Positions 1-64,000 of a stretch of 64,000 bases of DNA are shown in pieces. The first letter of the stretch is position 1, and every line of letters begins with the position of its first letter. The translations under genes and the position numbers were made by a program. This stretch comes from Granulicella sp. 5B5 (GTDB lineage Bacteria > Acidobacteriota > Terriglobia > Terriglobales > Acidobacteriaceae): NCBI RefSeq assembly GCF_014083945.1, contig NZ_CP046444.1, forward strand, positions 2,418,001 through 2,482,000, given 5' to 3'. Below the pieces are notes generated by a model. The model was not told the origin of the DNA and did no database searches. It saw only the letters and a list, made by a program, of their open reading frames with translations.

Positions 1-1361
1 ACGATGGGTACGAAGTACTCGGCGCGGTTGAGCTGGAAGTAGTTGATCTCCATGGCGACGGTGAGTTCGGTGATGGGGTCGTCGAGCATGAGGGCGTCTT
101 CGAGCTGACGCTCCTTGTCGGCGGTGTTGAACTTGGCGAACTCTTTGCCAGCGTAGTAGCCGAGGCGGTAGTCGAGCTTGGCGTCGGCGGGGTGTGAGAC
201 GGCGACGTGGATCTTGCGGAAGCGGCCGTCGAGGGCGGTGTTGGTGGTGTAGTACTCGATGAGGTAGTAGTCGGTGATGGCGTGCTGGGCCTGGAGGATG
301 CCGTGGCCGAGGTCGTTGTCGTCGAGCAGGGCCTTGCCGCCGGTGTCGCCGGCGAGGGAGAAGAGGGTGTCCTGCGATTGCTGGAAGTTGGAGGTATTGG
401 CGAGGGCGGCGGTGCCGGAGTACATGCCCTGGTTGCCGGGCGAGCCCTGGGTGGCGTCGCCGAGCGGGGCGCTGGCGACGAGGCCGCGCGCGTCGATGGG
501 CCAGAAGGAGACGCCGGCGCGGATGGCGGCGTCCACGGTGGCGTGGAGCTGGGCCTGGTTGTCGACACCGTTGAGACGGAGGCCGCTGGCGAAGTAGATG
601 AGCGCCTTCTTCTCATTGAGTGCGCCGAGCATGGTGGCGGCGGTCTGGAGCGCGGAGAGCTGGCGGTCGGTGTTGAAGACGTTGAACTCGCTGTCGTCCT
701 GGCCGAAGGCGGCGCCGGTGTCGGCACTGCTGGCGTCGTCGACTGAGTCGACGTTGCCCTGGCCTTCGCCGACGATCATGGTTTGCAGGATGCTGAGGAG
801 GCGGTTGCGGTCGCTGGAGAAGTCCTGCAGAACGTCGACGGAGCCGCCCTGGTAGCGGAGGATGGAGACGAGGTCGACGGGGGTCATCTGGGTGCGGATG
901 AACTTCTCGGCGGCTTCGAGGGCGCGGAGCTGGTCGCCGGGAGGCATGGCGCTCATGTCGAAGTAGAGAGCGAGCAGGCGGCGGTCTTTGTAGTGCGAGC
1001 TGTCGGCGGGTTCGGCCGCGAGCTGGGTGCGGGCGAGCTTGCGGTAGATGGTGATGTCTTCGTCCTCCGGCTTGGAGGGTGGCAGTGGCGTGGCCGTGGT
1101 GGGCAGGGTCTGGTGCTCGCAGTAGCGGATCTTTTGCGGGATGCCGTCTTCGGTGAGGGTGAAGTCGTTGGCGGTGAGGCCGTCGATGGAGTTGCCCTGC
1201 TTGTCTTTGACGGTGACGGCTTCGACGACGAGCTGCGAGTGGACGGAGAGCGTGTAGCCCTGCGTTGCGTTGGGGTCTTTGTTCTGGCCGATGGTCTGGG
1301 CATGCGCGGACGTGAAGATGGCGAGCGGTGCGAGAGCGGCGAAGAAGAGGGCAGATCGCAT
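1..1361 (-). CDS. VWFA-related acidobacterial protein (TIGR03436 type), 3' end outside window
   Basis: The reading frame starts with ATG at 1361 and stays open to the left edge, giving 453 visible residues; the C-terminus is missing. Residues 1-21 form a Sec signal peptide ending in AHA. Residues about 40-80 carry the family's entry segment (a strand followed by LTANDFTLTEDG), and a von Willebrand A fold follows. The metal site has D135 in the stretch FDMSAMPP, so the usual DxSxS is only partly kept (DMSAM), which I believe is common in this acidobacterial family. The ATG lies 2 nt after the stop of the upstream barrel gene, so the two are almost certainly co-transcribed and probably translationally coupled. 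The role is unknown; a secreted or periplasmic adhesion or scaffold protein is an inference. Confidence 0.85.
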   Translation of the reverse strand, partial: MRSALFFAALAPLAIFTSAHAQTIGQNKDPNATQGYTLSVHSQLVVEAVTVKDKQGNSIDGLTANDFTLTEDGIPQKIRYCEHQTLPTTATPLPPSKPEDEDITIYRKLARTQLAAEPADSSHYKDRRLLALYFDMSAMPPGDQLRALEAAEKFIRTQMTPVDLVSILRYQGGSVDVLQDFSSDRNRLLSILQTMIVGEGQGNVDSVDDASSADTGAAFGQDDSEFNVFNTDRQLSALQTAATMLGALNEKKALIYFASGLRLNGVDNQAQLHATVDAAIRAGVSFWPIDARGLVASAPLGDATQGSPGNQGMYSGTAALANTSNFQQSQDTLFSLAGDTGGKALLDDNDLGHGILQAQHAITDYYLIEYYTTNTALDGRFRKIHVAVSHPADAKLDYRLGYYAGKEFAKFNTADKERQLEDALMLDDPITELTVAMEINYFQLNRAEYFVPI

Positions 1362-1363
1362 GG

Positions 1364-4300
1364 TTAGAACCTCAGCCTTGCGGTGGTTTGGAGGCTGCGC
1401 ATGGGGCTGGTGGCAGCGGGGAGGCCGAAGACGGGGTTGTCCAAAGAAGGACTGATGGTGGTGTTGTAGCTGGTGAAGACGGCATGGTTGAGAAGATTGG
1501 TGGCGTTCACGCGAATATCAAGATTGTAGGTTTTGAAGATGCGGAAGGTGCGCGAGAGTGAGGCGTTGAAGCTGAACGATCCGGGGCCGGTGATGGAATC
1601 TCGACCGGCGTTTCCCCACTGGCCGGGCTGCGGCGCGGTGAAGGCCGCTGCGTTGAGGAAGTGGCCTGCGGTGCCGGTGTAGAGCGGTGCGGTGGTGCGG
1701 TCGGGGCGGAGGTTGCCGGTGACGCCGGTGCCGTTGGTGGCGGCGAGGTAGATGGGCGTCTCGGGCAGGCCGCTGCCAGCGGTGATCTGGCCGGCGAAGG
1801 TCCACTCCTTGTAGATGCGGCCACGCCAGCCGGAGAGCAGCGTGCCGCCGCCGAGGCCGGTGCCGGTGGAGTACTGGAAGCTGGTGGAGAGCAGGTGGCG
1901 CTGGTCAAAGGTGGAGCGGCCACGCTCGGCGCGGAGATCGAGCCAGTTCTGCGCGATGGCTGCTGTGGCGGCGCTTTGGCTGGTGGCGCCCGCGGCGACG
2001 GGCCCCTGGCCGCCGAGCGCGGAGTCGTCGTCGATGGACTTGGAGAAGGTGTAGAGAACTGAGGCGGAGAAGCCGCTGCGGAGACGGCGGCGGAGCTGGA
2101 AGCTGCCGGACTCGCGTGTGGAGTCGCCGTTGGAGGTGCGGTAGGTGAAGCCGGAGGGGCAGGATGGGCAGGGGTTCGCGCCGCCCACAGGGTAGGTGTT
2201 GGGGAGGAACTCCTGCACGCCGCGCGTGCCTTTGATGCCGAGGTAGGTGGCGGTCATCTGCAGAGCGAAGGGAAGATCGCGCTGTGCGGAGAGCTGCCAC
2301 GTTTGCGCGTAGCCGACGCGGAAGTTGGGATCGACGGCGAAGCTGTTGGGCGTGGTGGCGGTGCAGGGCTGGCGGACAAGGCCGCTGGAGAGCGAGAGCG
2401 GGCAGTTGGTGCTGTTCTGCGCGCTGAGAGTGTTGGTGGTGAGGGGCGGCTCCTCGGCGAGCTGCAGGGCAGTGGCCTGGTAGACGGAGGTGTCGGCGTA
2501 GATGCCGTAGCCGCCGCGGAGGACGAGCGATGAGCCGGGAATGGGACGCCAGGAGAGGCCGATGCGTGGCTCGACGTTGCGGCGGTCAGGGAGGATGAGT
2601 GAGGTGGGATAGTGCCTGCCAGTGAGTGGGCCGGTGGGTGCGCTGGCGAGTACAGGCTCGACGGCGGTGAAGTTGGGGGCGACGTCGAGGTTGACGAGGC
2701 GGTCCTTGAGCTCGGTGATGGGCGCGCCATACTCCCAGCGGACGCCGACGTCGATGGTGAACTCGGGGCGGAGACGCCAGTCGTCGGTGATGTAGGCGTC
2801 GTAGACGGACTGACGAAGATATTTGTCGGCGTTGCCGTAGTTGATGGAGGCGGTGTCGGGTGTGCCGGCGGCGAAGTCGCTGAAGTCCGAGCCAGTAGCA
2901 GTGCCGGTGAAGGTGAAGGTACCGCGCGGGTCCTGCTGCGAGAAGTAGTTGAACTCCTGACGGCGGAAGTCGATGCCGGCGGTGATGTTGTGGCGACCGC
3001 GATAGTAGTGGACCGAGGGCGAGACGGCGTCGGTGCGGTTGCGGTTGAAGGCGCTCTGCGCGTCAGTGAGTGTGGCAATGCCGCTGGAGAAGACGAGTGT
3101 GGGCGGGCCCCAGTTGACGGGTGAACTATCCACGCCGGCAATGCCGGCGGGCCCGGCGCCGCCTTCGATGTCCTGGCGGTTTTCGAAGTTAGGAGTGATA
3201 AGCGTGCGCACGCGGCTGAAGTTGAAGCCAAGCGTGGCGAAAAGGCCTGCGTTGAAGCGGTGCTGCCAGTTGGCGTTGAGGTTCATGCCGAGCGCGCCGG
3301 TCTGGTCGCGGAAGCCGAAGAGGCTGGTGTTGTCGGAACGGGTGCTCTGGAAGGCGAAGTTGCCGTAGAGGTCGTCGCGGCGGCCGATGGATTTTTCGAG
3401 GCGCGACTGGAGGGCGTCCTGATGGGCGTGGGCGACGACGGGCGTCTGGTAGTTGTAGCTGGCGCTGGAGGAGTTGGGTTCTGGATAGAGCGCGAGCAGC
3501 GCCTGGGCGATGGGGTCGATGGGGACGGTACTGCGTTGCGCGAGCGTGGGGACGAGCGAGGTCTCGTTGGTGGCGGTGTTGCTGCGCGTCCACTGATAGG
3601 CGACGAAGAAATTGGGCCCGCGTGGAAGGACGTGCGGGATACGGATGGGACCGCCGAGCGTGGCGACGCCCGTGATGGTGTTGTAGGCAGATTTGGGGCT
3701 GTCGAGGCCGCTGAGAGAGTAGGGGCGAGCGTCGAGCGCGGAGTTGTCGTAGATGACACCGATGCCACCGTTGTAGAGGCTCCGGGTGCCTTTGCGCGTG
3801 TTGCCGAAGCCCTGCGCGAGCGTGAACTGCGAGGTGGCGGCGTTGTTGACGGTGCCGTTGACGAGGAAGCCGTCGTTGGATGGCGGAGGCTCCTCGGCGG
3901 GTCTGGGGGCTTCGGGTTCGTTACCGGCTGGTTTGGCTGCGGACTTGGGAACGGCTGTGGGCTCGGCTTCGGCCATCACGCCGAGCTGCGCAGGCGCGAT
4001 TACTTTTGCTTTGGCGAGGACCTGCGGAAGCGGCAGCATCTTGAGGTCCCAGCGGATGCCGGGCATGTTCGGGGTTATGGTGATCGACTGCTGAATGGGC
4101 TCAAAGAGCGGCATCTCGATGTCGATCTTCCAGGAGCCATCGGCGAGGTCGGGGAAGGCGTAGCTACCGTCGGCGTTGGTGACGGTAGAGAGTTTTTGTG
4201 TGCCGTGGGTGACGGTGACGGTCGCACCGGGGACGGGCAGGTTGTTGAAGGCGACTTGGCCGTGGTGCTCCGAGGCATGGGCGATGGCGGCGATGGCGAA

Positions 4301-4366
4301 GCACGCGAGGGCGCAGAGCCAGCGTGTGCAGCGGTGCTTTCGTCGGAATGAGGGCATGGTGGCCAT
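1364..4366 (-). CDS. Carboxypeptidase-regulatory-like / TonB-type outer-membrane barrel protein
   Basis: This 1000-residue protein has a signal peptide (about 1-31), a carboxypeptidase-D-like regulatory beta-sandwich (about 33-110, with the NADGSYAFPDL hallmark), a proline/alanine-rich linker (about 140-165), a plug-like segment with FLVNGTVNN near 170-300, and a long stretch of alternating strands. It ends in LRF; a terminal aromatic residue is the usual outer-membrane insertion signal. Acidobacteria carry many such proteins, thought to import or bind oligosaccharides or other polymers, but the substrate cannot be read here. The start lies 6 nt after the TIGR03435 gene at 4373 and the stop 2 nt before the VWFA gene, so it sits inside an operon. 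A second in-frame Met is at residue 4. No clear TonB box was recognised. Confidence 0.88.
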   Translation of the reverse strand: MATMPSFRRKHRCTRWLCALACFAIAAIAHASEHHGQVAFNNLPVPGATVTVTHGTQKLSTVTNADGSYAFPDLADGSWKIDIEMPLFEPIQQSITITPNMPGIRWDLKMLPLPQVLAKAKVIAPAQLGVMAEAEPTAVPKSAAKPAGNEPEAPRPAEEPPPSNDGFLVNGTVNNAATSQFTLAQGFGNTRKGTRSLYNGGIGVIYDNSALDARPYSLSGLDSPKSAYNTITGVATLGGPIRIPHVLPRGPNFFVAYQWTRSNTATNETSLVPTLAQRSTVPIDPIAQALLALYPEPNSSSASYNYQTPVVAHAHQDALQSRLEKSIGRRDDLYGNFAFQSTRSDNTSLFGFRDQTGALGMNLNANWQHRFNAGLFATLGFNFSRVRTLITPNFENRQDIEGGAGPAGIAGVDSSPVNWGPPTLVFSSGIATLTDAQSAFNRNRTDAVSPSVHYYRGRHNITAGIDFRRQEFNYFSQQDPRGTFTFTGTATGSDFSDFAAGTPDTASINYGNADKYLRQSVYDAYITDDWRLRPEFTIDVGVRWEYGAPITELKDRLVNLDVAPNFTAVEPVLASAPTGPLTGRHYPTSLILPDRRNVEPRIGLSWRPIPGSSLVLRGGYGIYADTSVYQATALQLAEEPPLTTNTLSAQNSTNCPLSLSSGLVRQPCTATTPNSFAVDPNFRVGYAQTWQLSAQRDLPFALQMTATYLGIKGTRGVQEFLPNTYPVGGANPCPSCPSGFTYRTSNGDSTRESGSFQLRRRLRSGFSASVLYTFSKSIDDDSALGGQGPVAAGATSQSAATAAIAQNWLDLRAERGRSTFDQRHLLSTSFQYSTGTGLGGGTLLSGWRGRIYKEWTFAGQITAGSGLPETPIYLAATNGTGVTGNLRPDRTTAPLYTGTAGHFLNAAAFTAPQPGQWGNAGRDSITGPGSFSFNASLSRTFRIFKTYNLDIRVNATNLLNHAVFTSYNTTISPSLDNPVFGLPAATSPMRSLQTTARLRF

Positions 4367-4372
4367 CCGTGG

Positions 4373-5218
4373 TCAGTTCTCCGAGGGCATCTCGACGTGG
4401 TCGATGACGAAGGTTTCGATGGAAGCTTTGGAGGGTTTGAGCTCGAGCCCGAGCTGTTCTTTGAGGGCTGTGAAGATGTCGGGCGGGGCGTCGGAGTCGG
4501 TGGAGGGCGGAGCGTCGTCGCGTGCCCATTTGAGCTGCAGGTTGTACTTGCCGGTGAGGCCGGTCTTGTCGATGACGACGCGCTGCAGCTGGCTGGGGAG
4601 GTAATCGACCAGTGTGGAAACAGGAACGCCGGTCGCGGTGAGGCTGCCGTTCCGCACGCTGAAGCCGCCGGCCTTTACGCCGTTCACGCCGGTGTCGCTT
4701 GTTGACTCGGCGGCGGTGGTGGCGCTGAACTTTGGACCGCCTTTGGTGATGACGAGATCGTAGATCGGTTCGATCTTCCAATCGCGATGGAACTTCAGCT
4801 GGAAACGGTCGGTCAGAATGGGCTGCAGCATGGAGCGGCTTTGCGCCCGTGTGAGGGACTTTAGCAGCTTCTTATCGGGAGCGATGATCTTGGCGCGGAT
4901 GTCGAAACGTGCCGAGTCATTCCATTTGGGAAGGCCGGAGAGCTGCGACTCCTTGAGACTGTAGGCTTCGAGGATGAGTGTCTTGAGGGAGATATTTGCC
5001 GCGTCGAAGTTACCATCGCCGATGGAGACGTTGACGCTGCCGCTGCCGGTGTTGTTGGGTTTGATCGAGACGACGTCGTAGGCGGGTACCTTTGTATCCG
5101 GGACGGGGGACTGCGCCGCGATGCGCGGCTGGTGGAGGGCAGCGGCGGCCATCGCGAGGAGGAGCGCGATGCTCTCAGCATACCTTGCAGGCGGACTGTG
5201 GGCCGGTTGCGCGCGCAT
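4373..5218 (-). CDS. TIGR03435 family soil-associated protein (copy 3 of 3)
   Basis: The 281-residue protein has an N-terminal hydrophobic export segment (about 15-35) and then the family pattern: YDVVSIKPNN near the mature N-terminus, DRFQLKFH in the middle, VIDKTGLTGKYNLQLKW, and a closing VIDHVEMPSEN. TIGR03435 is a family of unknown function found in very high copy number in soil Acidobacteria; only export is supported. It is the third of three tandem copies and is followed after 6 nt by the barrel gene. A 71-nt gap separates it from the preceding copy. The copies share motifs but differ clearly elsewhere, so this looks like an old tandem expansion and not a recent duplication. Confidence 0.88.
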   Translation of the reverse strand: MRAQPAHSPPARYAESIALLLAMAAAALHQPRIAAQSPVPDTKVPAYDVVSIKPNNTGSGSVNVSIGDGNFDAANISLKTLILEAYSLKESQLSGLPKWNDSARFDIRAKIIAPDKKLLKSLTRAQSRSMLQPILTDRFQLKFHRDWKIEPIYDLVITKGGPKFSATTAAESTSDTGVNGVKAGGFSVRNGSLTATGVPVSTLVDYLPSQLQRVVIDKTGLTGKYNLQLKWARDDAPPSTDSDAPPDIFTALKEQLGLELKPSKASIETFVIDHVEMPSEN

Positions 5219-5289
5219 AGAAACAGGCGGTCCTTAGTCGTTGGGATAAGAGTCAGACGTAGCGGGTGCGGCAGGGTTTCAGGCGTGCG

Positions 5290-6150
5290 CTAATTTTCTG
5301 AAGGCTTTTCAGCCTGATCGATAACGAGAGTGTCGACGGGACCTTTGGTGGATTGGAGCTTGAGGCCGAGCTGCTCCTGCACGGCTGTGAAGATGGAGAC
5401 ACCGGCGTCGTCGGAGGCGGCGGGTGGGCCGGATTCGTCGGAGCGCCACTTGAGCTCGAAGTCGAAGTCGCCGGTGAGACCGGTCTTGTCGATGACGGGG
5501 TAGTGGAGGACATACGAGAGCTGGTTGGCGATGGTCTTCATGGGAATGCCTTGTCCCTGGAGCGTGCCTGGGCCCATCATCATCCTGCCGGGCCTGCGAG
5601 CTGCCACAGGGTCTTTCGCGGCGTCAGGTGGCGGGGTGAAGGGCGCTGAGGGTTTGAGTTTAGAGCCACCCTTGGCGAGGACGAGGTCGTACTCAGGGAG
5701 GACCTTGGTTTCGTGATGGAGCTTGAGGTGGAAACGATCAGCGAGCAGAGGCTGTAGGAGAGACTCGCGCTGGCGCTGGGTGAGCTTCTTGTAAGCTTCG
5801 AGGTCCTGCCCAGCGACCTTGGCCTGGACATCGAAGCCGGAGGAGTCGACCCAGGAAGGGCCGCCGGTGATCTGGTCCTGCCGGATGCCGTAGGCGTTGC
5901 CGATGAGAGTCTTCAAGGAGATGTTGTTGCAGCTGAAGCCGTCGGGCGTGTTCATGATGCGCATCCCGCGGGCGCTGGGGTCGCTCGGCTTGACGGAGGC
6001 GATATCGTAGACAGGCAGGTTGACGTCCGTCGTGGCCGCCGGCGTAGAGAGGTCGGAGACGGGAATCGGGGGAGCCTGCGCGTGGATCCCATGCAATGGG
6101 ACGGTAAGGAGGGCGGCCAACAGCAGGGTGCGCGCGGAGTTGTGGATCAT
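5290..6150 (-). CDS. TIGR03435 family soil-associated protein (copy 2 of 3)
   Basis: The 286-residue protein has a signal peptide (about 1-24, ending GIHA), then YDIASVKPSDP, the segment DRFHLKLHHETKVLPEYDL, VIDKTGLTGDFDFELKW, and the family ending VIDQAEKPSEN. It starts 19 nt after the stop of copy 1, so the two are probably in one transcript. Function is unknown. A short proline/arginine-rich loop (about 175-200: PFTPPPDAAKD and ARRPGRMMMGPG) is not obvious in the other two copies. Confidence 0.88.
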   Translation of the reverse strand: MIHNSARTLLLAALLTVPLHGIHAQAPPIPVSDLSTPAATTDVNLPVYDIASVKPSDPSARGMRIMNTPDGFSCNNISLKTLIGNAYGIRQDQITGGPSWVDSSGFDVQAKVAGQDLEAYKKLTQRQRESLLQPLLADRFHLKLHHETKVLPEYDLVLAKGGSKLKPSAPFTPPPDAAKDPVAARRPGRMMMGPGTLQGQGIPMKTIANQLSYVLHYPVIDKTGLTGDFDFELKWRSDESGPPAASDDAGVSIFTAVQEQLGLKLQSTKGPVDTLVIDQAEKPSEN

Positions 6151-6169
6151 GGTGCGAATCCTTTACGCG

Positions 6170-7303
6170 TTAGTTGGCCGAGGGCTTTTCAACGTGGTCG
6201 AGGGCGATGACCTCGACCGAAGTTTTTTCGGAGCTTAACTTGAGGCCGAGCTGCTGCTGCATGGCTTCGGTGAGGCTGGGTGCGGGCTCGACGCCATCGG
6301 CGAGCTTGCCGACGGGAGAGTGACCGTTGAACTGCGTCTCGTCGGGAAGGAAGGTGAGAGTGAAGTCGTACTTGCCCTTGAGGCCGGTTTTGTCGACAAC
6401 GGGGCGGTCGAGCACGAGCGACTGGAGGAAGCCGGTGAACTCCGGGATGGCGGCGTTGCGGACCATGAGTGTAAGGCCGCCGGTGGCAGGGCGCATGCCA
6501 ATGCCGGGCAGCGGGCCAGTGAGTTGTGTGGGGGCGAGCTTTGAGCCGGTCTTGTCGACGCTGAGGATGAAGGCGGAGAGCTCGCGTGTGTCCTTGTGGA
6601 ACTTGAGCTGGAAGCGGTCGGTGAGGAGCTTGCGGATCATGCTGCGGACCTGCTCGGGGTTGGGCGCGCCGTCGACGTCGGGGACGGCGTCAATGTCGTA
6701 GCGGTCGCTGCTCATCCAGGAGGGGCCGCCGATGATCTGCTTGGCCTGGACCTGGTAGGAGAAGGCGATGAGGTCTTCGAGGGATGAGGCGCGGGTGCGG
6801 AAGTTGCGGCCGTTGACGGTGAGGCCGCGCATGCTGGTGGCGCCGGAGTCGTTGGGCTTGATGGTGGCGACCTCGAAGGAGGGGTTGGCGTCAGCGGGCA
6901 TGAGCTTGGGCGGCGGAGGCGGCGCGGGGATCTCCCATGCGGTGGTCTTGGTGGCGCGGGCGAGGACGAGAGGGGTCGGGGTTGGGCCCTGTGTCCAGGT
7001 GCCGGTGATGGTGTTGCCGTCAGCGCTGAGCTTGCCTTCGTAGGTGCCACCGATGAGATCGACGGAGCACTTGAAGTCGGAGCCGTCGAGGGAGATGGAC
7101 GATGCCTTGATGGGCTGCGCTCCCTGGTCGATGCTGTACATTGTGCCTTTTAGGGCGCCGTTGTCTTTGGCGATGACCAGGATGATGCGGAGGTCTTTCT
7201 GCACCTTGAGAGTGCCTTGCCAGTTGCCGGTGATGTCCTGCGCATGGAGCACGGAGCCGAGCAGTGCAAGGCAGGCGACGAGACAGAGCATGAACCTTTT
7301 CAT
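6170..7303 (-). CDS. TIGR03435 family protein with N-terminal beta-rich extension (copy 1 of 3)
   Basis: This is the longest of the three copies, 377 residues. A signal peptide (1-21, ending LHA) is followed by a beta-rich module (about 22-125, starting ITGNWQGTLKV and including GNTITGTWTQG) that looks lipocalin- or DUF-like and is absent from the other copies. A proline-rich linker (APPPPPK) leads into the TIGR03435 domain (about 140-377) with FEVATIKPND, LLTDRFQLKFHKD, VVDKTGLKGKYDF and the terminal ALDHVEKPSAN. It is the first gene of the minus-strand run to position 1. A GGGAGA Shine-Dalgarno-like stretch lies about 9 nt before the ATG. Confidence 0.88.
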   Translation of the reverse strand: MKRFMLCLVACLALLGSVLHAQDITGNWQGTLKVQKDLRIILVIAKDNGALKGTMYSIDQGAQPIKASSISLDGSDFKCSVDLIGGTYEGKLSADGNTITGTWTQGPTPTPLVLARATKTTAWEIPAPPPPPKLMPADANPSFEVATIKPNDSGATSMRGLTVNGRNFRTRASSLEDLIAFSYQVQAKQIIGGPSWMSSDRYDIDAVPDVDGAPNPEQVRSMIRKLLTDRFQLKFHKDTRELSAFILSVDKTGSKLAPTQLTGPLPGIGMRPATGGLTLMVRNAAIPEFTGFLQSLVLDRPVVDKTGLKGKYDFTLTFLPDETQFNGHSPVGKLADGVEPAPSLTEAMQQQLGLKLSSEKTSVEVIALDHVEKPSAN

Positions 7304-7553
7304 CGGAGAGTCTCCCAGGGTGCTGCAGAGTCATTTACTGCGGAAGCGGCCCGAAACCGGGGCGGCGCATGAGATTTTGGTGGTCCTGGTGCGGTTGGAC
7401 AAGAGTGCTGATTCGAAGGTTAGCAGGTGGCGGCGATTTTTCATGCATACGAATTAGGTGCCTGATTTGTTCCCGTGCCTTGTGAAGGGCCTGTGCTGCG
7501 AGCGGAATGTTAAGCTCGGGCGCTATAGTGGCAGGGACAAGGCGGATGCGTTG
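7304..7553. other. Divergent intergenic region
   Basis: This 250-bp spacer separates the divergent TIGR03435 run (minus) and the TPR gene (plus) and should hold both promoters. A TATAGT hexamer at 7524-7529 could be a -10 box for the plus gene, but no good -35 box lies 16-18 bp upstream. No repeat, terminator or operator of note was seen. Confidence 0.4.
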
Positions 7554-8996
7554 ATGTTGGTTAAAGCGAGGAATTTGCTGCGTAAAGAGAGGTGGCTCGG
7601 AGCAGTTGCTGTGGCTGTTCTGTGCGCCGGTGTGGCTGGCGGGCAGCAGCCGACGGTGCAGGTTCGGGGGACGGTGAAGGACGCGAAGGGCGCTGCGGTG
7701 ACGGGTGCAGCTGTGCGGCTGCGGGAGGCTGCGGGTGTGGATGTCCAAGCTATTACGGATGGGGCGGGCAGGTTTGTGCTGCCGGCAGTGGCGCAGGGTG
7801 ATGCTTCGGTGACGGCTTCGGCGCGAGGGATGGAAGCACGCGCAGATGTGTCGGCGGCGAAGCTGGTGGAGCCGATGGTGCTGGTGCTGCGGCCAGCTGG
7901 GAATTCTGTGGGCGAGATGGAGTTCAGCGATGCTCCGAAGTTTTCAGTGGCGGGCGTGACGGACTGGACGGCGGTGGGTGGGCATGGGTCGGATGCGACG
8001 CTGCGGACGAGCGAATCGCTGGCGAGTGCGACGGCGAGTTTGCCGGGTGATGGTGCGGGTGCGGCGACTCCGGATGAGATGAAGGTTGCGGCTGAGGTCC
8101 GCGAAGATGAGGACCGCGGTGAGGTCGCGAAGGCGCAGGAGCGGGTGCATGCTGCGCTGCAGGCCCATGCGACAGCGAACCTGTATCGGCTGGCTGGCGA
8201 GGTGGATGAGAAGGGTGACGATCCGCTGGCGGCGGTGCGTGAGTTTGAGCAGGCGGCGAAGCTGGAGCCGAGCGAGGTGAACGAGTTTGAGTGGGGCTCG
8301 GAGCTGCTGGTGCATCGTGCGATATGGCAGGCGGCGGCGGTGTTTGAGCATGGGGCGGAGATGTATCCGGCTTCGGTGCGGATGCAGACGGCGCTGGGGA
8401 CGGCGCTATTTGCGGGTGCGCGGTATGAACAGGCGGCGGAGCGGTTGTGCAAGGCCTCAGACCTTGCGCCGGAGGATGCGGAGCCTTACGAGTTTATGGG
8501 GAAGGTGGAGCTTGCAGCGCCGGAGGCGCTGGCATGCGTGGAGCCGCATTTGGCGCGCTATGTGCGGCTAAAGCCGGGGAGCTCCGAGGCGCATTATTTG
8601 TATGCGATGGCGCTATTGAGGCGGCAGGAGAGTGCTCCGGATGCAGCTGCGGTTGCACAGGCTGAGGCGCTGCTGAAGAAGGCTGTCGCGCTGGATGCGA
8701 AGTGTGGCGATGGGTACCTGGAGCTGGGCGTGCTTGCGGCGCAGCGGAAGGATCTGCCGACGGCGATTGGGTACTACTCGAAGGCGATTGATGCGGACCC
8801 GATGATGGCGGATGCTTACTATCGGCTGGCGAAGGCGTACGAGCGCACGGGGCAGCGCGAGAAGGCGAAGGAAGCGTTCGCCATGCATGACAAGGTGACG
8901 CAGGAACAGGCGGCAGCGACGGAGCGACAACGCAAGGCGGTGAAGCAGTTTCTGTTTGCGAAGCCGGGTGATGCGCCGACAGTTGCTACGCCTTAG
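7554..8996 (+). CDS. Secreted TPR protein with carboxypeptidase-regulatory-like domain
   Basis: I chose the ATG at 7554 (480 residues) because it places a Sec signal peptide (about 1-27, ending AGG-QQ) at the N-terminus and has AAGGCGG upstream; the frame is open further upstream to 7458. Residues about 28-110 form a carboxypeptidase-regulatory-like sandwich (VRGTVKDAKGAAVTGAAV). A linker follows, then TPR helices (about 175-460), including ATANLYRLAGEVDEKGDD and DGYLELGVLAAQRKDL. The C-terminal half resembles the protein at 19048 in length and wording (EWGSELLVHR against DWGSELLLHR; both end in a KQFLF/QQFVY segment), so the two are probably paralogues. Its stop overlaps the converging CRTAC1 gene by 11 bp. 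A role in periplasmic protein assembly at this envelope locus is an inference. Confidence 0.85.
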   Translation: MLVKARNLLRKERWLGAVAVAVLCAGVAGGQQPTVQVRGTVKDAKGAAVTGAAVRLREAAGVDVQAITDGAGRFVLPAVAQGDASVTASARGMEARADVSAAKLVEPMVLVLRPAGNSVGEMEFSDAPKFSVAGVTDWTAVGGHGSDATLRTSESLASATASLPGDGAGAATPDEMKVAAEVREDEDRGEVAKAQERVHAALQAHATANLYRLAGEVDEKGDDPLAAVREFEQAAKLEPSEVNEFEWGSELLVHRAIWQAAAVFEHGAEMYPASVRMQTALGTALFAGARYEQAAERLCKASDLAPEDAEPYEFMGKVELAAPEALACVEPHLARYVRLKPGSSEAHYLYAMALLRRQESAPDAAAVAQAEALLKKAVALDAKCGDGYLELGVLAAQRKDLPTAIGYYSKAIDADPMMADAYYRLAKAYERTGQREKAKEAFAMHDKVTQEQAAATERQRKAVKQFLFAKPGDAPTVATP

Positions 8997-10773
8997 TGCT
9001 GGGTTTGTCGGACTTGATGATGCCTTCGCCTTCGCGGATGGTGAGGATCTGATTGGCCTTGATGTGGGGGAAGTGCTCGAGTTTTTGCGTAGTGGGCCAC
9101 TTTATTTCGATCATGTCGACGGTGTCGGCTTTGCCGAGCCCGAAGTGCAGGCGCAGATCGTTCTGTGACATGACGCTGCCGCCGCTGGCGACCTCGTCCA
9201 TTTGAATGTGTTTGCCGGTGATGACACGGACGCGCGCGCCGATGGCGGTGCGGTTGCAGTGCGTGCCGATGAGCTTGATTTTGATCCAGTTCTGCTTGTT
9301 GCTGCCGCCTTCATTGCGAAGTAATGAGGGTGGGTCGTTGAGGTTGAGGACGAGGGCGTCCATGCAGCCGTTGTTGTTGTAGTCGCCGAAGGCTGCGCCG
9401 CGGCTGGAGAAGCGCTCGCTGATGCCGGGGCCGAGCTCGGCGGAGACGTCTTTGAAGCGGCCGTTGCCGAGGTTACGGTAGGCGATGCGGGGGTTCTTGT
9501 AGGTCTCACCGAAGTTGTAGCGGTCTACTTCGGGATAGACGTGTCCGTTGACCTGGATGAGGTCGGCCCAGCCGTCGTTGTCGAAGTCGAGGAAGCCGCA
9601 ACCCCAGGCGACGTAGCGATTGTTGACGCCGACGCCGGAGGGCGCGGAGACGTCCGTGAATGTGCCGTCGCCGTTGTTGTGGTAGAGGTTGCAGGTGTCG
9701 TCGACGAAGTTGGTTTTGAAGATGTCGAAGAAGCCATCGCAGTCGTAGTCGGCGACGGCGACGCCCATGCCTGCCTGCTCGTGGCCGTCTTCGTTGTAGG
9801 CGCAGCCGGCCATGACGGCTATGTCGGTGAATGTGCCGTCGTGGTTGTTCTTGAAGAGGACGCTGGGCATGGAGTCGACGGCGATGTAGATGTCGGGCCA
9901 GCCATCGTTGTCGAAGTCGTAGGAGACGGAGGTGATGGAGTAGCGTGGGCCGGGCGCGAGGATGCCGGACTTTGCGGAGACGTCGGTGAATGTGCCGTCG
10001 CCGTTGTTGTGGTAGAGGATGTTGGTGTCGGGCGGGAGGCCGCGTGGGCCGCAGAGAATGGGCACGCCCTTCCACTGGCAGTAGTGGGTTTCGTTGGCGG
10101 GCGGGATCTTGTCGGGGTCGATCTTGATGTAGTTGCAGACGAAGAGATCGAGGTGGCCGTCGCGGTCGTAGTCGAGGAAGCTGCAGCCCGCGCCCCAGCG
10201 GCCCTGCTCCTGATAGAGGCCGGCTTTGCGGGTGACATCAGTGAATGTGCCGTTGCCGTTGTTGTGGAGGAGGCGGTTGTGGCCGAGGAAGCAGCAGAAG
10301 AGATCGTCGAAGCCGTCGTTGTTGTAGTCGCCGACGCAGACGCCGGTTTGCCAGCCGGTGATGCCGAGGCCGGAGTGTTCGGTGACGTCGGTGAATGTGC
10401 CGTCGCGATTGTTTTTGAAGAGATGCGAGGTGGGCGCTTTGCCGGCAGGCCAAGTGGTGTCGAGACGGTTGCCGTTGGTGAGGTAGATGTCGAGCCAGCC
10501 GTCGTTGTCGAAGTCAAAGAAGGCGAGGCCTGAGCCCTTGGTTTCGATGATGGAGCGCTTGTGGTCGATGCCGCCCCAGACGTTGGTGACGTTGAGGCCG
10601 GCGGTTTGAGCAACATCGACGAAGCGGATGCCGAGGTTGCCGGGCTTTGTCTCGACGGCTTCGACGGTGAGCGGATGCTTCCAGCGCCAGAGTGGCGTGG
10701 CGAGGGCGTCGGTGAGTGCCCCGCCGAGGAGGACGAGAGAGGAACCGAGGAAGCGACGGCGAGGGGTGATCAT
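8986..10773 (-). CDS. Tat-exported CRTAC1 family protein (FG-GAP/VCBS propeller with ASPIC/UnbV domain)
   Basis: The 595-residue protein begins MITPRRRFLGSSLVLLGGAL, a twin-arginine signal, implying export in folded form. Residues about 45-490 contain repeated FG-GAP/VCBS blades with calcium-loop motifs such as DFDNDGWLDIYL, DYNNDGFDDLFC and DYDRDGHLDLFV, each paired with a GTFTDVT strand. The C-terminal about 500-580 is the ASPIC/UnbV domain (NRTAIGARVRV, HFGLGKAD). Such proteins form calcium-stabilised beta-propellers and often accompany TonB-type barrels; a substrate-binding or cofactor-loading role is unproven. Its 3' end overlaps the converging TPR gene by 11 bp, with no room for a terminator, so antisense transcription between the two is likely. 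Confidence 0.92.
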   Translation of the reverse strand: MITPRRRFLGSSLVLLGGALTDALATPLWRWKHPLTVEAVETKPGNLGIRFVDVAQTAGLNVTNVWGGIDHKRSIIETKGSGLAFFDFDNDGWLDIYLTNGNRLDTTWPAGKAPTSHLFKNNRDGTFTDVTEHSGLGITGWQTGVCVGDYNNDGFDDLFCCFLGHNRLLHNNGNGTFTDVTRKAGLYQEQGRWGAGCSFLDYDRDGHLDLFVCNYIKIDPDKIPPANETHYCQWKGVPILCGPRGLPPDTNILYHNNGDGTFTDVSAKSGILAPGPRYSITSVSYDFDNDGWPDIYIAVDSMPSVLFKNNHDGTFTDIAVMAGCAYNEDGHEQAGMGVAVADYDCDGFFDIFKTNFVDDTCNLYHNNGDGTFTDVSAPSGVGVNNRYVAWGCGFLDFDNDGWADLIQVNGHVYPEVDRYNFGETYKNPRIAYRNLGNGRFKDVSAELGPGISERFSSRGAAFGDYNNNGCMDALVLNLNDPPSLLRNEGGSNKQNWIKIKLIGTHCNRTAIGARVRVITGKHIQMDEVASGGSVMSQNDLRLHFGLGKADTVDMIEIKWPTTQKLEHFPHIKANQILTIREGEGIIKSDKPSTKA

Positions 10774-10851
10774 GCTGGGCAGATTATAGAGACGCTGTGT
10801 TGCGTGAGGGAAGCGCGGTGAGGAGTGCGTTGTGCGGACGAAGGGGCATTG

Positions 10852-13800
10852 TCATTGCAGTGTGTCCAGGGCTTTGAGCGCGACGGCGTTTTGCGGCTGG
10901 TGCTGGAGGAGGCTTTGCAAGGCAGCGCGGGCGCGCGCCTTGTCACCCTGCATGGCGTAGAGGCGCGCAAGGTTGAGGTAGGCCTGGTCGTTGTCAGGTG
11001 CGCGCTCGATGCCGGTTTTGAACTGCTGCTCGGCGAGGTCGAATTGCTGGAGACGCACGTAGATGATGCCGAGGTTGTTGAGTGCTTCCGGATAGATGGG
11101 GCGAAGCACGATGGCCTGCTGGAGATAGCCGGCGGCGGTCTGGAGCTGATTCTGCTGGGCGTAGAGCATGCCGAGGCTGTAGTGGACCTCGGCATCGTCG
11201 GCCTGCAGGGCGAGCGCACGCTTGAGGGCGGACTCAGCCTGTGGGTATGCTCCGGCGCGACGGTAGACGTTGCCTAGATTGAGGAGCGCGATCTCGTAGT
11301 CGGGGCGCAGTTCGAGTGCCTGCTGGAAGTTTTGTACGGCCTCTTCTGCGTGGCCCTGTTGCGCGGCCATCATGCCGAGGTTGTTCCAGGCCTCAGGGTA
11401 GTTGGAGCGCAGCTTGAGGGCGTGGTTGAGGTATTCACGTGCCTGGTCGAAGTTGTTGCGGCGGAGGTTGAGCGTGCCGAGGTTGTAGTAGGCCTCGGGG
11501 TCGCTGGGACGGGTGGCGACGACCTGTTGGAAGGAGGACTCGGCCTGCTCGTAGTAGCCGTGCTGGAAGAGGGCGACACCGTAGGTGAAGTCGTTGCGCT
11601 GGAGCGTGCTCTGATAGAGGCGCCCTTTGAAGGGCAGAGCGCGTTCGATGCGCTGCTGCGGCGTGGTGGGAGCCGTGGCGACGTCGTGGAGGATGCGATC
11701 GGCGGAGATGGAGCCCTGGTAGACCTTGACGATCTGGCCTTCCTTGTCGAGGAGGAAGGCGGTGGGGAAGGCGAGGTCGCGGCGTCGGTCGAAGAGGTAG
11801 CGATAGATGATGTTGTAGATACCGCCGACTTCGGGTGTGCCGAGGAGCACGGGGAAGGCGAGGCCAGACTGTTTGGCGAAGGAGCGGACGGCGTCGGATT
11901 GTGCGGGTTCGTCGAGACTGAGAGCGATGAGTTGGAGCGATGCGTTGTGGAGCTGCGCGTGGTTGCGTTGCAGGTGAGCGAGCTGTGCCGTGGACGCCGG
12001 TGATGTTGTGGCGAAGAGATGTAAGAGAACGTAGCTGCCGAGTGAGTCCTGGAGGTGATGTGTTGTGCCGGTTGTGTCAGAGAGTGAGAATGCGGGAGCC
12101 TTGAGGGGCGTAATGAGCCAGGTGTCGACGTCGGCGGGCAGGGACTCGCGTGGTGCAGGTGGGCCGGGCTGTTGGTAGAGCTGGGGCGGTGCAACGAATG
12201 GCTTGGATGTGAAGGTGGCGAGGCCTTCTTCGAGCTCGATGCGCTGGTTGATGGGGAGAGCTTCAAAGGTTTGGGCGAGGCCGCTGGGCCAATGGATTGT
12301 GGCAGTGAGTGGGCCTTCGAATATTCCTACGCCGAAGAAGAGCTCTTTGGAGTGCTGGCCGAGAAAGCCGGTGCCGGCCTGAAGATATTTGGTCTGCTTG
12401 AGTGAACCTGCCTGGAGCGTGATGGACGTGCCGATGGCGTCGCGATTGCTCTTGTGGCCACGGAGGCGGAAGCAGACGGAGTGGCCGATCTCGGTGAGGT
12501 TGTTGCGGAGGATGCGGAGTTGCGGGGCGTTGCGGTTCTTGAGAAGAAGCTCCAGGCGGCCGTCGTGGTCGATGTCGGCCAGAGCGAAGGAGCGGCTGTC
12601 TTCGAGACAGTCGAGGCCGACCACGGAGGAGACCTCGGCGAAGGTGCCGTCGCCGTTGTTGGCGAACATTACGTTGCGTTGGTAGGCGTTCCAGGAGTTG
12701 TCGGCGCGGACGAGCTCGTTGATGGCGTTCCAGCCGTGCTCGTAAGCGAGGCGCGGGGAGGCGTCGTCGGGAGAGTTGGCGACGATCTGCCGCCAGAAGA
12801 AGCTGCCGATGTCGGTGAGGTCGGCGGCGGAGATGTAGCCATTGGTGACGTAGAGATCGGAGAAGCCGTCGTGGTCGAAGTCCCAGGCGTCGGCGGCCCA
12901 GGACCAGTGGGCCATGGCGGTGTTGGACTCCGCGCCGCCATTGTGGAAGGTGCCATTGCCGAGGTTGCGGTAGAGAGCGTTACCGAGGGCTTGTCGCTGA
13001 TAGGTGGAGCGGACCTCCTCGGTGGCATCGGGGTGAAACTGCTTCTGGTGGGAGACACGCTGGCCGGCGGCTTCCCACATGCTTGAGATGTAGATGTCCT
13101 GATGGCCGTCGTTGTCGAAGTCGGCCCAGCAGGCGCTCATGCCGGCGGCTGCGTCTTCGACGTGCGACTGCTGCGAGATGTGCTGAAAGGTTCCGTTGCC
13201 GTTGTTGCGATAGAGCTGCGACTTGCCGAAGTCGTTGGCGATGCAGAGGTCGGGCGCGCCGTTGCCGTTGGAGTCGCCCCAAGCGCAGGCGAAGCTGTAG
13301 CGGTTGTTCTCGACGTTGAGGCCTGCGGCCTGCGTGGTCTCGACGAAGCGGCCGTTGCCTTCGTTGTGGAGCAGGCAGTTCTGTGGGCCGTTGCGGGCGT
13401 CGTAGTAGGGCACGGGGTAGTGGTACTGGTCGAGGCCGAGGTAGTACTGATAGGTGCAGAAGTAGATGTCGAGGCGGCCGTCGTTGTCGTAGTCGGCGAG
13501 GGCGGCGTGCGTGAAGGTGCCGTTGGGCGGGGCAGCGAACTGGAAGGCATCGTGCTTGAGAGCGAAGGTGCCGTCGCCGTTGTTGCGGAAGAGCAGCGGG
13601 CCGCTGCCGCAGACGACGAGGAGATCTTGCAGGCCGCGGTTGTCGAAGTCCGCGAAGAGGGCGCAGGCGGTGTTGTCGAGGACATCGACGCCGGCGTGAG
13701 CGGAGACATCTTCAAAGGTGCCGTCGCCGCGGTTGCGGTAGAGGCGGTTGGGCAGGCCGGCGGGTTGACAGACGTAGATGTCGTCGAGGCCGTCGTTGTT

Positions 13801-14688
13801 GTAGTCGCCGGCCGTGATGCCGTTGTTGGCGTAGATGTCGATGCCACAAGCACCGTCGAGCACGGTGCGCCAGTGATCGACGCCGTGTTGCAGCTGATCT
13901 GTATAGGAGCTGTTGCCCGCGAGGGCGTGCGCTGTGATGTCGATGAAGGAAGAGGGCTCGCCGATGCTGAGACGTTCGCTGAGGGCTTGCCAGCGGTGGA
14001 TGGTCCACGCGGGCGGGGTTGTCTGGCTGCAGAGGAGCTGCCAGCCGCCGACGCGTTCTTCCCGGCGACGGTCATGACGTGTGCCTGCGATGTTGTAGCG
14101 CATCTCAATCTGCACGGTGAGCGGGGAGGTGGAGGCGACGTCGATGGCGTAGATTTCGAACTCTGCAACGGTGATGGCCGAGAGCGGGTCGAGCCAGTTG
14201 GTGATCTCCTTGAGGAAGGCTGCGGACGTGGTGCTGGCGGCGGGTGCGAAGCTGCGTTGCGAGACATGGATGCCTGCGCGATCGCGGAGGACGACCTCGT
14301 GTGCAGGTATCAGAGAAGAGGCCTCGAAGTGGTCTGACAGCAGCGCCAGGAGATGTTCGTGATTCGGAGAAACGGAAGTTAGTTTGCGGGCCCAGAGTGC
14401 GAAGAGAACGGCGATCTGGGAGGCGTAGCTCTCGGTGATGTACGAGTCCGAACCGGGAGGGACGAGGCGGAGGACATCGGCGAGCGAAGACGGCGAAGGA
14501 TAGTGAGGACGGTAGCGTGTGGTGTCACCGAAAAGCAAGGATTCATGGTGATTTTGCGTGCCCGCGGGCACGCGCAGAAGAGGACTGCCACAGAAAGGCG
14601 CCGCGCGAAGAGTGAAGGCTGTGGCACCTAAAGCGCGAAGAAGCTCACGTCTGGAGAGGAGCGTTTTGTGGGGGGAGCGATGTGGCAT
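10852..14688 (-). CDS. Tat-exported CRTAC1-redoxin-like-TPR fusion protein
   Basis: This is a fusion of about 1278 residues. From the ATG at 14688 it starts with a Tat signal (SRRELLRALGATAF); an in-frame ATG at 14709 would add 7 residues. An unassigned N-terminal region (to about 280) is followed by FG-GAP blades (about 290-770, with DYNNDGLDDIYV, DFDNDGHQDIYI and DFDHDGFSDLYV), an ASPIC/UnbV domain (about 770-850), a TlpA/redoxin-like domain (about 870-1005) and seven or so TPRs (about 1040-1278). The redoxin domain has FATTSPAS where TlpA-type proteins carry a CxxC-containing loop, so it cannot do dithiol chemistry in the usual way. A 78-bp gap separates it from the next CRTAC1 gene on the same strand. 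Its promoter must lie in the shared 14689-15134 region. Confidence 0.88.
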   Translation of the reverse strand: MPHRSPHKTLLSRRELLRALGATAFTLRAAPFCGSPLLRVPAGTQNHHESLLFGDTTRYRPHYPSPSSLADVLRLVPPGSDSYITESYASQIAVLFALWARKLTSVSPNHEHLLALLSDHFEASSLIPAHEVVLRDRAGIHVSQRSFAPAASTTSAAFLKEITNWLDPLSAITVAEFEIYAIDVASTSPLTVQIEMRYNIAGTRHDRRREERVGGWQLLCSQTTPPAWTIHRWQALSERLSIGEPSSFIDITAHALAGNSSYTDQLQHGVDHWRTVLDGACGIDIYANNGITAGDYNNDGLDDIYVCQPAGLPNRLYRNRGDGTFEDVSAHAGVDVLDNTACALFADFDNRGLQDLLVVCGSGPLLFRNNGDGTFALKHDAFQFAAPPNGTFTHAALADYDNDGRLDIYFCTYQYYLGLDQYHYPVPYYDARNGPQNCLLHNEGNGRFVETTQAAGLNVENNRYSFACAWGDSNGNGAPDLCIANDFGKSQLYRNNGNGTFQHISQQSHVEDAAAGMSACWADFDNDGHQDIYISSMWEAAGQRVSHQKQFHPDATEEVRSTYQRQALGNALYRNLGNGTFHNGGAESNTAMAHWSWAADAWDFDHDGFSDLYVTNGYISAADLTDIGSFFWRQIVANSPDDASPRLAYEHGWNAINELVRADNSWNAYQRNVMFANNGDGTFAEVSSVVGLDCLEDSRSFALADIDHDGRLELLLKNRNAPQLRILRNNLTEIGHSVCFRLRGHKSNRDAIGTSITLQAGSLKQTKYLQAGTGFLGQHSKELFFGVGIFEGPLTATIHWPSGLAQTFEALPINQRIELEEGLATFTSKPFVAPPQLYQQPGPPAPRESLPADVDTWLITPLKAPAFSLSDTTGTTHHLQDSLGSYVLLHLFATTSPASTAQLAHLQRNHAQLHNASLQLIALSLDEPAQSDAVRSFAKQSGLAFPVLLGTPEVGGIYNIIYRYLFDRRRDLAFPTAFLLDKEGQIVKVYQGSISADRILHDVATAPTTPQQRIERALPFKGRLYQSTLQRNDFTYGVALFQHGYYEQAESSFQQVVATRPSDPEAYYNLGTLNLRRNNFDQAREYLNHALKLRSNYPEAWNNLGMMAAQQGHAEEAVQNFQQALELRPDYEIALLNLGNVYRRAGAYPQAESALKRALALQADDAEVHYSLGMLYAQQNQLQTAAGYLQQAIVLRPIYPEALNNLGIIYVRLQQFDLAEQQFKTGIERAPDNDQAYLNLARLYAMQGDKARARAALQSLLQHQPQNAVALKALDTLQ

Positions 14689-14824
14689 GCAGATCCGAAG
14701 GGCGGGCATTGAGCGTCCGCAGAATACCACTCCGCTGTCAGCGTGGTGGAGAAGGGACAACATGCCGCGGAGTAGGTGTGCAGGTTGGATAGACAGCTTT
14801 TTGGTGTGTCCCAAATTTGAAGTA

Positions 14825-14853
14825 TTGACAGTGCCAGTTCAGTTCAGTAGTGT
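14825..14853 (+). promoter_or_regulatory. Candidate sigma70-type promoter, module 1
   Basis: A perfect TTGACA at 14825-14830 is followed after 17 bp by TAGTGT at 14848-14853, a weak -10 match (T1, A2 and T6 of TATAAT). The following bases repeat the architecture of module 2: 3 nt, GGCG, 4 nt, ATAT, then a LacI-type operator. This similarity is the main reason for calling it. Confidence 0.45.
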
Positions 14854-14867
14854 TCCGGCGAGACATA

Positions 14868-14881
14868 TGCAAGCGGTTACA
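14868..14881. promoter_or_regulatory. LacI-family operator candidate 1
   Basis: TGCAAGCGGTTACA fits the LacI/CcpA-type consensus TGNAANCGNTTNCA at every fixed position. It would lie just downstream of the start site of module 1, the position of a repressing operator. No lacI-type gene is in the window. Confidence 0.6.
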
Positions 14882-14969
14882 TCGTCGCGAACCTTTTACT
14901 TCCCCAGCTTTGTGATCTTGAAGCCGAGCATGGACAGTGAGCTGGCGGATAAAGCACTTGAAGCAGCAT

Positions 14970-14998
14970 TTGACACGATTTCTTCCGTTGGCTTGGAT
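14970..14998 (+). promoter_or_regulatory. Candidate sigma70-type promoter, module 2
   Basis: A perfect TTGACA at 14970-14975 has TTGGAT at 14993-14998 after 17 bp (weak -10, three of six matches). The downstream order 3 nt, GGCG, 4 nt, ATAT, operator matches module 1. It is the promoter nearer to the barrel gene at 15135. Confidence 0.45.
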
Positions 14999-15013
14999 TG
15001 TGGCGGCAAATAT

Positions 15014-15027
15014 TGAAAGCGCTTACA
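15014..15027. promoter_or_regulatory. LacI-family operator candidate 2
   Basis: TGAAAGCGCTTACA fits TGNAANCGNTTNCA exactly, is palindromic except at one base pair, and has the perfect core AAGCGCTT. It starts 146 bp after operator 1, close to 14 helical turns, which would suit looping by a tetrameric repressor. Confidence 0.65.
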
Positions 15028-15134
15028 CTGCGGCGTGATTTTTCGTAATGACGGCCAGGCAATACGCACTGACCGCGCGAACGCCGCAGGGAGCGAACAG
15101 CACGATGCAGGAACTTTGGAGGAGGTAACTTCGG

Positions 15135-18100
15135 ATGAACCACGATCGCAATCCGATCACGCGCACATTGAAGCCAGCACGCTTTGCGCTGGCGTTTCTA
15201 TTTTTGTTAATGGCTACGGCCGGGTACGCGGGCGCACAGGTCGATGAAGGATCGATCGCCGGCACAGTTATGGACCCCACCGGCGCCGTCGTGCCCGGCG
15301 CTTCCGTAACCGTTACCAACACCGATGTCGGATTGAAGCTGCAGGGCACCACCAACAGCGCAGGCGAGTTCACCTTCTCTCCGGTCAGGATCGGACACTA
15401 CTCGGTCACCGCATCAGCGCCCGGTTTTCAGAAGACGACGCAGCAAAACTTGACCGTCAACATTGCAGAGCACCTGCAGGTTCCCATCCAGCTGAAGACG
15501 GGCGCGATCTCGGACACGATCGAAGTCACGACGGAGCCTCCGCAACTACAGACAGACGAGTCCTCGGTCGGCCAGGTGGTCACGGAAAAGACCGTCAACG
15601 ACCTGCCGCTGAACGGACGTAACTTCACGTTTCTTGCTCAACTGGGAGCCGGTACGCAGTCGGCAGAGGCCGATACACGCGGTAACTCGGCTTCCGGTGC
15701 GTTCTCCGCCAACGGGCTGCGGCCAGCGCAGAACAACTACCTGCTCGACGGCATCGATAACAACTCCAACGCGGTCGACTTCCTGAACGGCACCAACTTC
15801 ATCGTGCTGCCTCCGATTGACGCCATCGCCGAGTTCAAGGTGCAGACCTCGGACTACAGCGCCGACCTTGGGCGCGCAGCCGGTGCCGTACTCAACGCCT
15901 CCATCAAGTCCGGTACCAATAGCCTGCACGGCTCGGTCTGGGAGTTCTTCCGCAACGATGTGCTCGACGCTCGCGACTTCTTCGAGCCTGCCGGCCAAAA
16001 GAAGGCTGCGTTCCGCCAGAACCAGTTCGGCGCATCTATCGGCGGCCGCATCATCAAAGACAAGCTCTTCTTCTTCGGTGACTACGAAGGCCTGCGGCGT
16101 GTACAGGGCCAGACCACAACCGCCACTGTTCCTACACTGAATGAGATCAACAGCGGATACACAAACCTCGCGGACATCCTGAATGGACAGGCTGGAGCGA
16201 AACCGCAGGTCGACCTTCTCGGTCGCAGTATTCCGCTCGGCGCTGTTCTCGATCCCGCGACGACCCGACTTGTAAGCGCAGGTGTGCTCGATCAAACCTC
16301 AGGCATCGTCACCCCTCAACCCACCAGTGGGTCTGTGCCGGTGGGAACGCCCCTTGGCTACGTGCGCGATCCGTTCGCGGGCAATCAGATCCCAGCAGGC
16401 CGGATAGACCCGGTGGCCCTCAAGATTCTCTCGTTATTTCCGAAGCCGACGAACAGCCTCTACGCTTCCAACTTCGTCTCCAGTCCCGACCTGTATGAAC
16501 ATCGCAACGCCTTTGATGTTCGCGTCGACTACAATGCGAGCCAGAAGGACCAGGTCTTCGGCCGCTTCAGCTACGTCGACGATCCTCAGTACATTCCTGG
16601 TGTCTTCGGCGGCATTGCCGATGGCGGCGCCTTCCAGCAGGGCATCCAGACGGCGCACTCCAATCAGTCGGTCATAGGCTATACGCATGTCTTTACGCCA
16701 TCCACCATCAACGTGCTCCATGTCGGTTTCAACCACCTGCACACCACGCGCTACGGCCCTGAGGGTGGCGTCAACGGCATCCCTGCTCAGTACGGCATTC
16801 AGGGTATCCCGCAGTTCTCTGAGAATGGCGGCCTTCCCCAGATCAATTTTGGCGGCCTGTCGACGCTTGGCTCCAACTCGTACCTGCCGTCGGATGAGAC
16901 GAGCCAGACATTGCAGATTACCGATGACTTCACCAAGGTCTACAAGACCCACAGCTTCAAGGTGGGCATTGAATCGCAGCTCGTAAAGAACGATGTACTA
17001 CAGCCGCCGAATGCGAAAGGTGACTTCGACTACAACGGGACATACACTGACGTTCCGGCCCAGAACAGCAAAACCACCGGTCTGGCACAGTTCCTCATCG
17101 TGCCGGAGGTGGCGACCGTTCCCAATGGTTTCGACTACTCCGGTGGCTCGGATAACGTCCAGGCTTCAAACTCCAGCAAGACCGATGACTATCGCACCTA
17201 TCTTGCGGGTTATATCCAGGATGACTGGAAGGCAACTCCAAAGCTGACCTTCAACCTGGGCGTTCGCTACGACTACTTCTCGCCGATTCGAGAGACCAAT
17301 GGCGGCCAAGCGAACTTTGTACCCAACGGACCACTCAATAACGGCACTCCGACCTATCTCATCCCTGCGTCAGGTAAGGCGGATGCGAATGTTGCGTCGA
17401 CATATCCTGTGTTTGCCGCTTTGCTACAGACGGATGGAATTACGCTAGAGCAGACCGACAAGTATGGCCAGGGCCTCGTGCAGACTCAGAAGACCAATGT
17501 CTCGCCACGCATCGGTGTTTCATACCAGGCAAGCAACAAGCTTGTTCTCCGTGCGGGTTTTGGATACTTCTTCAACTCGTTTGAAAATCAAGGCTATGGC
17601 CCGAACATCGGCGAAAACTATCCCTTCCAGTTCCAGTTCAACTACTCGGGGCAGTCACCGCTAACAACCCCCGGTGCGTCGGGAGTTGCGCCGGTCAGCT
17701 ACAACACCGCGTACGCTGGCAATCCTACGTCGACCCCACCTATCCCACCTTGCGCCACGGCTGGCCCAGGGCAAACAGCGAGCATAGGCTCCGGCCTCTC
17801 CTGCTTCAGCTTCAATCCTGCCCTGGTCAACCCGGCGAATCTAGGTCTGCAAGGCCTCCAGTTCGACTACAAGACACCACGCACGCTCAGCACCAACTTC
17901 AGCGTGGAGTATGCTCTCACCCGCTCGCTCTCAGCTACCGTGGCGTATGTCTTTACGCAGGCCCAACATCTGCAGATCGGTATCGGCAGCAATAACGTAA
18001 CAGCCATCCTGCCAGCGAGTGCCAACACAAAGAACCCGGCTGCGCCCGGCACAGGCGGCACGGTTCCATTCGTCGATTTCGGCTCGGGCGCCAGCTACCA

Positions 18101-18947
18101 GGCGACGGCCGGTTCCAGCAACTACAACGGCCTGCAGGTCAAGCTCGAGCAGCGCTATGCCAATGGTCTGTCCTTCCTGTTCGCGTACACCTACTCCAAG
18201 ACGCTCTCCGACGCACTCGACCTCCTCAACGGAGGTAGTCTCGGTGGCTTCCGTGCCCCATCCGTTCCGGGGCTTGGACCGAGCTTTGACTATGGCCCGG
18301 CGGACTTCGATATTCGGCAGGTACTGCACTTCAGTGGCGGCTATGAACTTCCGTTTGGCGCAGGCAAGCACTTCGCAAGCTCTGCCGGCAGAGGCATGAA
18401 CTATCTGATCGGAGGCTGGTCGGCAAACTACATCCTCACGCTGCAGGGCGGTCAACCGATTACACTTGGCTGCCCCACCGCGACAACGGCTGGAACAAGC
18501 TGTAACGATGTGCGTGTACCGGGACAGAATCCCGATCTGGGGATTCACATCACCGCGAACGGACCTCGCTGGTTCAATAACCCGGCGGCGTTCCAGCAAC
18601 CCTGCCCATTGGGTGCCGCCGCAACCGCTGGCTGCATTCCGCTCACAGGCAGCGCGATCCTCGGCGACTCGCAGGGCACCGTCTCAGGGCCGGGTTTCCA
18701 CCGCCTCGACTTCTCGCTGTTCAAGGACATCAAGTTCAGCGAGCGTTTCCGTGGCCAGTTCCGTACGGAGTTCTTCAATATCGTCAACCATCCCAACTTC
18801 GACGCCCCTGGATTTGGTGGCAATGGTGTCGTCTCCATCAGTGGTTCAACAGCCTTCAACAACAGCAACTTCGGCTTAGTCGGAGCTACACGCGACAATC
18901 CGTACGACCCGCGCCAGATCCAGTTTGCCTTCAAGTTGTACTACTAG
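15135..18947 (+). CDS. TonB-dependent-receptor-like outer-membrane protein with carboxypeptidase-regulatory domain
   Basis: The 1270-residue protein has a signal peptide (about 1-34, ending AGAQ), a carboxypeptidase-regulatory sandwich (about 38-125, with GTVMDPTGAVVPGASVTV), a plug-like domain (about 130-290, with LPLNGRNFTFL, NYLLDGIDNNS and SGTNSLHGSVWEFFRND) and a barrel ending FKLYY, with an aromatic last residue. This is the standard architecture of the giant acidobacterial TonB-type proteins. The ATG has AGGAGG 9 nt upstream. Transcription probably starts from one or both LacI-type modules upstream, which suggests induction by a sugar or glycan; the ligand is unknown. Codon choice is more varied and less G-ending than in the genes after 20.6 kb. 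A terminator follows. Confidence 0.93.
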   Translation: MNHDRNPITRTLKPARFALAFLFLLMATAGYAGAQVDEGSIAGTVMDPTGAVVPGASVTVTNTDVGLKLQGTTNSAGEFTFSPVRIGHYSVTASAPGFQKTTQQNLTVNIAEHLQVPIQLKTGAISDTIEVTTEPPQLQTDESSVGQVVTEKTVNDLPLNGRNFTFLAQLGAGTQSAEADTRGNSASGAFSANGLRPAQNNYLLDGIDNNSNAVDFLNGTNFIVLPPIDAIAEFKVQTSDYSADLGRAAGAVLNASIKSGTNSLHGSVWEFFRNDVLDARDFFEPAGQKKAAFRQNQFGASIGGRIIKDKLFFFGDYEGLRRVQGQTTTATVPTLNEINSGYTNLADILNGQAGAKPQVDLLGRSIPLGAVLDPATTRLVSAGVLDQTSGIVTPQPTSGSVPVGTPLGYVRDPFAGNQIPAGRIDPVALKILSLFPKPTNSLYASNFVSSPDLYEHRNAFDVRVDYNASQKDQVFGRFSYVDDPQYIPGVFGGIADGGAFQQGIQTAHSNQSVIGYTHVFTPSTINVLHVGFNHLHTTRYGPEGGVNGIPAQYGIQGIPQFSENGGLPQINFGGLSTLGSNSYLPSDETSQTLQITDDFTKVYKTHSFKVGIESQLVKNDVLQPPNAKGDFDYNGTYTDVPAQNSKTTGLAQFLIVPEVATVPNGFDYSGGSDNVQASNSSKTDDYRTYLAGYIQDDWKATPKLTFNLGVRYDYFSPIRETNGGQANFVPNGPLNNGTPTYLIPASGKADANVASTYPVFAALLQTDGITLEQTDKYGQGLVQTQKTNVSPRIGVSYQASNKLVLRAGFGYFFNSFENQGYGPNIGENYPFQFQFNYSGQSPLTTPGASGVAPVSYNTAYAGNPTSTPPIPPCATAGPGQTASIGSGLSCFSFNPALVNPANLGLQGLQFDYKTPRTLSTNFSVEYALTRSLSATVAYVFTQAQHLQIGIGSNNVTAILPASANTKNPAAPGTGGTVPFVDFGSGASYQATAGSSNYNGLQVKLEQRYANGLSFLFAYTYSKTLSDALDLLNGGSLGGFRAPSVPGLGPSFDYGPADFDIRQVLHFSGGYELPFGAGKHFASSAGRGMNYLIGGWSANYILTLQGGQPITLGCPTATTAGTSCNDVRVPGQNPDLGIHITANGPRWFNNPAAFQQPCPLGAAATAGCIPLTGSAILGDSQGTVSGPGFHRLDFSLFKDIKFSERFRGQFRTEFFNIVNHPNFDAPGFGGNGVVSISGSTAFNNSNFGLVGATRDNPYDPRQIQFAFKLYY

Positions 18948-18960
18948 CCCAAACACGAAG

Positions 18961-18997
18961 CCCCGGAAGGACGCTACTATACCTCTTTCCGGGGTTT
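18961..18997 (+). terminator. Rho-independent terminator after the barrel gene
   Basis: CCCCGGAA at 18961-18968 pairs with TTCCGGGG at 18987-18994, followed by TTT. The hairpin begins 13 nt after the barrel stop codon. The TPR gene that follows may therefore need its own promoter or read-through. Confidence 0.75.
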
Positions 18998-19047
18998 ATC
19001 GTTGGGGGGAGCCGTGGGCTGGGGCTCGTGCGAGGTTGCTGGTAGCG

Positions 19048-20496
19048 ATGGTGAGCCGGAGAAGCTATCGGATGTTGACTGCCGGTTGCATTCTTTGCAG
19101 CGCCATCGGTGCGGCGCAGCAGGGCGCAAATCCTCCTACAGACCAGCGGCTGGAGACGATCCTCCAATCTGCTCAGGCCGAATACTCAGAAGGACGACCG
19201 TCGCAGGCAGCGGTGCAACTGGAAGCCATTCTTCCCATACCGAACGATCCTGCGTTGGAGCACCTAGGTCCACAGTACTTTCCTGTAGAAGAGCTTCTTG
19301 GCCTCTGCTATGCGTCGATGTCACAGGACGAGCGCGCCGTACCGTACCTTGAAGCGGCAACGCGCCTGAATCCGAAGGCTGAAGAGGCACATACCAATCT
19401 CGCCGCCAGCCTCCTGCGGCTCGGTCGACCGGACCAGGCGCTCGGAGAATTTCGCGAGGCGCTCGCCATCGCACCGCAGGACTACACCGCCAACCACAAC
19501 CTGGGTGAGTTTTATATCCAAGGCGGCAAGATTGCCGCGGCTGTGCCGTTTCTGGAAAAGGCCCAGCAGATCAAGCCGGACGCTTACGATAACGGATACG
19601 ACCTTGCAACCGCTGACCTTATGGTCGGTCGTTACGCTGCGGGTCATCAGGTGGTGCAATCGCTTCTGCAACTAAAGAACACAGGTGAATTGCATGACCT
19701 GGAGGCGCAGTTCGATGAGAAGGAAGGCAAGTATGTCGATGCCGCCAATGAGTTCGAGACTGCCGCGCATCTAGACCCCAGTGAGAACAACTTGTTCGAC
19801 TGGGGCAGCGAGCTCCTTCTGCACCGCACCTACGACCCCGCAATCGAGGTATTTCGCGCTGCGGCGCAGCGATATCCGAGCTCGCCGCGCATCTTGATCG
19901 GGCTCGGGATTTCGCTCTATGCGCGCGGGCTCTATGAAGAGGCAGTGAAGGCGTTGCTTGCTGGGGCAGACATCAGCCCCAGGGAGCCTCGCTGCTATTT
20001 GTTCCTCTCGAAGGCCTATTACACACAGCAGAGCCATACGCCGGAGGTCATTCAACGCTTCCACCGTTATGCGGACCTGGAGCCGAACAACGCGCTCGCG
20101 CAGTACTATTACGCGATGAGTCTCTGGAAAGGCGGACAAACCGAAGGCGCGCCTGTTGATATGCAGCATGTAGAGTCTCTTCTTCAGCGTGCGGTCACGC
20201 TCGACGGGAAACTTACTGAAGCTCACTTCGAGCTGGGTAATCTGTACTCTGGCCGACATGACTATGCGCAGTCCGTGCCGCAGTATCGTCGCGTGATCGA
20301 ACTCGATCCCAAATTTGCCGATGCTCACTTCCGCCTGGCCACTGACTACACCCACATGGGCGACAAATCGCAGGCGCAGGCGGAGTTTGCTATCTATCAG
20401 AAGCTTCGTTCCGAACACCTCGCCGCGTCGGATAAAGAGGGAGACGAACTGCAACAGTTTGTGTACACCTCTAAGGCGCCCACCGGCAATCCGTAG
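19048..20496 (+). CDS. Secreted TPR protein, paralogue of the protein at 7554
   Basis: I placed the start at ATG 19048 (482 residues); the frame is open further upstream but would run through the terminator. Residues 1-24 form a signal peptide (MVSRRSYRMLTAGCILCSAI, then GAAQQ). The rest is TPR helices, including RAVPYLEAATRLNPKAEEAH, TEAHFELGNLYSGRHDY and KFADAHFRLATDYTHMGD. The C-terminal half resembles the 7554 protein (DWGSELLLHRTYD) and the lengths are nearly equal, but this copy lacks the carboxypeptidase-regulatory domain. It is followed 11 nt later by the alkaline-phosphatase-superfamily gene, so the two are probably co-transcribed. It likely works at the cell envelope with the barrel encoded just upstream. 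Confidence 0.85.
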   Translation: MVSRRSYRMLTAGCILCSAIGAAQQGANPPTDQRLETILQSAQAEYSEGRPSQAAVQLEAILPIPNDPALEHLGPQYFPVEELLGLCYASMSQDERAVPYLEAATRLNPKAEEAHTNLAASLLRLGRPDQALGEFREALAIAPQDYTANHNLGEFYIQGGKIAAAVPFLEKAQQIKPDAYDNGYDLATADLMVGRYAAGHQVVQSLLQLKNTGELHDLEAQFDEKEGKYVDAANEFETAAHLDPSENNLFDWGSELLLHRTYDPAIEVFRAAAQRYPSSPRILIGLGISLYARGLYEEAVKALLAGADISPREPRCYLFLSKAYYTQQSHTPEVIQRFHRYADLEPNNALAQYYYAMSLWKGGQTEGAPVDMQHVESLLQRAVTLDGKLTEAHFELGNLYSGRHDYAQSVPQYRRVIELDPKFADAHFRLATDYTHMGDKSQAQAEFAIYQKLRSEHLAASDKEGDELQQFVYTSKAPTGNP

Positions 20497-20507
20497 ACGG
20501 AGGCATC

Positions 20508-21701
20508 ATGGCTGACTTCTTTCGCGATCGACTTTCCGTCACCAGCCGGGCAAGTCTTGCACCGCTCGAGGTCGCACGCCGTCTCGGTCGCACACGGCGT
20601 GAGTTTCTGCGCGATGTGGCGGGTATGGCTCTGGGTGGTTCGTTGCTGAGTGCGAGCCCTTTTGTGCATGCCGCGACCGCCAGAAAGAAGCGCAAGGTGA
20701 TTGTGATTACGTTCGGCGGCGGCGCACGTGACCAGGAGACGTTTGCTCCCGAAGGACAGGTCAACATTCCGCACATGCTTGGGGAACTGGCGCCGCAGTC
20801 GAGTTTTTTTACGCAGGTGACGAACCGCGGCATCCTTGGACACTATGTTGCGACGGCGAGCCTGGCGACGGGAGTGTATGAGACGCTGAATAACTTTTCG
20901 GCTGTGCCGCCTGATCATCCGACGGTCTTTGAGTATTTCCGGAAGGACCTGGGGCGGCCTGTGTCAGATGCGTGGGTCGTGGCGCCGAGCAATGGATTCA
21001 ACCGCATTGGCGAGAGCGATTGCAGGAGCTATGGTGCCGGGCTGGGAGCGCAGGTGGTGCTGCCGAAGCATCTGCTGAGTGCTGCGGCGGGCGGAGGCAA
21101 GACGGATTATAGCCATCTGCTACATGACAACTACGAGACGCCGCTCTATGCGCCGCAGATCGCGGGTGGGGAGTTTGAGCTGCAGCAACTGGAGAAGGTG
21201 CTGAAGCTATCGGTGGATGACTTTATGGCGCATGCGAAGAGCCTTTCGAGCCCGGATGAGCTTTCGGTGTACATTGCGCGACAGCTGATGCGGCAGGAGT
21301 CGCCGAGTTTGCTGTGGATCACGATGCACGATATCGATGTGGCGCACTCGGGTGCCTATTCGCTGTACATCGACGCGATCCGCAGGACCGACAGGCTATG
21401 TGCTGCGTTGTGGAAGGCCGTGCAGGAGGAGCCGGAGTATGCGGGCAACACTACGATGCTAATTCTGCCGGACTTTGGACGCGACGCGGATGAAGATGCC
21501 GGTGGCAATGGGTTTCAGCACCATCGGACGGGAGATGCGGAGTCGCGAACGACGTGGATGATAGCGTTGGGCGCGGGTGTGAGGCAGGGCGTGGTGTACG
21601 ACAGTCCGGTGCAGTCGATTGATCTTGTGCCGAGCATCGGCGCGATGATGGGATTCTCTGCGGAGCAGTCGCAGGGTAAGCCGATCCAGGAGCTGTTGTA
21701 A
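20508..21701 (+). CDS. Tat-exported alkaline-phosphatase-superfamily (sulfatase/DUF1501-like) protein
   Basis: The 397-residue protein has a Tat signal (TRREFLRDVAGMALGG, about 28-43). The mature part has the layout of the alkaline phosphatase superfamily: a first strand and metal-site-like motif FGGGARDQETF (about 68-78), HDIDVAHSGAYSLYIDAIRR in the middle, LPDFGRDAD, and a late FQHHRTGD that supplies histidine/aspartate metal ligands in related hydrolases. The nucleophile is not certain; the Thr of QETF is one candidate. The substrate cannot be read. GGAGG lies before the ATG, and the next gene follows after 4 nt. Base composition shifts from neutral to strongly G-rich about 100-200 bp into this gene. 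Confidence 0.75.
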   Translation: MADFFRDRLSVTSRASLAPLEVARRLGRTRREFLRDVAGMALGGSLLSASPFVHAATARKKRKVIVITFGGGARDQETFAPEGQVNIPHMLGELAPQSSFFTQVTNRGILGHYVATASLATGVYETLNNFSAVPPDHPTVFEYFRKDLGRPVSDAWVVAPSNGFNRIGESDCRSYGAGLGAQVVLPKHLLSAAAGGGKTDYSHLLHDNYETPLYAPQIAGGEFELQQLEKVLKLSVDDFMAHAKSLSSPDELSVYIARQLMRQESPSLLWITMHDIDVAHSGAYSLYIDAIRRTDRLCAALWKAVQEEPEYAGNTTMLILPDFGRDADEDAGGNGFQHHRTGDAESRTTWMIALGAGVRQGVVYDSPVQSIDLVPSIGAMMGFSAEQSQGKPIQELL

Positions 21702-21705
21702 CGCC

Positions 21706-22914
21706 ATGCTGCCAAGCGAACTTCAAGCCGCGCAGTTCGATGCGTATCCGCCGGAGGCGAAGAGGCTGGCGGTGGAGCATCTGGCCTTGCTTCGGCAGTT
21801 ACCGCTGAGTTTTCTGCCGGGGCTGCTGCGTGAGTTGATCGAGTATGACTACAAGTTTCCGGTAGAGCGTGCGCGGATGGATGAGGAGCTCTCGGTCCTG
21901 AGTGCTCTTTCGGCCTCGCAGCTAGTGGAGCGGTTCAGGGGGTTCGCGGCGCTGAAGCTTTCGGCAAAGTTGGAGCGTACGGAGTGGGTGACGAAGCCGG
22001 GACAGTTTGTCGAGCAGGAGTCGGCGTACCTATGGACGACGCATCAGCTGGATGCGTTCCGCGAGGCGGCTGTTACATATGGCGACCAGCTGCAGACGGC
22101 GCGAGCTGTGCCAGTGCTGCCGGTTCAGCGGCTGGGGATTGCTGTGATCGGGCAAGGGGCCTTTAGCACGCAGGAGCCGCTGTTTCGCGCACTGCGGAAG
22201 CATGGCACTTACTTTACGGCGGTGAAGCCTGAGGGCGGACTGGAAGCACTGATCGCGACGACGGAAGCGCGAGCGAAGGCGCATCCCGTGGCGTATGGGC
22301 ACTGGTATGTTGATGGCGGTACGGTAGTGCGGCCGACGAGCGGGTTGACTACGGTGAGCTACGATGCGCTGTCGCCGGTGCGTGATCGGCTGCTGACGTT
22401 TATGAAGACGGAGATTGCCAAACCCGGGATGGGGCCGGAGGAACTGCGGACGGACCTGGCCCGGCTGGTGCCTGCGGAGCTGGGGATGAAACGTGGCGGT
22501 GATGCTGTTCTGGATGGGTTTCAGGTGAGGCTGTTTACTGAGGGGTCAGGGACGCAGATCTTCAGTACGACATTTGCGCAGTGGACGACTCGTGAGGTGT
22601 TGCGACGAGCCGAGCCGCTGACGCTGCTGGTGCGGTATGCTCCTCGGCAGCGACAGAGACCTATGAACGAGCTGCTGGCTAATACGGGCAACGTGAACGA
22701 ACTGGATCCAGCGGGGTCACTGGTGGATGGCGATATGGCGGCCTACTACCACTGGGTGAACCAGCAGCGGCTGGCGGGCGCGGAGCAGTCGTCGTTCCTG
22801 GTGTGGTGGGAGGGCCAGAGCCAGGCGGTGGTGGTTGCGCCTACACTGCCTCGCGGTGTGAGCTCAGATTCACCGATGGATCTTCATGCGCTGGTACAAC
22901 TGGCGACGGGATAA
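21706..22914 (+). CDS. Conserved-looking protein of unknown function
   Basis: I do not recognise this 402-residue protein. It has no signal peptide or membrane segment and looks like a soluble alpha/beta protein. Visible features are an N-terminal leucine-rich helical part (about 18-100), a strand-turn segment AVIGQGAFSTQEPLF (about 145-160), and a C-terminal part with QSSFLVWWEGQSQAVVVAP. It starts 4 nt after the alkaline-phosphatase-superfamily gene, whose last codons contain its AGGAG ribosome site, so it belongs to the same transcript. Since its partner is exported, a cytoplasmic accessory or regulatory role is possible but unsupported. Confidence 0.7.
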   Translation: MLPSELQAAQFDAYPPEAKRLAVEHLALLRQLPLSFLPGLLRELIEYDYKFPVERARMDEELSVLSALSASQLVERFRGFAALKLSAKLERTEWVTKPGQFVEQESAYLWTTHQLDAFREAAVTYGDQLQTARAVPVLPVQRLGIAVIGQGAFSTQEPLFRALRKHGTYFTAVKPEGGLEALIATTEARAKAHPVAYGHWYVDGGTVVRPTSGLTTVSYDALSPVRDRLLTFMKTEIAKPGMGPEELRTDLARLVPAELGMKRGGDAVLDGFQVRLFTEGSGTQIFSTTFAQWTTREVLRRAEPLTLLVRYAPRQRQRPMNELLANTGNVNELDPAGSLVDGDMAAYYHWVNQQRLAGAEQSSFLVWWEGQSQAVVVAPTLPRGVSSDSPMDLHALVQLATG

Positions 22915-22967
22915 TCGGATACGGCTGGGTGGAACGGGAATCTGAGGAAAGAGACGGTACGACGACT

Positions 22968-23708
22968 TTGGTTCATTCGCTGGTGTGCCCCTTCATGGGG
23001 GAGTTCATGGGGACGATGGTCCTTATCCTTCTGGGCAACGGCGTGGTTGCCGGGGTGCTGCTGAAGCGGTCGAAGGCCGAGGGGGCCGGGTGGTTGACGA
23101 TTACGGCTGCGTGGGGGCTGGCGGTGTTTGCCGGGGTATTCACGTCGACGGCATGGGGCAGTGCCGATGCTCACCTGAACCCTGCGATTACGGTGGCTTC
23201 GGGGATCATGACCGGGGACTGGCATAAGGCGCTGGTCTATATTCCGGCGCAGATCCTTGGGGCGATGGCAGGGCAGGCGCTGGTGGTGGCGCTGTACTGG
23301 CCTCACTGGGCGGTGACCAAGGATGCCGATGCCAAGCTGGCGTGCTTCTGCACGGGGCCTGCGATACGGAAGCCTCTGGCGAATGTGGTGGCGGAGATGA
23401 TTGGGACGTTCACTCTGTTTCTGGTGATTGCTGCGATTACTTCGAAGGCCGTGGGTGGCGCCAGTGGGTTGGCGATCGGACTTTCACCATTTTTGGTGGG
23501 GATGCTGGTGTGGGGGATCGGCATGTCGCTGGGCGGCGTGACGGGGTATGCGATCAATCCGGCGCGCGACTTTGGGCCTCGGCTGGTGCATAGCCTGCTG
23601 CCGCTGCCGGGGAAGCGGGATGCGGACTGGGGCTATGCGTGGGTGCCGATCCTGGGGCCGGTTATGGGGGTCTCGCTGGCGGCGGTGCTGATCCGGTGCT
23701 TCAACTGA
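22968..23708 (+). CDS. Aquaporin / aquaglyceroporin (MIP family)
   Basis: This is a channel of about 246 residues with six membrane segments and both MIP signatures: HLNPAIT and INPARDFGPR. The Asp after the second NPAR is typical of glycerol-conducting members, so glycerol or another small neutral solute is the likely permeant. The start is uncertain. TTG at 22968 gives a short leader before FMGEFMGTMVLILLGNG and follows GAGGAAAGAG at 22943; ATG at 22995 has no ribosome site. The frame is open further upstream but overlaps the previous gene. No glycerol kinase or dehydrogenase gene is adjacent. Confidence 0.85.
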   Translation: MVHSLVCPFMGEFMGTMVLILLGNGVVAGVLLKRSKAEGAGWLTITAAWGLAVFAGVFTSTAWGSADAHLNPAITVASGIMTGDWHKALVYIPAQILGAMAGQALVVALYWPHWAVTKDADAKLACFCTGPAIRKPLANVVAEMIGTFTLFLVIAAITSKAVGGASGLAIGLSPFLVGMLVWGIGMSLGGVTGYAINPARDFGPRLVHSLLPLPGKRDADWGYAWVPILGPVMGVSLAAVLIRCFN

Positions 23709-23776
23709 GGGTTACCTCGCTGGCTGAGGGCTCCCCCCTGGTTTTGGGGCTATGATCCGCAGCGCAAAGGGGTTAG

Positions 23777-23794
23777 CGGTAGTACTGCCTACCG
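23777..23794. repeat. Short inverted repeat between convergent genes
   Basis: CGGTAG and CTACCG (6-bp arms, 6-nt loop) sit in the 123-bp gap between the convergent aquaporin and nucleoside-permease genes. There is no T tract on either side, so a role as terminator is uncertain. Confidence 0.35.
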
Positions 23795-23831
23795 TAGCGT
23801 CCCGCTAGAGACGGCGACCGTGGCTGGCGGA

Positions 23832-24944
23832 TCAGTTGCCGGGGATGGTGTCGCGGGTGGTGGACCAGTTGTCGAGGATCTTGTGCAGGACGGTGGAACC
23901 GCAGAGGTAGGCGGTTTCGAGCGAGACCTTGCTGCCGATGTAGGGTGCGGTGAGGCTCTCGACGGGCTCGTGGCCGGGGGCGGGCATGGAGAAGTTGCTG
24001 CCGGTGCGGAGGTCGAGGATGCGGTCGTAGTCGATGCGGTGCATGTGGCTGAGGCGCTCGGCTGCGAGCAGGAAGCCGGAGTCTTCCATCTCGGTCATGG
24101 CGAAGGTGCCCTGGCCCTTGGTCCAGAGGCGGACCCAGTCCTCGGCGAACTTGTTCATGATGGCGCCGTGCCAGTAGTAGTCGGAGGCGAAGGTGTCGCC
24201 GAGCAGGACGAAGGGCGGGCGCTGGGCGTTGGGGTAGCCGGTGTAGCGAGTGCGGAAGGTGGCGACTTTGGGATCGTCCATGAGCTTTAGATCTTTGGTC
24301 TGTGCGTAGGCCCAGTCGACGAGTTTGGGGTTGAGGGTGAAGAGGTTGGAACGGTGCCAGCTAGGGGCGTCCGTGGTGGGCGGGTTGGGGCGGATGGAGC
24401 CGGTGGGGAAGAGGCCGTAGGGCCAGTCCTTGGGCATCTCGCGGGGGTCGATCATGCGGACGACGTCGCCGACGACGTAGTGCGCCCAGGCGGCGGAGCC
24501 GATGCTGGCGACGTTGGGGTCGACGCCGGCGATGCCGTTGATGAGGAAGTAGGCGTGGGTGAGGTCGAAGCGCGGGTCGAGGCCGAGGGCCATCATGCTG
24601 GCGGTGGCGTTGGTGAGCGTGGTACCGCTGAGCATGCCGAGGATGGTGTGGTCTTTGTTGGTGCGGAGGGCGTGCTGGCCTGCGGGCAGGTCGGCGCCGC
24701 CGGGAAAGTCGACGATTTGATCGAGGTGCTCGCGCTCGACCCAAAACTGGTACTCCCCGGGGATGTCGCCGGTGTCGTTGCCGACCTCGAAGGTGGAGAT
24801 GACGACGGCGCGGATGTGCCAGGGGTGCTCGGGCGTCTGCGCTTGAGTGCGGCCGAAGAGCGAGAGACAAACGCAGAGGACGCAGAGAGCGCGGAGGAGC
24901 GTGGCGGCTTTCGTGGTGAAGACACGATGGGTGAGGGTGCGCAT
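23832..24944 (-). CDS. Purine nucleoside permease family protein (NUP)
   Basis: The 370-residue protein matches the NUP family: FEVGNDTGDIPGEYQFWVER near the mature N-terminus, HAYFLINGIAGVDPNVASIG, DWPYGLFPTG, FVLLGDTFASDYYWHG and a closing CGSTVLHKILDNW. NUP proteins were described as nucleoside transporters in Candida; this one has a signal peptide and no membrane segments, so a periplasmic nucleoside-binding or phosphorylase-like role is also plausible. I chose ATG 24944 because AGGAG lies 6 nt upstream; ATG 24959 is 5 codons earlier. The signal-peptide coding DNA (about 24868-24925) looks like a dispersed genomic repeat. Confidence 0.85.
   Translation of the reverse strand: MRTLTHRVFTTKAATLLRALCVLCVCLSLFGRTQAQTPEHPWHIRAVVISTFEVGNDTGDIPGEYQFWVEREHLDQIVDFPGGADLPAGQHALRTNKDHTILGMLSGTTLTNATASMMALGLDPRFDLTHAYFLINGIAGVDPNVASIGSAAWAHYVVGDVVRMIDPREMPKDWPYGLFPTGSIRPNPPTTDAPSWHRSNLFTLNPKLVDWAYAQTKDLKLMDDPKVATFRTRYTGYPNAQRPPFVLLGDTFASDYYWHGAIMNKFAEDWVRLWTKGQGTFAMTEMEDSGFLLAAERLSHMHRIDYDRILDLRTGSNFSMPAPGHEPVESLTAPYIGSKVSLETAYLCGSTVLHKILDNWSTTRDTIPGN
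24868..24925. repeat. Dispersed-repeat-like tract inside a signal-peptide sequence
   Basis: The plus-strand words ACGCAGAGGACGCAGAGAG and CTTTCGTGGTGAAGACA are of the type seen in widespread bacterial intergenic repeats. Here they encode the core of the nucleoside-permease signal peptide (ATLLRALCVLCVCLSL). A related word, TTCACGCAGAGTACGCG, occurs at 39100-39115. Confidence 0.45.
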
Positions 24945-25051
24945 GGCGGGCTCCTGCATTCAGAAGGGGATATGCATAGAGTACTGCATGCGATGGGGGA
25001 GGGGAGGTTGAGGCGCGCTGACGGAATGGCCGTGCAGCGCGCCTTGGGGTA

Positions 25052-26326
25052 CTAGCGGCCGATGATCTCCTGCTTTTCCGTGGGGATGCGGCGGATCTCT
25101 TCGGCGGTGAGGTTGGTGTGCGCGGTGACCATCTGCGTGGGCAGGCGGCGGAGCCAGTTGTTGAGGGAGAAGTCCTGGAAGGTGTCGGCCTTGAAGAGCT
25201 CGAGGAAGATGAGGTCTTCGGTGCCGGTGTTTTCGATGTAGTGGCCGGCGACGGCGGGGACGTAGCCGACGTCGTTGGCGTTGAAGTCCATGGTGCGGGC
25301 GCGGCCGGGCGGCATGAAGACGGTCATGCGGCCTTTGCCGGCGAGGTAGAACTGCCACTCACTGGCGTTGGGGTGCCAGTGGAGCTCGCGGATGGCGCCA
25401 GGCTTGAGGATGACGAGGCCGGCGGCGATGCTCTTGGAGACGGGGAAGTTATGCGAGTCGACGACGCGGACCTCGCCACCGCTATCGGCGCGGGTTGGCT
25501 CCATCGAACGCATCTTGAAGGTGTACTGCTGTTTGGAGGCGACGCTGGAGCCACCGACTTCAGCGCGGTCCGCGGCGAGCGTGTCGGGGAGGTCCGAGGG
25601 GAAGATGTAGAGCTCGCGCTTGGGGAGTTTTGCGATGGCGGCGGCGTCGAGGTTGGAGTTTTTCGTGATGACTTCGTCGGGGGTGTGGGCGAGCCACTCG
25701 GAGACGAGGAAGGTACCGTCCTCGGAGAAGCCGCCTTCGTCGAAGACGAGGAGGAACTCGCAGCCGTCGGGGCCGAGGCCCTGGATGGAGTGCGGGTAGC
25801 CGGCGGGGAAGAACCAGAGATCGCCCTGGGAGACGTCGTCGATGAAGATGGTGCCGTCAGGGTTGAGGACGGTGACGCGAGCGTTGCCGTAGAGCATGTA
25901 GGCCCACTCGTCGGCGGTGTGCCAGTGGAGTTCGCGGAAGCTGCCGGCGGTGAGACGCATGTTGACGCCCGCGATGTCCTTGGAGGGTGGGAGCTCGCGC
26001 TGGGTGACCTGATGCGTCCAGCCTCCTTCTTCGACGCGCTTGCGGGCGAGGTCGAAGGAGTACCAGATGGGGCCGATGTCGCCGAAGTCGGTCTCGGGCG
26101 GGGTGTTGGAGTTGGGATTTTCGGCGAGGAGTGCGGCGTTTTCCTGACCGGGGTTGCTGCTGGAGTGGTCGGCTTCACCGGCGTGGATCTGCGAGCGCTG
26201 CTGCGCGTGGGCGACGGCGGCTCCGCCGATGGCGGCGGCAAGGGTAAGGGAGGTGCGGCCGAGGAAGCGGCGGCGTGAGGGGTCTGTGGGGGCTTCGGTT
26301 TGATCTTGCTCGAGGATGCTGCTCAT
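25052..26326 (-). CDS. Tat-exported bicupin, oxalate decarboxylase-like
   Basis: The 424-residue protein starts at ATG 26326, preceded by AAGGAGA. It has a Tat signal (SRRRFLGRTSLTLAAAIGG, about 19-37) and two cupin domains. Each has the manganese-site motif: RELHWHTADEWAYML (domain 1) and RELHWHPNASEWQFYL (domain 2). The family converts oxalate to formate and CO2. The active-site lid after domain 1 reads SEDGT where B. subtilis OxdC has SENST; the key Glu is kept, which favours decarboxylase over oxidase. Export to the periplasm suggests action on environmental oxalate. A formate-dehydrogenase-like pair lies 14 kb away at 40612. A LysR gene lies 251 bp upstream on the same strand and may regulate it. 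Confidence 0.88.
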   Translation of the reverse strand: MSSILEQDQTEAPTDPSRRRFLGRTSLTLAAAIGGAAVAHAQQRSQIHAGEADHSSSNPGQENAALLAENPNSNTPPETDFGDIGPIWYSFDLARKRVEEGGWTHQVTQRELPPSKDIAGVNMRLTAGSFRELHWHTADEWAYMLYGNARVTVLNPDGTIFIDDVSQGDLWFFPAGYPHSIQGLGPDGCEFLLVFDEGGFSEDGTFLVSEWLAHTPDEVITKNSNLDAAAIAKLPKRELYIFPSDLPDTLAADRAEVGGSSVASKQQYTFKMRSMEPTRADSGGEVRVVDSHNFPVSKSIAAGLVILKPGAIRELHWHPNASEWQFYLAGKGRMTVFMPPGRARTMDFNANDVGYVPAVAGHYIENTGTEDLIFLELFKADTFQDFSLNNWLRRLPTQMVTAHTNLTAEEIRRIPTEKQEIIGR

Positions 26327-26457
26327 GGGAATCTCCTTGTGGGCTCTGAGTTCGCCCCGCATGATTGATTCGATGCCTCGTGCAGTGATTCGTCCAATCG
26401 TATCTTACGGATTCAGTAAGTTGTTTTCATTATCAGTGGTGGTGAGGCTTAAGACGC

Positions 26458-26552
26458 AGGTCTCTCCGCTGCGGCGCGGTGCGCCTCCGGTCGAGATGAC
26501 ACATCTGTGGGGGTTCGAGAAGCAGATTCCTTCGCTGCGCTACGGAATGACA
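26458..26552. repeat. Two dispersed-repeat-like units in the bicupin-LysR gap
   Basis: The 251-bp gap 26327-26577 contains two units of a type common between genes in acidobacterial genomes: 26458-26501 (with GGTCTCTCCGCTGCGGCG and TCGAGATGACA) and 26520-26552 (with GATTCCTTCGCTGCGCTACG and GGAATGACA). Both end in an ATGACA word. No gene is encoded. Confidence 0.55.
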
Positions 26553-26577
26553 GGTGGTGGGATAGAGGTGGGTAAGG

Positions 26578-27462
26578 CTAGAGGCGGGAGCAGCTTGTGG
26601 CGATGGCGAGGAAGGCGCGGAGCATGGGTGTGTCGCGGTCTTTGCGGGTGGCGATGGCGATTTCGGAGACCGCCAGTTTGGGAGAGATGGGTTTGATGGC
26701 AATGTCTTGGCGCTGGGAGAGCACGATGGAGCGCGGGAGGATGGCGACGCCCACACCGGCGGCGACGAGTGCGGTGGCGGTATACATCTCGCCGGTCTCC
26801 TGGACGATGTTGGGTGAGAAACCTGCGTCGGTGCAGAGGCGGATGATGGCGTCGAAGAAGCCGGGAGCCCAGTGACGGCCGTAGGCGACGAAGAGCTCGC
26901 TGCGGAGGTCGGCGAGTTTGATGCGGTCACGGCGAGCGAGTGGGTGCGATGCGGGGAGCACGATGACGAAGGGTTCGCGGTGGATGACCTGCAGGCGGAG
27001 GGAGTCGTCCTGCAACGGGAGGCGGAGGAAGCCGACGTCGATGGCGTTATCGCGGAAGCTCTGCAGCTGGAGCGAGGTGCGCATGTTGCGGATGTCGAGT
27101 GAGACCTCGGGCAGCTTGCGGCGTGCGAGGGTGACGATGTGGGGAACGATCTCCAGCGCCGCGGAGGAGACGAAGGCGATGCGGAGCTGGCCGACTTCGC
27201 CGCGGGAGGCTTTTTGTACGCGCTGGATGGCACGTTCGGCGCGGGCGAGTGTGGCGCGGGCCTCTTCGATGAAGATCTCGCCTTCGGGCGTGAGGCGCAC
27301 GACGCGGCGTGTGCGGTAGAGCAGCTTTACGCCAAGCTCTTCTTCGAGGTTCTGGATCTGGGCGCTGAGCGCGGGCTGCGAGAGGTGCAGGTGCTCGGCG
27401 GCGCGGATGAAGCTAAGGCGTTCGGCGACGGCGAGGAAGGATTTGAGGTGCTTGAGTTCCAT
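26578..27462 (-). CDS. LysR-family transcriptional regulator
   Basis: The 294-residue protein begins MELKHLKSFLAVAERLSFI and carries the LysR winged helix-turn-helix at about 1-60 (AAEHLHLSQPALSAQIQNLE, LLYRTRRVVRLTPEG), a linker helix and a periplasmic-binding-like effector domain (about 90-290, with GQLRIAFVSSAALEIVP). AGGAG lies just before the ATG. It is on the same strand as, and upstream of, the bicupin gene, with a repeat-filled gap between them, so regulation of that gene is possible. A LysR divergent from its target would be more typical, which weakens the link. The ligand is unknown. Confidence 0.93.
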   Translation of the reverse strand: MELKHLKSFLAVAERLSFIRAAEHLHLSQPALSAQIQNLEEELGVKLLYRTRRVVRLTPEGEIFIEEARATLARAERAIQRVQKASRGEVGQLRIAFVSSAALEIVPHIVTLARRKLPEVSLDIRNMRTSLQLQSFRDNAIDVGFLRLPLQDDSLRLQVIHREPFVIVLPASHPLARRDRIKLADLRSELFVAYGRHWAPGFFDAIIRLCTDAGFSPNIVQETGEMYTATALVAAGVGVAILPRSIVLSQRQDIAIKPISPKLAVSEIAIATRKDRDTPMLRAFLAIATSCSRL

Positions 27463-27488
27463 GCCGCTCCTGCCCTCGCTTGCTTTCT

Positions 27489-28574
27489 TTAGCTCCAGTC
27501 GTCGCGGATGGCAGCCTGGTCGGCGATGACCTGCTCGAAGTTATCGGATTTTTTGACGAGGATATCGCCGAGGCCGACGGCCTGACGGAGCAGGATGGCC
27601 TGTAGCCGCACGAGTTCGAGCATCGCTAAGAAGGTGCAGATGAGCGCGCGCTCGGACTTGGTGTTGGCCAACATGCGGCGCAGGCTGATGGGGCGGTCTT
27701 CCATGAGCAGGCGCTGTTTGACGAACTGAATCATCTGCGCCACCGTCACTGAATCTTCGTCGATGGAGTGGATGGGGCGGTTGCGCAGGCGCTCGAGGAT
27801 GTCCTGGAAGACACGGACGAGGTCGACGGTGTCGGCGTCGATCTCGCGCTCGTCGTCGGCGGAGACGATGCCCTGGTCCTTGAGGAAGCTCTTGAGGCCG
27901 GGTTGCGTCCAGGAGGCGTCTTCGACGAGCTGCTTTTGCTGGAGCATCTGGGCGGCGGCCTTGAAGCGCTCGTGCTCGAGGAGGCGCTCGACGAGTTCGC
28001 GGCGCGGGTCTTCGGCATCGGCGCCAGTGACGTCGGAGGGGTCGCGCGGGAGCAGAGTCTTGGACTTGATGTGGATGAGCAGCGAGGCGGTGTAGATGAA
28101 CTCGCCGGCGGCGTCGACGTCGGTCTGCTTGAGGTGGTGCGTGTACTCGAGAAACTGCTCGGTGATGCGGGCGATGGGGATGTCGTAGATGTCGATGTTC
28201 TGCTTGCGGATGAGGTCGAGCAGAAGGTCCATGGGGCCGTCGTAGACCTTGCCGACGGTGATGGAAAAGGGCGACTGGCTGGCCTCGTCCTTGGTCTTGT
28301 CGCGGTCTTTGCGCTCGCGGACGGATTTGGGATCGGGCGCGGGCGGTGTGGGCGGGTGTTCGAGCACGAAGGGCTTGCGCGAGGCAGCGGGCGCGGCGTT
28401 CTCTTCAGCGTCCGTGGCTGCGGGTTCCGAGGTTGAAATGGCGTCAACTGCATCGGCAGGGCTGGGAGCGCCGGGGTCCTTCGACTGCGCCTCGTGAGAA
28501 GACGGTGAGGCTTCGCTCAGGAGGACAGTCTCTTCTTGAGAAGACGTTTTGTCGAGGTTGGTTTCTTCGGGCAT
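27489..28574 (-). CDS. scpA: Segregation and condensation protein A with long N-terminal extension
   Basis: ScpA is the kleisin of the SMC-ScpAB complex that organises and segregates the chromosome. The 361-residue protein starts at ATG 28574, 2 nt after the trpS stop, so translation is probably coupled. The ScpA core begins about residue 105 (SPFSITVGKVYDGPMDLLLDLI, split here as SPFSITVG and YDGPMDLLL) and includes IYDIPIARITEQFLEY and the C-terminal winged helix (FLAMLELVRLQAILLRQ). ScpA is usually about 250 residues; the first 100 here are acidic, Pro/Ala/Ser-rich and probably disordered. Part of that extension is encoded by repeat-like DNA. The open frame continues upstream inside trpS, but that part is a shadow. 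Confidence 0.92.
   Translation of the reverse strand: MPEETNLDKTSSQEETVLLSEASPSSHEAQSKDPGAPSPADAVDAISTSEPAATDAEENAAPAASRKPFVLEHPPTPPAPDPKSVRERKDRDKTKDEASQSPFSITVGKVYDGPMDLLLDLIRKQNIDIYDIPIARITEQFLEYTHHLKQTDVDAAGEFIYTASLLIHIKSKTLLPRDPSDVTGADAEDPRRELVERLLEHERFKAAAQMLQQKQLVEDASWTQPGLKSFLKDQGIVSADDEREIDADTVDLVRVFQDILERLRNRPIHSIDEDSVTVAQMIQFVKQRLLMEDRPISLRRMLANTKSERALICTFLAMLELVRLQAILLRQAVGLGDILVKKSDNFEQVIADQAAIRDDWS
28473..28530. repeat. Dispersed-repeat-like tract inside scpA
   Basis: The plus-strand words GGGGTCCTTCGACTGCGCC and GAGGCTTCGCTCAGGA resemble a widespread acidobacterial intergenic repeat. Here they are read in frame on the minus strand as LLSEASPSSHEAQSKDPG in the N-terminal extension of ScpA. 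Confidence 0.45.
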
Positions 28575-28576
28575 GG

Positions 28577-29758
28577 TTAGCTGAGCCCCATTGCGGTCTG
28601 GACTTCGTCGAGCGTCTGGCTGGCGCGCTTGATGGCGCGGTCCTTGCCGTTGGCGAGGACATCTTTGACGACAGAGGGCCGCCGTTCGAGATCGTTGCGG
28701 CGCTCCTGCATGGGGGCGATTTTTTCTACGATGGCGTCGGCGACCCAGCTCTTGCATTCGATGCAGCCGATGCTGGCGCTGCGGCAGCCGGCGGCTGCTT
28801 CCTGCTGAACAGCTTCGGTAGAGAAGACTTTGTGGAGATCGAAGACGGGGCAGATGTCGGGGTTGCCGGGGTCGTCGCGGCGGATGCGCGCGGGGTCGGT
28901 GACCATGACCTTGAGCTTGGCGCGGATCTCGGCTTCGGAGTCGGCGAGCATGATGGTGTTGCCGTAGCTCTTGGACATCTTGCGGCCATCGAGGCCGGGG
29001 AGCTTGGGCGAAGGTGTGAGAAGCACCTGTGGCTCGGGGAGGATTTCGAGGCGGCCAAAGGGTGAAAGCTTTTTGGTCTGCGAGGCGGCCTCGAACATCT
29101 GCGCGTGCGAGAAGTTGGTGCGCGTGGAGGTTTTCGGTTCGCCGGCGAGCTTGCGCGCCTTCTCGAGGATGGCGGGCATCTCCCATGACGCGGCGTCGGG
29201 CGAGGTGTAGAAGTCGCCGGGATAGAGACTGTTGAAGCGGCGGGCGACCTCGCGGGTGAGCTCGACGTGCGCGACCTGGTCGGCGCCGACGGGGACGAAG
29301 TCGGGCTTGTAGAGCAGGATGTCGGCGGCCTGAAGAAGTGGATAGCCGAGGAAGCCGTAGGTGGCGAGGTCCTTTTCGCGGAGCTGCTCCTGCTGGTCCT
29401 TGTAGGTGGGCACGCGCTCCAGCCAGCCGAGTGGCGTGAACATGCTGAAGAGGAGATGGAGCTGCGCGTGGTGCATGACCTCGGACTGCTTGAAGATGAC
29501 GCAGCGGCCGGGATCGAGGCCGGCGGCGAGGAAGTCGAGCGCGACATCCTGCAGGTTCTGCTGCAGGAGCGAGGGGTCGGCGTAGTCGGTGGTGAGCGCG
29601 TGGAGGTCGGCGATGAAGAAGTAGCAGTCGTAGTCCTGCTGGAGGTTCACCCAGTTATGGAGCGCGCCCATATAGTTGCCGAGATGCAGGCGGCCGGTGG
29701 GCCGCATGCCGGAGAGGACGCGAGGACGAGGTACGGAACGTGGGTGGGTCGGGCTCAT
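28577..29758 (-). CDS. trpS: Tryptophanyl-tRNA synthetase
   Basis: This class I enzyme charges tRNA-Trp. The 393-residue protein has the HIGH-type motif GRLHLGNYMG (about 23-32), the tryptophan-pocket region SEVMHHAQLHLLFSM, VPVGADQVAHVELTREVARRF (shown as two parts: VPVGADQ and HVELTREVARRF), and the KMSKS loop (RKMSKSYGN). It is about 50 residues longer than the common bacterial form, partly from an insert (about 190-255) between the GADQ region and KMSKS. It forms an operon with scpA. Confidence 0.97.
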   Translation of the reverse strand: MSPTHPRSVPRPRVLSGMRPTGRLHLGNYMGALHNWVNLQQDYDCYFFIADLHALTTDYADPSLLQQNLQDVALDFLAAGLDPGRCVIFKQSEVMHHAQLHLLFSMFTPLGWLERVPTYKDQQEQLREKDLATYGFLGYPLLQAADILLYKPDFVPVGADQVAHVELTREVARRFNSLYPGDFYTSPDAASWEMPAILEKARKLAGEPKTSTRTNFSHAQMFEAASQTKKLSPFGRLEILPEPQVLLTPSPKLPGLDGRKMSKSYGNTIMLADSEAEIRAKLKVMVTDPARIRRDDPGNPDICPVFDLHKVFSTEAVQQEAAAGCRSASIGCIECKSWVADAIVEKIAPMQERRNDLERRPSVVKDVLANGKDRAIKRASQTLDEVQTAMGLS

Positions 29759-29829
29759 TGTGTCAGTTGTTAAGGATACATGGAGGGGGACAGGTACGAG
29801 AGCCGAGATACGAGGGGGGACGATGGAGT

Positions 29830-30531
29830 CTAAAGCGTGAAGAGGAGGTGGTTGAAGATGTTGAAGAACGGCGCGAAGAAGAGCATGACGATGCCGAAGC
29901 CGACGAAGAAGAAGAGGAACATGAAGAGCAGGCCGAAGCGCTCGTAGGATTTGGCCATCTCGTAGGGGAGATAGTTCATGAGGATCTTGCCGCCGTCGAA
30001 GTAGGGGAAGGGGACGAGGTTGAAGACGAAGAGCAGAAGGTTGACGAGGATGCAGAAGTAAAGAAAGAGGATGAGCGGGAAGATGCCGGGCAGGCCGTCG
30101 GTGCCTACGGTGAGGTCGTGACGGGCGAGGAGTGCGGCGGTTGCGATGGAGTTTGTCAGCGCGGGGTTGGCGTGGCGGATGATGATGAGGACGACAAGCG
30201 CCACGGTGGCGAGGAGAAACTGGGCGGCGGGGCCGGCGAGCAGGGCGATGTTTTCATCGCGGCGCGGGTTGCGGAAGTTGCGGGAGGTCATGGGGACGGG
30301 CTTAGACCAGCCGATGATAAAAGGGGGCTCAAGGTAGGCGTAGATGAGCGGGAAGATGATGGTGCCGAGAAGGTCATAGTGCTGCGCGGGGTTCATGGAG
30401 ATGCGGCCCATCATGCGCGCGGTGGGGTCGCCGAGGCGGTTGGCCATCCAGGCCTGGGCGCAGTCGTGCAGCGAGAGGGAGAGCACCATGACGGCGAGCT
30501 CGAAGATGACCAGAGCGTAGCTAATCGGCAT
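29830..30531 (-). CDS. Site-2-protease-like (M50) membrane protein lacking the HExxH motif
   Basis: The 233-residue protein has about five membrane segments and the layout of acidobacterial M50 proteins (LGDPTARMMGRISMNPAQH, then GWSKPVPMTSRNFRNPRRD). In active members the first helix carries HExxH. Here it reads SLHDCAQAW: the catalytic Glu is Asp and the second zinc-binding His is Gln. The third zinc-ligand motif is present as VPFPYFDGGKIL. It is therefore probably a non-proteolytic homologue, or an enzyme with an altered site. It lies 71 bp upstream of trpS on the same strand. An intact M50 protein is encoded at 45192. Confidence 0.85.
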   Translation of the reverse strand: MPISYALVIFELAVMVLSLSLHDCAQAWMANRLGDPTARMMGRISMNPAQHYDLLGTIIFPLIYAYLEPPFIIGWSKPVPMTSRNFRNPRRDENIALLAGPAAQFLLATVALVVLIIIRHANPALTNSIATAALLARHDLTVGTDGLPGIFPLILFLYFCILVNLLLFVFNLVPFPYFDGGKILMNYLPYEMAKSYERFGLLFMFLFFFVGFGIVMLFFAPFFNIFNHLLFTL

Positions 30532-30599
30532 AGAGATAGAGTACCGGAGGCGGATGGAGTGGATGGCGCGGGGCCGGCGAGCAGGAGGCTCCCGACAGC

Positions 30600-30773
30600 T
30601 CAGTCGCGTTGCTTATTCAACAGGTCGGCGAGGGTCTCTTTGTGCTTGGGGTGCGCGGCGGCTTTCTCTTTGGTTGTAGGCAAAGGCCGCGAGGGAGGCG
30701 GTGTGCCTACTCGCTCGCGGGCGTTGGCCTTGACGGCCTTGGTCGCGGAGAACGTCTTTTTGGTCTTCGCCAT
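30600..30773 (-). CDS. Small basic protein of unknown function
   Basis: This 57-residue frame starts MAKTKKTFSATKAVKANARE and ends LADLLNKQRD. It is rich in Lys, Arg and Pro, with no membrane segment. I believe similar short MAK...ATKAVKANARERVG proteins occur in related acidobacteria, so it is listed as real. No good ribosome site precedes the ATG; the frame extends upstream, but that part is not protein-like. Function unknown. Confidence 0.55.
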   Translation of the reverse strand: MAKTKKTFSATKAVKANARERVGTPPPSRPLPTTKEKAAAHPKHKETLADLLNKQRD

Positions 30774-30886
30774 AAGAAGAGGTGTCCCTGGTACAGCGTA
30801 CATCGGCGGCGGGAGGAGCGCAGCAGAGATGAGATTTGCAGTGGCAGAGGAGTATTCTTGTTGGGTCTGGAAGGGGTTTTGCCGAG

Positions 30887-31234
30887 ATGGATGAGCGGGA
30901 GTTTTTTGAAGAACGCACGGAGCAGAAGGTCCACATGCTGACGTGCCCGCACTGCGGGCAGGAGGGTGAGTACCAGGTGAGCTGGCTGGTGCGGCGCAAG
31001 CGGGCACAGGTGCCTCGCGGGGCCGATGAGCGCGACCGCGCCCGGTTCGCCAAGGCGCAGAGCTACATGGTGCGCCGCGACGATGTGCTGGGTTGCAAGA
31101 ACATCCGGTGCCGCAAGCGGTTTGAAGTGACGTCGCTGCAGAGTGTGGCGGAGCTGCAGGACACCGTCGTGAAGCACGGCGCCGACCGCGCGGAACGATT
31201 GCGGGCGGCTTTTGGGCGGCGGCCGCTGGGTTAA
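30887..31234 (+). CDS. Small zinc-ribbon-like protein
   Basis: The 115-residue protein starts at ATG 30887 (MDEREFFEERTEQKVHM). It has a CPHCGQ pair (about residue 20) and a later CKNIRC pair (about 71-76), together a likely four-cysteine zinc site, separated by a basic segment (VRRKRAQVPRGADERDRARF). It may bind nucleic acid or act as an adaptor; no named family was recognised. The frame is open 17 codons upstream, but that part is not protein-like. Confidence 0.7.
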   Translation: MDEREFFEERTEQKVHMLTCPHCGQEGEYQVSWLVRRKRAQVPRGADERDRARFAKAQSYMVRRDDVLGCKNIRCRKRFEVTSLQSVAELQDTVVKHGADRAERLRAAFGRRPLG

Positions 31235-31352
31235 TGGGCGGGTATCGGCCAATGGGGGTACGGATGGCCGGGCTGTGTTTTAATAGGAGCATCGCTGCAG
31301 TGCGCGTAAAAAAAGGCGTAGCCCTAAAGTTTTGAAGCAGGAGAGAACGAGC

Positions 31353-31637
31353 ATGGCGAACACATTGATTCCCGCCGAAGAGCGCAATCTGAGCCCCGCT
31401 GAGGTGGAGCATCTGGATGCGCGCCGCCGCCGCGGCCAGGCCTACCTGGTGATCGGATTTCAGACATTCATCGTGGGTACGATTGTGACTTTGTGGGCGG
31501 GCCAGGATGCGACGTACTCGCCCGGTTGGGCGCACCCGATGCTGTACTGGGACATTCTGCTGTTCACGGTCTCGCTGACCTGCTTCCTGCGCGGTCTGCG
31601 GCTGCGCCGCGGGCTGAACGAGTTCTTCAGCTACTAA
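31353..31637 (+). CDS. Small membrane protein with two transmembrane helices
   Basis: The 94-residue protein starts MANTLIPAEERNLSPAEVEH with AGGAG upstream; a basic RRRRGQ stretch precedes the first helix (about 33-52, AYLVIGFQTFIVGTIVTLW) and a second helix follows (about 66-82, LYWDILLFTVSLTCFLRG). It ends LNEFFSY and is followed by a strong hairpin terminator. No family was recognised. Confidence 0.75.
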   Translation: MANTLIPAEERNLSPAEVEHLDARRRRGQAYLVIGFQTFIVGTIVTLWAGQDATYSPGWAHPMLYWDILLFTVSLTCFLRGLRLRRGLNEFFSY

Positions 31638-31651
31638 GTAGCGTGATCTTC

Positions 31652-31688
31652 GCACAAGCGGCGAGCTTCGGCTCGCCGCTTGTGCTTT
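31652..31688 (+). terminator. Strong rho-independent-type hairpin
   Basis: A perfect 15-bp stem (GCACAAGCGGCGAGC, 31652-31666, with its complement at 31671-31685) closes a TTCG tetraloop, followed by TTT. It ends the small membrane protein gene, 14 nt after its stop. Confidence 0.9.
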
Positions 31689-31753
31689 AGAGCCGCAGGT
31701 AGGGAGCGCGATGCGGAGCGAGCCGTGGCTGCTCCCGTAGGATAGAGAGAAAG

Positions 31754-32731
31754 ATGCCCTTCGCTATGTCAAAATCTACACGCGTGCTGCTGGCGTTCGG
31801 CAGCGTGTATCTGTTCTGGGGCTCGACGTATATTGCGATCCACGTGGCAGGCGAGCAGCTGCCGGTGCCGGTGGTTTCGGCGACGCGTTCGCTGATCTCG
31901 GCGGGGTTGATTGCGGTGATCTCGCTGGCGCGCGGCAAGAGCCTGTGGGTGCCGAAGGATGAGATCTGGAAGCTGATCCTGGTGGGCATCCTGTTCATGA
32001 GCTTCAACAACATGGGGCTGACGTGGGGCGAGAAGATGGTGCCGACCGGGTTCGCGTCGCTGCTGATCTCGACCGTGGCGATCATGATTGCGGTGCTGGA
32101 GATGCTGACAGGCGGCGAGGCGCTGAACAAGCGCGGCTGGGCGGGAACGCTGCTGGGGACGATGGGAATTGGTGTGCTGGTGTGGCCGTCGCTGCATGCG
32201 CAGCTGACGCACAGCGCGGGTGCTGCAAGCGGCAGCCGCGTGGGGTTTGGCACACTGGTGACTCTGGGAGCGGCGTTTGCGTTTGCCGTGGGCAGCGTGT
32301 TGAGCCGGAGGTTCCACTTCAAGGCGGACACGTTCGTCGCGACAGGCTGGCAGATCGGCGCGGGCGGTGTGTTCAATGCGCTGCTCGCGCTGGCAACGGG
32401 CGGCTATCGTCGCGCCGTATGGACGCCGCATGGTGTGGAGTCGATCGTGTACCTCTCGATTTTTGGATCGCTGTGTGGGCTGGTGGCGTTTACCTACCTG
32501 CTGCAGAACGTGGCGGTGACGAAGGTGGCGACCTATGCGTTTGTGAACCCGGTGATCGCGGTCATGCTGGGTGTGGTGATTCTGCATGAGCGACTGGCGC
32601 CGGCGGAGCTGGGCGGGATGGCCGTGATTGTGTGTGCAGTAGCGATGGTGATCTACAGCCGCGTAGATAGAAGCAAGAGTGAGGAACTGGCCGCGGAGAT
32701 TGTCGGCAACGCAGGTGAGGCTGTGGAGTAG
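31754..32731 (+). CDS. EamA/DMT-family transporter
   Basis: The 325-residue inner-membrane protein has about ten helices in two EamA halves: the first from VLLAFGSVYLFWGSTYIAI and the second from FGTLVTLGAAFAFAVGSVL, ending with NPVIAVMLGVVILHE near the last helix. Members export amino acids or other metabolites; the substrate cannot be told. It has a purine-rich ribosome site (GAGAGAAAG) and its own promoter after the terminator at 31652. The next gene follows after 23 nt. Confidence 0.93.
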   Translation: MPFAMSKSTRVLLAFGSVYLFWGSTYIAIHVAGEQLPVPVVSATRSLISAGLIAVISLARGKSLWVPKDEIWKLILVGILFMSFNNMGLTWGEKMVPTGFASLLISTVAIMIAVLEMLTGGEALNKRGWAGTLLGTMGIGVLVWPSLHAQLTHSAGAASGSRVGFGTLVTLGAAFAFAVGSVLSRRFHFKADTFVATGWQIGAGGVFNALLALATGGYRRAVWTPHGVESIVYLSIFGSLCGLVAFTYLLQNVAVTKVATYAFVNPVIAVMLGVVILHERLAPAELGGMAVIVCAVAMVIYSRVDRSKSEELAAEIVGNAGEAVE

Positions 32732-32754
32732 GTGCTGTTTGATAGGCTTCGGAG

Positions 32755-33354
32755 ATGAGGCGAGTCTGGTGTGCGGTGTTGCTGGTGGCGTGTGCCGTGC
32801 AGGCGCAGCAGGCGCGTGAGCCTGCTCCGGTCGGGACAGATGCGCGGGCGGTGGAGATCATCCGCGAGCTGAAGCTGACGGTGCTGCCGAAGGAGTCGGG
32901 GTATCTGGGGATTATTGGGGTGAGTCCGCAGACGGTGACTGTAAGTGGCCAGACGCTGGCGGTGCAGAGCCAGAACTACTACATGCTCACGCGCGAGCGG
33001 CCGATCAACTACCTGCACAGGCTGGAGCCCGCGGACACGCATGTGCTGATCGAGGGCGGCCCGGTGGACTACTACATCTTCCATCCGGATGGGCGCGTGG
33101 AGAAGCAGACGCTGGGGATGGACCTGACGAAGGGCGAGCGGCCGGTGGTGGCTGTGCCTCCGGGATGCTGGAAGGCGCTGGTGCTGCGCAAAGGCGCGAG
33201 CTATGCGTTGATGGCGAACGCGCTTTCGCCGGAGTTTACGGCGGACCGCGTGAGGATCGGCGAAGACGATGCGTGGGTGAAGCGGTTTGCGGGCAAGGCG
33301 GAGTGGGCTACGCCGAGGTTTCTGCGCGAGCTGATCGGGCCGAACTGGCAGTAG
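32755..33354 (+). CDS. Secreted DUF985-type cupin protein
   Basis: The 199-residue protein has a signal peptide (about 1-18, ending VQAQ). The mature part follows the DUF985 (cupin_5) pattern: EIIRELKLTVLPKESGYLG at the start, INYLHRLEPADTHVLIEGG in place of the usual YYLL...LHR...D...Y..G, then DYYIFHPDGRVEKQTLG, VVAVPPGCWKALVL and YALMANALSPEF. The family is a sugar-binding-like cupin of unknown activity, and an exported form is less common. Its stop codon abuts the stop of the converging cysS gene. Confidence 0.8.
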   Translation: MRRVWCAVLLVACAVQAQQAREPAPVGTDARAVEIIRELKLTVLPKESGYLGIIGVSPQTVTVSGQTLAVQSQNYYMLTRERPINYLHRLEPADTHVLIEGGPVDYYIFHPDGRVEKQTLGMDLTKGERPVVAVPPGCWKALVLRKGASYALMANALSPEFTADRVRIGEDDAWVKRFAGKAEWATPRFLRELIGPNWQ

Positions 33355-34845
<1,491 letters not shown>

Positions 34846-34897
34846 GCTTGAGGGGGTGCTTTCTATCGGTTTTGCGCTACTTACGATTCTAGCTGAG

Positions 34898-36070
34898 TCA
34901 GCCGAGGCGGAGCTGCGGAGTGGGTTCGAGGGTGCTGGCGGCGAAGGTTCCGGCGAGGAACTTGGGCCAGGCGGCGGCGGCGATCATCGCGGCGTTGTCG
35001 GTGGAGAGCGCCAGCGTGGGGAAGGCGATGGGGAGCTTCGCGACGCTCGCCATGCTGGTGAAGATCGTACGCAGATGGCTGTTGGCGGCGACACCGCCGC
35101 TGACCAGGATACCGCACGCGCCGTAGTGCTCGGCTGCCTGGAAGGTGGAGCGGGCGAGGTTCTTGATGACGGCGTTCTGGAAGCTGGCAATCAGGTTGAG
35201 GGTGTGCGCGTCGAAGTGCGGCAGAGCGCGGGCGATATTGGCTTGGTCGGGCTTGGCTTTGTGTAGGCCCATCTCGCGCAGGGCAGCTTCACGGGCAGCG
35301 ATCTGGTTGCGCATGTGGTGGAGCTCGACGTAGCGGCGGACGGCGGTCTTGATGCCGGAGAAGGACATGTCGAAGCGCGTGTCTTCGCGGGCTTCGGTGG
35401 ACTCGCGGGCCAGCTTGGGAGCGGTGTTACCGGTGGCCTTTTGCTTGATCTGCGCGAAGGGAAAGAGCGTGGTGTCGGCGGTGCCGTGGGCGGCGAGGGC
35501 GTCCATCCAGGGGCCGCCGGGGTAGGGCAGGCCGAGGAGTTTGGCGACCTTGTCGTAGGCCTCGCCTGCGGCATCGTCGAGGGTCTTGCCGACGTTGCGA
35601 TAGTGCCAGGTATCGTGCTCGCGCGTGGCAAGGTAGAGGTGCGTGTGGCCTCCGCTGACGACGAGGGCGAGCAGGGGTGAGGCGTCGGCGAAGGTGGTCT
35701 CCATCAGGACGGCGTGGATGTGGCCTTCGAGATGGTTGACAGCGATGAGTGGCTTGTTGAGTCCGAAGGCGAGGGACTTGGCGAAGGTGATGCCGACCAG
35801 CAGGGCTCCGGCGAGGCCGGGGCCTTCGGTGACGGCGATAGCGGCCAGATCCGCGTAGGAGACGCCGGCGCGTTGCAAGGCCTCGCGGACGATGGGGACG
35901 ATGGCGCGGAGGTGCTCGCGGCTGGCGAGCTCGGGGACGACCCCGCCGTAGTCGGCGTGGATGAGCTGGCTGGCGACGACGTTCGAGAGGACCTCGGTGC
36001 CGTTGCGGAGGACCGAGGCGGAGGTCTCGTCGCAGGAGCTTTCGATGCCGAGGATGAGTGTGTCAGGCAC
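34898..36070 (-). CDS. tsaD: tRNA N6-adenosine threonylcarbamoyltransferase
   Basis: TsaD transfers the threonylcarbamoyl group to A37 of ANN-decoding tRNAs, working with TsaB and TsaE. The 390-residue protein begins LILGIESSCDETSASVL and carries the iron-binding HLEGHIHA motif (about 117-124), SGGHTHLYLA, GEAYDKVAKLLGLPYPGGP and the late VSGGVAANSHLR and STDNAAMI segments. It is about 50 residues longer than the E. coli protein because of an insert around 215-285. Start codon is GTG. tsaB and tsaE are not in the window. Confidence 0.97.
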   Translation of the reverse strand: MPDTLILGIESSCDETSASVLRNGTEVLSNVVASQLIHADYGGVVPELASREHLRAIVPIVREALQRAGVSYADLAAIAVTEGPGLAGALLVGITFAKSLAFGLNKPLIAVNHLEGHIHAVLMETTFADASPLLALVVSGGHTHLYLATREHDTWHYRNVGKTLDDAAGEAYDKVAKLLGLPYPGGPWMDALAAHGTADTTLFPFAQIKQKATGNTAPKLARESTEAREDTRFDMSFSGIKTAVRRYVELHHMRNQIAAREAALREMGLHKAKPDQANIARALPHFDAHTLNLIASFQNAVIKNLARSTFQAAEHYGACGILVSGGVAANSHLRTIFTSMASVAKLPIAFPTLALSTDNAAMIAAAAWPKFLAGTFAASTLEPTPQLRLG

Positions 36071-36098
36071 AACGTCTATCGTACTAGTGAGAGAAGCA

Positions 36099-36126
36099 GG
36101 GAATAGAGAGTAGGGAATAGGGAGTC
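36099..36126 (+). repeat. Heptamer tandem repeat (four units)
   Basis: Four 7-bp units of the form GRGARTM lie head to tail between tsaD and cca: GGGAATA, GAGAGTA, GGGAATA, GGGAGTC. The same unit recurs at 39069-39089 and 43700-43720. They sit in the leader just before the cca start. Confidence 0.7.
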
Positions 36127-36137
36127 GTAAAGAGCAG

Positions 36138-37583
36138 ATGGCGAGGTTGAGCGATCCACGATATGAGGCGGCGCTGCATGTGGCGATGCGGCTGCGGGAG
36201 TTGGGGCATGCTGCTTACTTTGCCGGTGGGTGTGTGCGCGACATGCTGCTGGGTGTTGTGCCGCAGGATTTTGACGTGGCGACGGATGCGACGCCGGAGC
36301 GGGTGATGGCGGCGTTTCCTCGGACGGAGGCTGTGGGGGCGCACTTTGGTGTGGTGCTGGTGATCGAGAAGGTAGATGATGTGCGAGTTGCGACCGAGGT
36401 AGCGACGTTTCGGCATGATGGTGCGTACTCGGATGGGCGCAGGCCGGATGCCGTGCGATTTTCGATGGACCCGCGTGAGGATGTGCTGAGGCGCGACTTC
36501 ACCATCAACGGGCTGCTGCTGGATGCGGTCGCGTATGAGAGTGGAGACCCACTCGAGACCTGTGTGCTGGATTACGTGGGCGGGCGCAGCGATTTGGATG
36601 AGGGGTTGGTGCGGGCGATTGGCGAGCCGAAGCTGCGCTTCGCCGAGGACAAGCTGCGGATGCTGCGTGCGGTGCGGTTTGCGGCACGGCTGGGGTTCGA
36701 GATTGAGCCGCGGACGCTGCATGCCATCCAGGCGCAGGCTGGAGAGATTCATGTTGTGTCTGCTGAGCGTGTTCGCGATGAGCTGACGAAGATCCTGACC
36801 GAAGGCCATGCGCGGCGCGGGTTTGAGCTGCTGGACGAGTGCGGGCTGCTGCGGCAGATTTTGCCGGAGATCGTGAAGCTGAAGGGTGTGGAGCAGCCTC
36901 CGCAGTACCATCCGGAGGGCGATGTCTGGGTGCACACGATGCTGCTGCTGGAGCATCTGCGGGCCGATGAACCGGGGCTAAAGCCCGATCTTTCCGAGGG
37001 CGAGGACAGTGGGCTGAAGCCCACTTCTCCCTCCGGAGTCAGTCCCACACTTGCGTGGGGGATGCTGTTGCATGATGTCGGTAAGCCGGCGACGTTTACC
37101 GCGCCGGACCCGAAGAAGCCGCATGATCGCATCCGGTTCAACGGGCATGTCGAGGTTGGCGTTGCCGTCGCGCGGACGATCCTGAACCGGCTGCGGTTCA
37201 GCAATGAGGAGTGCGATCAGATTCTCGCGCTGGTGCAGCACCACATGCAGTTTGGCGACGTGATGAAGATGAAGCAGTCGACGCTGAAGCGGTTTCTGCG
37301 GCTGCCGAAGTTTGCGGAGCACCTGGCGCTGCATCGCGCGGATGTGCTGAGCTCGAATAAGAACCTGGAGCTGTATGAGTTCGCCAAAAGCAAGCTCGAC
37401 GAACTGGGCGAAGAGGCGATCCGGCCGAAGCTACTGCTGACCGGAGCGGACCTGATCGCCGCGGGGTACAAGCCGGGGCCGGGGTTCAAGGAGATGCTGA
37501 CTCTGGCCGAGGATGCTCAGTTGGAGGGCGCGGTGACGACCCGGGATGAGGCGCTGACGCTGGTGCGGGCACGTTTCCCTTGA
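36138..37583 (+). CDS. cca: CCA tRNA nucleotidyltransferase with HD domain
   Basis: The enzyme adds or repairs the 3' CCA of tRNA. The 481-residue protein has the polymerase head (AYFAGGCVRDMLLG, DFDVATDATPE, about 25-55), the neck (RRDFTINGLLLDA; KLRMLRAVRFAARLGFEI), and an HD domain with HTMLLLEHL and LAWGMLLHDVGKPATF (about 270-320). Between those two HD helices, where related proteins have only a few residues, there is a 20-odd-residue insert (about 276-303, with two GLKP words) encoded by palindromic repeat DNA. The insert is in frame and would form a surface loop. The enzyme is expected to work, since all catalytic motifs are present. Confidence 0.95.
   Translation: MARLSDPRYEAALHVAMRLRELGHAAYFAGGCVRDMLLGVVPQDFDVATDATPERVMAAFPRTEAVGAHFGVVLVIEKVDDVRVATEVATFRHDGAYSDGRRPDAVRFSMDPREDVLRRDFTINGLLLDAVAYESGDPLETCVLDYVGGRSDLDEGLVRAIGEPKLRFAEDKLRMLRAVRFAARLGFEIEPRTLHAIQAQAGEIHVVSAERVRDELTKILTEGHARRGFELLDECGLLRQILPEIVKLKGVEQPPQYHPEGDVWVHTMLLLEHLRADEPGLKPDLSEGEDSGLKPTSPSGVSPTLAWGMLLHDVGKPATFTAPDPKKPHDRIRFNGHVEVGVAVARTILNRLRFSNEECDQILALVQHHMQFGDVMKMKQSTLKRFLRLPKFAEHLALHRADVLSSNKNLELYEFAKSKLDELGEEAIRPKLLLTGADLIAAGYKPGPGFKEMLTLAEDAQLEGAVTTRDEALTLVRARFP
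36972..37059. repeat. Palindromic repeat cluster inside cca
   Basis: Three small palindromes lie in a row: GGGCTAAAGCCC (36975-36986), GTGGGCTGAAGCCCAC (37009-37024) and CCCAC...GTGGG (37044-37048 with 37055-37059). GGGCTRAAGCCC words are typical of dispersed intergenic repeats in acidobacteria. The tract is read in frame and adds a loop to the HD domain. Confidence 0.65.
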
Positions 37584-37656
37584 GAGGACGGGGACGTTCC
37601 GATGAGTGGGATGGAGACAGCCAAAAGTCCTGTCTGAACAGGTAGGATGGTTGGCT

Positions 37657-39069
37657 ATGCGCGCGTTGATGCTTTCGTTGGCGGTGGTTCTGGTGCCGGG
37701 CTTCCTTTCGATGGGTGCGGTGGTGGTGGGGAAGAATGTGCCAGTTGTGCCGCTGACGGAGGCACGGATTCGGGCCGAGGTGACGAAGGGCGAGCAGCGG
37801 GCGTGGATCGAGTATCTGCATCGGTCGGCGGAGCAGATGGCGGCCGATAAGGCGGCGCTGGCGAAGGAGAGGGTGGGAATGGTGGAGGTTCCGGGGCTGC
37901 CGAAGCAGGGGTTTTCCGGACGTGCGATGCGGCTGCAGGGTGGGGATGCGTTTTATAAGAGCGACGAGGCGCGGCGGACGGGGGACATCATCGTGTCGTT
38001 CCAGACGCCGGCGGGTGGGTGGTCGAAGAACCTGGCGATGGATGAGCCTCGGCTGAAGGGGCAGAGCTATACGACAGGGAACCTGGCGCCGGTGGCGGAG
38101 CAGCCCGGAGACTTTGACCAGCCGAAGGACCCGAACTGGCACTATGTGGGCACACTGGATAACGATGCGACGAACACGGAGCTGCGGTTTCTGGCGGAGA
38201 TGTCGGCGGCGTGGCCGGGGCATGAGGGCGACAAGTATCGCGCGGCGGCGCTGCGGGGGTATGAGTACCTGTTGCGGTCGCAGTATCCGAATGGTGGCTG
38301 GCCTCAGGTGTGGCCGCTGGAGGGTGGCTACCATGACGCGATCACGTTCAATGATGGTGCGGTGATTGAGTCGTTGGAGACGCTGACGAAGGTGGCCGAT
38401 GGGGTGAAGGTGGTGACGGCTCCGAGCGAAGAGGAGATCCAGTTTGCGAGGCTGAGGACTTATCCTGGCGGACAAAAGATGGAACTGCCAGAGGCTAGCA
38501 CGGAGGACTATACGTTTGTGCCAGCGGCGTTGGGGGCGCGGGCGCGGGCCGCGGTAGCGAAGGGGCTGGCGCTGGTGCTGCGGGCGCAGATTCGGGTTCC
38601 TTCGATGGAGGGCAAAGGGACGGTGCTGGCGGTGTGGGCGCAGCAGTACGATCCATTGACGCTGGAGGCGTGCTCGGCGCGGAACTATGAGATGCCTGCG
38701 CTTAGCTCCGGCGAGAGCGCGGATGCGATGGCGTACCTGATGAGCCTGGATCATCCTTCGCGTGCGGTTGTGCGGTCGGTGGATGCCGCGGCGGCGTGGT
38801 TCGAGGCGCACAAGATTATGGGGTATGAGTTTGTCGGCGGGCGCAATACTCCGGGTGGGCGGCATCTGGAGAAGAAAGATGGCGCAGGGCCGCTGTGGGC
38901 GCGGTACTACTCGTTGACAACGGGCAAGCCGATCTTTGGGGACCGCGATAAGTCGATCCATGACGATGTGATGGAGATCTCGCTGGAGCGGCGGAATGGG
39001 TATGCGTGGTACTCGGGTGGCGAGGAGAAGGCGCTGGAGGAGTATGGCGCCTGGAGGCGCAGACAGTAG
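37657..39069 (+). CDS. pelA: Pectate lyase, polysaccharide lyase family 10 type
   Basis: The enzyme cleaves polygalacturonate by beta-elimination. I placed the start at ATG 37657 (470 residues), giving a signal peptide (about 1-20) and AGGATGG upstream. PL10 landmarks are GGWSKNLAM, WHYVGTLDNDATNTELRFLA, PNGGWPQVWPLEGGYHDAIT, ITFNDGAVIESLETL, and the C-terminal ALWARYYSL-like segment LWARYYSLTTGKPIFGDRD with RRNGYAWYS. No carbohydrate-binding module is attached. Export to the periplasm or outside is expected, consistent with plant polymer use. A weak terminator (39097-39123) follows. Confidence 0.93.
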   Translation: MRALMLSLAVVLVPGFLSMGAVVVGKNVPVVPLTEARIRAEVTKGEQRAWIEYLHRSAEQMAADKAALAKERVGMVEVPGLPKQGFSGRAMRLQGGDAFYKSDEARRTGDIIVSFQTPAGGWSKNLAMDEPRLKGQSYTTGNLAPVAEQPGDFDQPKDPNWHYVGTLDNDATNTELRFLAEMSAAWPGHEGDKYRAAALRGYEYLLRSQYPNGGWPQVWPLEGGYHDAITFNDGAVIESLETLTKVADGVKVVTAPSEEEIQFARLRTYPGGQKMELPEASTEDYTFVPAALGARARAAVAKGLALVLRAQIRVPSMEGKGTVLAVWAQQYDPLTLEACSARNYEMPALSSGESADAMAYLMSLDHPSRAVVRSVDAAAAWFEAHKIMGYEFVGGRNTPGGRHLEKKDGAGPLWARYYSLTTGKPIFGDRDKSIHDDVMEISLERRNGYAWYSGGEEKALEEYGAWRRRQ

Positions 39070-39089
39070 TGGGTAGAGAGTAGAGAAGA
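39069..39089 (+). repeat. Heptamer tandem repeat (three units)
   Basis: GTGGGTA, GAGAGTA and GAGAAGA follow directly from the last base of the pectate lyase stop codon. The middle unit is identical to one at 36106-36112. Confidence 0.6.
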
Positions 39090-39096
39090 GCAAAGG

Positions 39097-39123
39097 CCTT
39101 CACGCAGAGTACGCGAAGGTTTT
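39097..39123 (+). terminator. Weak hairpin with T tract after pelA
   Basis: CCTT and CGC (39097-39105, with a 2-nt bulge) pair with GCGAAGG (39113-39119), followed by TTTT. The word TTCACGCAGAGTACGCG also resembles a dispersed repeat, so the function as a terminator is uncertain. Confidence 0.45.
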
Positions 39124-39187
39124 AAAGAAAGTTGCGCAATGTAGAACAGGCAAAAGCAAAAGCCCAGGCGCTTGCATCGAATGCGAT

Positions 39188-40528
39188 ATGGGTGATGCGT
39201 TTGATGTGGTGGTGGTTGGCGCGGGGATGGCGGGACTGGTGGCGGCGCGGGCGCTCAGGCAGCGTGGGCTGAAGGTGTGCGTGGTGGAGGCCCGTGAGCG
39301 TGTCGGTGGACGCGTACTGTCTGTGAAGACGGCCGACGGCGGCGTGGCGGAGCTGGGTGCGGAATTTGTGCATGGTCGCGCGCCGGAGCTGTGGACCCTG
39401 ATTGAAGAGGCTGGCTTGCGCACGGTGGAGCGCGAGGGGCCGATGCTGCGTGAGGATTCTCCGGGTGGGCTGGCGGTCGATGACGGCGAGAGCGAGGCGA
39501 TGTTTGAGCCTCTGGAGACACTGAAGACCTATGCCGGTGAGGACATGCCGTTCGCGGAGTGGGCGAAGACGACGGCGATGGAGCCGTGGGAGCTCGCCAT
39601 GGCGACGAGCTATGTGGAGGGGTTCAATGCGGCGGATGCGCGAGTGATCGGGGTGAAGGGGCTCGGTGCGCAGCAGGCGGCGGAGGATGCCAGCGAGGGC
39701 GACCGGTCGTGGCATGTGGTGGGCGGGTATCAGCAACTGGCGGAGTACCTGGCGGCGGAGGTGAAGGCGCTGGGTGGTGAGGTGCGGCTGCGGCATGAAG
39801 TGACGGCAGTACGGTGGCGCGAGGGCGAGGTGGTTGTCGAGAGTTCGCAGGGCGCAGTCTGCGTAAAGCTGCGCGCGGCGAAGTGTGTTGTGACGCTGCC
39901 GCTGAGTGTGTTGCAGCGTGTGAACGCCGGTGGCGTGACGATGGAGCCGGAGCCCGCGGCGATCGCTGAGGCGAAGCGGATGGCGATGGGTGAGGCGGTA
40001 CGGTTCACGCTAGTGTTTCGTGAGCCTTGGTGGCAGCACACGGCGGATGAGAACGGGCTGGAAGAAGGGACGCTGGCGAAGATGAATTTTGTGTTTACGC
40101 CGCAGCGGATGCCGCCGGTGTGGTGGACCTCACACGCGGAGGAGAACGAATTGCCGCGGCTGACAGGATGGGTGGGTGGACCGCGCTCTGAGACGTTGCG
40201 AGAGAAGAGTGCGGGGGAGCTCGGCATGATTGGTTGTGCGGCGCTGGCGGAGGCGTTTGGAGTGGAGTTGGGGGCGGTTCAGGCGGCGTTGTTGGCGTGC
40301 TATGTGCATGACTGGAGCGGAGATGCGTTCTCGGCGGGCGCGTATAGCTATGTGCCGGCGGGTGCGATGGATGTCCCGGCGGCGATGGCGTGGAGCGAGC
40401 GCGGGACGCTGTACTTTGCGGGCGAGCATACGGATGTGACGGGGCACTGGGGCACGGTGCATGCAGCAATCCGGAGCGGGTTGCGTGTGGCAGAGCAGGC
40501 GATGGGGGAGTCGAGCGCAGGTCGGTAA
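39188..40528 (+). CDS. Flavin monoamine oxidase family protein
   Basis: The 446-residue protein has an N-terminal FAD-binding Rossmann motif, VVVVGAGMAGLVAARALRQR, followed by VVEARERVGGRV (about 5-45), and the C-terminal FAD contact LYFAGEHTDVTGHWGTVHAA (about 410-430). This is the amine-oxidase layout of monoamine oxidases and related desaturases. There is no signal peptide, so it is probably cytoplasmic. The substrate cannot be told. It lies 83 bp upstream of the formate-dehydrogenase-like gene and could share its transcript. Confidence 0.9.
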   Translation: MGDAFDVVVVGAGMAGLVAARALRQRGLKVCVVEARERVGGRVLSVKTADGGVAELGAEFVHGRAPELWTLIEEAGLRTVEREGPMLREDSPGGLAVDDGESEAMFEPLETLKTYAGEDMPFAEWAKTTAMEPWELAMATSYVEGFNAADARVIGVKGLGAQQAAEDASEGDRSWHVVGGYQQLAEYLAAEVKALGGEVRLRHEVTAVRWREGEVVVESSQGAVCVKLRAAKCVVTLPLSVLQRVNAGGVTMEPEPAAIAEAKRMAMGEAVRFTLVFREPWWQHTADENGLEEGTLAKMNFVFTPQRMPPVWWTSHAEENELPRLTGWVGGPRSETLREKSAGELGMIGCAALAEAFGVELGAVQAALLACYVHDWSGDAFSAGAYSYVPAGAMDVPAAMAWSERGTLYFAGEHTDVTGHWGTVHAAIRSGLRVAEQAMGESSAGR

Positions 40529-40611
40529 TCGGGAATTCTTTTGGCGCGATAAACGAGCTGTTCGAAGGAGTCTTCCGTAACGAACGCGGACGGCGTAGCA
40601 TCCTAGGCATT

Positions 40612-43600
40612 ATGGCGAATTCGAAACCGTTGATGAACTGGCCCGTTGCGTTTGTTGCTGACACCACCATTACCGTCGACGGCGCTGCTGTGGCTGCGCA
40701 GGTGGGCGAGCCGCTGATCTCGGCGCTGAACCGGGCGGCGGAGTTTCGTGGAGCGGACAAGGTGCCGCAGGTTTGTTACCTTCCGGCGATGGGAGCGATC
40801 GGCTCGTGCGATACGTGCATGGTTGAGATTGGTGGGCAGCTGGTGCGGAGCTGCGAGGCGAAGGTGGTCGGCGGCGAAAAGGTGCTGACGGGGCTCGCTG
40901 CAGGGAGTGAGCTGGCGGACATTGCCCAGCGCGACGCGTTCGACCGGTTACTGGAGAACCACATGCTGTACTGCACCGTGTGCGACAACAACAACGGCAA
41001 CTGCACGGTGCACAACACAACGGCAGAGCTCGCGGTGAAGCACAACGCGCGGCCATTTCGTGACAAGGGCTATCCGAAGGACATGTCGAACCCGTTCTAT
41101 CGCTATGACCCCGGTCAGTGCATTTTGTGTGGAAGATGTGTGGAAGCGTGCCAGAACGTGCAGGTGAATGAGACGCTGACGATCGCGTGGGACCGCGAGA
41201 TTCCGCGGGTGTTGTGGGATGGGGGCGAGAAGATCGACGGGTCGAGCTGCGTGAGCTGCGGGCACTGCGTGACGGTGTGTCCGTGCAACGCGCTGATGGA
41301 GAAGTCGATGCTGGGCAGGGCCGGGTATCTGACGGACACGCCGGACAACGTGCTGGAGACGATGATTGACCTGGTGAAGAACGTGGAGCCGAGCACGGGG
41401 TATCCGCCGATCCTTGCGCTGAGCGAGGTGGAGTCGCACATGCGCGAGGAGCGCATCAAGAAGACGAAGACCGTGTGCACCTACTGCGGCGTGGGTTGCA
41501 GCTTCGATGTGTGGACGATGAAGGACGAGGGGGCACGCGAGATCCTGAAGATTGAGCCGAGTGAAGGCGCGGTGAACGGCATTTCGACATGCGTGAAGGG
41601 GAAGTTTGGGTGGGACTTTGCGAACTCGCCGGACAGGTTGACGAAGCCGCTGAAGCGTGTGAAGCAGATGGGCGTGACCGGCGTGGTGGAGGAGACGTTC
41701 GTCGAGATTGAGTGGGACGAGGCGCTGCAGATCGTCGCGGATAACTTTACGAAGATCAGGAACGAGCATGGGCCGGATGCGCTGGCGTTTATCGCCTCGT
41801 CGAAGTGCACGAACGAAGAGAGCTACCTGATGCAGAAGCTGGCGCGCGCTGTGATCGGCACAAACAACGTGGACAACTGCAGCCGCTACTGTCAGACGCC
41901 GGCGAGCAAGGGGCTGAGCCGCACGGTGGGCATCGGCGGCGACTCGGGTTCGATTGCGGACCTGGAGGTCGCGGATGTGGTGATTATCGTCGGCGCAAAT
42001 ACGGCGGAGAGCCATCCGGTGCTGGCAACACGCATCAAGCGCAGCCATAAGCACCGCGGGCTGAAGCTGATTGTGAGCGACCTACGCAAGAACGAGATGG
42101 CAGAGCGGGCTGACTTGTTCATCCGTCCGAACCCTTCGACCGATGAGGTATGGCTGCAGGCGGTGACGAAGTATCTGATCGACACGAACAGGCATGACCA
42201 GGCGTTCATCGACAAGTGGGTGGACAAGTGGCCGGAATTTTTGAAGTCGCTTGAAGGCTACACGCTGGAGCATGCGGAGGCGGTGACGGGGATTCCTGTG
42301 GCGACGCTGAAGGAGCTCGCGGACATGATCGCGGGTAAGAAGGTATGCGTGTGCTGGGCGATGGGGGTGACGCAGCACTGCGGCGGCTCGGATACATCGA
42401 CCGCAATCTGTAACTTCCTGCTGGCGACGGGGAACTTTATGAAGCACGGCACGGGCGGGTATCCGCTGCGCGGGCACAACAACGTGCAGGGGGCTTCAGA
42501 TTTCGGTTCCATGCCGGATATCTTCTCGGGCTATCAAAAGGTGGATGACCCGTCGATCCGCGGCAAGTTTGAGGCGGCGTGGGGTGTGACGCTGCCGACG
42601 ACGACGGGGCTCGACAACCGGCAGATGATTCATGCCGCGCTGGAGGGCAAGCTGAAGTCGATGTACATCAAGGGCGAGGATACGATCACCAGCGACGCGA
42701 ACGCGACGGAGGTGGCCGAGGCGTTCGGGATGCTGGACTTTTTTGTGGTGCAGGACATCTTCTTCAGCGAGACGTGCCGTTATGCCGACCTGGTGCTGCC
42801 GGCGTCGCCGTCGCTGGAGAAGGACGGCACGTTTGTGAATACGGAGCGCAGAATTCAGCGGCTGTACAAGGTGTGGGAGCCGCTGGGCGAGTCGAAGCCG
42901 GACTGGGAGATCATTCAGTTGATCGCGCAGAAGCTGGGCGGCGCGGGCGGTTGGAACTACTCGCACCCGAGCGAGGTGATGGATGAGGTGGCGAAGCTGA
43001 CGCCGCACTTTGCGGGGGTTTCGTACGAGAGATTAGAGGGCTACAAGACACTGCAATGGCCGGTGGCGGCGGATGGTACGGACACGCCGCTGCTGTACAC
43101 AGAGAAGTTCGCGCTGCCCGGCGGCAAGGCGACGTTCTGGCCGCTGGAGTATGTGCCGCCAAGCGAAGAGACGAACGAGACGTACGACCTGCACCTGAAC
43201 AACGGGCGGTTGCTGGAGCACTTTGAACAGGGCAACATGACGCTCCGTGTGCCAGGCATCGATGCGATTACGCCGGAGAACTTTGTCGAAGTGTCACCAG
43301 AACTTGCCGCGGAGCGCGGGCTGCATAGCGGAAGCTGGGTGCGGCTGGAGAGCCCGTACGGGCAGATTCGCTTGAAGACCCTGGTGACGGACCGCGTGCA
43401 GGGCAAGCAGATGTATATGGGCATGATCTCTGTGCTGGAGCCGGTGAACCGGCTGACGAGCTCGCACGTGGACCGTACGACGCACACGCCGGCGTACAAG
43501 GAGCTGAGCGTAAAGCTGACGGTGCTGGAAGAGCGCGGCACGAACCCGCTGCTGCGGAGGAACTTCCGCAACGGCACACGCACGCCTACGATGGGCGTAG

Positions 43601-43695
43601 AGGTGGAGCTCAAGCGGGCGCGCGCCGACTATCACGTGCCGGGGTCGATGAAGAAGGACCGGCTGGTGCAGATTGAGACGATGAAGCCGGTGTAA
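40612..43695 (+). CDS. Cytosolic formate dehydrogenase-like molybdoenzyme (FdhA/ForC type)
   Basis: The 1027-residue protein starts at ATG 40612 (MANSKPLMNW). It has a 2Fe-2S domain (C55, C66, C69, C81), a His/Cys3 4Fe-4S site (H117, C121, C124, C131), two ferredoxin-type clusters (C170-C180 and C213-C223), the molybdopterin-domain 4Fe-4S site CTYCGVGC (C289, C292, C296, C327) and the Mo/W-bis-MGD fold with C-terminal dinucleotide-binding domain. The predicted metal ligand is C427 in SRYCQTPAS; the next residue is Gln where classical formate dehydrogenases have His. No Tat signal, so it is cytosolic. The DUF1641 gene 38 bp downstream is its expected partner. Formate oxidation is the family assignment; the C-Q pair leaves the substrate open. 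No fdhD or cofactor genes are in the window. Confidence 0.9.
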   Translation: MANSKPLMNWPVAFVADTTITVDGAAVAAQVGEPLISALNRAAEFRGADKVPQVCYLPAMGAIGSCDTCMVEIGGQLVRSCEAKVVGGEKVLTGLAAGSELADIAQRDAFDRLLENHMLYCTVCDNNNGNCTVHNTTAELAVKHNARPFRDKGYPKDMSNPFYRYDPGQCILCGRCVEACQNVQVNETLTIAWDREIPRVLWDGGEKIDGSSCVSCGHCVTVCPCNALMEKSMLGRAGYLTDTPDNVLETMIDLVKNVEPSTGYPPILALSEVESHMREERIKKTKTVCTYCGVGCSFDVWTMKDEGAREILKIEPSEGAVNGISTCVKGKFGWDFANSPDRLTKPLKRVKQMGVTGVVEETFVEIEWDEALQIVADNFTKIRNEHGPDALAFIASSKCTNEESYLMQKLARAVIGTNNVDNCSRYCQTPASKGLSRTVGIGGDSGSIADLEVADVVIIVGANTAESHPVLATRIKRSHKHRGLKLIVSDLRKNEMAERADLFIRPNPSTDEVWLQAVTKYLIDTNRHDQAFIDKWVDKWPEFLKSLEGYTLEHAEAVTGIPVATLKELADMIAGKKVCVCWAMGVTQHCGGSDTSTAICNFLLATGNFMKHGTGGYPLRGHNNVQGASDFGSMPDIFSGYQKVDDPSIRGKFEAAWGVTLPTTTGLDNRQMIHAALEGKLKSMYIKGEDTITSDANATEVAEAFGMLDFFVVQDIFFSETCRYADLVLPASPSLEKDGTFVNTERRIQRLYKVWEPLGESKPDWEIIQLIAQKLGGAGGWNYSHPSEVMDEVAKLTPHFAGVSYERLEGYKTLQWPVAADGTDTPLLYTEKFALPGGKATFWPLEYVPPSEETNETYDLHLNNGRLLEHFEQGNMTLRVPGIDAITPENFVEVSPELAAERGLHSGSWVRLESPYGQIRLKTLVTDRVQGKQMYMGMISVLEPVNRLTSSHVDRTTHTPAYKELSVKLTVLEERGTNPLLRRNFRNGTRTPTMGVEVELKRARADYHVPGSMKKDRLVQIETMKPV

Positions 43696-43699
43696 GGCA

Positions 43700-43720
43700 G
43701 GGAATAGGGAATAGGGAGTA
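43700..43720 (+). repeat. Heptamer tandem repeat (three units)
   Basis: GGGAATA, GGGAATA and GGGAGTA lie in the 38-bp gap between the formate-dehydrogenase-like gene and the DUF1641 gene. The units match those before cca. Confidence 0.7.
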
Positions 43721-43733
43721 GAAAGAGGCAGAG

Positions 43734-44195
43734 ATGGCGCATCCGATTACGTTCAGGCCGAAGCCGCATGATCCGCATGCGGAGTTGATAGAGAGAGTGG
43801 AGGCCGCGCCCGCGGAACATGGCCAGGCGTTGCTGGCGGCGTGGGACCTTCTGCAGGTCGCGCACGACAAGGGGATGCTCGATCTGGCGAAAGGGCTGAT
43901 CGGGGGCAAGGATGTGATTGCGGGCAAGCTGGCCGAGGCGGCGAACCTGCCGGAGTCGGTGGCGGCGATCCGCAATGCGATGGCAGGTGCGCGTCTGCTC
44001 GGGTCGGTGGACCCTGACATGCTGCAACGGCTGGCGCAGGCAATGGAAGGGGCCGCGCGGCAGCACAAGCAGGAGAAGGAGCCGCCGAGCTTGTGGCAGC
44101 TCTTCAAGCGCGGCACGTCGAAGGATGCGCGCAGGGGGTTATCTTACCTGACGCATGTGCTGACGGCGCTGGGCCGGGCTATGCGCGGAGAATAG
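43734..44195 (+). CDS. DUF1641 family protein (ForE-type partner)
   Basis: The 153-residue protein contains the DUF1641 helical core: LLAAWDLLQVAHDKGMLDLA, KGLIGGKDVIAGKLAEAAN and ESVAAIRNAMAGARLLGSVD. It has no membrane segment or signal. In Firmicutes DUF1641 genes sit next to FdhA-like genes (yjgC-yjgD and yrhE-yrhD of B. subtilis), and the protein is proposed to be the partner subunit that connects the enzyme to the quinone pool. The same order and close spacing here support one complex. Its ribosome site lies in a purine-rich stretch (GAAAGAGG) right after the heptamer repeat. Confidence 0.85.
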   Translation: MAHPITFRPKPHDPHAELIERVEAAPAEHGQALLAAWDLLQVAHDKGMLDLAKGLIGGKDVIAGKLAEAANLPESVAAIRNAMAGARLLGSVDPDMLQRLAQAMEGAARQHKQEKEPPSLWQLFKRGTSKDARRGLSYLTHVLTALGRAMRGE

Positions 44196-44344
44196 CGGCG
44201 CAGAGAGTAGCGGCGCGCGGGGAGTGGCGGCGCGATCGCCATGCCCCGTTGGTGGGAGCAGGGCACAAAGAAAAGTTTTCACAGCATTCGCGTGCAGGCG
44301 ATACACTGCCGTCATCTCCGGATGGCGGTTATGAGGTGTATGGA

Positions 44345-45085
44345 ATGAGCGATGAAGCGATGGTGCAGTCCGGGCAGGGGCTTTCGCAGGTAGAGCGCGT
44401 GGTAGACACGTTCATGGCGCCCTCGAAGACGTTTACGGACATTCTGCGCGATGCAAGCTGGTGGCTGCCGTTTGTGCTGAGCCTGGTGATCGGCGTGTTG
44501 CTGACGTCCGCAGTGGTGCAGAAGGTGGGCTGGGAGCAGTTGGTGGACAACCAGGTGCAGTCAAGCCCGACGCTGCAGTCCAAGATTGCGACGCTGACGC
44601 CGGTCGCGCTGGCCGCGGTGCACAAGCAGATGATCCTGAGTTTCAAGGTCGGGCTGTTCGGCGGCCCGCTGTTTGCGTTGCTGATCGTTTTGATCGTTGC
44701 GGTCGTGCTGTGGCCGACGATCAACTTTGTGTTTGGCGGCAAGGCTGAGTTCAAGCGAGTGTTCTGCATGGTGAACTATGCGTATCTGCCGCTGGCGATC
44801 AAGAGCCTGGTGGCTGCGCTGACGCTGTACCTGGGCGTAGCCGCGGACAACTTTACGCTCGACAACATGCTGGGCACGAACGTGGGCTACTACTTCTCGA
44901 CGCCGGGGCCGCTGAAGACGCTTTTGAGCTCGTTTGACGTGTTTACGGTGTGGGTACTGATACTGATGTCGATCGGCCTGGCGATCGTTGCGAACACGAA
45001 GAAGAGTGCAGGGTTCATTTCGGTGGTGGGCTGGTGGGTCGTCACCGTCCTCCTGACGACGGTCTCCAAGGCGGTGTTCGGATAG
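44345..45085 (+). CDS. Yip1-domain membrane protein
   Basis: The 246-residue protein starts at ATG 44345 (MSDEAMVQSGQGLSQ). The start of the family pattern is RVVDTFMAPSKTFTDILRD, followed by WWLPFVLSLVIGVLL and four more hydrophobic helices, including LFALLIVLIVAVVLWPTINF. Yip1-type proteins are membrane proteins of unknown role in bacteria. The frame is open further upstream, but that part overlaps the DUF1641 gene. A strong terminator follows. Confidence 0.85.
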   Translation: MSDEAMVQSGQGLSQVERVVDTFMAPSKTFTDILRDASWWLPFVLSLVIGVLLTSAVVQKVGWEQLVDNQVQSSPTLQSKIATLTPVALAAVHKQMILSFKVGLFGGPLFALLIVLIVAVVLWPTINFVFGGKAEFKRVFCMVNYAYLPLAIKSLVAALTLYLGVAADNFTLDNMLGTNVGYYFSTPGPLKTLLSSFDVFTVWVLILMSIGLAIVANTKKSAGFISVVGWWVVTVLLTTVSKAVFG

Positions 45086-45107
45086 GACCAGCAGACACGC
45101 AACGACG

Positions 45108-45144
45108 AAGGGCACGCTGCAATCGCAGCGTGCCCTTTGTGTTT
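45108..45144 (+). terminator. Rho-independent terminator after the Yip1 gene
   Basis: A perfect 13-bp stem (AAGGGCACGCTGC, 45108-45120, with its complement at 45125-45137) closes an AATC loop and is followed by TGTGTTT. Leading A and trailing T bases may let it act in both directions. Confidence 0.88.
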
Positions 45145-45191
45145 ATGGCGATAGCCGGCGGTTTAGCGGCAAGGACTAAAATGAAAGGAGC

Positions 45192-46244
45192 ATGAGTAGT
45201 GCATCCGCGATTCCGAATGTGCCGGCGCCACCGCAGGCTATCCACAACTGCCCGGTGTGCAGCCACTGGTTGCCGGAAGGCACATTGGCGTGCCCGGACT
45301 GCCGGGCGCTGATCTATGGGCAGTACCTGAGCCAGCTGGCGTTTGAAGCACAGCAGCTGGAGCAACAGCAGAAGTGGAACGAGGCGCGAGGGATGTGGCA
45401 GATCGCGCTGACCTGGCTGCCAGCGGAGACGCAGCAGGCAGCGGGGATCGCGCAGCATGTGACGCGGATCGACGCGCAACTGAAGGCGGCTGAGGAACAG
45501 AAGGCGAAGTGGACCAAGCGGCTGGGGCCGTTTGCGCCGATCGCGCTGTTTCTGCTCAAAATCAAGTCGTTCCTGTTCCTGATCTTCAAGCTGAAGTTCC
45601 TGCTGAGCTTCTTTGCGTTCTTCGCGATCTACTGGGCGCTGTTTGGGTTCCAGTTTGCGGCGGGGTTTACGCTGTGCATCCTGATCCACGAGATGGGGCA
45701 CTATGTGGCGGTGCGTCGGCGCGGACTCAAGGCGGACATGCCGTTCTTTCTGCCCGGGATGGGCGCTTATGTGCGTTGGTATGGGCAGGGCGTCAGCCGC
45801 CCGGATCTAGCCGCGATTGCGCTGGCCGGGCCGTTGTTCGGGTTGGCGTCGGCACTGGTGTGCTTTGCGATCTTCTGGGGCACGCACAGCCCGCTGTTCC
45901 TGGTGCTGGCGTATACGGCGGCGTGGCTGAACTTGATCAACCTGATTCCGCTGCTGGGGCTGGATGGCGCGCATGCGGTGATTGCGCTGTCGGCGCTGCA
46001 GCGCGGGCTGGTGGCGGGGACGTGCCTGCTGTTCTTCGCGCTCACGCTGGGGCCGACGCTTTCGACTGAAAACGTGCAGTGGGTGTTTCTGGTGGTGGGC
46101 CTCACTCTGCTATGGAAGGTGTTTACGCGCGACCAGCCGGAGACGGGCGACCTGAAGTCGTTCGTCTACTTTCAGTCGCTGGTGATCGTGCTAGGAGCGT
46201 TGCTGGTGTACACGTATCCGCTGGTGGCGCGGCTGCAGCCGTAG
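45192..46244 (+). CDS. M50 site-2-protease-type membrane protein with N-terminal zinc ribbon
   Basis: The 350-residue protein has a zinc-ribbon-like start (CPVCSHWLPEGTLACPDC, about 20-37), a helical region (about 45-110, rich in Gln, Glu and Lys, possibly coiled or TPR-like) and six or so membrane helices. The protease motifs are intact: ILIHEMGHYV (HExxH, about 162-171) and NLINLIPLLGLDGAHA with the third zinc ligand. The substrate is unknown; related proteins act in regulated intramembrane proteolysis. AAAGGAG lies just before the ATG. It converges on purM with 17 bp between stops. Confidence 0.9.
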   Translation: MSSASAIPNVPAPPQAIHNCPVCSHWLPEGTLACPDCRALIYGQYLSQLAFEAQQLEQQQKWNEARGMWQIALTWLPAETQQAAGIAQHVTRIDAQLKAAEEQKAKWTKRLGPFAPIALFLLKIKSFLFLIFKLKFLLSFFAFFAIYWALFGFQFAAGFTLCILIHEMGHYVAVRRRGLKADMPFFLPGMGAYVRWYGQGVSRPDLAAIALAGPLFGLASALVCFAIFWGTHSPLFLVLAYTAAWLNLINLIPLLGLDGAHAVIALSALQRGLVAGTCLLFFALTLGPTLSTENVQWVFLVVGLTLLWKVFTRDQPETGDLKSFVYFQSLVIVLGALLVYTYPLVARLQP

Positions 46245-46261
46245 CGAGAACGCCTCTTCCC

Positions 46262-47338
46262 TTAGCTGTAGACGACCTTCGCGCTGGGTTTGCGGACCAC
46301 GCGGCCCATCACGATGGAGCGCTCGTTCATGCGGGTGAGCACCATGCGCGCCTTCTTGAGGAGCGGCGCCGGCACCACTGCGACCATGCCGATGCCCATG
46401 TTGAAGTGGCCGAGCATCTCGTCGCGGGAGAGCCCGCCGAGCTGCTGCAGATGCGCGAACAGCGGAGGTGCGTCCCAGGTGGAGCCGTCGACGTGCGGGG
46501 CGAGGCCGCGGGGGAAGATGCGTGGGAGGTTCTCCGTGATGCCGCCGCCGGTGATGTGCGCGAAACCGCTGACGACCTCGGCCTGGATGAGCTTGCGGAT
46601 GGGCGCGAGGTAGCTGCGGTGCGGGCGCATGAGCGCCGCCGCCACCTTGTCGCCGAGCTCGTTCACATACTGCGTGGGCGCGTAGCCGGCGATGTCGAAG
46701 AGGAGCTTCTGCGCGAGGCGGTAGCCGTTGGTGTGCAGGCCGTTGGAGGGTAGGCCGACGAGGCAGTCGCCCTCCGCAATGGCCGAGCCGGTGAGCAGCC
46801 GCGGGCGGCTGACGACGCCGGTGATGAAGCCGGCGAGTTCGTAATCGTCCGGGCCGTAGAGCGAAGGGGTCTCGGCGGTCTCGCCGCCCAGCAGCGCGCA
46901 GCCGTTGGCGCGGCAGGCGTCCACCAGGCCGGAGATGATCTGCTGAATGACCTCGGGGTCAAGCCGGCCGGTGGCGAAGTAGTCGAGGAAAAAGAGAGGC
47001 GTGGCGCCCTGCACGGCGATATCGTTGACGCAGTGGTTGACGAGGTCCGCGCCGATGGAGGCGTGGAGGCCGAGCTGTGCGGCGAGCTGCAGCTTGCTGC
47101 CGACACCGTCGGTCGAGGAGACGAGGACGGGGTCGGGGAAGCGCTCGGCGTCGAGCTGAAATAGGCCGCTGAAGCCGCCGATCTCGGAGAGTACATGCTT
47201 GTTGAAAGTGCGGCGGGCGAGGCCTTTAATGCGGTCGTTGGCGAGCAGGCGCGGGTCAGTCGGCATCAACCCGTGGTCCTCGTGCTCGATGGCACGGGCC
47301 GGGGTGGAGAGAGCGCCGTTCTCTGAGGGGTGTTTCAC
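46262..47338 (-). CDS. purM: Phosphoribosylformylglycinamidine cyclo-ligase
   Basis: PurM makes AIR from FGAM in purine synthesis. The core is clear: GGFSGLFQL, LVSSTDGVGSKLQLAAQLG, GADLVNHCVNDIAVQGATP, LFFLDYFATGRLDPE, CALLGGETAETPSLY, LPSNGLHTNGYRLAQKLL, HITGGGITENLPRIF and MLGHFNMGIGMVAVVP. The start is uncertain. GTG 47338 (358 residues) has GAGG 8 nt upstream; ATG 47266 (334 residues) also has GAGGA. Either way the N-terminal tyrosine-x-x-AGVDI segment of most PurM proteins is not visible, replaced by a non-conserved leader before NDRIKGLARRTFNKHVL. Confidence 0.93.
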   Translation of the reverse strand: MKHPSENGALSTPARAIEHEDHGLMPTDPRLLANDRIKGLARRTFNKHVLSEIGGFSGLFQLDAERFPDPVLVSSTDGVGSKLQLAAQLGLHASIGADLVNHCVNDIAVQGATPLFFLDYFATGRLDPEVIQQIISGLVDACRANGCALLGGETAETPSLYGPDDYELAGFITGVVSRPRLLTGSAIAEGDCLVGLPSNGLHTNGYRLAQKLLFDIAGYAPTQYVNELGDKVAAALMRPHRSYLAPIRKLIQAEVVSGFAHITGGGITENLPRIFPRGLAPHVDGSTWDAPPLFAHLQQLGGLSRDEMLGHFNMGIGMVAVVPAPLLKKARMVLTRMNERSIVMGRVVRKPSAKVVYS

Positions 47339-47511
47339 GGTAAAAGCCTCGAGGGAGTGGTGCAAGAACCGGAGAGGGCGTGGCGGGGGCCGCGTCCTCA
47401 AGCGATGACGGAATCGAAGTTGAAGTTCTGGTTATGTGTGTATCGGACCGGAAAAAGCGAAACAAAAGGCGTGATGGGGTCAGTGTATCAGCGACTCCTA
47501 TACTGGAAAGT

Positions 47512-48828
47512 ATGAAGCTTTCGTTTTCGCGTTCGGATGCCCTGCAGAGCCGGGCTGAGAGATATTTGCCGGGTGGTGTGGACTCGCCGGTGCGTGCATT
47601 TCGCGCGGTGGGCGGGCATCCGCCGTTTGTGGAAAGCGCGACGGGTGCGTACCTGATCGACGCGGACGGGAATCGTTTTGTGGATATGTTCGGCAGCTGG
47701 GGACCGATGCTGCTGGGTCACGCGTACCCGCCGGTGGTGGAGGCGATCCAGGCGGCAGCGGCGAAGAGCGCTTCGTTTGGCGCCAGCACGGCGGCGGAGG
47801 CCGACCTGGCCGAGCTGGTAACGCAGTGTTTTCCGTCCATTGAGAAGCTGCGATTCGTCAGCTCCGGCACCGAGGCGTGCATGAGCGCGATCCGGCTGGC
47901 ACGCGGATTTACGGGCAGGCCGTTTTTTATCAAATTTGAGGGCTGCTATCACGGCCACTCGGACGCGCTGCTGGTGAAGGCAGGCAGCGGTGTGGCGACG
48001 TTCGGCATACCGGGCTCGGCGGGCGTGCCGGAGGAGACGGTGAAGCATACGATCGCCTTGCCGTACAACGATCTGGCCGTGGTGGAAGCGGCATTTGAGG
48101 CGCGGCCTGCGGAGATTGCCTGCGTGATTCTTGAGCCCGTCGTCGGCAATGCCGGCACGATTGCGCCCGGGCCTGGCTATCTGGCAGGGTTGCGCGCAAT
48201 CACGAAGAAGTATGGCGCGCTGCTGATCTTCGACGAGGTGATGACGGGATTCCGGCTGGCTCCGGGCGGAGCGCAGGAGCTGTACGGCTTTACGAGCGGC
48301 GAGAACGCCCCCGACCTGACGACGCTGGGCAAGATCGTCGGCGGCGGGCTGCCGGTGGGTGTGTTTGGCGGGCGCAAGGAGATCATGGACCACCTCGCGC
48401 CGCTGGGGCCGGTGTATCAGGCCGGTACGTTGAGCGGGAACCCGCTGGCGATGGCCGCAGGAATCGCAACCCTGAAGGCGTTGCTGGCAGAGCGAGATAC
48501 GATCTATCCCAAACTGGAACAAACGACAGCGGCGATTGCCGACGGAGTGGGGAAGCTCGCGGCCGAGCTGGGGGTTGGCATGACGATCAACCGCGTGGGC
48601 AGCATGTTCACGTGGTTCTTCACACCGGAGCCGGTGACGGACTTTGCCAGCGCGGCGAAGTCGAACACGGAGGAGTTTGCGGCGTTCCATCGCGGCATGT
48701 TGGAGCGCGGTGTGTGGCTGCCGCCGAGCCAGTTTGAGGCGGCGTTTGTGAGCGCGGCGCACGGCGAGCACGAGGTCAACCTCGTGCTGAAGGCGGCGCA
48801 CGAGGCGCTGCACCAGATGGTCCGATAA
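47512..48828 (+). CDS. hemL: Glutamate-1-semialdehyde 2,1-aminomutase
   Basis: This PLP enzyme makes 5-aminolevulinate for haem and cobalamin synthesis. The 438-residue protein starts at ATG 47512 with GGAAAG upstream and shows [88 protein letters not shown] and the PLP-lysine loop [14 protein letters not shown]. It is divergent from purM, with about 170 bp between the starts. Confidence 0.97.
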
Positions 48829-48944
48829 AAATGATGGCGGATATAGCGGGTTGAGGCGTATGGTGGCACGCTGACATACCGAACGAGCAGGCGTGCGCGC
48901 TGAATCTGGCAAGCGGTCGATGCGCTGCTCGACAGGAGACTGCC

Positions 48945-49376
48945 ATGTGGAGACCACTGCTGTGTGTCTCGACGCTGTCCGCTTTTCTGCTGATGGGGGC
49001 CGCGCTGCAAGCGCCAACGGCCGGCCCTGCTCCCGCACAGAGCCCCGCACCCGCACCGATTCCACCTGAAGCCGCGGCGATGGTGAGCCCGGTGAAGGTC
49101 ACACCGGAGTCGCTGGCCCATGCGAAGAAGATCTATGGGTACGACTGCGCCATGTGCCATGGGGACAACGGCAACGGCAAGACCGACCTGGCGAAGCAGA
49201 TGAACCTGACGCTGAAGGACTGGACCGATCCCGCATCGTTGAAGGGGATGACGGACGGGGAGCTGTACTACATCATCCTGAAGGGGCGCGGCAGCATGTC
49301 CGGCGAGGAGGGCCGCGCGCCGCCGGCGGTGCTGTGGAACATGGTGGCACTGGTGCGGTCGTACTCCAAACCGTAA
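48945..49376 (+). CDS. Periplasmic c-type cytochrome
   Basis: The 143-residue protein has a signal peptide (about 1-20), a Pro/Ala-rich linker (about 23-45) and a single-haem cytochrome c domain. The haem site is CAMCH (about 68-72) and the likely axial Met is in GRGSMSGEEGR. It resembles class I cytochromes that shuttle electrons in the periplasm. AGGAG precedes the ATG. No terminal oxidase gene is adjacent. Confidence 0.9.
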   Translation: MWRPLLCVSTLSAFLLMGAALQAPTAGPAPAQSPAPAPIPPEAAAMVSPVKVTPESLAHAKKIYGYDCAMCHGDNGNGKTDLAKQMNLTLKDWTDPASLKGMTDGELYYIILKGRGSMSGEEGRAPPAVLWNMVALVRSYSKP

Positions 49377-49378
49377 CC

Positions 49379-50749
49379 TTAAGCGAGGGCCGGGTGGTCT
49401 TCGGGCTCCATCCAGAGTTTGCCGGCGACGATGAGGACGGCGAGCATCGCGGTGCAGATGGCGAAGACGCTGCGCACGCTGGTGTGGTCTGCGAGGATTC
49501 CGGAGAGCAGCAGGCCGAGGATCTGTGCGCCGAAGACGGCGGACATCGTCGTTGAGCCGACGCGGCCCATCAGTTCGGCGGGTGTCTCCTCTTGGATCAG
49601 GGTCTGCGAAGGCACGATGATGCCGGCGCAGGCGAAGCCGATGAGGAAGCATCCAAAGACCGTGATGATGACCGGCACAGTGGTGTGCAGCAGCGGCAGC
49701 GTGATCGCAGCCAGCGGCGCGGCGGCCAGCAACGCTGTGCCGAGCGCGATTCCGCCGAGGCCCAGGTAGACCTGCGTGGTGTTGGGGATGCGCTTGGCGA
49801 AGACGTTCAGGATGTTGACGCCGCCGAGCAGGCCGATGCCGATGGCCGCGCTGGTGACGGCGAAGATGGTGGAAGGGGCGTGCAGGGTATCGCGCACATA
49901 GACGGCGATGAGCGGGCCGAAGCAGCCGAGCACGAACATGCCCGCAGCCAGCGCAACGATGACGAAGAGCAGTGCGGCGTGGTGCAGGATGAAGCTGCCG
50001 CCGACCTTCATGTCCATAAAGATGCGGCCGATGGCCGAGGCCTGCGAGGTCTTCTGGATTTCGGCGGCGGCTTCGGTATGCGGGTTGCGCGGTACGATCA
50101 GCGTGAGCGAGGCGATCAGCGAGCCGGAGGCGAGGAAGCTAACGGCGTCCAAGCCATAGCAGGCGCGTGCCTTGAAGGTATTGACGATGATGATGGCGAT
50201 GGGTCCGCCGATGATGCGCATGATGAACATGACCTGCTGCATCAATGCGTTGGCGGAACGCAGCCCGTGGAAGGGCACGGCCGAGCGGATCGCCACGCCC
50301 TGCGCGGGCGAGAAGAAGCTGGAGAAGATGCTGATGGCGGCCATCACCGCGTAGAAGCCCCAGATGCTGTGCACAAAGAAGAGCAGCAGGCAGAGCGCAG
50401 CGCGGGTGAAATCGCTACCGACCATGGTCAGCTTGAGCGGCCAGCGGTCGACGAAGACGCCGGAGATGACGCCCAGCACAGCGATGGGCAGCAGATAGGC
50501 GACGTTGAGCCCGGTGACCTGCTGCGGCGTCGCGTGCAGTTGGAAGGTGATGATGTCGATCACCGCGAAGAGCGCGAGGAAGTCGCCGAAGACGCTGACG
50601 ATCTGCGCGTACCAAAGGCGGCGCAGCGTGGGCACGCGCAGCACCTCGGCCATGGAGAGTTGCTCCACAGCCGGCACCGGCACGGGTGCGGCTTCAGCGG
50701 GCGCGGCGATCAGTTCCGGGTCGAGTTCGTTGAAGGCGGCTTCACTCAT
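49379..50749 (-). CDS. Major facilitator superfamily exporter (MFS_3/EntS-like)
   Basis: The 456-residue protein has about twelve membrane helices after a 40-residue soluble start. The first helix region has RRLWYAQIVSVFGDFLALF and the loop 2-3 motif is GVFVDRWPLKLTMVGSD, as in siderophore or macrolide exporters. The substrate is unknown. Its stop converges on the cytochrome gene with 2 bp between, and its start is divergent from vapB. Confidence 0.92.
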   Translation of the reverse strand: MSEAAFNELDPELIAAPAEAAPVPVPAVEQLSMAEVLRVPTLRRLWYAQIVSVFGDFLALFAVIDIITFQLHATPQQVTGLNVAYLLPIAVLGVISGVFVDRWPLKLTMVGSDFTRAALCLLLFFVHSIWGFYAVMAAISIFSSFFSPAQGVAIRSAVPFHGLRSANALMQQVMFIMRIIGGPIAIIIVNTFKARACYGLDAVSFLASGSLIASLTLIVPRNPHTEAAAEIQKTSQASAIGRIFMDMKVGGSFILHHAALLFVIVALAAGMFVLGCFGPLIAVYVRDTLHAPSTIFAVTSAAIGIGLLGGVNILNVFAKRIPNTTQVYLGLGGIALGTALLAAAPLAAITLPLLHTTVPVIITVFGCFLIGFACAGIIVPSQTLIQEETPAELMGRVGSTTMSAVFGAQILGLLLSGILADHTSVRSVFAICTAMLAVLIVAGKLWMEPEDHPALA

Positions 50750-50800
50750 TCAGATTTACCTATACACATCGAATATGAGATTCTTACACACGAGGCTGCG

Positions 50801-51097
50801 ATGCGGACAAATATCGACATTGATGACAAGTTGATGAAGCAAGCGATGAAGGAAAGCGGCGCGAAGACCAAAAAGGCGGCGGTGGAGGCCGGACTGGCGC
50901 TGCTGGTGAAGAGCCACGCCCAGCAGGAAATACGGAAGCTGTTCGGCAAGCTCGAGTTGGACGCCGATTATGACTACAAAGCGATGCGTACTAGCGACAA
51001 ATGGAACGGGTCTTCGCTGACCTGGGATGAGGACGCCGCTCTGCCGCGTCCGGCAGAACGTGGAACGAAGCGAGGAACCCGAAAGAAGGCCGCGTGA
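50801..51097 (+). CDS. vapB: VapB-type antitoxin
   Basis: The 98-residue protein starts MRTNIDIDDKLMKQAMKESG, a ribbon-helix-helix N-terminus of the VapB antitoxin family (DUF2191 type), followed by KKAAVEAGLALLVKSHAQQE. The C-terminal tail (KLFGKLELDADYDYKAMRTS and on) should bind and block the toxin. Its stop overlaps the toxin start in a GTGA, so the two are translated together. The RHH domain likely represses the operon. Confidence 0.88.
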   Translation: MRTNIDIDDKLMKQAMKESGAKTKKAAVEAGLALLVKSHAQQEIRKLFGKLELDADYDYKAMRTSDKWNGSSLTWDEDAALPRPAERGTKRGTRKKAA

Positions 51098-51501
51098 CCA
51101 TCGTCGAAACGACGGTCTGGGTCGATTTGCTGCGAGGAACCAACAATGAGCACACCGAGTGGATGAAACAGAACCTCGGCGATCCCAACCTCAGCCTGAC
51201 CGACCTGACTCTATGCGAGGTGCTACAAGGGCTACGGCTTGACACGCTTCATCGAGAGGCGCGTCGGATGCTCTTGAAATTTGGCGTTCACTCGACGGGC
51301 GGAGCAGAGCTTGCGCTGGCTGCGTCGGACAACTTTAGATTCTTGAGAAAGCGCGGGATCACGGTTCGCAAGACAATCGACTGCCTGATCGCAACCTACT
51401 GTATTCGCGAAGGGCACGTGCTGTTGCACCACGATCGTGACTACGATCCCTTTGAGGAGCACCTGGGACTGCGTGTGATCCATCCAGCGCGGTCCAGTTA
51501 G
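51094..51501 (+). CDS. vapC: VapC-type PIN-domain ribonuclease toxin
   Basis: The 135-residue PIN-domain protein starts with GTG at 51094, overlapping the vapB stop. The PIN acidic residues are visible: E5 in VETTVWVDLLRG (most family members have Asp here), Glu in LTLCEVLQGL (about 42), Asp in TIDCLIATYC (about 95) and Asp in LLHHDRDYDPF (about 113). It should be a metal-dependent RNase that cuts tRNA, rRNA or mRNA. Its stop is 15 bp from the converging pyrR stop. Confidence 0.9.
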   Translation: MTIVETTVWVDLLRGTNNEHTEWMKQNLGDPNLSLTDLTLCEVLQGLRLDTLHREARRMLLKFGVHSTGGAELALAASDNFRFLRKRGITVRKTIDCLIATYCIREGHVLLHHDRDYDPFEEHLGLRVIHPARSS

Positions 51502-51516
51502 CAGTCGAGTTGGGCT

Positions 51517-52113
51517 TCAGTCGGCCAGCTCCACCAAAATCACCTGCTCATCACCGTCGATCTCGCGCAGCTTGACCTCGATGATCTCGCGGCGGCTGGT
51601 GGGGACGGTGCGGCCGATGAAGCGGGCTTCAATCGGCAGCTCGCGGTGGCCGCGGTCGATCAGTACCAGCAGCTGCACGCTCTTGGGGCGGCCATGGTCG
51701 AACAGTGCATCGAGCGCGGCGCGGATCGTGCGGCCCGTGTAGAGCACGTCGTCCATCAGGATGATGTCGCGGCCGTTGACGTCGAAGCCGATCTCACCCT
51801 TCTCGACGACCGGGCGCGTGTCGCGCGTGGTGAGGTCGTCGCGGTAGAAGCTGATGTCGAGCACGCCGGTCTGCACGGGCTGCTTCTCGATCGCCTCAAT
51901 GAGCTTCCCGATACGGTTGGCCAGCGGCACGCCGCGACGCTTGATGCCGACCAGGCCGATGTTGGAAGCGCCGTTGTTGCGCTCGACGATCTCGTGCGCC
52001 AGGCGGACGAGGGTGCGCTCGATCTCGGAGGCGGAGAGCAGTCGGCCCTTCTCGCGGAGACGGGGTTTGGCGGTGGTCTCGGGGGTGGCGGGGGTGCTGG
52101 CGGTGTCGCTCAT
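51517..52113 (-). CDS. pyrR: PyrR pyrimidine regulatory protein / uracil phosphoribosyltransferase-like
   Basis: The 198-residue protein starts at ATG 52113. After about 20 variable residues comes the PyrR core: LLSASEIERTLVRLAHEIVE, GIKRRGVPLANRIG, LDISFYRDDLTTRD and the PRPP loop ILMDDVLYTGRTIRAALDAL, then LLVLIDRGHRELPIEA. In many bacteria PyrR binds pyr mRNA to control pyrimidine genes and has weak UPRT activity. No pyr biosynthesis gene is adjacent, so its target lies elsewhere. No Shine-Dalgarno is seen. Confidence 0.95.
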   Translation of the reverse strand: MSDTASTPATPETTAKPRLREKGRLLSASEIERTLVRLAHEIVERNNGASNIGLVGIKRRGVPLANRIGKLIEAIEKQPVQTGVLDISFYRDDLTTRDTRPVVEKGEIGFDVNGRDIILMDDVLYTGRTIRAALDALFDHGRPKSVQLLVLIDRGHRELPIEARFIGRTVPTSRREIIEVKLREIDGDEQVILVELAD

Positions 52114-52139
52114 GTTGACACGATGATAGCAGCGCGGGG

Positions 52140-52874
52140 TTAACGCGCGATACGCGCCCGCGAGCGGAGCAGCCCGGCGAACGCCCCGGCCAGCAGGGTG
52201 TACACGGAGTACAGCACTACCAGCATCAGCGTGCCCGCCAGCAGCAGCCCGGCGCGGTACTCCGGAATGTTGAACAGGGCGATATAGGCCTTGTAGTCGG
52301 CTGGCTGCTGGGCCGCGAGCTGTTGAATGATCGGAGACTGCGCCGTTGCCGCCTGCAGCAGTTGGTGGTCGAGCTCCGCTCCCTGGTGCAGGGCAAAGCG
52401 CGCGACGAGGGTGCTGAGGGTGTTGACGATCATCCCTGCAACGCCGATGGCCAGCCCGGTCAGCAGGCCGAAGCGTGCACCGAAGCGTGCCGTGATGCGG
52501 CTGGAGGGGTTCCGCGCGGCATAGATGCCGAGCAAAACGATAGGAGCGCCAAGCGTCCATAGGAAGGCCAGCAGTCCGAGCGGTGGAAACGCGAGTGTGA
52601 TGAGCATCAGCACGGCGAAGAGTGCCGCGCTGAGGGCGATGAGCTGCAGCGCCTGCGGCCACAGGATGCCGCTGGGGTCGGAGACCGGCTCCAGCGGAAG
52701 GTTGTCGGCGGCGTCGGGCGGGATTACAGCGGCGTCTCTCTGCTGCTCGAACTGCTCGCGCAGCTCCTCAGAGAGGATCACCTGCGGCGCACCGCAGTGA
52801 GGACAGTACAGAAGCTCGCCGGTGACCTCGGTAGGGAGGTCGCCATGGCAGCGGGGACAGAGACGAACGGGCAC
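52140..52874 (-). CDS. Membrane protein with N-terminal zinc ribbon, unknown function
   Basis: I placed the start at GTG 52874 (about 244 residues), which puts the zinc ribbon at the N-terminus: RLCPRCHGDLPTE and LYCPHCGAPQ. The frame is open to 52964, but that extension runs through an inverted repeat. A charged linker (EELREQFEQQRDAAVIPPD) is followed by four or five membrane helices, starting LIALSAALFAVLMLITLAF. No named family beyond the zinc ribbon was recognised. It lies 26 bp upstream of pyrR on the same strand, so the two may share a transcript. Confidence 0.75.
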   Translation of the reverse strand: MPVRLCPRCHGDLPTEVTGELLYCPHCGAPQVILSEELREQFEQQRDAAVIPPDAADNLPLEPVSDPSGILWPQALQLIALSAALFAVLMLITLAFPPLGLLAFLWTLGAPIVLLGIYAARNPSSRITARFGARFGLLTGLAIGVAGMIVNTLSTLVARFALHQGAELDHQLLQAATAQSPIIQQLAAQQPADYKAYIALFNIPEYRAGLLLAGTLMLVVLYSVYTLLAGAFAGLLRSRARIAR

Positions 52875-52904
52875 AGATTGAAGGTAGCAGAGGCGAGGGT
52901 CTAC

Positions 52905-52956
52905 GGGATGGAGGATAGAGGACCGGGAAGGGAAGGCCCGCTCTATCCTCCATCCC
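52905..52956. repeat. Perfect 16-bp inverted repeat built of heptamers
   Basis: GGGATGGAGGATAGAG (52905-52920) pairs with its complement (52941-52956) around a 20-nt loop. The left arm reads as heptamers GGATGGA, GGATAGA, and the right side continues with complementary heptamers to about 52977. It lies between the lipoprotein stop and the zinc-ribbon membrane gene and may end transcription of the lipoprotein gene. Confidence 0.7.
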
Positions 52957-52977
52957 CTGTTCACTATGCCCTATCTC

Positions 52978-53643
52978 TTACTCGATGCTCTTGCTGTCGT
53001 GGTTGCCCAGGTGCGAGGGCAGGTCGAGTGAGACGAGGCCGATCTTGGTACCGCCGTCCTTGGGCTCGACGCCGACGATATGCTGGTGCTGCTGCGACCC
53101 GGCGCGGAGCTCCAGGCTACCCGAGTTCTGGTCGCCGCTGGTGATGGCGAAGCCCTTGTGGCCGTGGTCGCCGGTGCTGATGTGGGTCCCGTTGTCATCG
53201 CAGCCGAGGCCCTGGCTGGTGCGGACAGGCATGCCGACGGTCTTACTGCCTTTGCATGTAATCACGTCGCCGTAACGCTTGCCGAGGTCCTTGCGGTAGA
53301 AGGCAATCACCTTGTCGGACGAGTCGGAGGTCTGGAAGGTAGCGGCCTTCACGCCGAGGTGAAAGTCGCCGAAGCTAAGGTTTACGTCGGCGTTATTGCC
53401 ATCGCCGTCCTTGTCGTCACTGTCCTTCACCGGAACGGCACCGGGGTAGGCGCTCAGGCCAATCGCAGTGGTATCGCTCGAGTTATTGGTATTGACCTTC
53501 ATGCCGCCGAAGGGTGTGCTGATATCGACGTTCTTCTTGTCGCCATGGTCATCGGTGGTGACGCGGCAGCCGCTGAACAGCAGGCAGGCCAGAGAGGCGC
53601 CTGCGAGAGATGCGGTGGCGAGAGTGCGAGGGGTAAGAGACAT
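52978..53643 (-). CDS. Putative lipoprotein of unknown function
   Basis: The 221-residue protein has a lipoprotein signal with lipobox LFSGC (Cys about 26). The mature part is rich in Asp, Gly and Ser; a central stretch resembles a folded domain (DFHLGVKAATFQTSDSSDKV, VIAFYRKDLGKRYGDVITCKG), which is like the C-terminal half of small stress or DUF proteins of acidobacteria. GGAGGA lies before the ATG. No partner gene is evident. Confidence 0.85.
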   Translation of the reverse strand: MSLTPRTLATASLAGASLACLLFSGCRVTTDDHGDKKNVDISTPFGGMKVNTNNSSDTTAIGLSAYPGAVPVKDSDDKDGDGNNADVNLSFGDFHLGVKAATFQTSDSSDKVIAFYRKDLGKRYGDVITCKGSKTVGMPVRTSQGLGCDDNGTHISTGDHGHKGFAITSGDQNSGSLELRAGSQQHQHIVGVEPKDGGTKIGLVSLDLPSHLGNHDSKSIE

Positions 53644-53793
53644 TCCATCCTCCGGAGATTCATGTGCTGACAGTGGAAGGATACGTCGCGGCGACGTAGG
53701 TGGTTCCCAAAAAACATAGAGGGAACTGACAAAGGACCGAAATGTGCATCTCGGAGCGATATATGTTCATGAAGACGTTAGGGCTACACTTGC

Positions 53794-55290
53794 CTATCGA
53801 GCGGGGCCGCAGCTGAAGTTTGCAGCCTCGTCGATACTGCCCGAGCCCTTGTAGCGGGCAATCAGCGGATACGGGCACAGCGGCCGCGTGCGGTCGACCT
53901 TGCCATTCGCGCGATGCGAGGCGACGATGCTCTCCGGTGCCTTGCCCTGCTCCACCCAAGCCTCCATCACGGAGATCTTGTCGAAGGTGTCCGGCCCTTC
54001 ACCGCCCGAGCAGTGTCCCATGCCGGGCTCCATGAACAGCCGCACCCACGCAGCCGACTTCGCCGGATCGCCGCTGTCGGCAACGGCATCCTTATAAAAC
54101 TCAACCGTCGACCCCGGAGCCACCTGCTGATCGGCCCAGCCGTGGTACAGCAGCAGCTTGCCGTGCCGGGCGAACGCCGCAAGATGCGGATCCATCTCGT
54201 CCACGTCCTTATCGATCGCATTGGCTTTCGTAGCATCGCGGTCGAGGTCGAAGCTGCGCCAATTCCAGTTGGCATCGTGATAGACGACGTAACGAAACTG
54301 GTCGTAGAACAGCTCTGCCGGCTCCGGACCGCCCGCCAACCGCGCCCAGCGCAGCTCGGTGCCCGGCTCAAGCCGCGGAAAGTAGACGATGCCGGTCTTC
54401 CCCGTCGCCGGACTGATGAGCGTCTGCGCGCTCTGCACCTGCCGCGGCGTCAGGCAATCCGGCCCATCGCCGTCTTTGCAGGTAAGCGCGGCGAAGTGCG
54501 GATGGCAGCTCTCGGGGTCTTCGATCAAGCCATCCTGCAGTCCGTCGTTGGCATCACATGCCGCGAGCACGGCCTGATGGATCATCGGGTACTTCGCAGG
54601 CGGAATATACGCCTCGGGATCTTTGAAGGTCTCGTTCGCCAGCCACAGCGCCCAGGCATTGCGGCGCACATTGGCGGGATCACCCGCGATAATGCCATCG
54701 AACTCATCCGGATATCGAGCCGCCTGAATCAACCCTTCACGCCCGCCACCGGAGCAGCCATCCCAGTACGAGTAGCGCGGTGCGGAGCCGTAGAAGGCTT
54801 TCACCAATGCTTTGGCCTCCATCGTCATCTCGTGTTCGGCGCGATAGGCAAAGTCAATGAACTTTTCAGGATGGCCGGCGATAAAGCTCGCGCTCGAGCC
54901 CCTATGCCCGTCGTCGGTAGCGCTGGCGGTATACCCCCGACGCAGCGCGTCCGCCAGCGCACCGTAAGCGATGGAGCCACCCCATCCGCCGCTGCCAACA
55001 GCAAGGTACTTCCCATTCCAATGGGTGGCCGGCATCCAGACCTCGGTTCCAATAACAGAGTCAGCCGTAGGAGTGAGCGTCGCAACCACGCGACAGAACG
55101 CCGGCAGGTTCGCTATCGCCTTGCCACTGCCGGGTGCTGTAAACGTCCCTGCCCCAACCAGGGTGGCCGCGGAGATACTGATGTGCGGCGACGCTGGCTT
55201 GGCGAGCCTCTCGCATGGCTGCGCGGCATGCGCGGTAGTTGCAGAGACGGCAAGAAGCGCCACAACAGGTAAAAACCCTCGGAGAGCCAT
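53794..55290 (-). CDS. Tannase / feruloyl esterase family protein
   Basis: The 498-residue protein starts at ATG 55290, with a signal peptide (about 1-23, ending AHA). The family cleaves esters of gallic, ferulic or related phenolic acids. The catalytic Ser lies in YWDGCSGGGREGL (about 170-182), the Asp in HGWADQQVAPGS, and the His in GMGHCSGGEGPD. The Cys next to Ser and the Cys next to His would form the CS-D-HC disulfide that links the active site in this family. It would fit with breakdown of plant material, like the pectate lyase at 37657. It is divergent from tkt. Confidence 0.93.
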   Translation of the reverse strand: MALRGFLPVVALLAVSATTAHAAQPCERLAKPASPHISISAATLVGAGTFTAPGSGKAIANLPAFCRVVATLTPTADSVIGTEVWMPATHWNGKYLAVGSGGWGGSIAYGALADALRRGYTASATDDGHRGSSASFIAGHPEKFIDFAYRAEHEMTMEAKALVKAFYGSAPRYSYWDGCSGGGREGLIQAARYPDEFDGIIAGDPANVRRNAWALWLANETFKDPEAYIPPAKYPMIHQAVLAACDANDGLQDGLIEDPESCHPHFAALTCKDGDGPDCLTPRQVQSAQTLISPATGKTGIVYFPRLEPGTELRWARLAGGPEPAELFYDQFRYVVYHDANWNWRSFDLDRDATKANAIDKDVDEMDPHLAAFARHGKLLLYHGWADQQVAPGSTVEFYKDAVADSGDPAKSAAWVRLFMEPGMGHCSGGEGPDTFDKISVMEAWVEQGKAPESIVASHRANGKVDRTRPLCPYPLIARYKGSGSIDEAANFSCGPAR

Positions 55291-55378
55291 GGACGAAACT
55301 ATAGCCGACTCCAAATGCAGGACAGTTGTGGCCTTCCTCCAGCCCTGCGGCAGCGATTGATTCCTGCTACGAACTTTC

Positions 55379-55392
55379 ATACAGTTTTGTAT
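55379..55392. promoter_or_regulatory. Palindrome in the tannase-tkt intergenic region
   Basis: ATACAGTTTTGTAT has perfect 5-bp arms around GTTT. It lies about 128 bp before tkt and 89 bp before the tannase gene, and overlaps a TATAAC (55390-55395) that could be a -10 box. The protein that would bind is unknown. Confidence 0.35.
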
Positions 55393-55519
55393 AACGCCTG
55401 ATCTGCGGTTGACTGGCAAAGACCGGCGGCACGAGTACACTAGTTGGAGCGCTCGAAGCGACATCTCCAGGTGCACGGAGTGAACGTGCCCGCCCGCAAC
55501 ACCATATAGAGGACAGGTA

Positions 55520-57514
55520 ATGAGTGATCCGCAGCAAGACGCCCTAGACCAACTTTCGATCAACACACTCCGTTTGCTCGCCGTCGACCAGGTGCAGAAG
55601 GCCAACAGTGGCCATCCCGGAGCGCCGCTGGGTTGCGCGCCAATTGCGTACCTCCTGTTCCACAAGCTGATGAAGTTCAATCCGGCCGACCCGGCCTGGA
55701 GCGACCGCGACCGCTTCGTGCTCTCCAACGGCCACGCCTCCGCGTTGCTCTACGGCGCTCTGCACCTCACCGGCTACGATCTGCCGATGAGCCAGCTGGA
55801 GCAGTTCCGCCAGTGGGGTTCGCACACCGCCGGTCACCCTGAAGTGGGTGAAACTCCGGGCGTCGAAGTCACCACCGGCCCGCTCGGACAGGGCTTTGCC
55901 ATGGCCGTGGGTCTTGCCATCGCGGAGAAGCACCTCGCCGCCGTCTACAACCACGAGAACCACACCCCGGTCGACCATCATACCTACGTCCTCTGCGGCG
56001 ACGGTGACCTGATGGAAGGCATCTCGCACGAGTCCGCGTCGCTCGCGGGAACGCTTGAGCTGGGTAAGCTCATCGTTCTCTACGACGACAACCTCATCTC
56101 CCTCGACGGCCCCACCGAGCTCAGCTATACCGAGGATGTGACCAAGCGCTTTGAGGCCTACCACTGGCAGGTGCTCCACATCGCCGATGGTAACGACCTC
56201 GTCGCCATCGAGAATGCCATCAAGGAAGCCAAGGCGGAGACGAAGAAGCCCACGCTGATCCGCGTTCGCACGGTCATCGGCTACGGTTCGCCCAAGGCCG
56301 GCACCAACAAGGTGCACGGCGAGGCGCTCGGGGCAGAGGCTGTCAAGGCCACCAAGAAGAACTTCGGCTTCCCTGAGGACAAGAGCTTCTACGTGCCTGA
56401 AGAGGCCGGCAAGAACTGGCTGCAGGCCAAGGACAAGGGTGCCAAGGCGCAGGCCGAGTGGAACGAAAAGTTCGCGGCCTACAAGAAGGCTTACCCCACG
56501 CTCGGCGAGCAGTACGAGCGCACCTTCGCCGGCAAGTTGAGCGACGCCGTTGCCAAAGCCATCCCCGTCTTCCCGACCGAAAAGCCCGTGGCCACGCGTA
56601 ACGCGGGCCAGGTGGTGCTCAATGCCGTCGCCAGCGTGGTGCCGGAACTCTTCGGCGGCGCGGCTGATCTCACCGCTTCCACCAAGACCATCTTCAAGGA
56701 CTCGCCTAGCTTCCACGTCGACCCTGTCGGCCGCAACGTCTTCTTCGGCGTGCGCGAGTTCGGCATGATGGCAGCGGTGAACGGCATGGCGGAGCACGGC
56801 GGCCTCATCCCGTTCGGCTCCACGTTCTTCACTTTCAGCGACTACTGCCGTTCGGCCCTTCGCATGGGCGCGCTGCAGCACAGCCACTCGCTCTACATCT
56901 TCACGCACGACTCCGTTGGCCTGGGCGAAGACGGTCCCACGCACCAGCCGGTTGAGCACCTGATGTCGTTGCGCGTCATCCCGCAGCTCACCGACTTCCG
57001 CCCCGCGGACGCGAACGAGACGGCTGCCGTCTGGGAGCTTGCCCTGGAGCGCAAGAGCGCCAGCTTTATGGCTCTCAGCCGCCAGGATCTTCCTGTCCTC
57101 GATGCCGAAAAGTACAAGGTGCGCGACGGTGTCCGCAAGGGCGCTTATGTTCTCGAGGCCTTCGGCGAGGACATCGTCCTCGTCGCGACCGGTTCCGAGG
57201 TCGAGGTCATCATGAAGGCCGCGCTGGAGTTGAAGGACGCGGGCATCAACGCGACCGTCGTCTCCATGCCCAGCTTCAAGATCTTCGAGGAGCAGAGCGA
57301 AGAGTACAAGATGTCGATCTTCCCGCACGGCGTGCCGAAGATCTCCGTCGAAGCCGGCGCCACGATGGGCTGGTGGAAGTACATCGGCCGCGAGGGTGTC
57401 GCCATTGGCATCGACAAGTTCGGCGCGTCTGCACCGGGCCCCATCGTGATGGAGCACTATGGTATCTCGGTCTCCAACGTTGTCGATCACGCAAAGAAGC
57501 TGGTCAAGAAGTAA
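55520..57514 (+). CDS. tkt: Transketolase
   Basis: This TPP enzyme moves two-carbon units between sugar phosphates in the pentose phosphate pathway. The 664-residue protein has all parts: QVQKANSGHPGAPLG, LSNGHASALLYGALHLTGY, VEVTTGPLGQGFAMAVGLA, the TPP motif CGDGDLMEGISHES through LIVLYDDNLISLDG, then FFGVREFGMMAAVNGMAEHG and the pyrimidine-domain FTHDSVGLGEDGPTHQPVEH. AGGACAGG precedes the ATG. It heads the sugar-phosphate gene cluster; rpiA follows after a 129-bp repeat-filled gap. Confidence 0.98.
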   Translation: MSDPQQDALDQLSINTLRLLAVDQVQKANSGHPGAPLGCAPIAYLLFHKLMKFNPADPAWSDRDRFVLSNGHASALLYGALHLTGYDLPMSQLEQFRQWGSHTAGHPEVGETPGVEVTTGPLGQGFAMAVGLAIAEKHLAAVYNHENHTPVDHHTYVLCGDGDLMEGISHESASLAGTLELGKLIVLYDDNLISLDGPTELSYTEDVTKRFEAYHWQVLHIADGNDLVAIENAIKEAKAETKKPTLIRVRTVIGYGSPKAGTNKVHGEALGAEAVKATKKNFGFPEDKSFYVPEEAGKNWLQAKDKGAKAQAEWNEKFAAYKKAYPTLGEQYERTFAGKLSDAVAKAIPVFPTEKPVATRNAGQVVLNAVASVVPELFGGAADLTASTKTIFKDSPSFHVDPVGRNVFFGVREFGMMAAVNGMAEHGGLIPFGSTFFTFSDYCRSALRMGALQHSHSLYIFTHDSVGLGEDGPTHQPVEHLMSLRVIPQLTDFRPADANETAAVWELALERKSASFMALSRQDLPVLDAEKYKVRDGVRKGAYVLEAFGEDIVLVATGSEVEVIMKAALELKDAGINATVVSMPSFKIFEEQSEEYKMSIFPHGVPKISVEAGATMGWWKYIGREGVAIGIDKFGASAPGPIVMEHYGISVSNVVDHAKKLVKK

Positions 57515-57522
57515 AGCAGGCA

Positions 57523-57632
57523 GATACGAGACACAAGATGCGAGATGCGAACCGCGCCAACAGCGGTTTCATCTCGCATCTTGCGTCTGTGGAAGCAAAA
57601 TCTCATATCTCGCATCTAGAATCTCGTATCTG
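57523..57632. repeat. Heptamer repeats in both orientations with long hairpin
   Basis: Forward heptamers GATACGA, GACACAA, GATGCGA, GATGCGA (57523-57550) are followed by the same unit in reverse (57570-57585 and about 57598-57631, for example GATACGA, GATTCTA, GATGCGA, GATATGA on the minus strand). AAGATGCGAGATG (57535-57547) and AACCGC (57550-57555) pair with 57563-57568 and 57570-57582 around a GCCAACA loop. It separates tkt and rpiA and may act as a transcript-end or attenuation hairpin. Confidence 0.7.
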
Positions 57633-57643
57633 AGGACGTACTC

Positions 57644-58327
57644 ATGACACAGGACGAAGCAAAGGCACTGGTCGGCAAACGCGCCGCGCAGATGGTTGAG
57701 AATGGCATGGCCGTCGGCCTGGGCACAGGTTCCACATCGCGGATGTTTATCCAGGCACTCGGCGCGCGTGTGCAGAACGAAGGACTGAAGATCCGCTGCG
57801 TGGCCTCCAGCGACGCCAGTACGGAGCTGGGCCGCTCGCTCGGCATGGAGGTCGTCACGCTCAACGAGCTGCCGGAGCTCGACCTCTACATCGACGGCGC
57901 GGACGAGGTCGCCCCCGGCCTCGCGCTCATCAAGGGCGGCGGTGCGGCGCTGCTGCGCGAGAAAATCGTCGCCAGCGCAGCAAAGCAGTTCGTCGTCGTC
58001 GTTGACTCCACCAAGATCGTTCCTCATCTCGGCAAGTTTCCGCTGCCCGTCGAGGTCATCAAGATGGCGTTACCGCTGGTCGAGCGCCGCCTCGCCGATC
58101 TAGGCCTCAACCCCAAGCTGCGCATGCTCAAGGACGGCAGTGGCCCGCTGCTCACCGACGAACACAACTACATCCTGGACTGCCACTGCGGAGTGATCGA
58201 AGACCCCGAGGTCACAGCAGCCGAAATCCGCAGCATTGTAGGCGTTGTGGAGCATGGCTTGTTCCTCGGCATGGCAAGCCTGGCGCTGGTGGCCGGCGAT
58301 GACGGCGTGCAGGAACTGCACAGCTAG
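57644..58327 (+). CDS. rpiA: Ribose-5-phosphate isomerase A
   Basis: RpiA interconverts ribose 5-phosphate and ribulose 5-phosphate. The 227-residue protein shows GLGTGSTSRMFIQALG, the catalytic-acid segment DLYIDGADEVAPGLALIKGG followed by AALLREKIVA, VVVVDSTKIVPHLGKFPLPV and VVEHGLFLGMA. It is in the same direction as tkt. Confidence 0.97.
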   Translation: MTQDEAKALVGKRAAQMVENGMAVGLGTGSTSRMFIQALGARVQNEGLKIRCVASSDASTELGRSLGMEVVTLNELPELDLYIDGADEVAPGLALIKGGGAALLREKIVASAAKQFVVVVDSTKIVPHLGKFPLPVEVIKMALPLVERRLADLGLNPKLRMLKDGSGPLLTDEHNYILDCHCGVIEDPEVTAAEIRSIVGVVEHGLFLGMASLALVAGDDGVQELHS

Positions 58328-58371
58328 CGGAGCTTTGCATCGTCGAGGCACTTTCGGGCGTCTCATCCTGT

Positions 58372-59238
58372 ATGGCGACTCCTCTTTCGACATCGCAGGC
58401 AGGCAAGGTTTGGTTTATCACCGGAGCTTCGGTTGGGTTTGGGCGTGATCTTGCAGAGCTTTTGCTCTCGCAAGGCGCGCGCGTGGTGGCAACGGCACGG
58501 CGCATCGAACTGCTCGATCCGTTGGTAAAGCAGTATCCGGAGACGGCGTTGGCGCTCGGTCTCGATGTCACCAAGCCCGAGCAGGTAGATGCTGCCGTGG
58601 CTGCGGCAACGCAGCGTTTCGGCAACATCGACGTGCTGGTCAACAACGCCGGCTATGGCATGGTGGGCGCTATCGAGGAGTCCGACGAGCGCGAGTTCCG
58701 CCCGATGTTTGAGACCAACGTCTTCGGCCTCATCCGCCTGACGCAGGCCGTGTTGCCGCAGATGCGCGCGCGCAAGGCCGGCACCATCGTGAATCTGTCG
58801 TCGATTGGCGGGTTGGTGGGCACGCCGGGCTTCGGCATGTACAACGCAACGAAGTTTGCCGTCGAAGGCCTCAGCGAGGCGCTCGCACAGGAGGTCAAGC
58901 CGCTCGGCATCCACGTCATCATTGTGGAACCCGGCCCGTTCCGCACCGATTTTCTCGCGCGCGGCGAGATGCCCGCCGCCAAACACATCGCCGACTACGA
59001 CCAGACCGCCGGAAAAATGCGCGAGTATGCCGAAAAGCAGAACGGCATCCAACCCGGCGACCCGAAGAAGGCTGTCGCGGCCATCGCGCAGGCCGTCGAA
59101 AGCCCCAATCCGCCACTGCGTCTATTGCTGGGCGCTGTAACGATCCCGCGGCTGCAGGCCAAGGTCGACGCGCTTCTCAAGGACGTATCTGACTGGAAGG
59201 ACACCACAACGGGCGCGGATTTTCCCGCAGGTACATAA
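58372..59238 (+). CDS. Short-chain dehydrogenase/reductase
   Basis: The 288-residue protein has the SDR cofactor motif FITGASVGFGRDLAE (classical TGxxxGxG, with the second Gly pair as GFG), VLVNNAGYGMVG, the catalytic NLSSIGGLVG and the YNATK Tyr/Lys pair (about 160). An ATARR segment after strand 2 suggests NADP preference. It lies 44 bp after rpiA. Whether it works in the pathway or is only carried in the cluster cannot be told. Confidence 0.93.
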   Translation: MATPLSTSQAGKVWFITGASVGFGRDLAELLLSQGARVVATARRIELLDPLVKQYPETALALGLDVTKPEQVDAAVAAATQRFGNIDVLVNNAGYGMVGAIEESDEREFRPMFETNVFGLIRLTQAVLPQMRARKAGTIVNLSSIGGLVGTPGFGMYNATKFAVEGLSEALAQEVKPLGIHVIIVEPGPFRTDFLARGEMPAAKHIADYDQTAGKMREYAEKQNGIQPGDPKKAVAAIAQAVESPNPPLRLLLGAVTIPRLQAKVDALLKDVSDWKDTTTGADFPAGT

Positions 59239-59244
59239 GCAGAA

Positions 59245-59272
59245 GGCGGCTCATGTGGGCCGCCATTTCTTC
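59245..59272 (+). terminator. Weak terminator-like hairpin after the SDR gene
   Basis: GGCGGC (59245-59250) pairs with GCCGCC (59259-59264), followed by ATTTCTTC. The stem is short and the T tract is interrupted. Confidence 0.4.
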
Positions 59273-59327
59273 GGGACCTGCGACTTAAGTCTGGTCCCTG
59301 CCGCCCCGGGCTAAGGCGATTCATTAA

Positions 59328-59348
59328 CACGTTTACGTGCCATTGACA
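59328..59348 (+). promoter_or_regulatory. Candidate operator and -35 box before gnd
   Basis: The palindrome CACGTTTACGTG (59328-59339) lies directly before TTGACA (59343-59348). No good -10 box follows at 16-18 bp. The start of gnd is 95 bp downstream. The flanks (TTAACACGTTTACG) fit 7 of the 10 fixed positions of a LacI-type consensus, fewer than the sites at 14868 and 15014. Confidence 0.4.
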
Positions 59349-59443
59349 GTGATTCGGATTACTCTCTAAGAGGCGTCATTTCTCCCACCCGTACCCTGTG
59401 CCTGGGAGACACCTCACTCAAAGCTTTGGAAGAAGGACAGATC

Positions 59444-60349
59444 ATGGAACTCGGTATCATCGGACTCGGCAAGATGGGCGGCAACATGGCGGAGCGCCTG
59501 CGACTCGCAGGGCATCGCGTGATTGGATATGACTTCAATGCAGACGCCGTCAAGAAGTTGACGGATGCCGGTTCGGTGGGCGTGCACTCACTCAAGGAGC
59601 TGGATGAGGCCTTCACGGGCCGCCGCGCGGTGTGGATCATGGTGCCCGCGGGCGATCCTGTGGACCAGACGATTGCCGGGCTGAAGCCGTACATGAAGCC
59701 GGGCGACATCTTCATCGACGGCGGCAACTCGAACTACAAGGACACGCAACGCCGCCACGATGAGCTGAAGAAAGAAGGTTTTGAATTCGTCGACGTAGGC
59801 ACGTCGGGCGGCATCTGGGGCATCACCGAGGGCTACTCGATGATGATCGGCGGCGACAAGGAGCCGGTCGAGTACCTCACGCCGATCTTTGAGGCGCTCG
59901 CGCCCGCAGCGCATGAAGGCTGGGGCCACACGGGCCCGAGCGGCGCCGGCCACTTCGTCAAGATGATCCACAACGGCATCGAGTACGGCATCATGCAGGC
60001 CTACGCGGAAGGTTTCTCGATCATGCGCGCGAAGACGCCGCTGGACCTGGACCTCGTGCAGATCTCCGAGATCTGGCGGTACGGTTCGGTGGTGCGTTCG
60101 TGGCTGCTTGACCTCACCGCCGACGCTCTCAAGAAGAACCCCACGCTCGAAGGCCTCGAGGCCTATGTGCCGGACTCCGGTGAGGGCCGCTGGACGGTCT
60201 TCGAGGCGATCGACCTCAACGTCTCTGCTTCCGTCATCACCGAAGCGCTGATCCGCCGCCTGCGCTCGCGCGAAGAGAACAACTTCACCGACCGTATGCT
60301 GAGCGTCATGCGTAACGAGTTCGGCGGCCATGCAGTGAAGAAGAGCTAG
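59444..60349 (+). CDS. gnd: 6-phosphogluconate dehydrogenase, short form
   Basis: The enzyme oxidatively decarboxylates 6-phosphogluconate to ribulose 5-phosphate. I placed the start at ATG 59444 (301 residues) with AAGGACAG upstream. It shows IIGLGKMGGNMAERL (Rossmann motif), IFIDGGNSNYKDTQ, DVGTSGGIWGITEGYSMMIG and the active-site GPSGAGHFVKMIHNGIEYG. The length is that of the short, YqeC-type form and not the 470-residue form, so NAD use is possible. zwf follows after 38 bp. Confidence 0.96.
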   Translation: MELGIIGLGKMGGNMAERLRLAGHRVIGYDFNADAVKKLTDAGSVGVHSLKELDEAFTGRRAVWIMVPAGDPVDQTIAGLKPYMKPGDIFIDGGNSNYKDTQRRHDELKKEGFEFVDVGTSGGIWGITEGYSMMIGGDKEPVEYLTPIFEALAPAAHEGWGHTGPSGAGHFVKMIHNGIEYGIMQAYAEGFSIMRAKTPLDLDLVQISEIWRYGSVVRSWLLDLTADALKKNPTLEGLEAYVPDSGEGRWTVFEAIDLNVSASVITEALIRRLRSREENNFTDRMLSVMRNEFGGHAVKKS

Positions 60350-60387
60350 CAGTAGACAACAGGGACCAGATAACGCAAGGAGTTTGT

Positions 60388-61914
60388 ATGGCTGACGAAG
60401 TGCATGTTGCCCAGACGGGTGTTGGCAAGAAGCAGGAGCGGATTCCCGATCCATGTATCGTGGTGATCTTTGGAGCATCGGGCGATCTCACCAAGCGCAA
60501 GCTGCTGCCCGCGCTGTTCCATCTGGAGCAGCAGGGCCTGCTGCCGGAGAAGTTTTCGGTGGTCGGCGTGGCGCGCCGCGATATCTCCGCGACGTTTGCC
60601 GCCGACATGCAGGACGGCATCGAGAAGTTCGGTGGCGTGGACGCGAGCGACCCGAAACTGAAGGGCTTCATGGAGCGCGTGGAGTACTTCGCGACCAACT
60701 TCGATGACGATGCCGGGTACGCAAAGCTGAAGGATTTTCTGGCCGGCATCGACCAGAAGAACGGTACCAAGGGCAACCGCCTGTTCTATCTCGCGGTAGC
60801 GCCGGAGTACTTTGCGGATATCACGCAGCGGCTCTCGAAGCAGGGCATGACCAATCCCGAGGCGCCGTCGTGGGCCCACGTCATCATCGAGAAGCCCTTC
60901 GGCACCGACCTCGACTCCGCGCGCAAGCTGAACGACGAGATCAACGCCGTGCTGAAGGAAGAGCAGATCTTCCGCATCGACCACTACCTCGGCAAGGAGA
61001 CGGTGCAGAACATCCTCGTCTTCCGCTTCGCCAACGCGCTCTTTGAGCCCATCTGGAATCGCAACTACATCGACCACGTCGAGATCACGGCAGCCGAGTC
61101 CATCGGCATCGAAGGCCGCGGCCCGTTCTACGAGCAGGCCGGCGCGCTGCGCGATGTGCTGCAGAACCACGTCATGGAAGTGTTGAGCTTCGTCGCGATG
61201 GAGCCGCCTGACAGCTTCGACGCGTCTTCCGTCCGTACGGAGAAGCTGAAGGTCTGGCGCGCCATCGAGCCGATCCCCGTGGAAGACACCGTGCGCGGCC
61301 AGTACGGTCCCGGCAAGGTCGGTGATGAGCAGGCCATCGGATACCGTCAGGAAGACCGCGTCAATCCGGAGTCCACCACGGAAACCTATGCGGCGATGAA
61401 GTTGCAGATCGAAAACTGGCGCTGGGCCGGTGTGCCGATATACATCCGTGCCGGCAAGCGTTTGGCCAAGCGCGTGACGGAGGTGACGGTGATCTTCAAG
61501 CAGCCACCTCTGCACCTCTTCAAGTCCAACGATCCCAATGTGACGGTTGAGCCGAACGTGCTCAAGCTGCGCATCCAGCCGGATGAAGGCATCATGCTGA
61601 CCTTCGGTGCGAAGGTTCCGGGGCCCACGACCAACGTGAAGCCCGTGGTCATGGACTTCAGCTATGCGGACAGCTTCGGCAAGAGCTCGGCCAACGGCTA
61701 TGAGCGTCTGCTGCTCGACGCGATGCTCGGCGACGGCACGCTGTTCGCGCACCGCGACGGCGTGGAGGCCACCTGGGCGCTGATGACCCCGATCCTGGAA
61801 GCCTGGGCGAAGAACCCGCCGACGGACTTCCCGAACTACCCTGCCGGCAGCTGGGGTCCTGAGGCCGCCGACGCGCTGCTGCGCAAGGATGGGCGCAAGT
61901 GGCACAAGCTGTAA
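60388..61914 (+). CDS. zwf: Glucose-6-phosphate dehydrogenase
   Basis: Zwf oxidises glucose 6-phosphate to 6-phosphogluconolactone and reduces NAD(P). The 508-residue protein has the cofactor motif VVIFGASGDLTKRKLLPALF (about 25-45), VIIEKPFGTDLDSARKLN and the substrate motif RIDHYLGKETVQN with the catalytic His (about 200). AAGGAG precedes the ATG. It is between gnd and pgl; a hairpin terminator follows. Confidence 0.98.
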   Translation: MADEVHVAQTGVGKKQERIPDPCIVVIFGASGDLTKRKLLPALFHLEQQGLLPEKFSVVGVARRDISATFAADMQDGIEKFGGVDASDPKLKGFMERVEYFATNFDDDAGYAKLKDFLAGIDQKNGTKGNRLFYLAVAPEYFADITQRLSKQGMTNPEAPSWAHVIIEKPFGTDLDSARKLNDEINAVLKEEQIFRIDHYLGKETVQNILVFRFANALFEPIWNRNYIDHVEITAAESIGIEGRGPFYEQAGALRDVLQNHVMEVLSFVAMEPPDSFDASSVRTEKLKVWRAIEPIPVEDTVRGQYGPGKVGDEQAIGYRQEDRVNPESTTETYAAMKLQIENWRWAGVPIYIRAGKRLAKRVTEVTVIFKQPPLHLFKSNDPNVTVEPNVLKLRIQPDEGIMLTFGAKVPGPTTNVKPVVMDFSYADSFGKSSANGYERLLLDAMLGDGTLFAHRDGVEATWALMTPILEAWAKNPPTDFPNYPAGSWGPEAADALLRKDGRKWHKL

Positions 61915-61936
61915 CGGCACGAAACACACGTTAGGC

Positions 61937-61975
61937 AAAAGGGGAGTAGCGGAGGACTGCTGCTCCCTTTTCTTG
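61937..61975 (+). terminator. Hairpin terminator after zwf
   Basis: AAAAGGGGAGTAGC (61937-61950) pairs, with one bulge, with GCTGCTCCCTTTT (about 61959-61971), followed by CTT. A pgl ribosome site (AAAGGAG, 62002-62008) follows within 30 nt, so pgl may rely on read-through or its own promoter. Confidence 0.7.
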
Positions 61976-62019
61976 CTAGAGTCGGAAGACGCAAATTGCA
62001 TAAAGGAGTTGGGCTGCGT

Positions 62020-62835
62020 ATGGCGAAGCCGGTGACGGTCACGTATGAGGTGTGGGCGAAGAAGGAAGAGACGGCGATGGCCATGGCTCGACTGTTTGCG
62101 CGCAAGGTAGAAGAGGCAGCGGCAAAGCGCGGTGTGGCGCGTATAGCGGTCTCCGGCGGCTCCACGCCGCAGGAGAGCTTCAACCTGCTGGCCGACCCGG
62201 CCGGCCCGTTCGCGACGACTGTGCCGTGGGACAAGCTGCAGCTCTACTGGGTCGACGAGCGTTGCGTCGCGCCCGAGCACCCTGAGTCGAACTACGGCGT
62301 CTGCCGCGAGCTGCTGCTGAACAAGGTGCCGCTGCCCGCGGCAAACGTGCATCGCATGGAAGGCGAGCTGGACCCGGAAGAGGCCGCAGCGCGCTACGAG
62401 ACCGTGCTGCGCAACACCATGAAGCTCGAAGGCGCGGAGTCGCCGGCGTTCGATCTGCTGCTGCTGGGCATGGGCCCTGACGGCCACACGGCGTCGCTAT
62501 TTCCGCATACCGAAGGGCTTGAGGTCATCAACCGCCTGGTCATTGCCAACCATGTGCCGCAGAAGGACACCTGGCGCATCTCGCTCACGGCCCCGGTCAT
62601 CAATCAGGCCAGCGAGGTGGTCTTCGCCATTGAAGGTGAGGGCAAGGCCGACGTGCTGGCCGCTGTGCTCACGGGCCCGCGCAATCCTGAGGAACTGCCC
62701 TCACAACTGATCCGTCCCTCGAATGGTAAGCTTCTCTTTCTTCTGGATGAGGCCGCCGCGGCGAAGCTCCCGGCGGCCAACGATATATTTGCCAGCGAAG
62801 ACGGTAGCCGCAAGGTTGGGACCCTGGAGATTTAG
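62020..62835 (+). CDS. pgl: 6-phosphogluconolactonase
   Basis: Pgl hydrolyses the lactone made by Zwf. I chose ATG 62020 (271 residues), preceded by AAAGGAG; an in-frame TTG lies at 61996. It shows RIAVSGGSTPQESFNLLAD, YWVDERCVAPEHPESNYG and the active-site LLGMGPDGHTASLFPHT. The family is shared with glucosamine-6-phosphate deaminase, but the DERCV/ESNYG words and the neighbours zwf and gnd favour Pgl. Confidence 0.96.
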   Translation: MAKPVTVTYEVWAKKEETAMAMARLFARKVEEAAAKRGVARIAVSGGSTPQESFNLLADPAGPFATTVPWDKLQLYWVDERCVAPEHPESNYGVCRELLLNKVPLPAANVHRMEGELDPEEAAARYETVLRNTMKLEGAESPAFDLLLLGMGPDGHTASLFPHTEGLEVINRLVIANHVPQKDTWRISLTAPVINQASEVVFAIEGEGKADVLAAVLTGPRNPEELPSQLIRPSNGKLLFLLDEAAAAKLPAANDIFASEDGSRKVGTLEI

Positions 62836-63004
62836 TAGCACAAGGGGTAGTGAGTTACGAAGAAAAACGTTTATCTTCTATTTTGCACCGCTCTCTGTTC
62901 CGATTAGGCAGGAAAGGCAGTGAGTCTGGAGTAACGCCGCAATGGATGTAGGGTCTGTGTCTTCTCTGCTCCTATCGCGTACTCCTGACTCCGAATGAAA
63001 AACG

Positions 63005-64000
63005 ATGATTCTGGCAGGCGATGTAGGCGGTACAAAGGTCCATCTGGCGCTGTACAACTTTGTGGGCGGCAAACTGGTGGCCGTGCGCGAGCACAAGTTT
63101 CCTGCGCACGAGTACGGTTCGCTCGACGAGGTCGTCAAGGCGTTTCAGGCGCAGGGCGGCAAGGACGAGCCGCCGATCTTCGCGGCGTGCTTCGGCTGCC
63201 CCGGACCGGTGCGCGACGGCCGGCTTAAGCTGACCAACCTTCCCTGGACCCTCGATACGCGCGAGCTTGTCAAGTCGCTCGGCATCGAGCACATCTTCCT
63301 CATCAACGACCTGGAAGCCAACGGCTACGGCGTCCCGGAACTCGCGCCGGAGAAGATCTTCACCCTGCACGAAGGCGATGCGAAGGGCGTGGGCCACCGC
63401 GGCCTGGTCTCCGCCGGCACCGGGCTGGGCGAGGCGCTGCTCATCTGGGATGCCAAATCGAAGACACATCTGCCGCTACCCTCCGAGGGCGGCCACAGCG
63501 ACTTCGCGGCAAGAAACGATCGCGAGATCGCTTTGCTGGAGTACCTGCGCCGTACTCTGAACGGCCGTGTGAGCCATGAGCGCGTCGTCTCCGGCCTCGG
63601 CATCAAGAACATCTACGCGTTTCTGCGCGACGACGTAAAGTTGGAGGAGCCCGCGTGGCTGGCCGCGCGCATGGCCACCGAAGATCCCAATGCGGTCATC
63701 GGGCAGTGCGGAGAGGACGGCTCCAGCGAGATCTGCGCCGAAGCACTCCGCATCTTTGTCTCGGCCTACGGAGCTGAGGCCGGCAACGTAGCCCTGAAGG
63801 TGCTCGCCATGGGAGGCATCTATCTGGGCGGGGGCATCGCGCCAAAGATTCTGAAGACGATGCAAAATGGCGAGTTCACCCGGGCATTCCTCGATAAAGG
63901 GCGGCTCTCCCCCTTGCTGGAAGCGATACCTGTACGTGTCATCCTTGATGACACCTGTGCATTATTGGGCGCGGCGGCGTATGCAGAAGCACGAGCAGCA
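63005..64000 (+). CDS. glk: Glucokinase, 3' end outside window
   Basis: The frame starts at ATG 63005 and is open to the right edge, giving 332 residues; the stop is not in the window. It is the E. coli Glk type: phosphate motif ILAGDVGGTKVHLALY (about 2-17), CFGCPGPVRDGRLKLTNLPW, FLINDLEANGYGV (catalytic Asp), SAGTGLGEALLIW and SEGGHSDFAARNDRE. It makes glucose 6-phosphate, the substrate of the Zwf encoded upstream. No clear ribosome site is seen before the ATG. About 170 bp separate it from pgl, with no terminator seen. Confidence 0.95.
   Translation, partial: MILAGDVGGTKVHLALYNFVGGKLVAVREHKFPAHEYGSLDEVVKAFQAQGGKDEPPIFAACFGCPGPVRDGRLKLTNLPWTLDTRELVKSLGIEHIFLINDLEANGYGVPELAPEKIFTLHEGDAKGVGHRGLVSAGTGLGEALLIWDAKSKTHLPLPSEGGHSDFAARNDREIALLEYLRRTLNGRVSHERVVSGLGIKNIYAFLRDDVKLEEPAWLAARMATEDPNAVIGQCGEDGSSEICAEALRIFVSAYGAEAGNVALKVLAMGGIYLGGGIAPKILKTMQNGEFTRAFLDKGRLSPLLEAIPVRVILDDTCALLGAAAYAEARAA

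Follow-up and report, generated by a model that had tools for sequence, protein, structure and literature searches.

The window, a stretch of 64,000 nucleotides from the genome of Granulicella sp. 5B5, begins with five genes on the minus strand that lie head to tail with intergenic gaps of 19, 71, 6, and 2 nt, an arrangement claimed in an earlier note on this DNA and borne out by the positions of the open frames. The run is headed by T1 (6170 to 7303), which encodes an exported TIGR03435 protein of 377 aa whose N-terminal part contains a beta-rich module (residues 23-135; 6899 to 7237). Two further exported TIGR03435 proteins are encoded by T2 (5290 to 6150; 286 aa) and T3 (4373 to 5218; 281 aa) and, 6 nt beyond T3, there is a gene for an outer-membrane barrel protein of 1000 aa (1364 to 4366). 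The last gene encodes a VWFA protein of the TIGR03436 type, of which the N-terminal 453 of 714 aa are inside the window (1 to 1361) and a further 783 nt lie outside (full protein at L001:7217-9361). Sec-type signal sequences could be read directly at the start of all five proteins, and a crude scan exposed no terminator-like sites on the coding strand between the five genes. The intergenic region between T1 and a divergent gene at 7458 (7304 to 7457) is without the BlaI-type operator dyad, unlike that of the BlaI-bearing relatives described below; a BlaI operator at the T1 promoter had been a candidate and was rejected, the motif being absent there. The divergent gene upstream of the run (7458-8996) encodes a CarboxypepD_reg and TPR protein. 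Adjoining minus-strand genes encode large FG-GAP-type repeat proteins, one with FG-GAP and ASPIC/UnbV domains by Pfam (8986-10773) and the other of 1320 aa (10852-14814), FG-GAP- and TPR-like as judged by eye only.

T1, T2, and T3 are plain members of TIGR03435/DUF3738 (E-values of 6e-60, 3e-68, and 1e-60; 203-230 bits against a curated cut-off of 40), and they also matched PF12543 at 186-209 bits (cut-off 22). To our knowledge, no function has been assigned to this family, and our literature search, which had most subscription journals outside its scope, returned no paper naming TIGR03435, TIGR03436, or DUF3738. The predicted structure of T2 (pLDDT 86) comprises two successive beta-alpha-beta-beta-alpha-beta arrangements. 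Foldseek searches of the PDB with this model yielded no significant fold match, to a known sensor domain or otherwise (best E 0.72), and no solved relatives of TIGR03435 were found in the PDB by sequence. The beta-alpha-beta pattern had suggested STN/secretin N-domain repeats, an idea dropped on that best Foldseek E-value; an STN profile run over the organism's own genome returned nothing above cut-off. An internal repeat is seen at the level of secondary structure, while alignment of one half against the other with hhalign gave E-values of 0.004-0.013 and a probability of 3%.

The barrel protein carries CarboxypepD_reg and OMP_b-brl_4 domains by profile search. It had been called giant in the earlier note, which is wrong, as 1000 aa is short for a family in which most full-length frames of this genome have 1100-1400 aa. 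Following its signal peptide, the AlphaFold model (pLDDT 79; 33 sequences in the alignment) has an Ig-like CarboxypepD_reg domain at about residues 32-107, a disordered linker at 118-198 (3773 to 4015), and a barrel from residue 199 with roughly 22 strands, counting long strands. The fold is that of a TonB-dependent receptor, with YddB (6ofr) as the best Foldseek match (E 1e-19) and FusA and others weaker. However, a Pfam profile search of the 1000-aa protein found no Plug domain, and the linker, in which residues 118-195 have pLDDT <50, sits at the position expected for the plug of a TonB receptor. Because the predicted receptor fold comes with no recognisable plug, we do not class the protein as a TonB-dependent transporter. 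A small gating element may nevertheless form in the linker in its native state. Gly-rich or Pro/Ala-rich sequence occupies the linker position in sister barrel groups. Elsewhere in the window, on the plus strand (15135-18947), a 1270-aa barrel of the usual kind contrasts with the plug-less one: alignment shows it to have a plug-like region, and it matches Plug weakly at 19.7 bits, below the 23.9 cut-off.

The VWFA protein scored 225.6 bits against TIGR03436 (cut-off 81.25). Metal-binding VWA domains generally have an intact first MIDAS motif, DxSxS. In the window protein this motif reads FDMSAM and thus departs from DxSxS, and among the linked VWFA proteins it reads D-[ML]-[ST]-x-M, with the final Ser missing and Met in its place in 108/110. 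Judged from these motifs, the degenerate metal site would not help a role in metal-dependent adhesion and is compatible with scaffolding.

Close relatives of the barrel were detected in 113/399 genomes of the class, spanning 44/135 genera, and in seven genomes from other classes of the phylum. We fetched 116 barrel loci, including paralogues that were 35% identical, selecting them by barrel score and room on the contig when the neighbours were not yet known. Annotation used profiles of our own making for TIGR03435, VWFA, the barrel, the beta module, M56, and BlaI; domain assignments in relatives are from these profiles, with a Pfam spot check on about ten proteins. A VWFA gene of ~700 aa directly followed the barrel in 113 of the 116. 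In a tree of 114 barrels, a TIGR03435 run was directly upstream of 75 of the 82 members of a well-supported clade (clade A), as compared with 0 of 32 barrels elsewhere on the tree, among which is a second barrel-VWFA pair of the Granulicella genome itself. The tree was built with FastTree, has some weak branches, and is rooted by an outgroup on a long branch. TIGR03435 presence required 7 label changes on it, against a mean of 32.9 for shuffled labels, and the simplest reading of this pattern would be a single gain of the linkage followed by several losses. Thus, the linkage of TIGR03435, barrel, and TIGR03436 that had been predicted for other genomes holds strongly, and the gene order, an old one and far from being peculiar to one genome, recurs across genera. 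TIGR03435 was also present in 53/61 loci of a second collection, which partly draws on the same genomes and hence is not independent of the first, and in all eight loci fetched separately from other classes of the phylum. When the TIGR03435-negative exceptions were searched again at relaxed thresholds, most had none upstream, and L218 had one on the opposite strand.

The complete 3.93 Mb genome offers a comparison of its own: TIGR03435 is encoded by 13 genes in it, the barrel family by about 50, and TIGR03436 by some 17. Among these roughly 50 barrels, TIGR03435 adjoins only the one described here, and the remaining TIGR03435 genes are far from any such barrel. The second barrel-VWFA pair, at 2776384-2780076 (L002:7395-13268), lacks TIGR03435 and serves as a natural control; in its 1214-aa barrel, a Gly-rich linker replaces the plug. 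Such pairs are widespread in relatives. Neither a BlaI repressor nor an M56 protease was found in the window run, no M56-TIGR03435 fusion was found in the genome, and its two BlaI/M56 pairs are away from the run and without TIGR03435. A 647-aa protein of the same genome (L008:3474-5417) was initially guessed to be such a fusion, which the domain check ruled out: it has a C-terminal TIGR03435 domain, and its N-terminal ~400 aa have no Pfam match.

In 32 of the 75 TIGR03435 loci, the run includes a BlaR1-type M56 protease fused to a C-terminal TIGR03435 domain. Spot checks of these fusions returned Peptidase_M56 at E-values of 5e-36 to 5e-30, and the NCBI model blaR1_generic matched in part (E about 1e-25) over the first ~330 residues, after which TIGR03435 stands where the beta-lactam sensor would be. 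Full-length BlaR1/MecR1 models scored far below cut-off on the fusions, which on this measure do not have the beta-lactam sensor. HExxH was present in 32 of 34 fusions. TIGR03435 was located beyond the last hydrophobic segment, as is the sensor of BlaR1 in the signalling scheme described for that receptor (PMC7593790). A BlaI-type repressor (PF03965, E about 2e-23) was in the run of all 32 M56 loci and of none of the 43 TIGR03435-only loci; 30 of the 32 were recognized by a distance rule, and L126 and L178 by inspection, an intervening frame having broken the rule. Moreover, of 30 promoters preceding the BlaI gene, 21 contained GTAGTA/TACTAC (2.7 expected), as compared with 1/40 TIGR03435-only and 0/39 TIGR03435-free loci. 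Likewise enriched at the BlaI-gene promoters was TACANNTGTA (6/30, expected 0.04), which we take to be the half-site arrangement of BlaI/CopY operators. Repressor, protease, and operator occur together and are missing together, which is the strongest evidence for a working circuit in these relatives.

The beta module of T1 ties the window to these receptors. Its presence stands as first described, yet it is not peculiar to this locus, being shared with free proteins in the runs of relatives and with some M56 fusions; in L043, L044, and L047, it lies between M56 and TIGR03435 (best-domain E-values of 6e-36, 6e-37, and 7e-33). On the domain tree, T1 was placed inside a supported clade of 15 sequences that mixes free beta-TIGR03435 proteins with M56-beta-TIGR03435 proteins. 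Since both the module and the clade are shared with M56 fusions, T1 corresponds to the detached outer, extracytoplasmic portion of such a BlaR1-like receptor, minus the protease. Free and fused forms swapped often (19 changes), so that the receptor form may be either ancestral or derived.

Several known systems resemble parts of this arrangement. As in BlaI/BlaR1 and MecI/MecR1 (PMC7593790), the loci of relatives pair a Penicillinase_R repressor with an M56 protease that has HExxH and ends in an extracytoplasmic domain, and TACTACA/TGTAGTA-type sites lie upstream; their circuit would operate in the manner of BlaI-BlaR1. These loci differ in that the sensor is TIGR03435 rather than a class-D beta-lactamase-like domain, and in that the target encoded alongside consists of an outer-membrane barrel and VWFA. 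In contrast, the window locus, which has no repressor, protease, or operator, is not itself a BlaI-BlaR1 system. With TonB-dependent receptors and Oar-like CarboxypepD_reg barrels, the window barrel shares the CarboxypepD_reg domain and a TonB-receptor-fold barrel (PF25183), but a linker of some 80 disordered residues stands in place of its plug, and it is co-encoded with VWFA. SusCD-type pairs likewise combine a barrel with a dedicated, co-encoded exported partner; here, however, the partner is VWFA and not SusD, the barrel is plug-less, and no SusD or glycan genes were seen in the run. We found no literature on an acidobacterial BlaR1 link, again with most subscription journals outside the scope of the search, and M56-DUF3738 architectures may already be present in automatic annotation. 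TonB-receptor, CopY-type repressor, and VWFA paralogues are listed in the Solibacter paralogue paper (PMC3174227), in passages that make no mention of the window locus.

We read the run as one form of an envelope module that is conserved in Acidobacteriota. Its core, evident from conservation, pairs a TonB-receptor-like outer-membrane barrel that has no recognisable plug with a secreted VWFA protein encoded next to it, and an accessory layer of TIGR03435 proteins is encoded directly upstream in one barrel clade. TIGR03435 is confined to that clade and missing in 7 of its 82 members, and on this distribution we regard it as an accessory layer and not as an obligate subunit, with barrel and VWFA as the conserved core. 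That the linkage of TIGR03435 to the barrel module is functional we consider very probable. The occurrence of the M56-TIGR03435 fusion beside BlaI in 32 loci points first to sensing and regulation, and we give roughly even chances to TIGR03435 being a periplasmic sensor or partner domain of a channel module that, in many relatives, is coupled to BlaI-BlaR1 control. TIGR03435 would then act in the periplasm as an extracytoplasmic sensing or binding domain for a ligand or for a component of the module. In relatives, where it would serve as the sensor at the C-terminus of an M56 receptor of the BlaR1 type, binding would lead to cleavage of BlaI by M56, and the inactivation of BlaI would derepress the operon, including the barrel and VWFA genes. 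In the Granulicella genome, T1 to T3 would be sensor-type domains that stand free and are produced along with the barrel, most likely as its periplasmic ligand-binding or gating partners; this genome appears to have kept the sensors without a protease, repressor, or operator at the locus, and the signalling part of the reading is extrapolated from the relatives. We infer the ligand, the signalling, the transcription of the run as an operon, and the binding of TIGR03435 to the barrel. Tentatively, one might go further and see in TIGR03435 an unrecognised extracytoplasmic sensor fold on BlaR1-type proteases, whose free copies gate or report on a plug-less, VWFA-paired channel in an antibiotic-independent BlaI-BlaR1 circuit. 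Any particular ligand or gating role for TIGR03435 is rather doubtful.

The tight gene order, the pairing of barrel and VWFA in 113 of 116 loci, and the signal peptides on all proteins would also suit a stable envelope complex of the kind inferred in the earlier note, with the TIGR03435 proteins serving the barrel as structural subunits, VWFA as the scaffold, and any BlaI control secondary; moreover, a plug-less pore would need closing by something. We nevertheless think this unlikely, given that TIGR03435 is missing at all 32 barrels outside clade A and at the 7 exceptions within it, that its copy number varies from 1 to 5 per locus, that the M56 fusions are membrane-anchored, and that the metal site of VWFA is degenerate. 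Export of TIGR03435 and/or VWFA through the barrel, with the cargo encoded beside the pore in a two-partner-like manner, is improbable: in many loci TIGR03435 belongs to an inner-membrane M56 protein, which excludes it as cargo, some barrel-VWFA pairs have no TIGR03435, and most TIGR03435 genes of the genome have no nearby barrel, even though the lack of a recognisable plug, the variable number of exported proteins encoded upstream, and the scarcity of lipobox-like signals (6 of 116 free TIGR03435 copies) are what a secretion module would predict.

Alternatively, an expanding paralogous family could have come to lie beside the barrel by insertion or duplication with no functional link, as might be supposed from the 13 copies of TIGR03435 in the genome and from the domain tree, where locus copies are interspersed with copies from other loci. 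Retention at 75 of 82 clade-A barrels, spread over numerous genera and beyond a single class, on the same strand and with very short gaps, makes such hitchhiking highly improbable, as does the absence of TIGR03435 beside 32 related barrels of the same taxa. The sensor or partner reading, by tying TIGR03435 to a BlaR1-type protease, to BlaI and its operator, and to one outer-membrane channel, makes testable claims of sensing and derepression for a family that is multi-copy in Acidobacteriota and of unknown function, and would extend BlaI-BlaR1 signalling beyond beta-lactams. The conserved locus itself identifies a large barrel clade that is TonB-receptor-like, plug-less, and accompanied by a dedicated VWFA partner. 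If true, the sensor-fold version would give a first clue to the function of a soil-bacterial family with many duplicates.

Finally, we noted several loci of unusual composition. The short clade-A barrels of L163 and L164 (about 880 aa) are no longer accompanied by either TIGR03435 or VWFA. L255, titled as an Acidimicrobiia MAG, has the full BlaI-M56-TIGR03435-barrel arrangement; it is probably misbinned, and would otherwise represent transfer to another phylum. In L048, a beta-module TIGR03435 gene (L048:6038-7255) faces the end of the VWFA gene in convergent orientation, such that TIGR03435 genes are also found on the far side of the operon, and a 537-aa protein (L048:14855-16468) has two tandem TIGR03435 domains.
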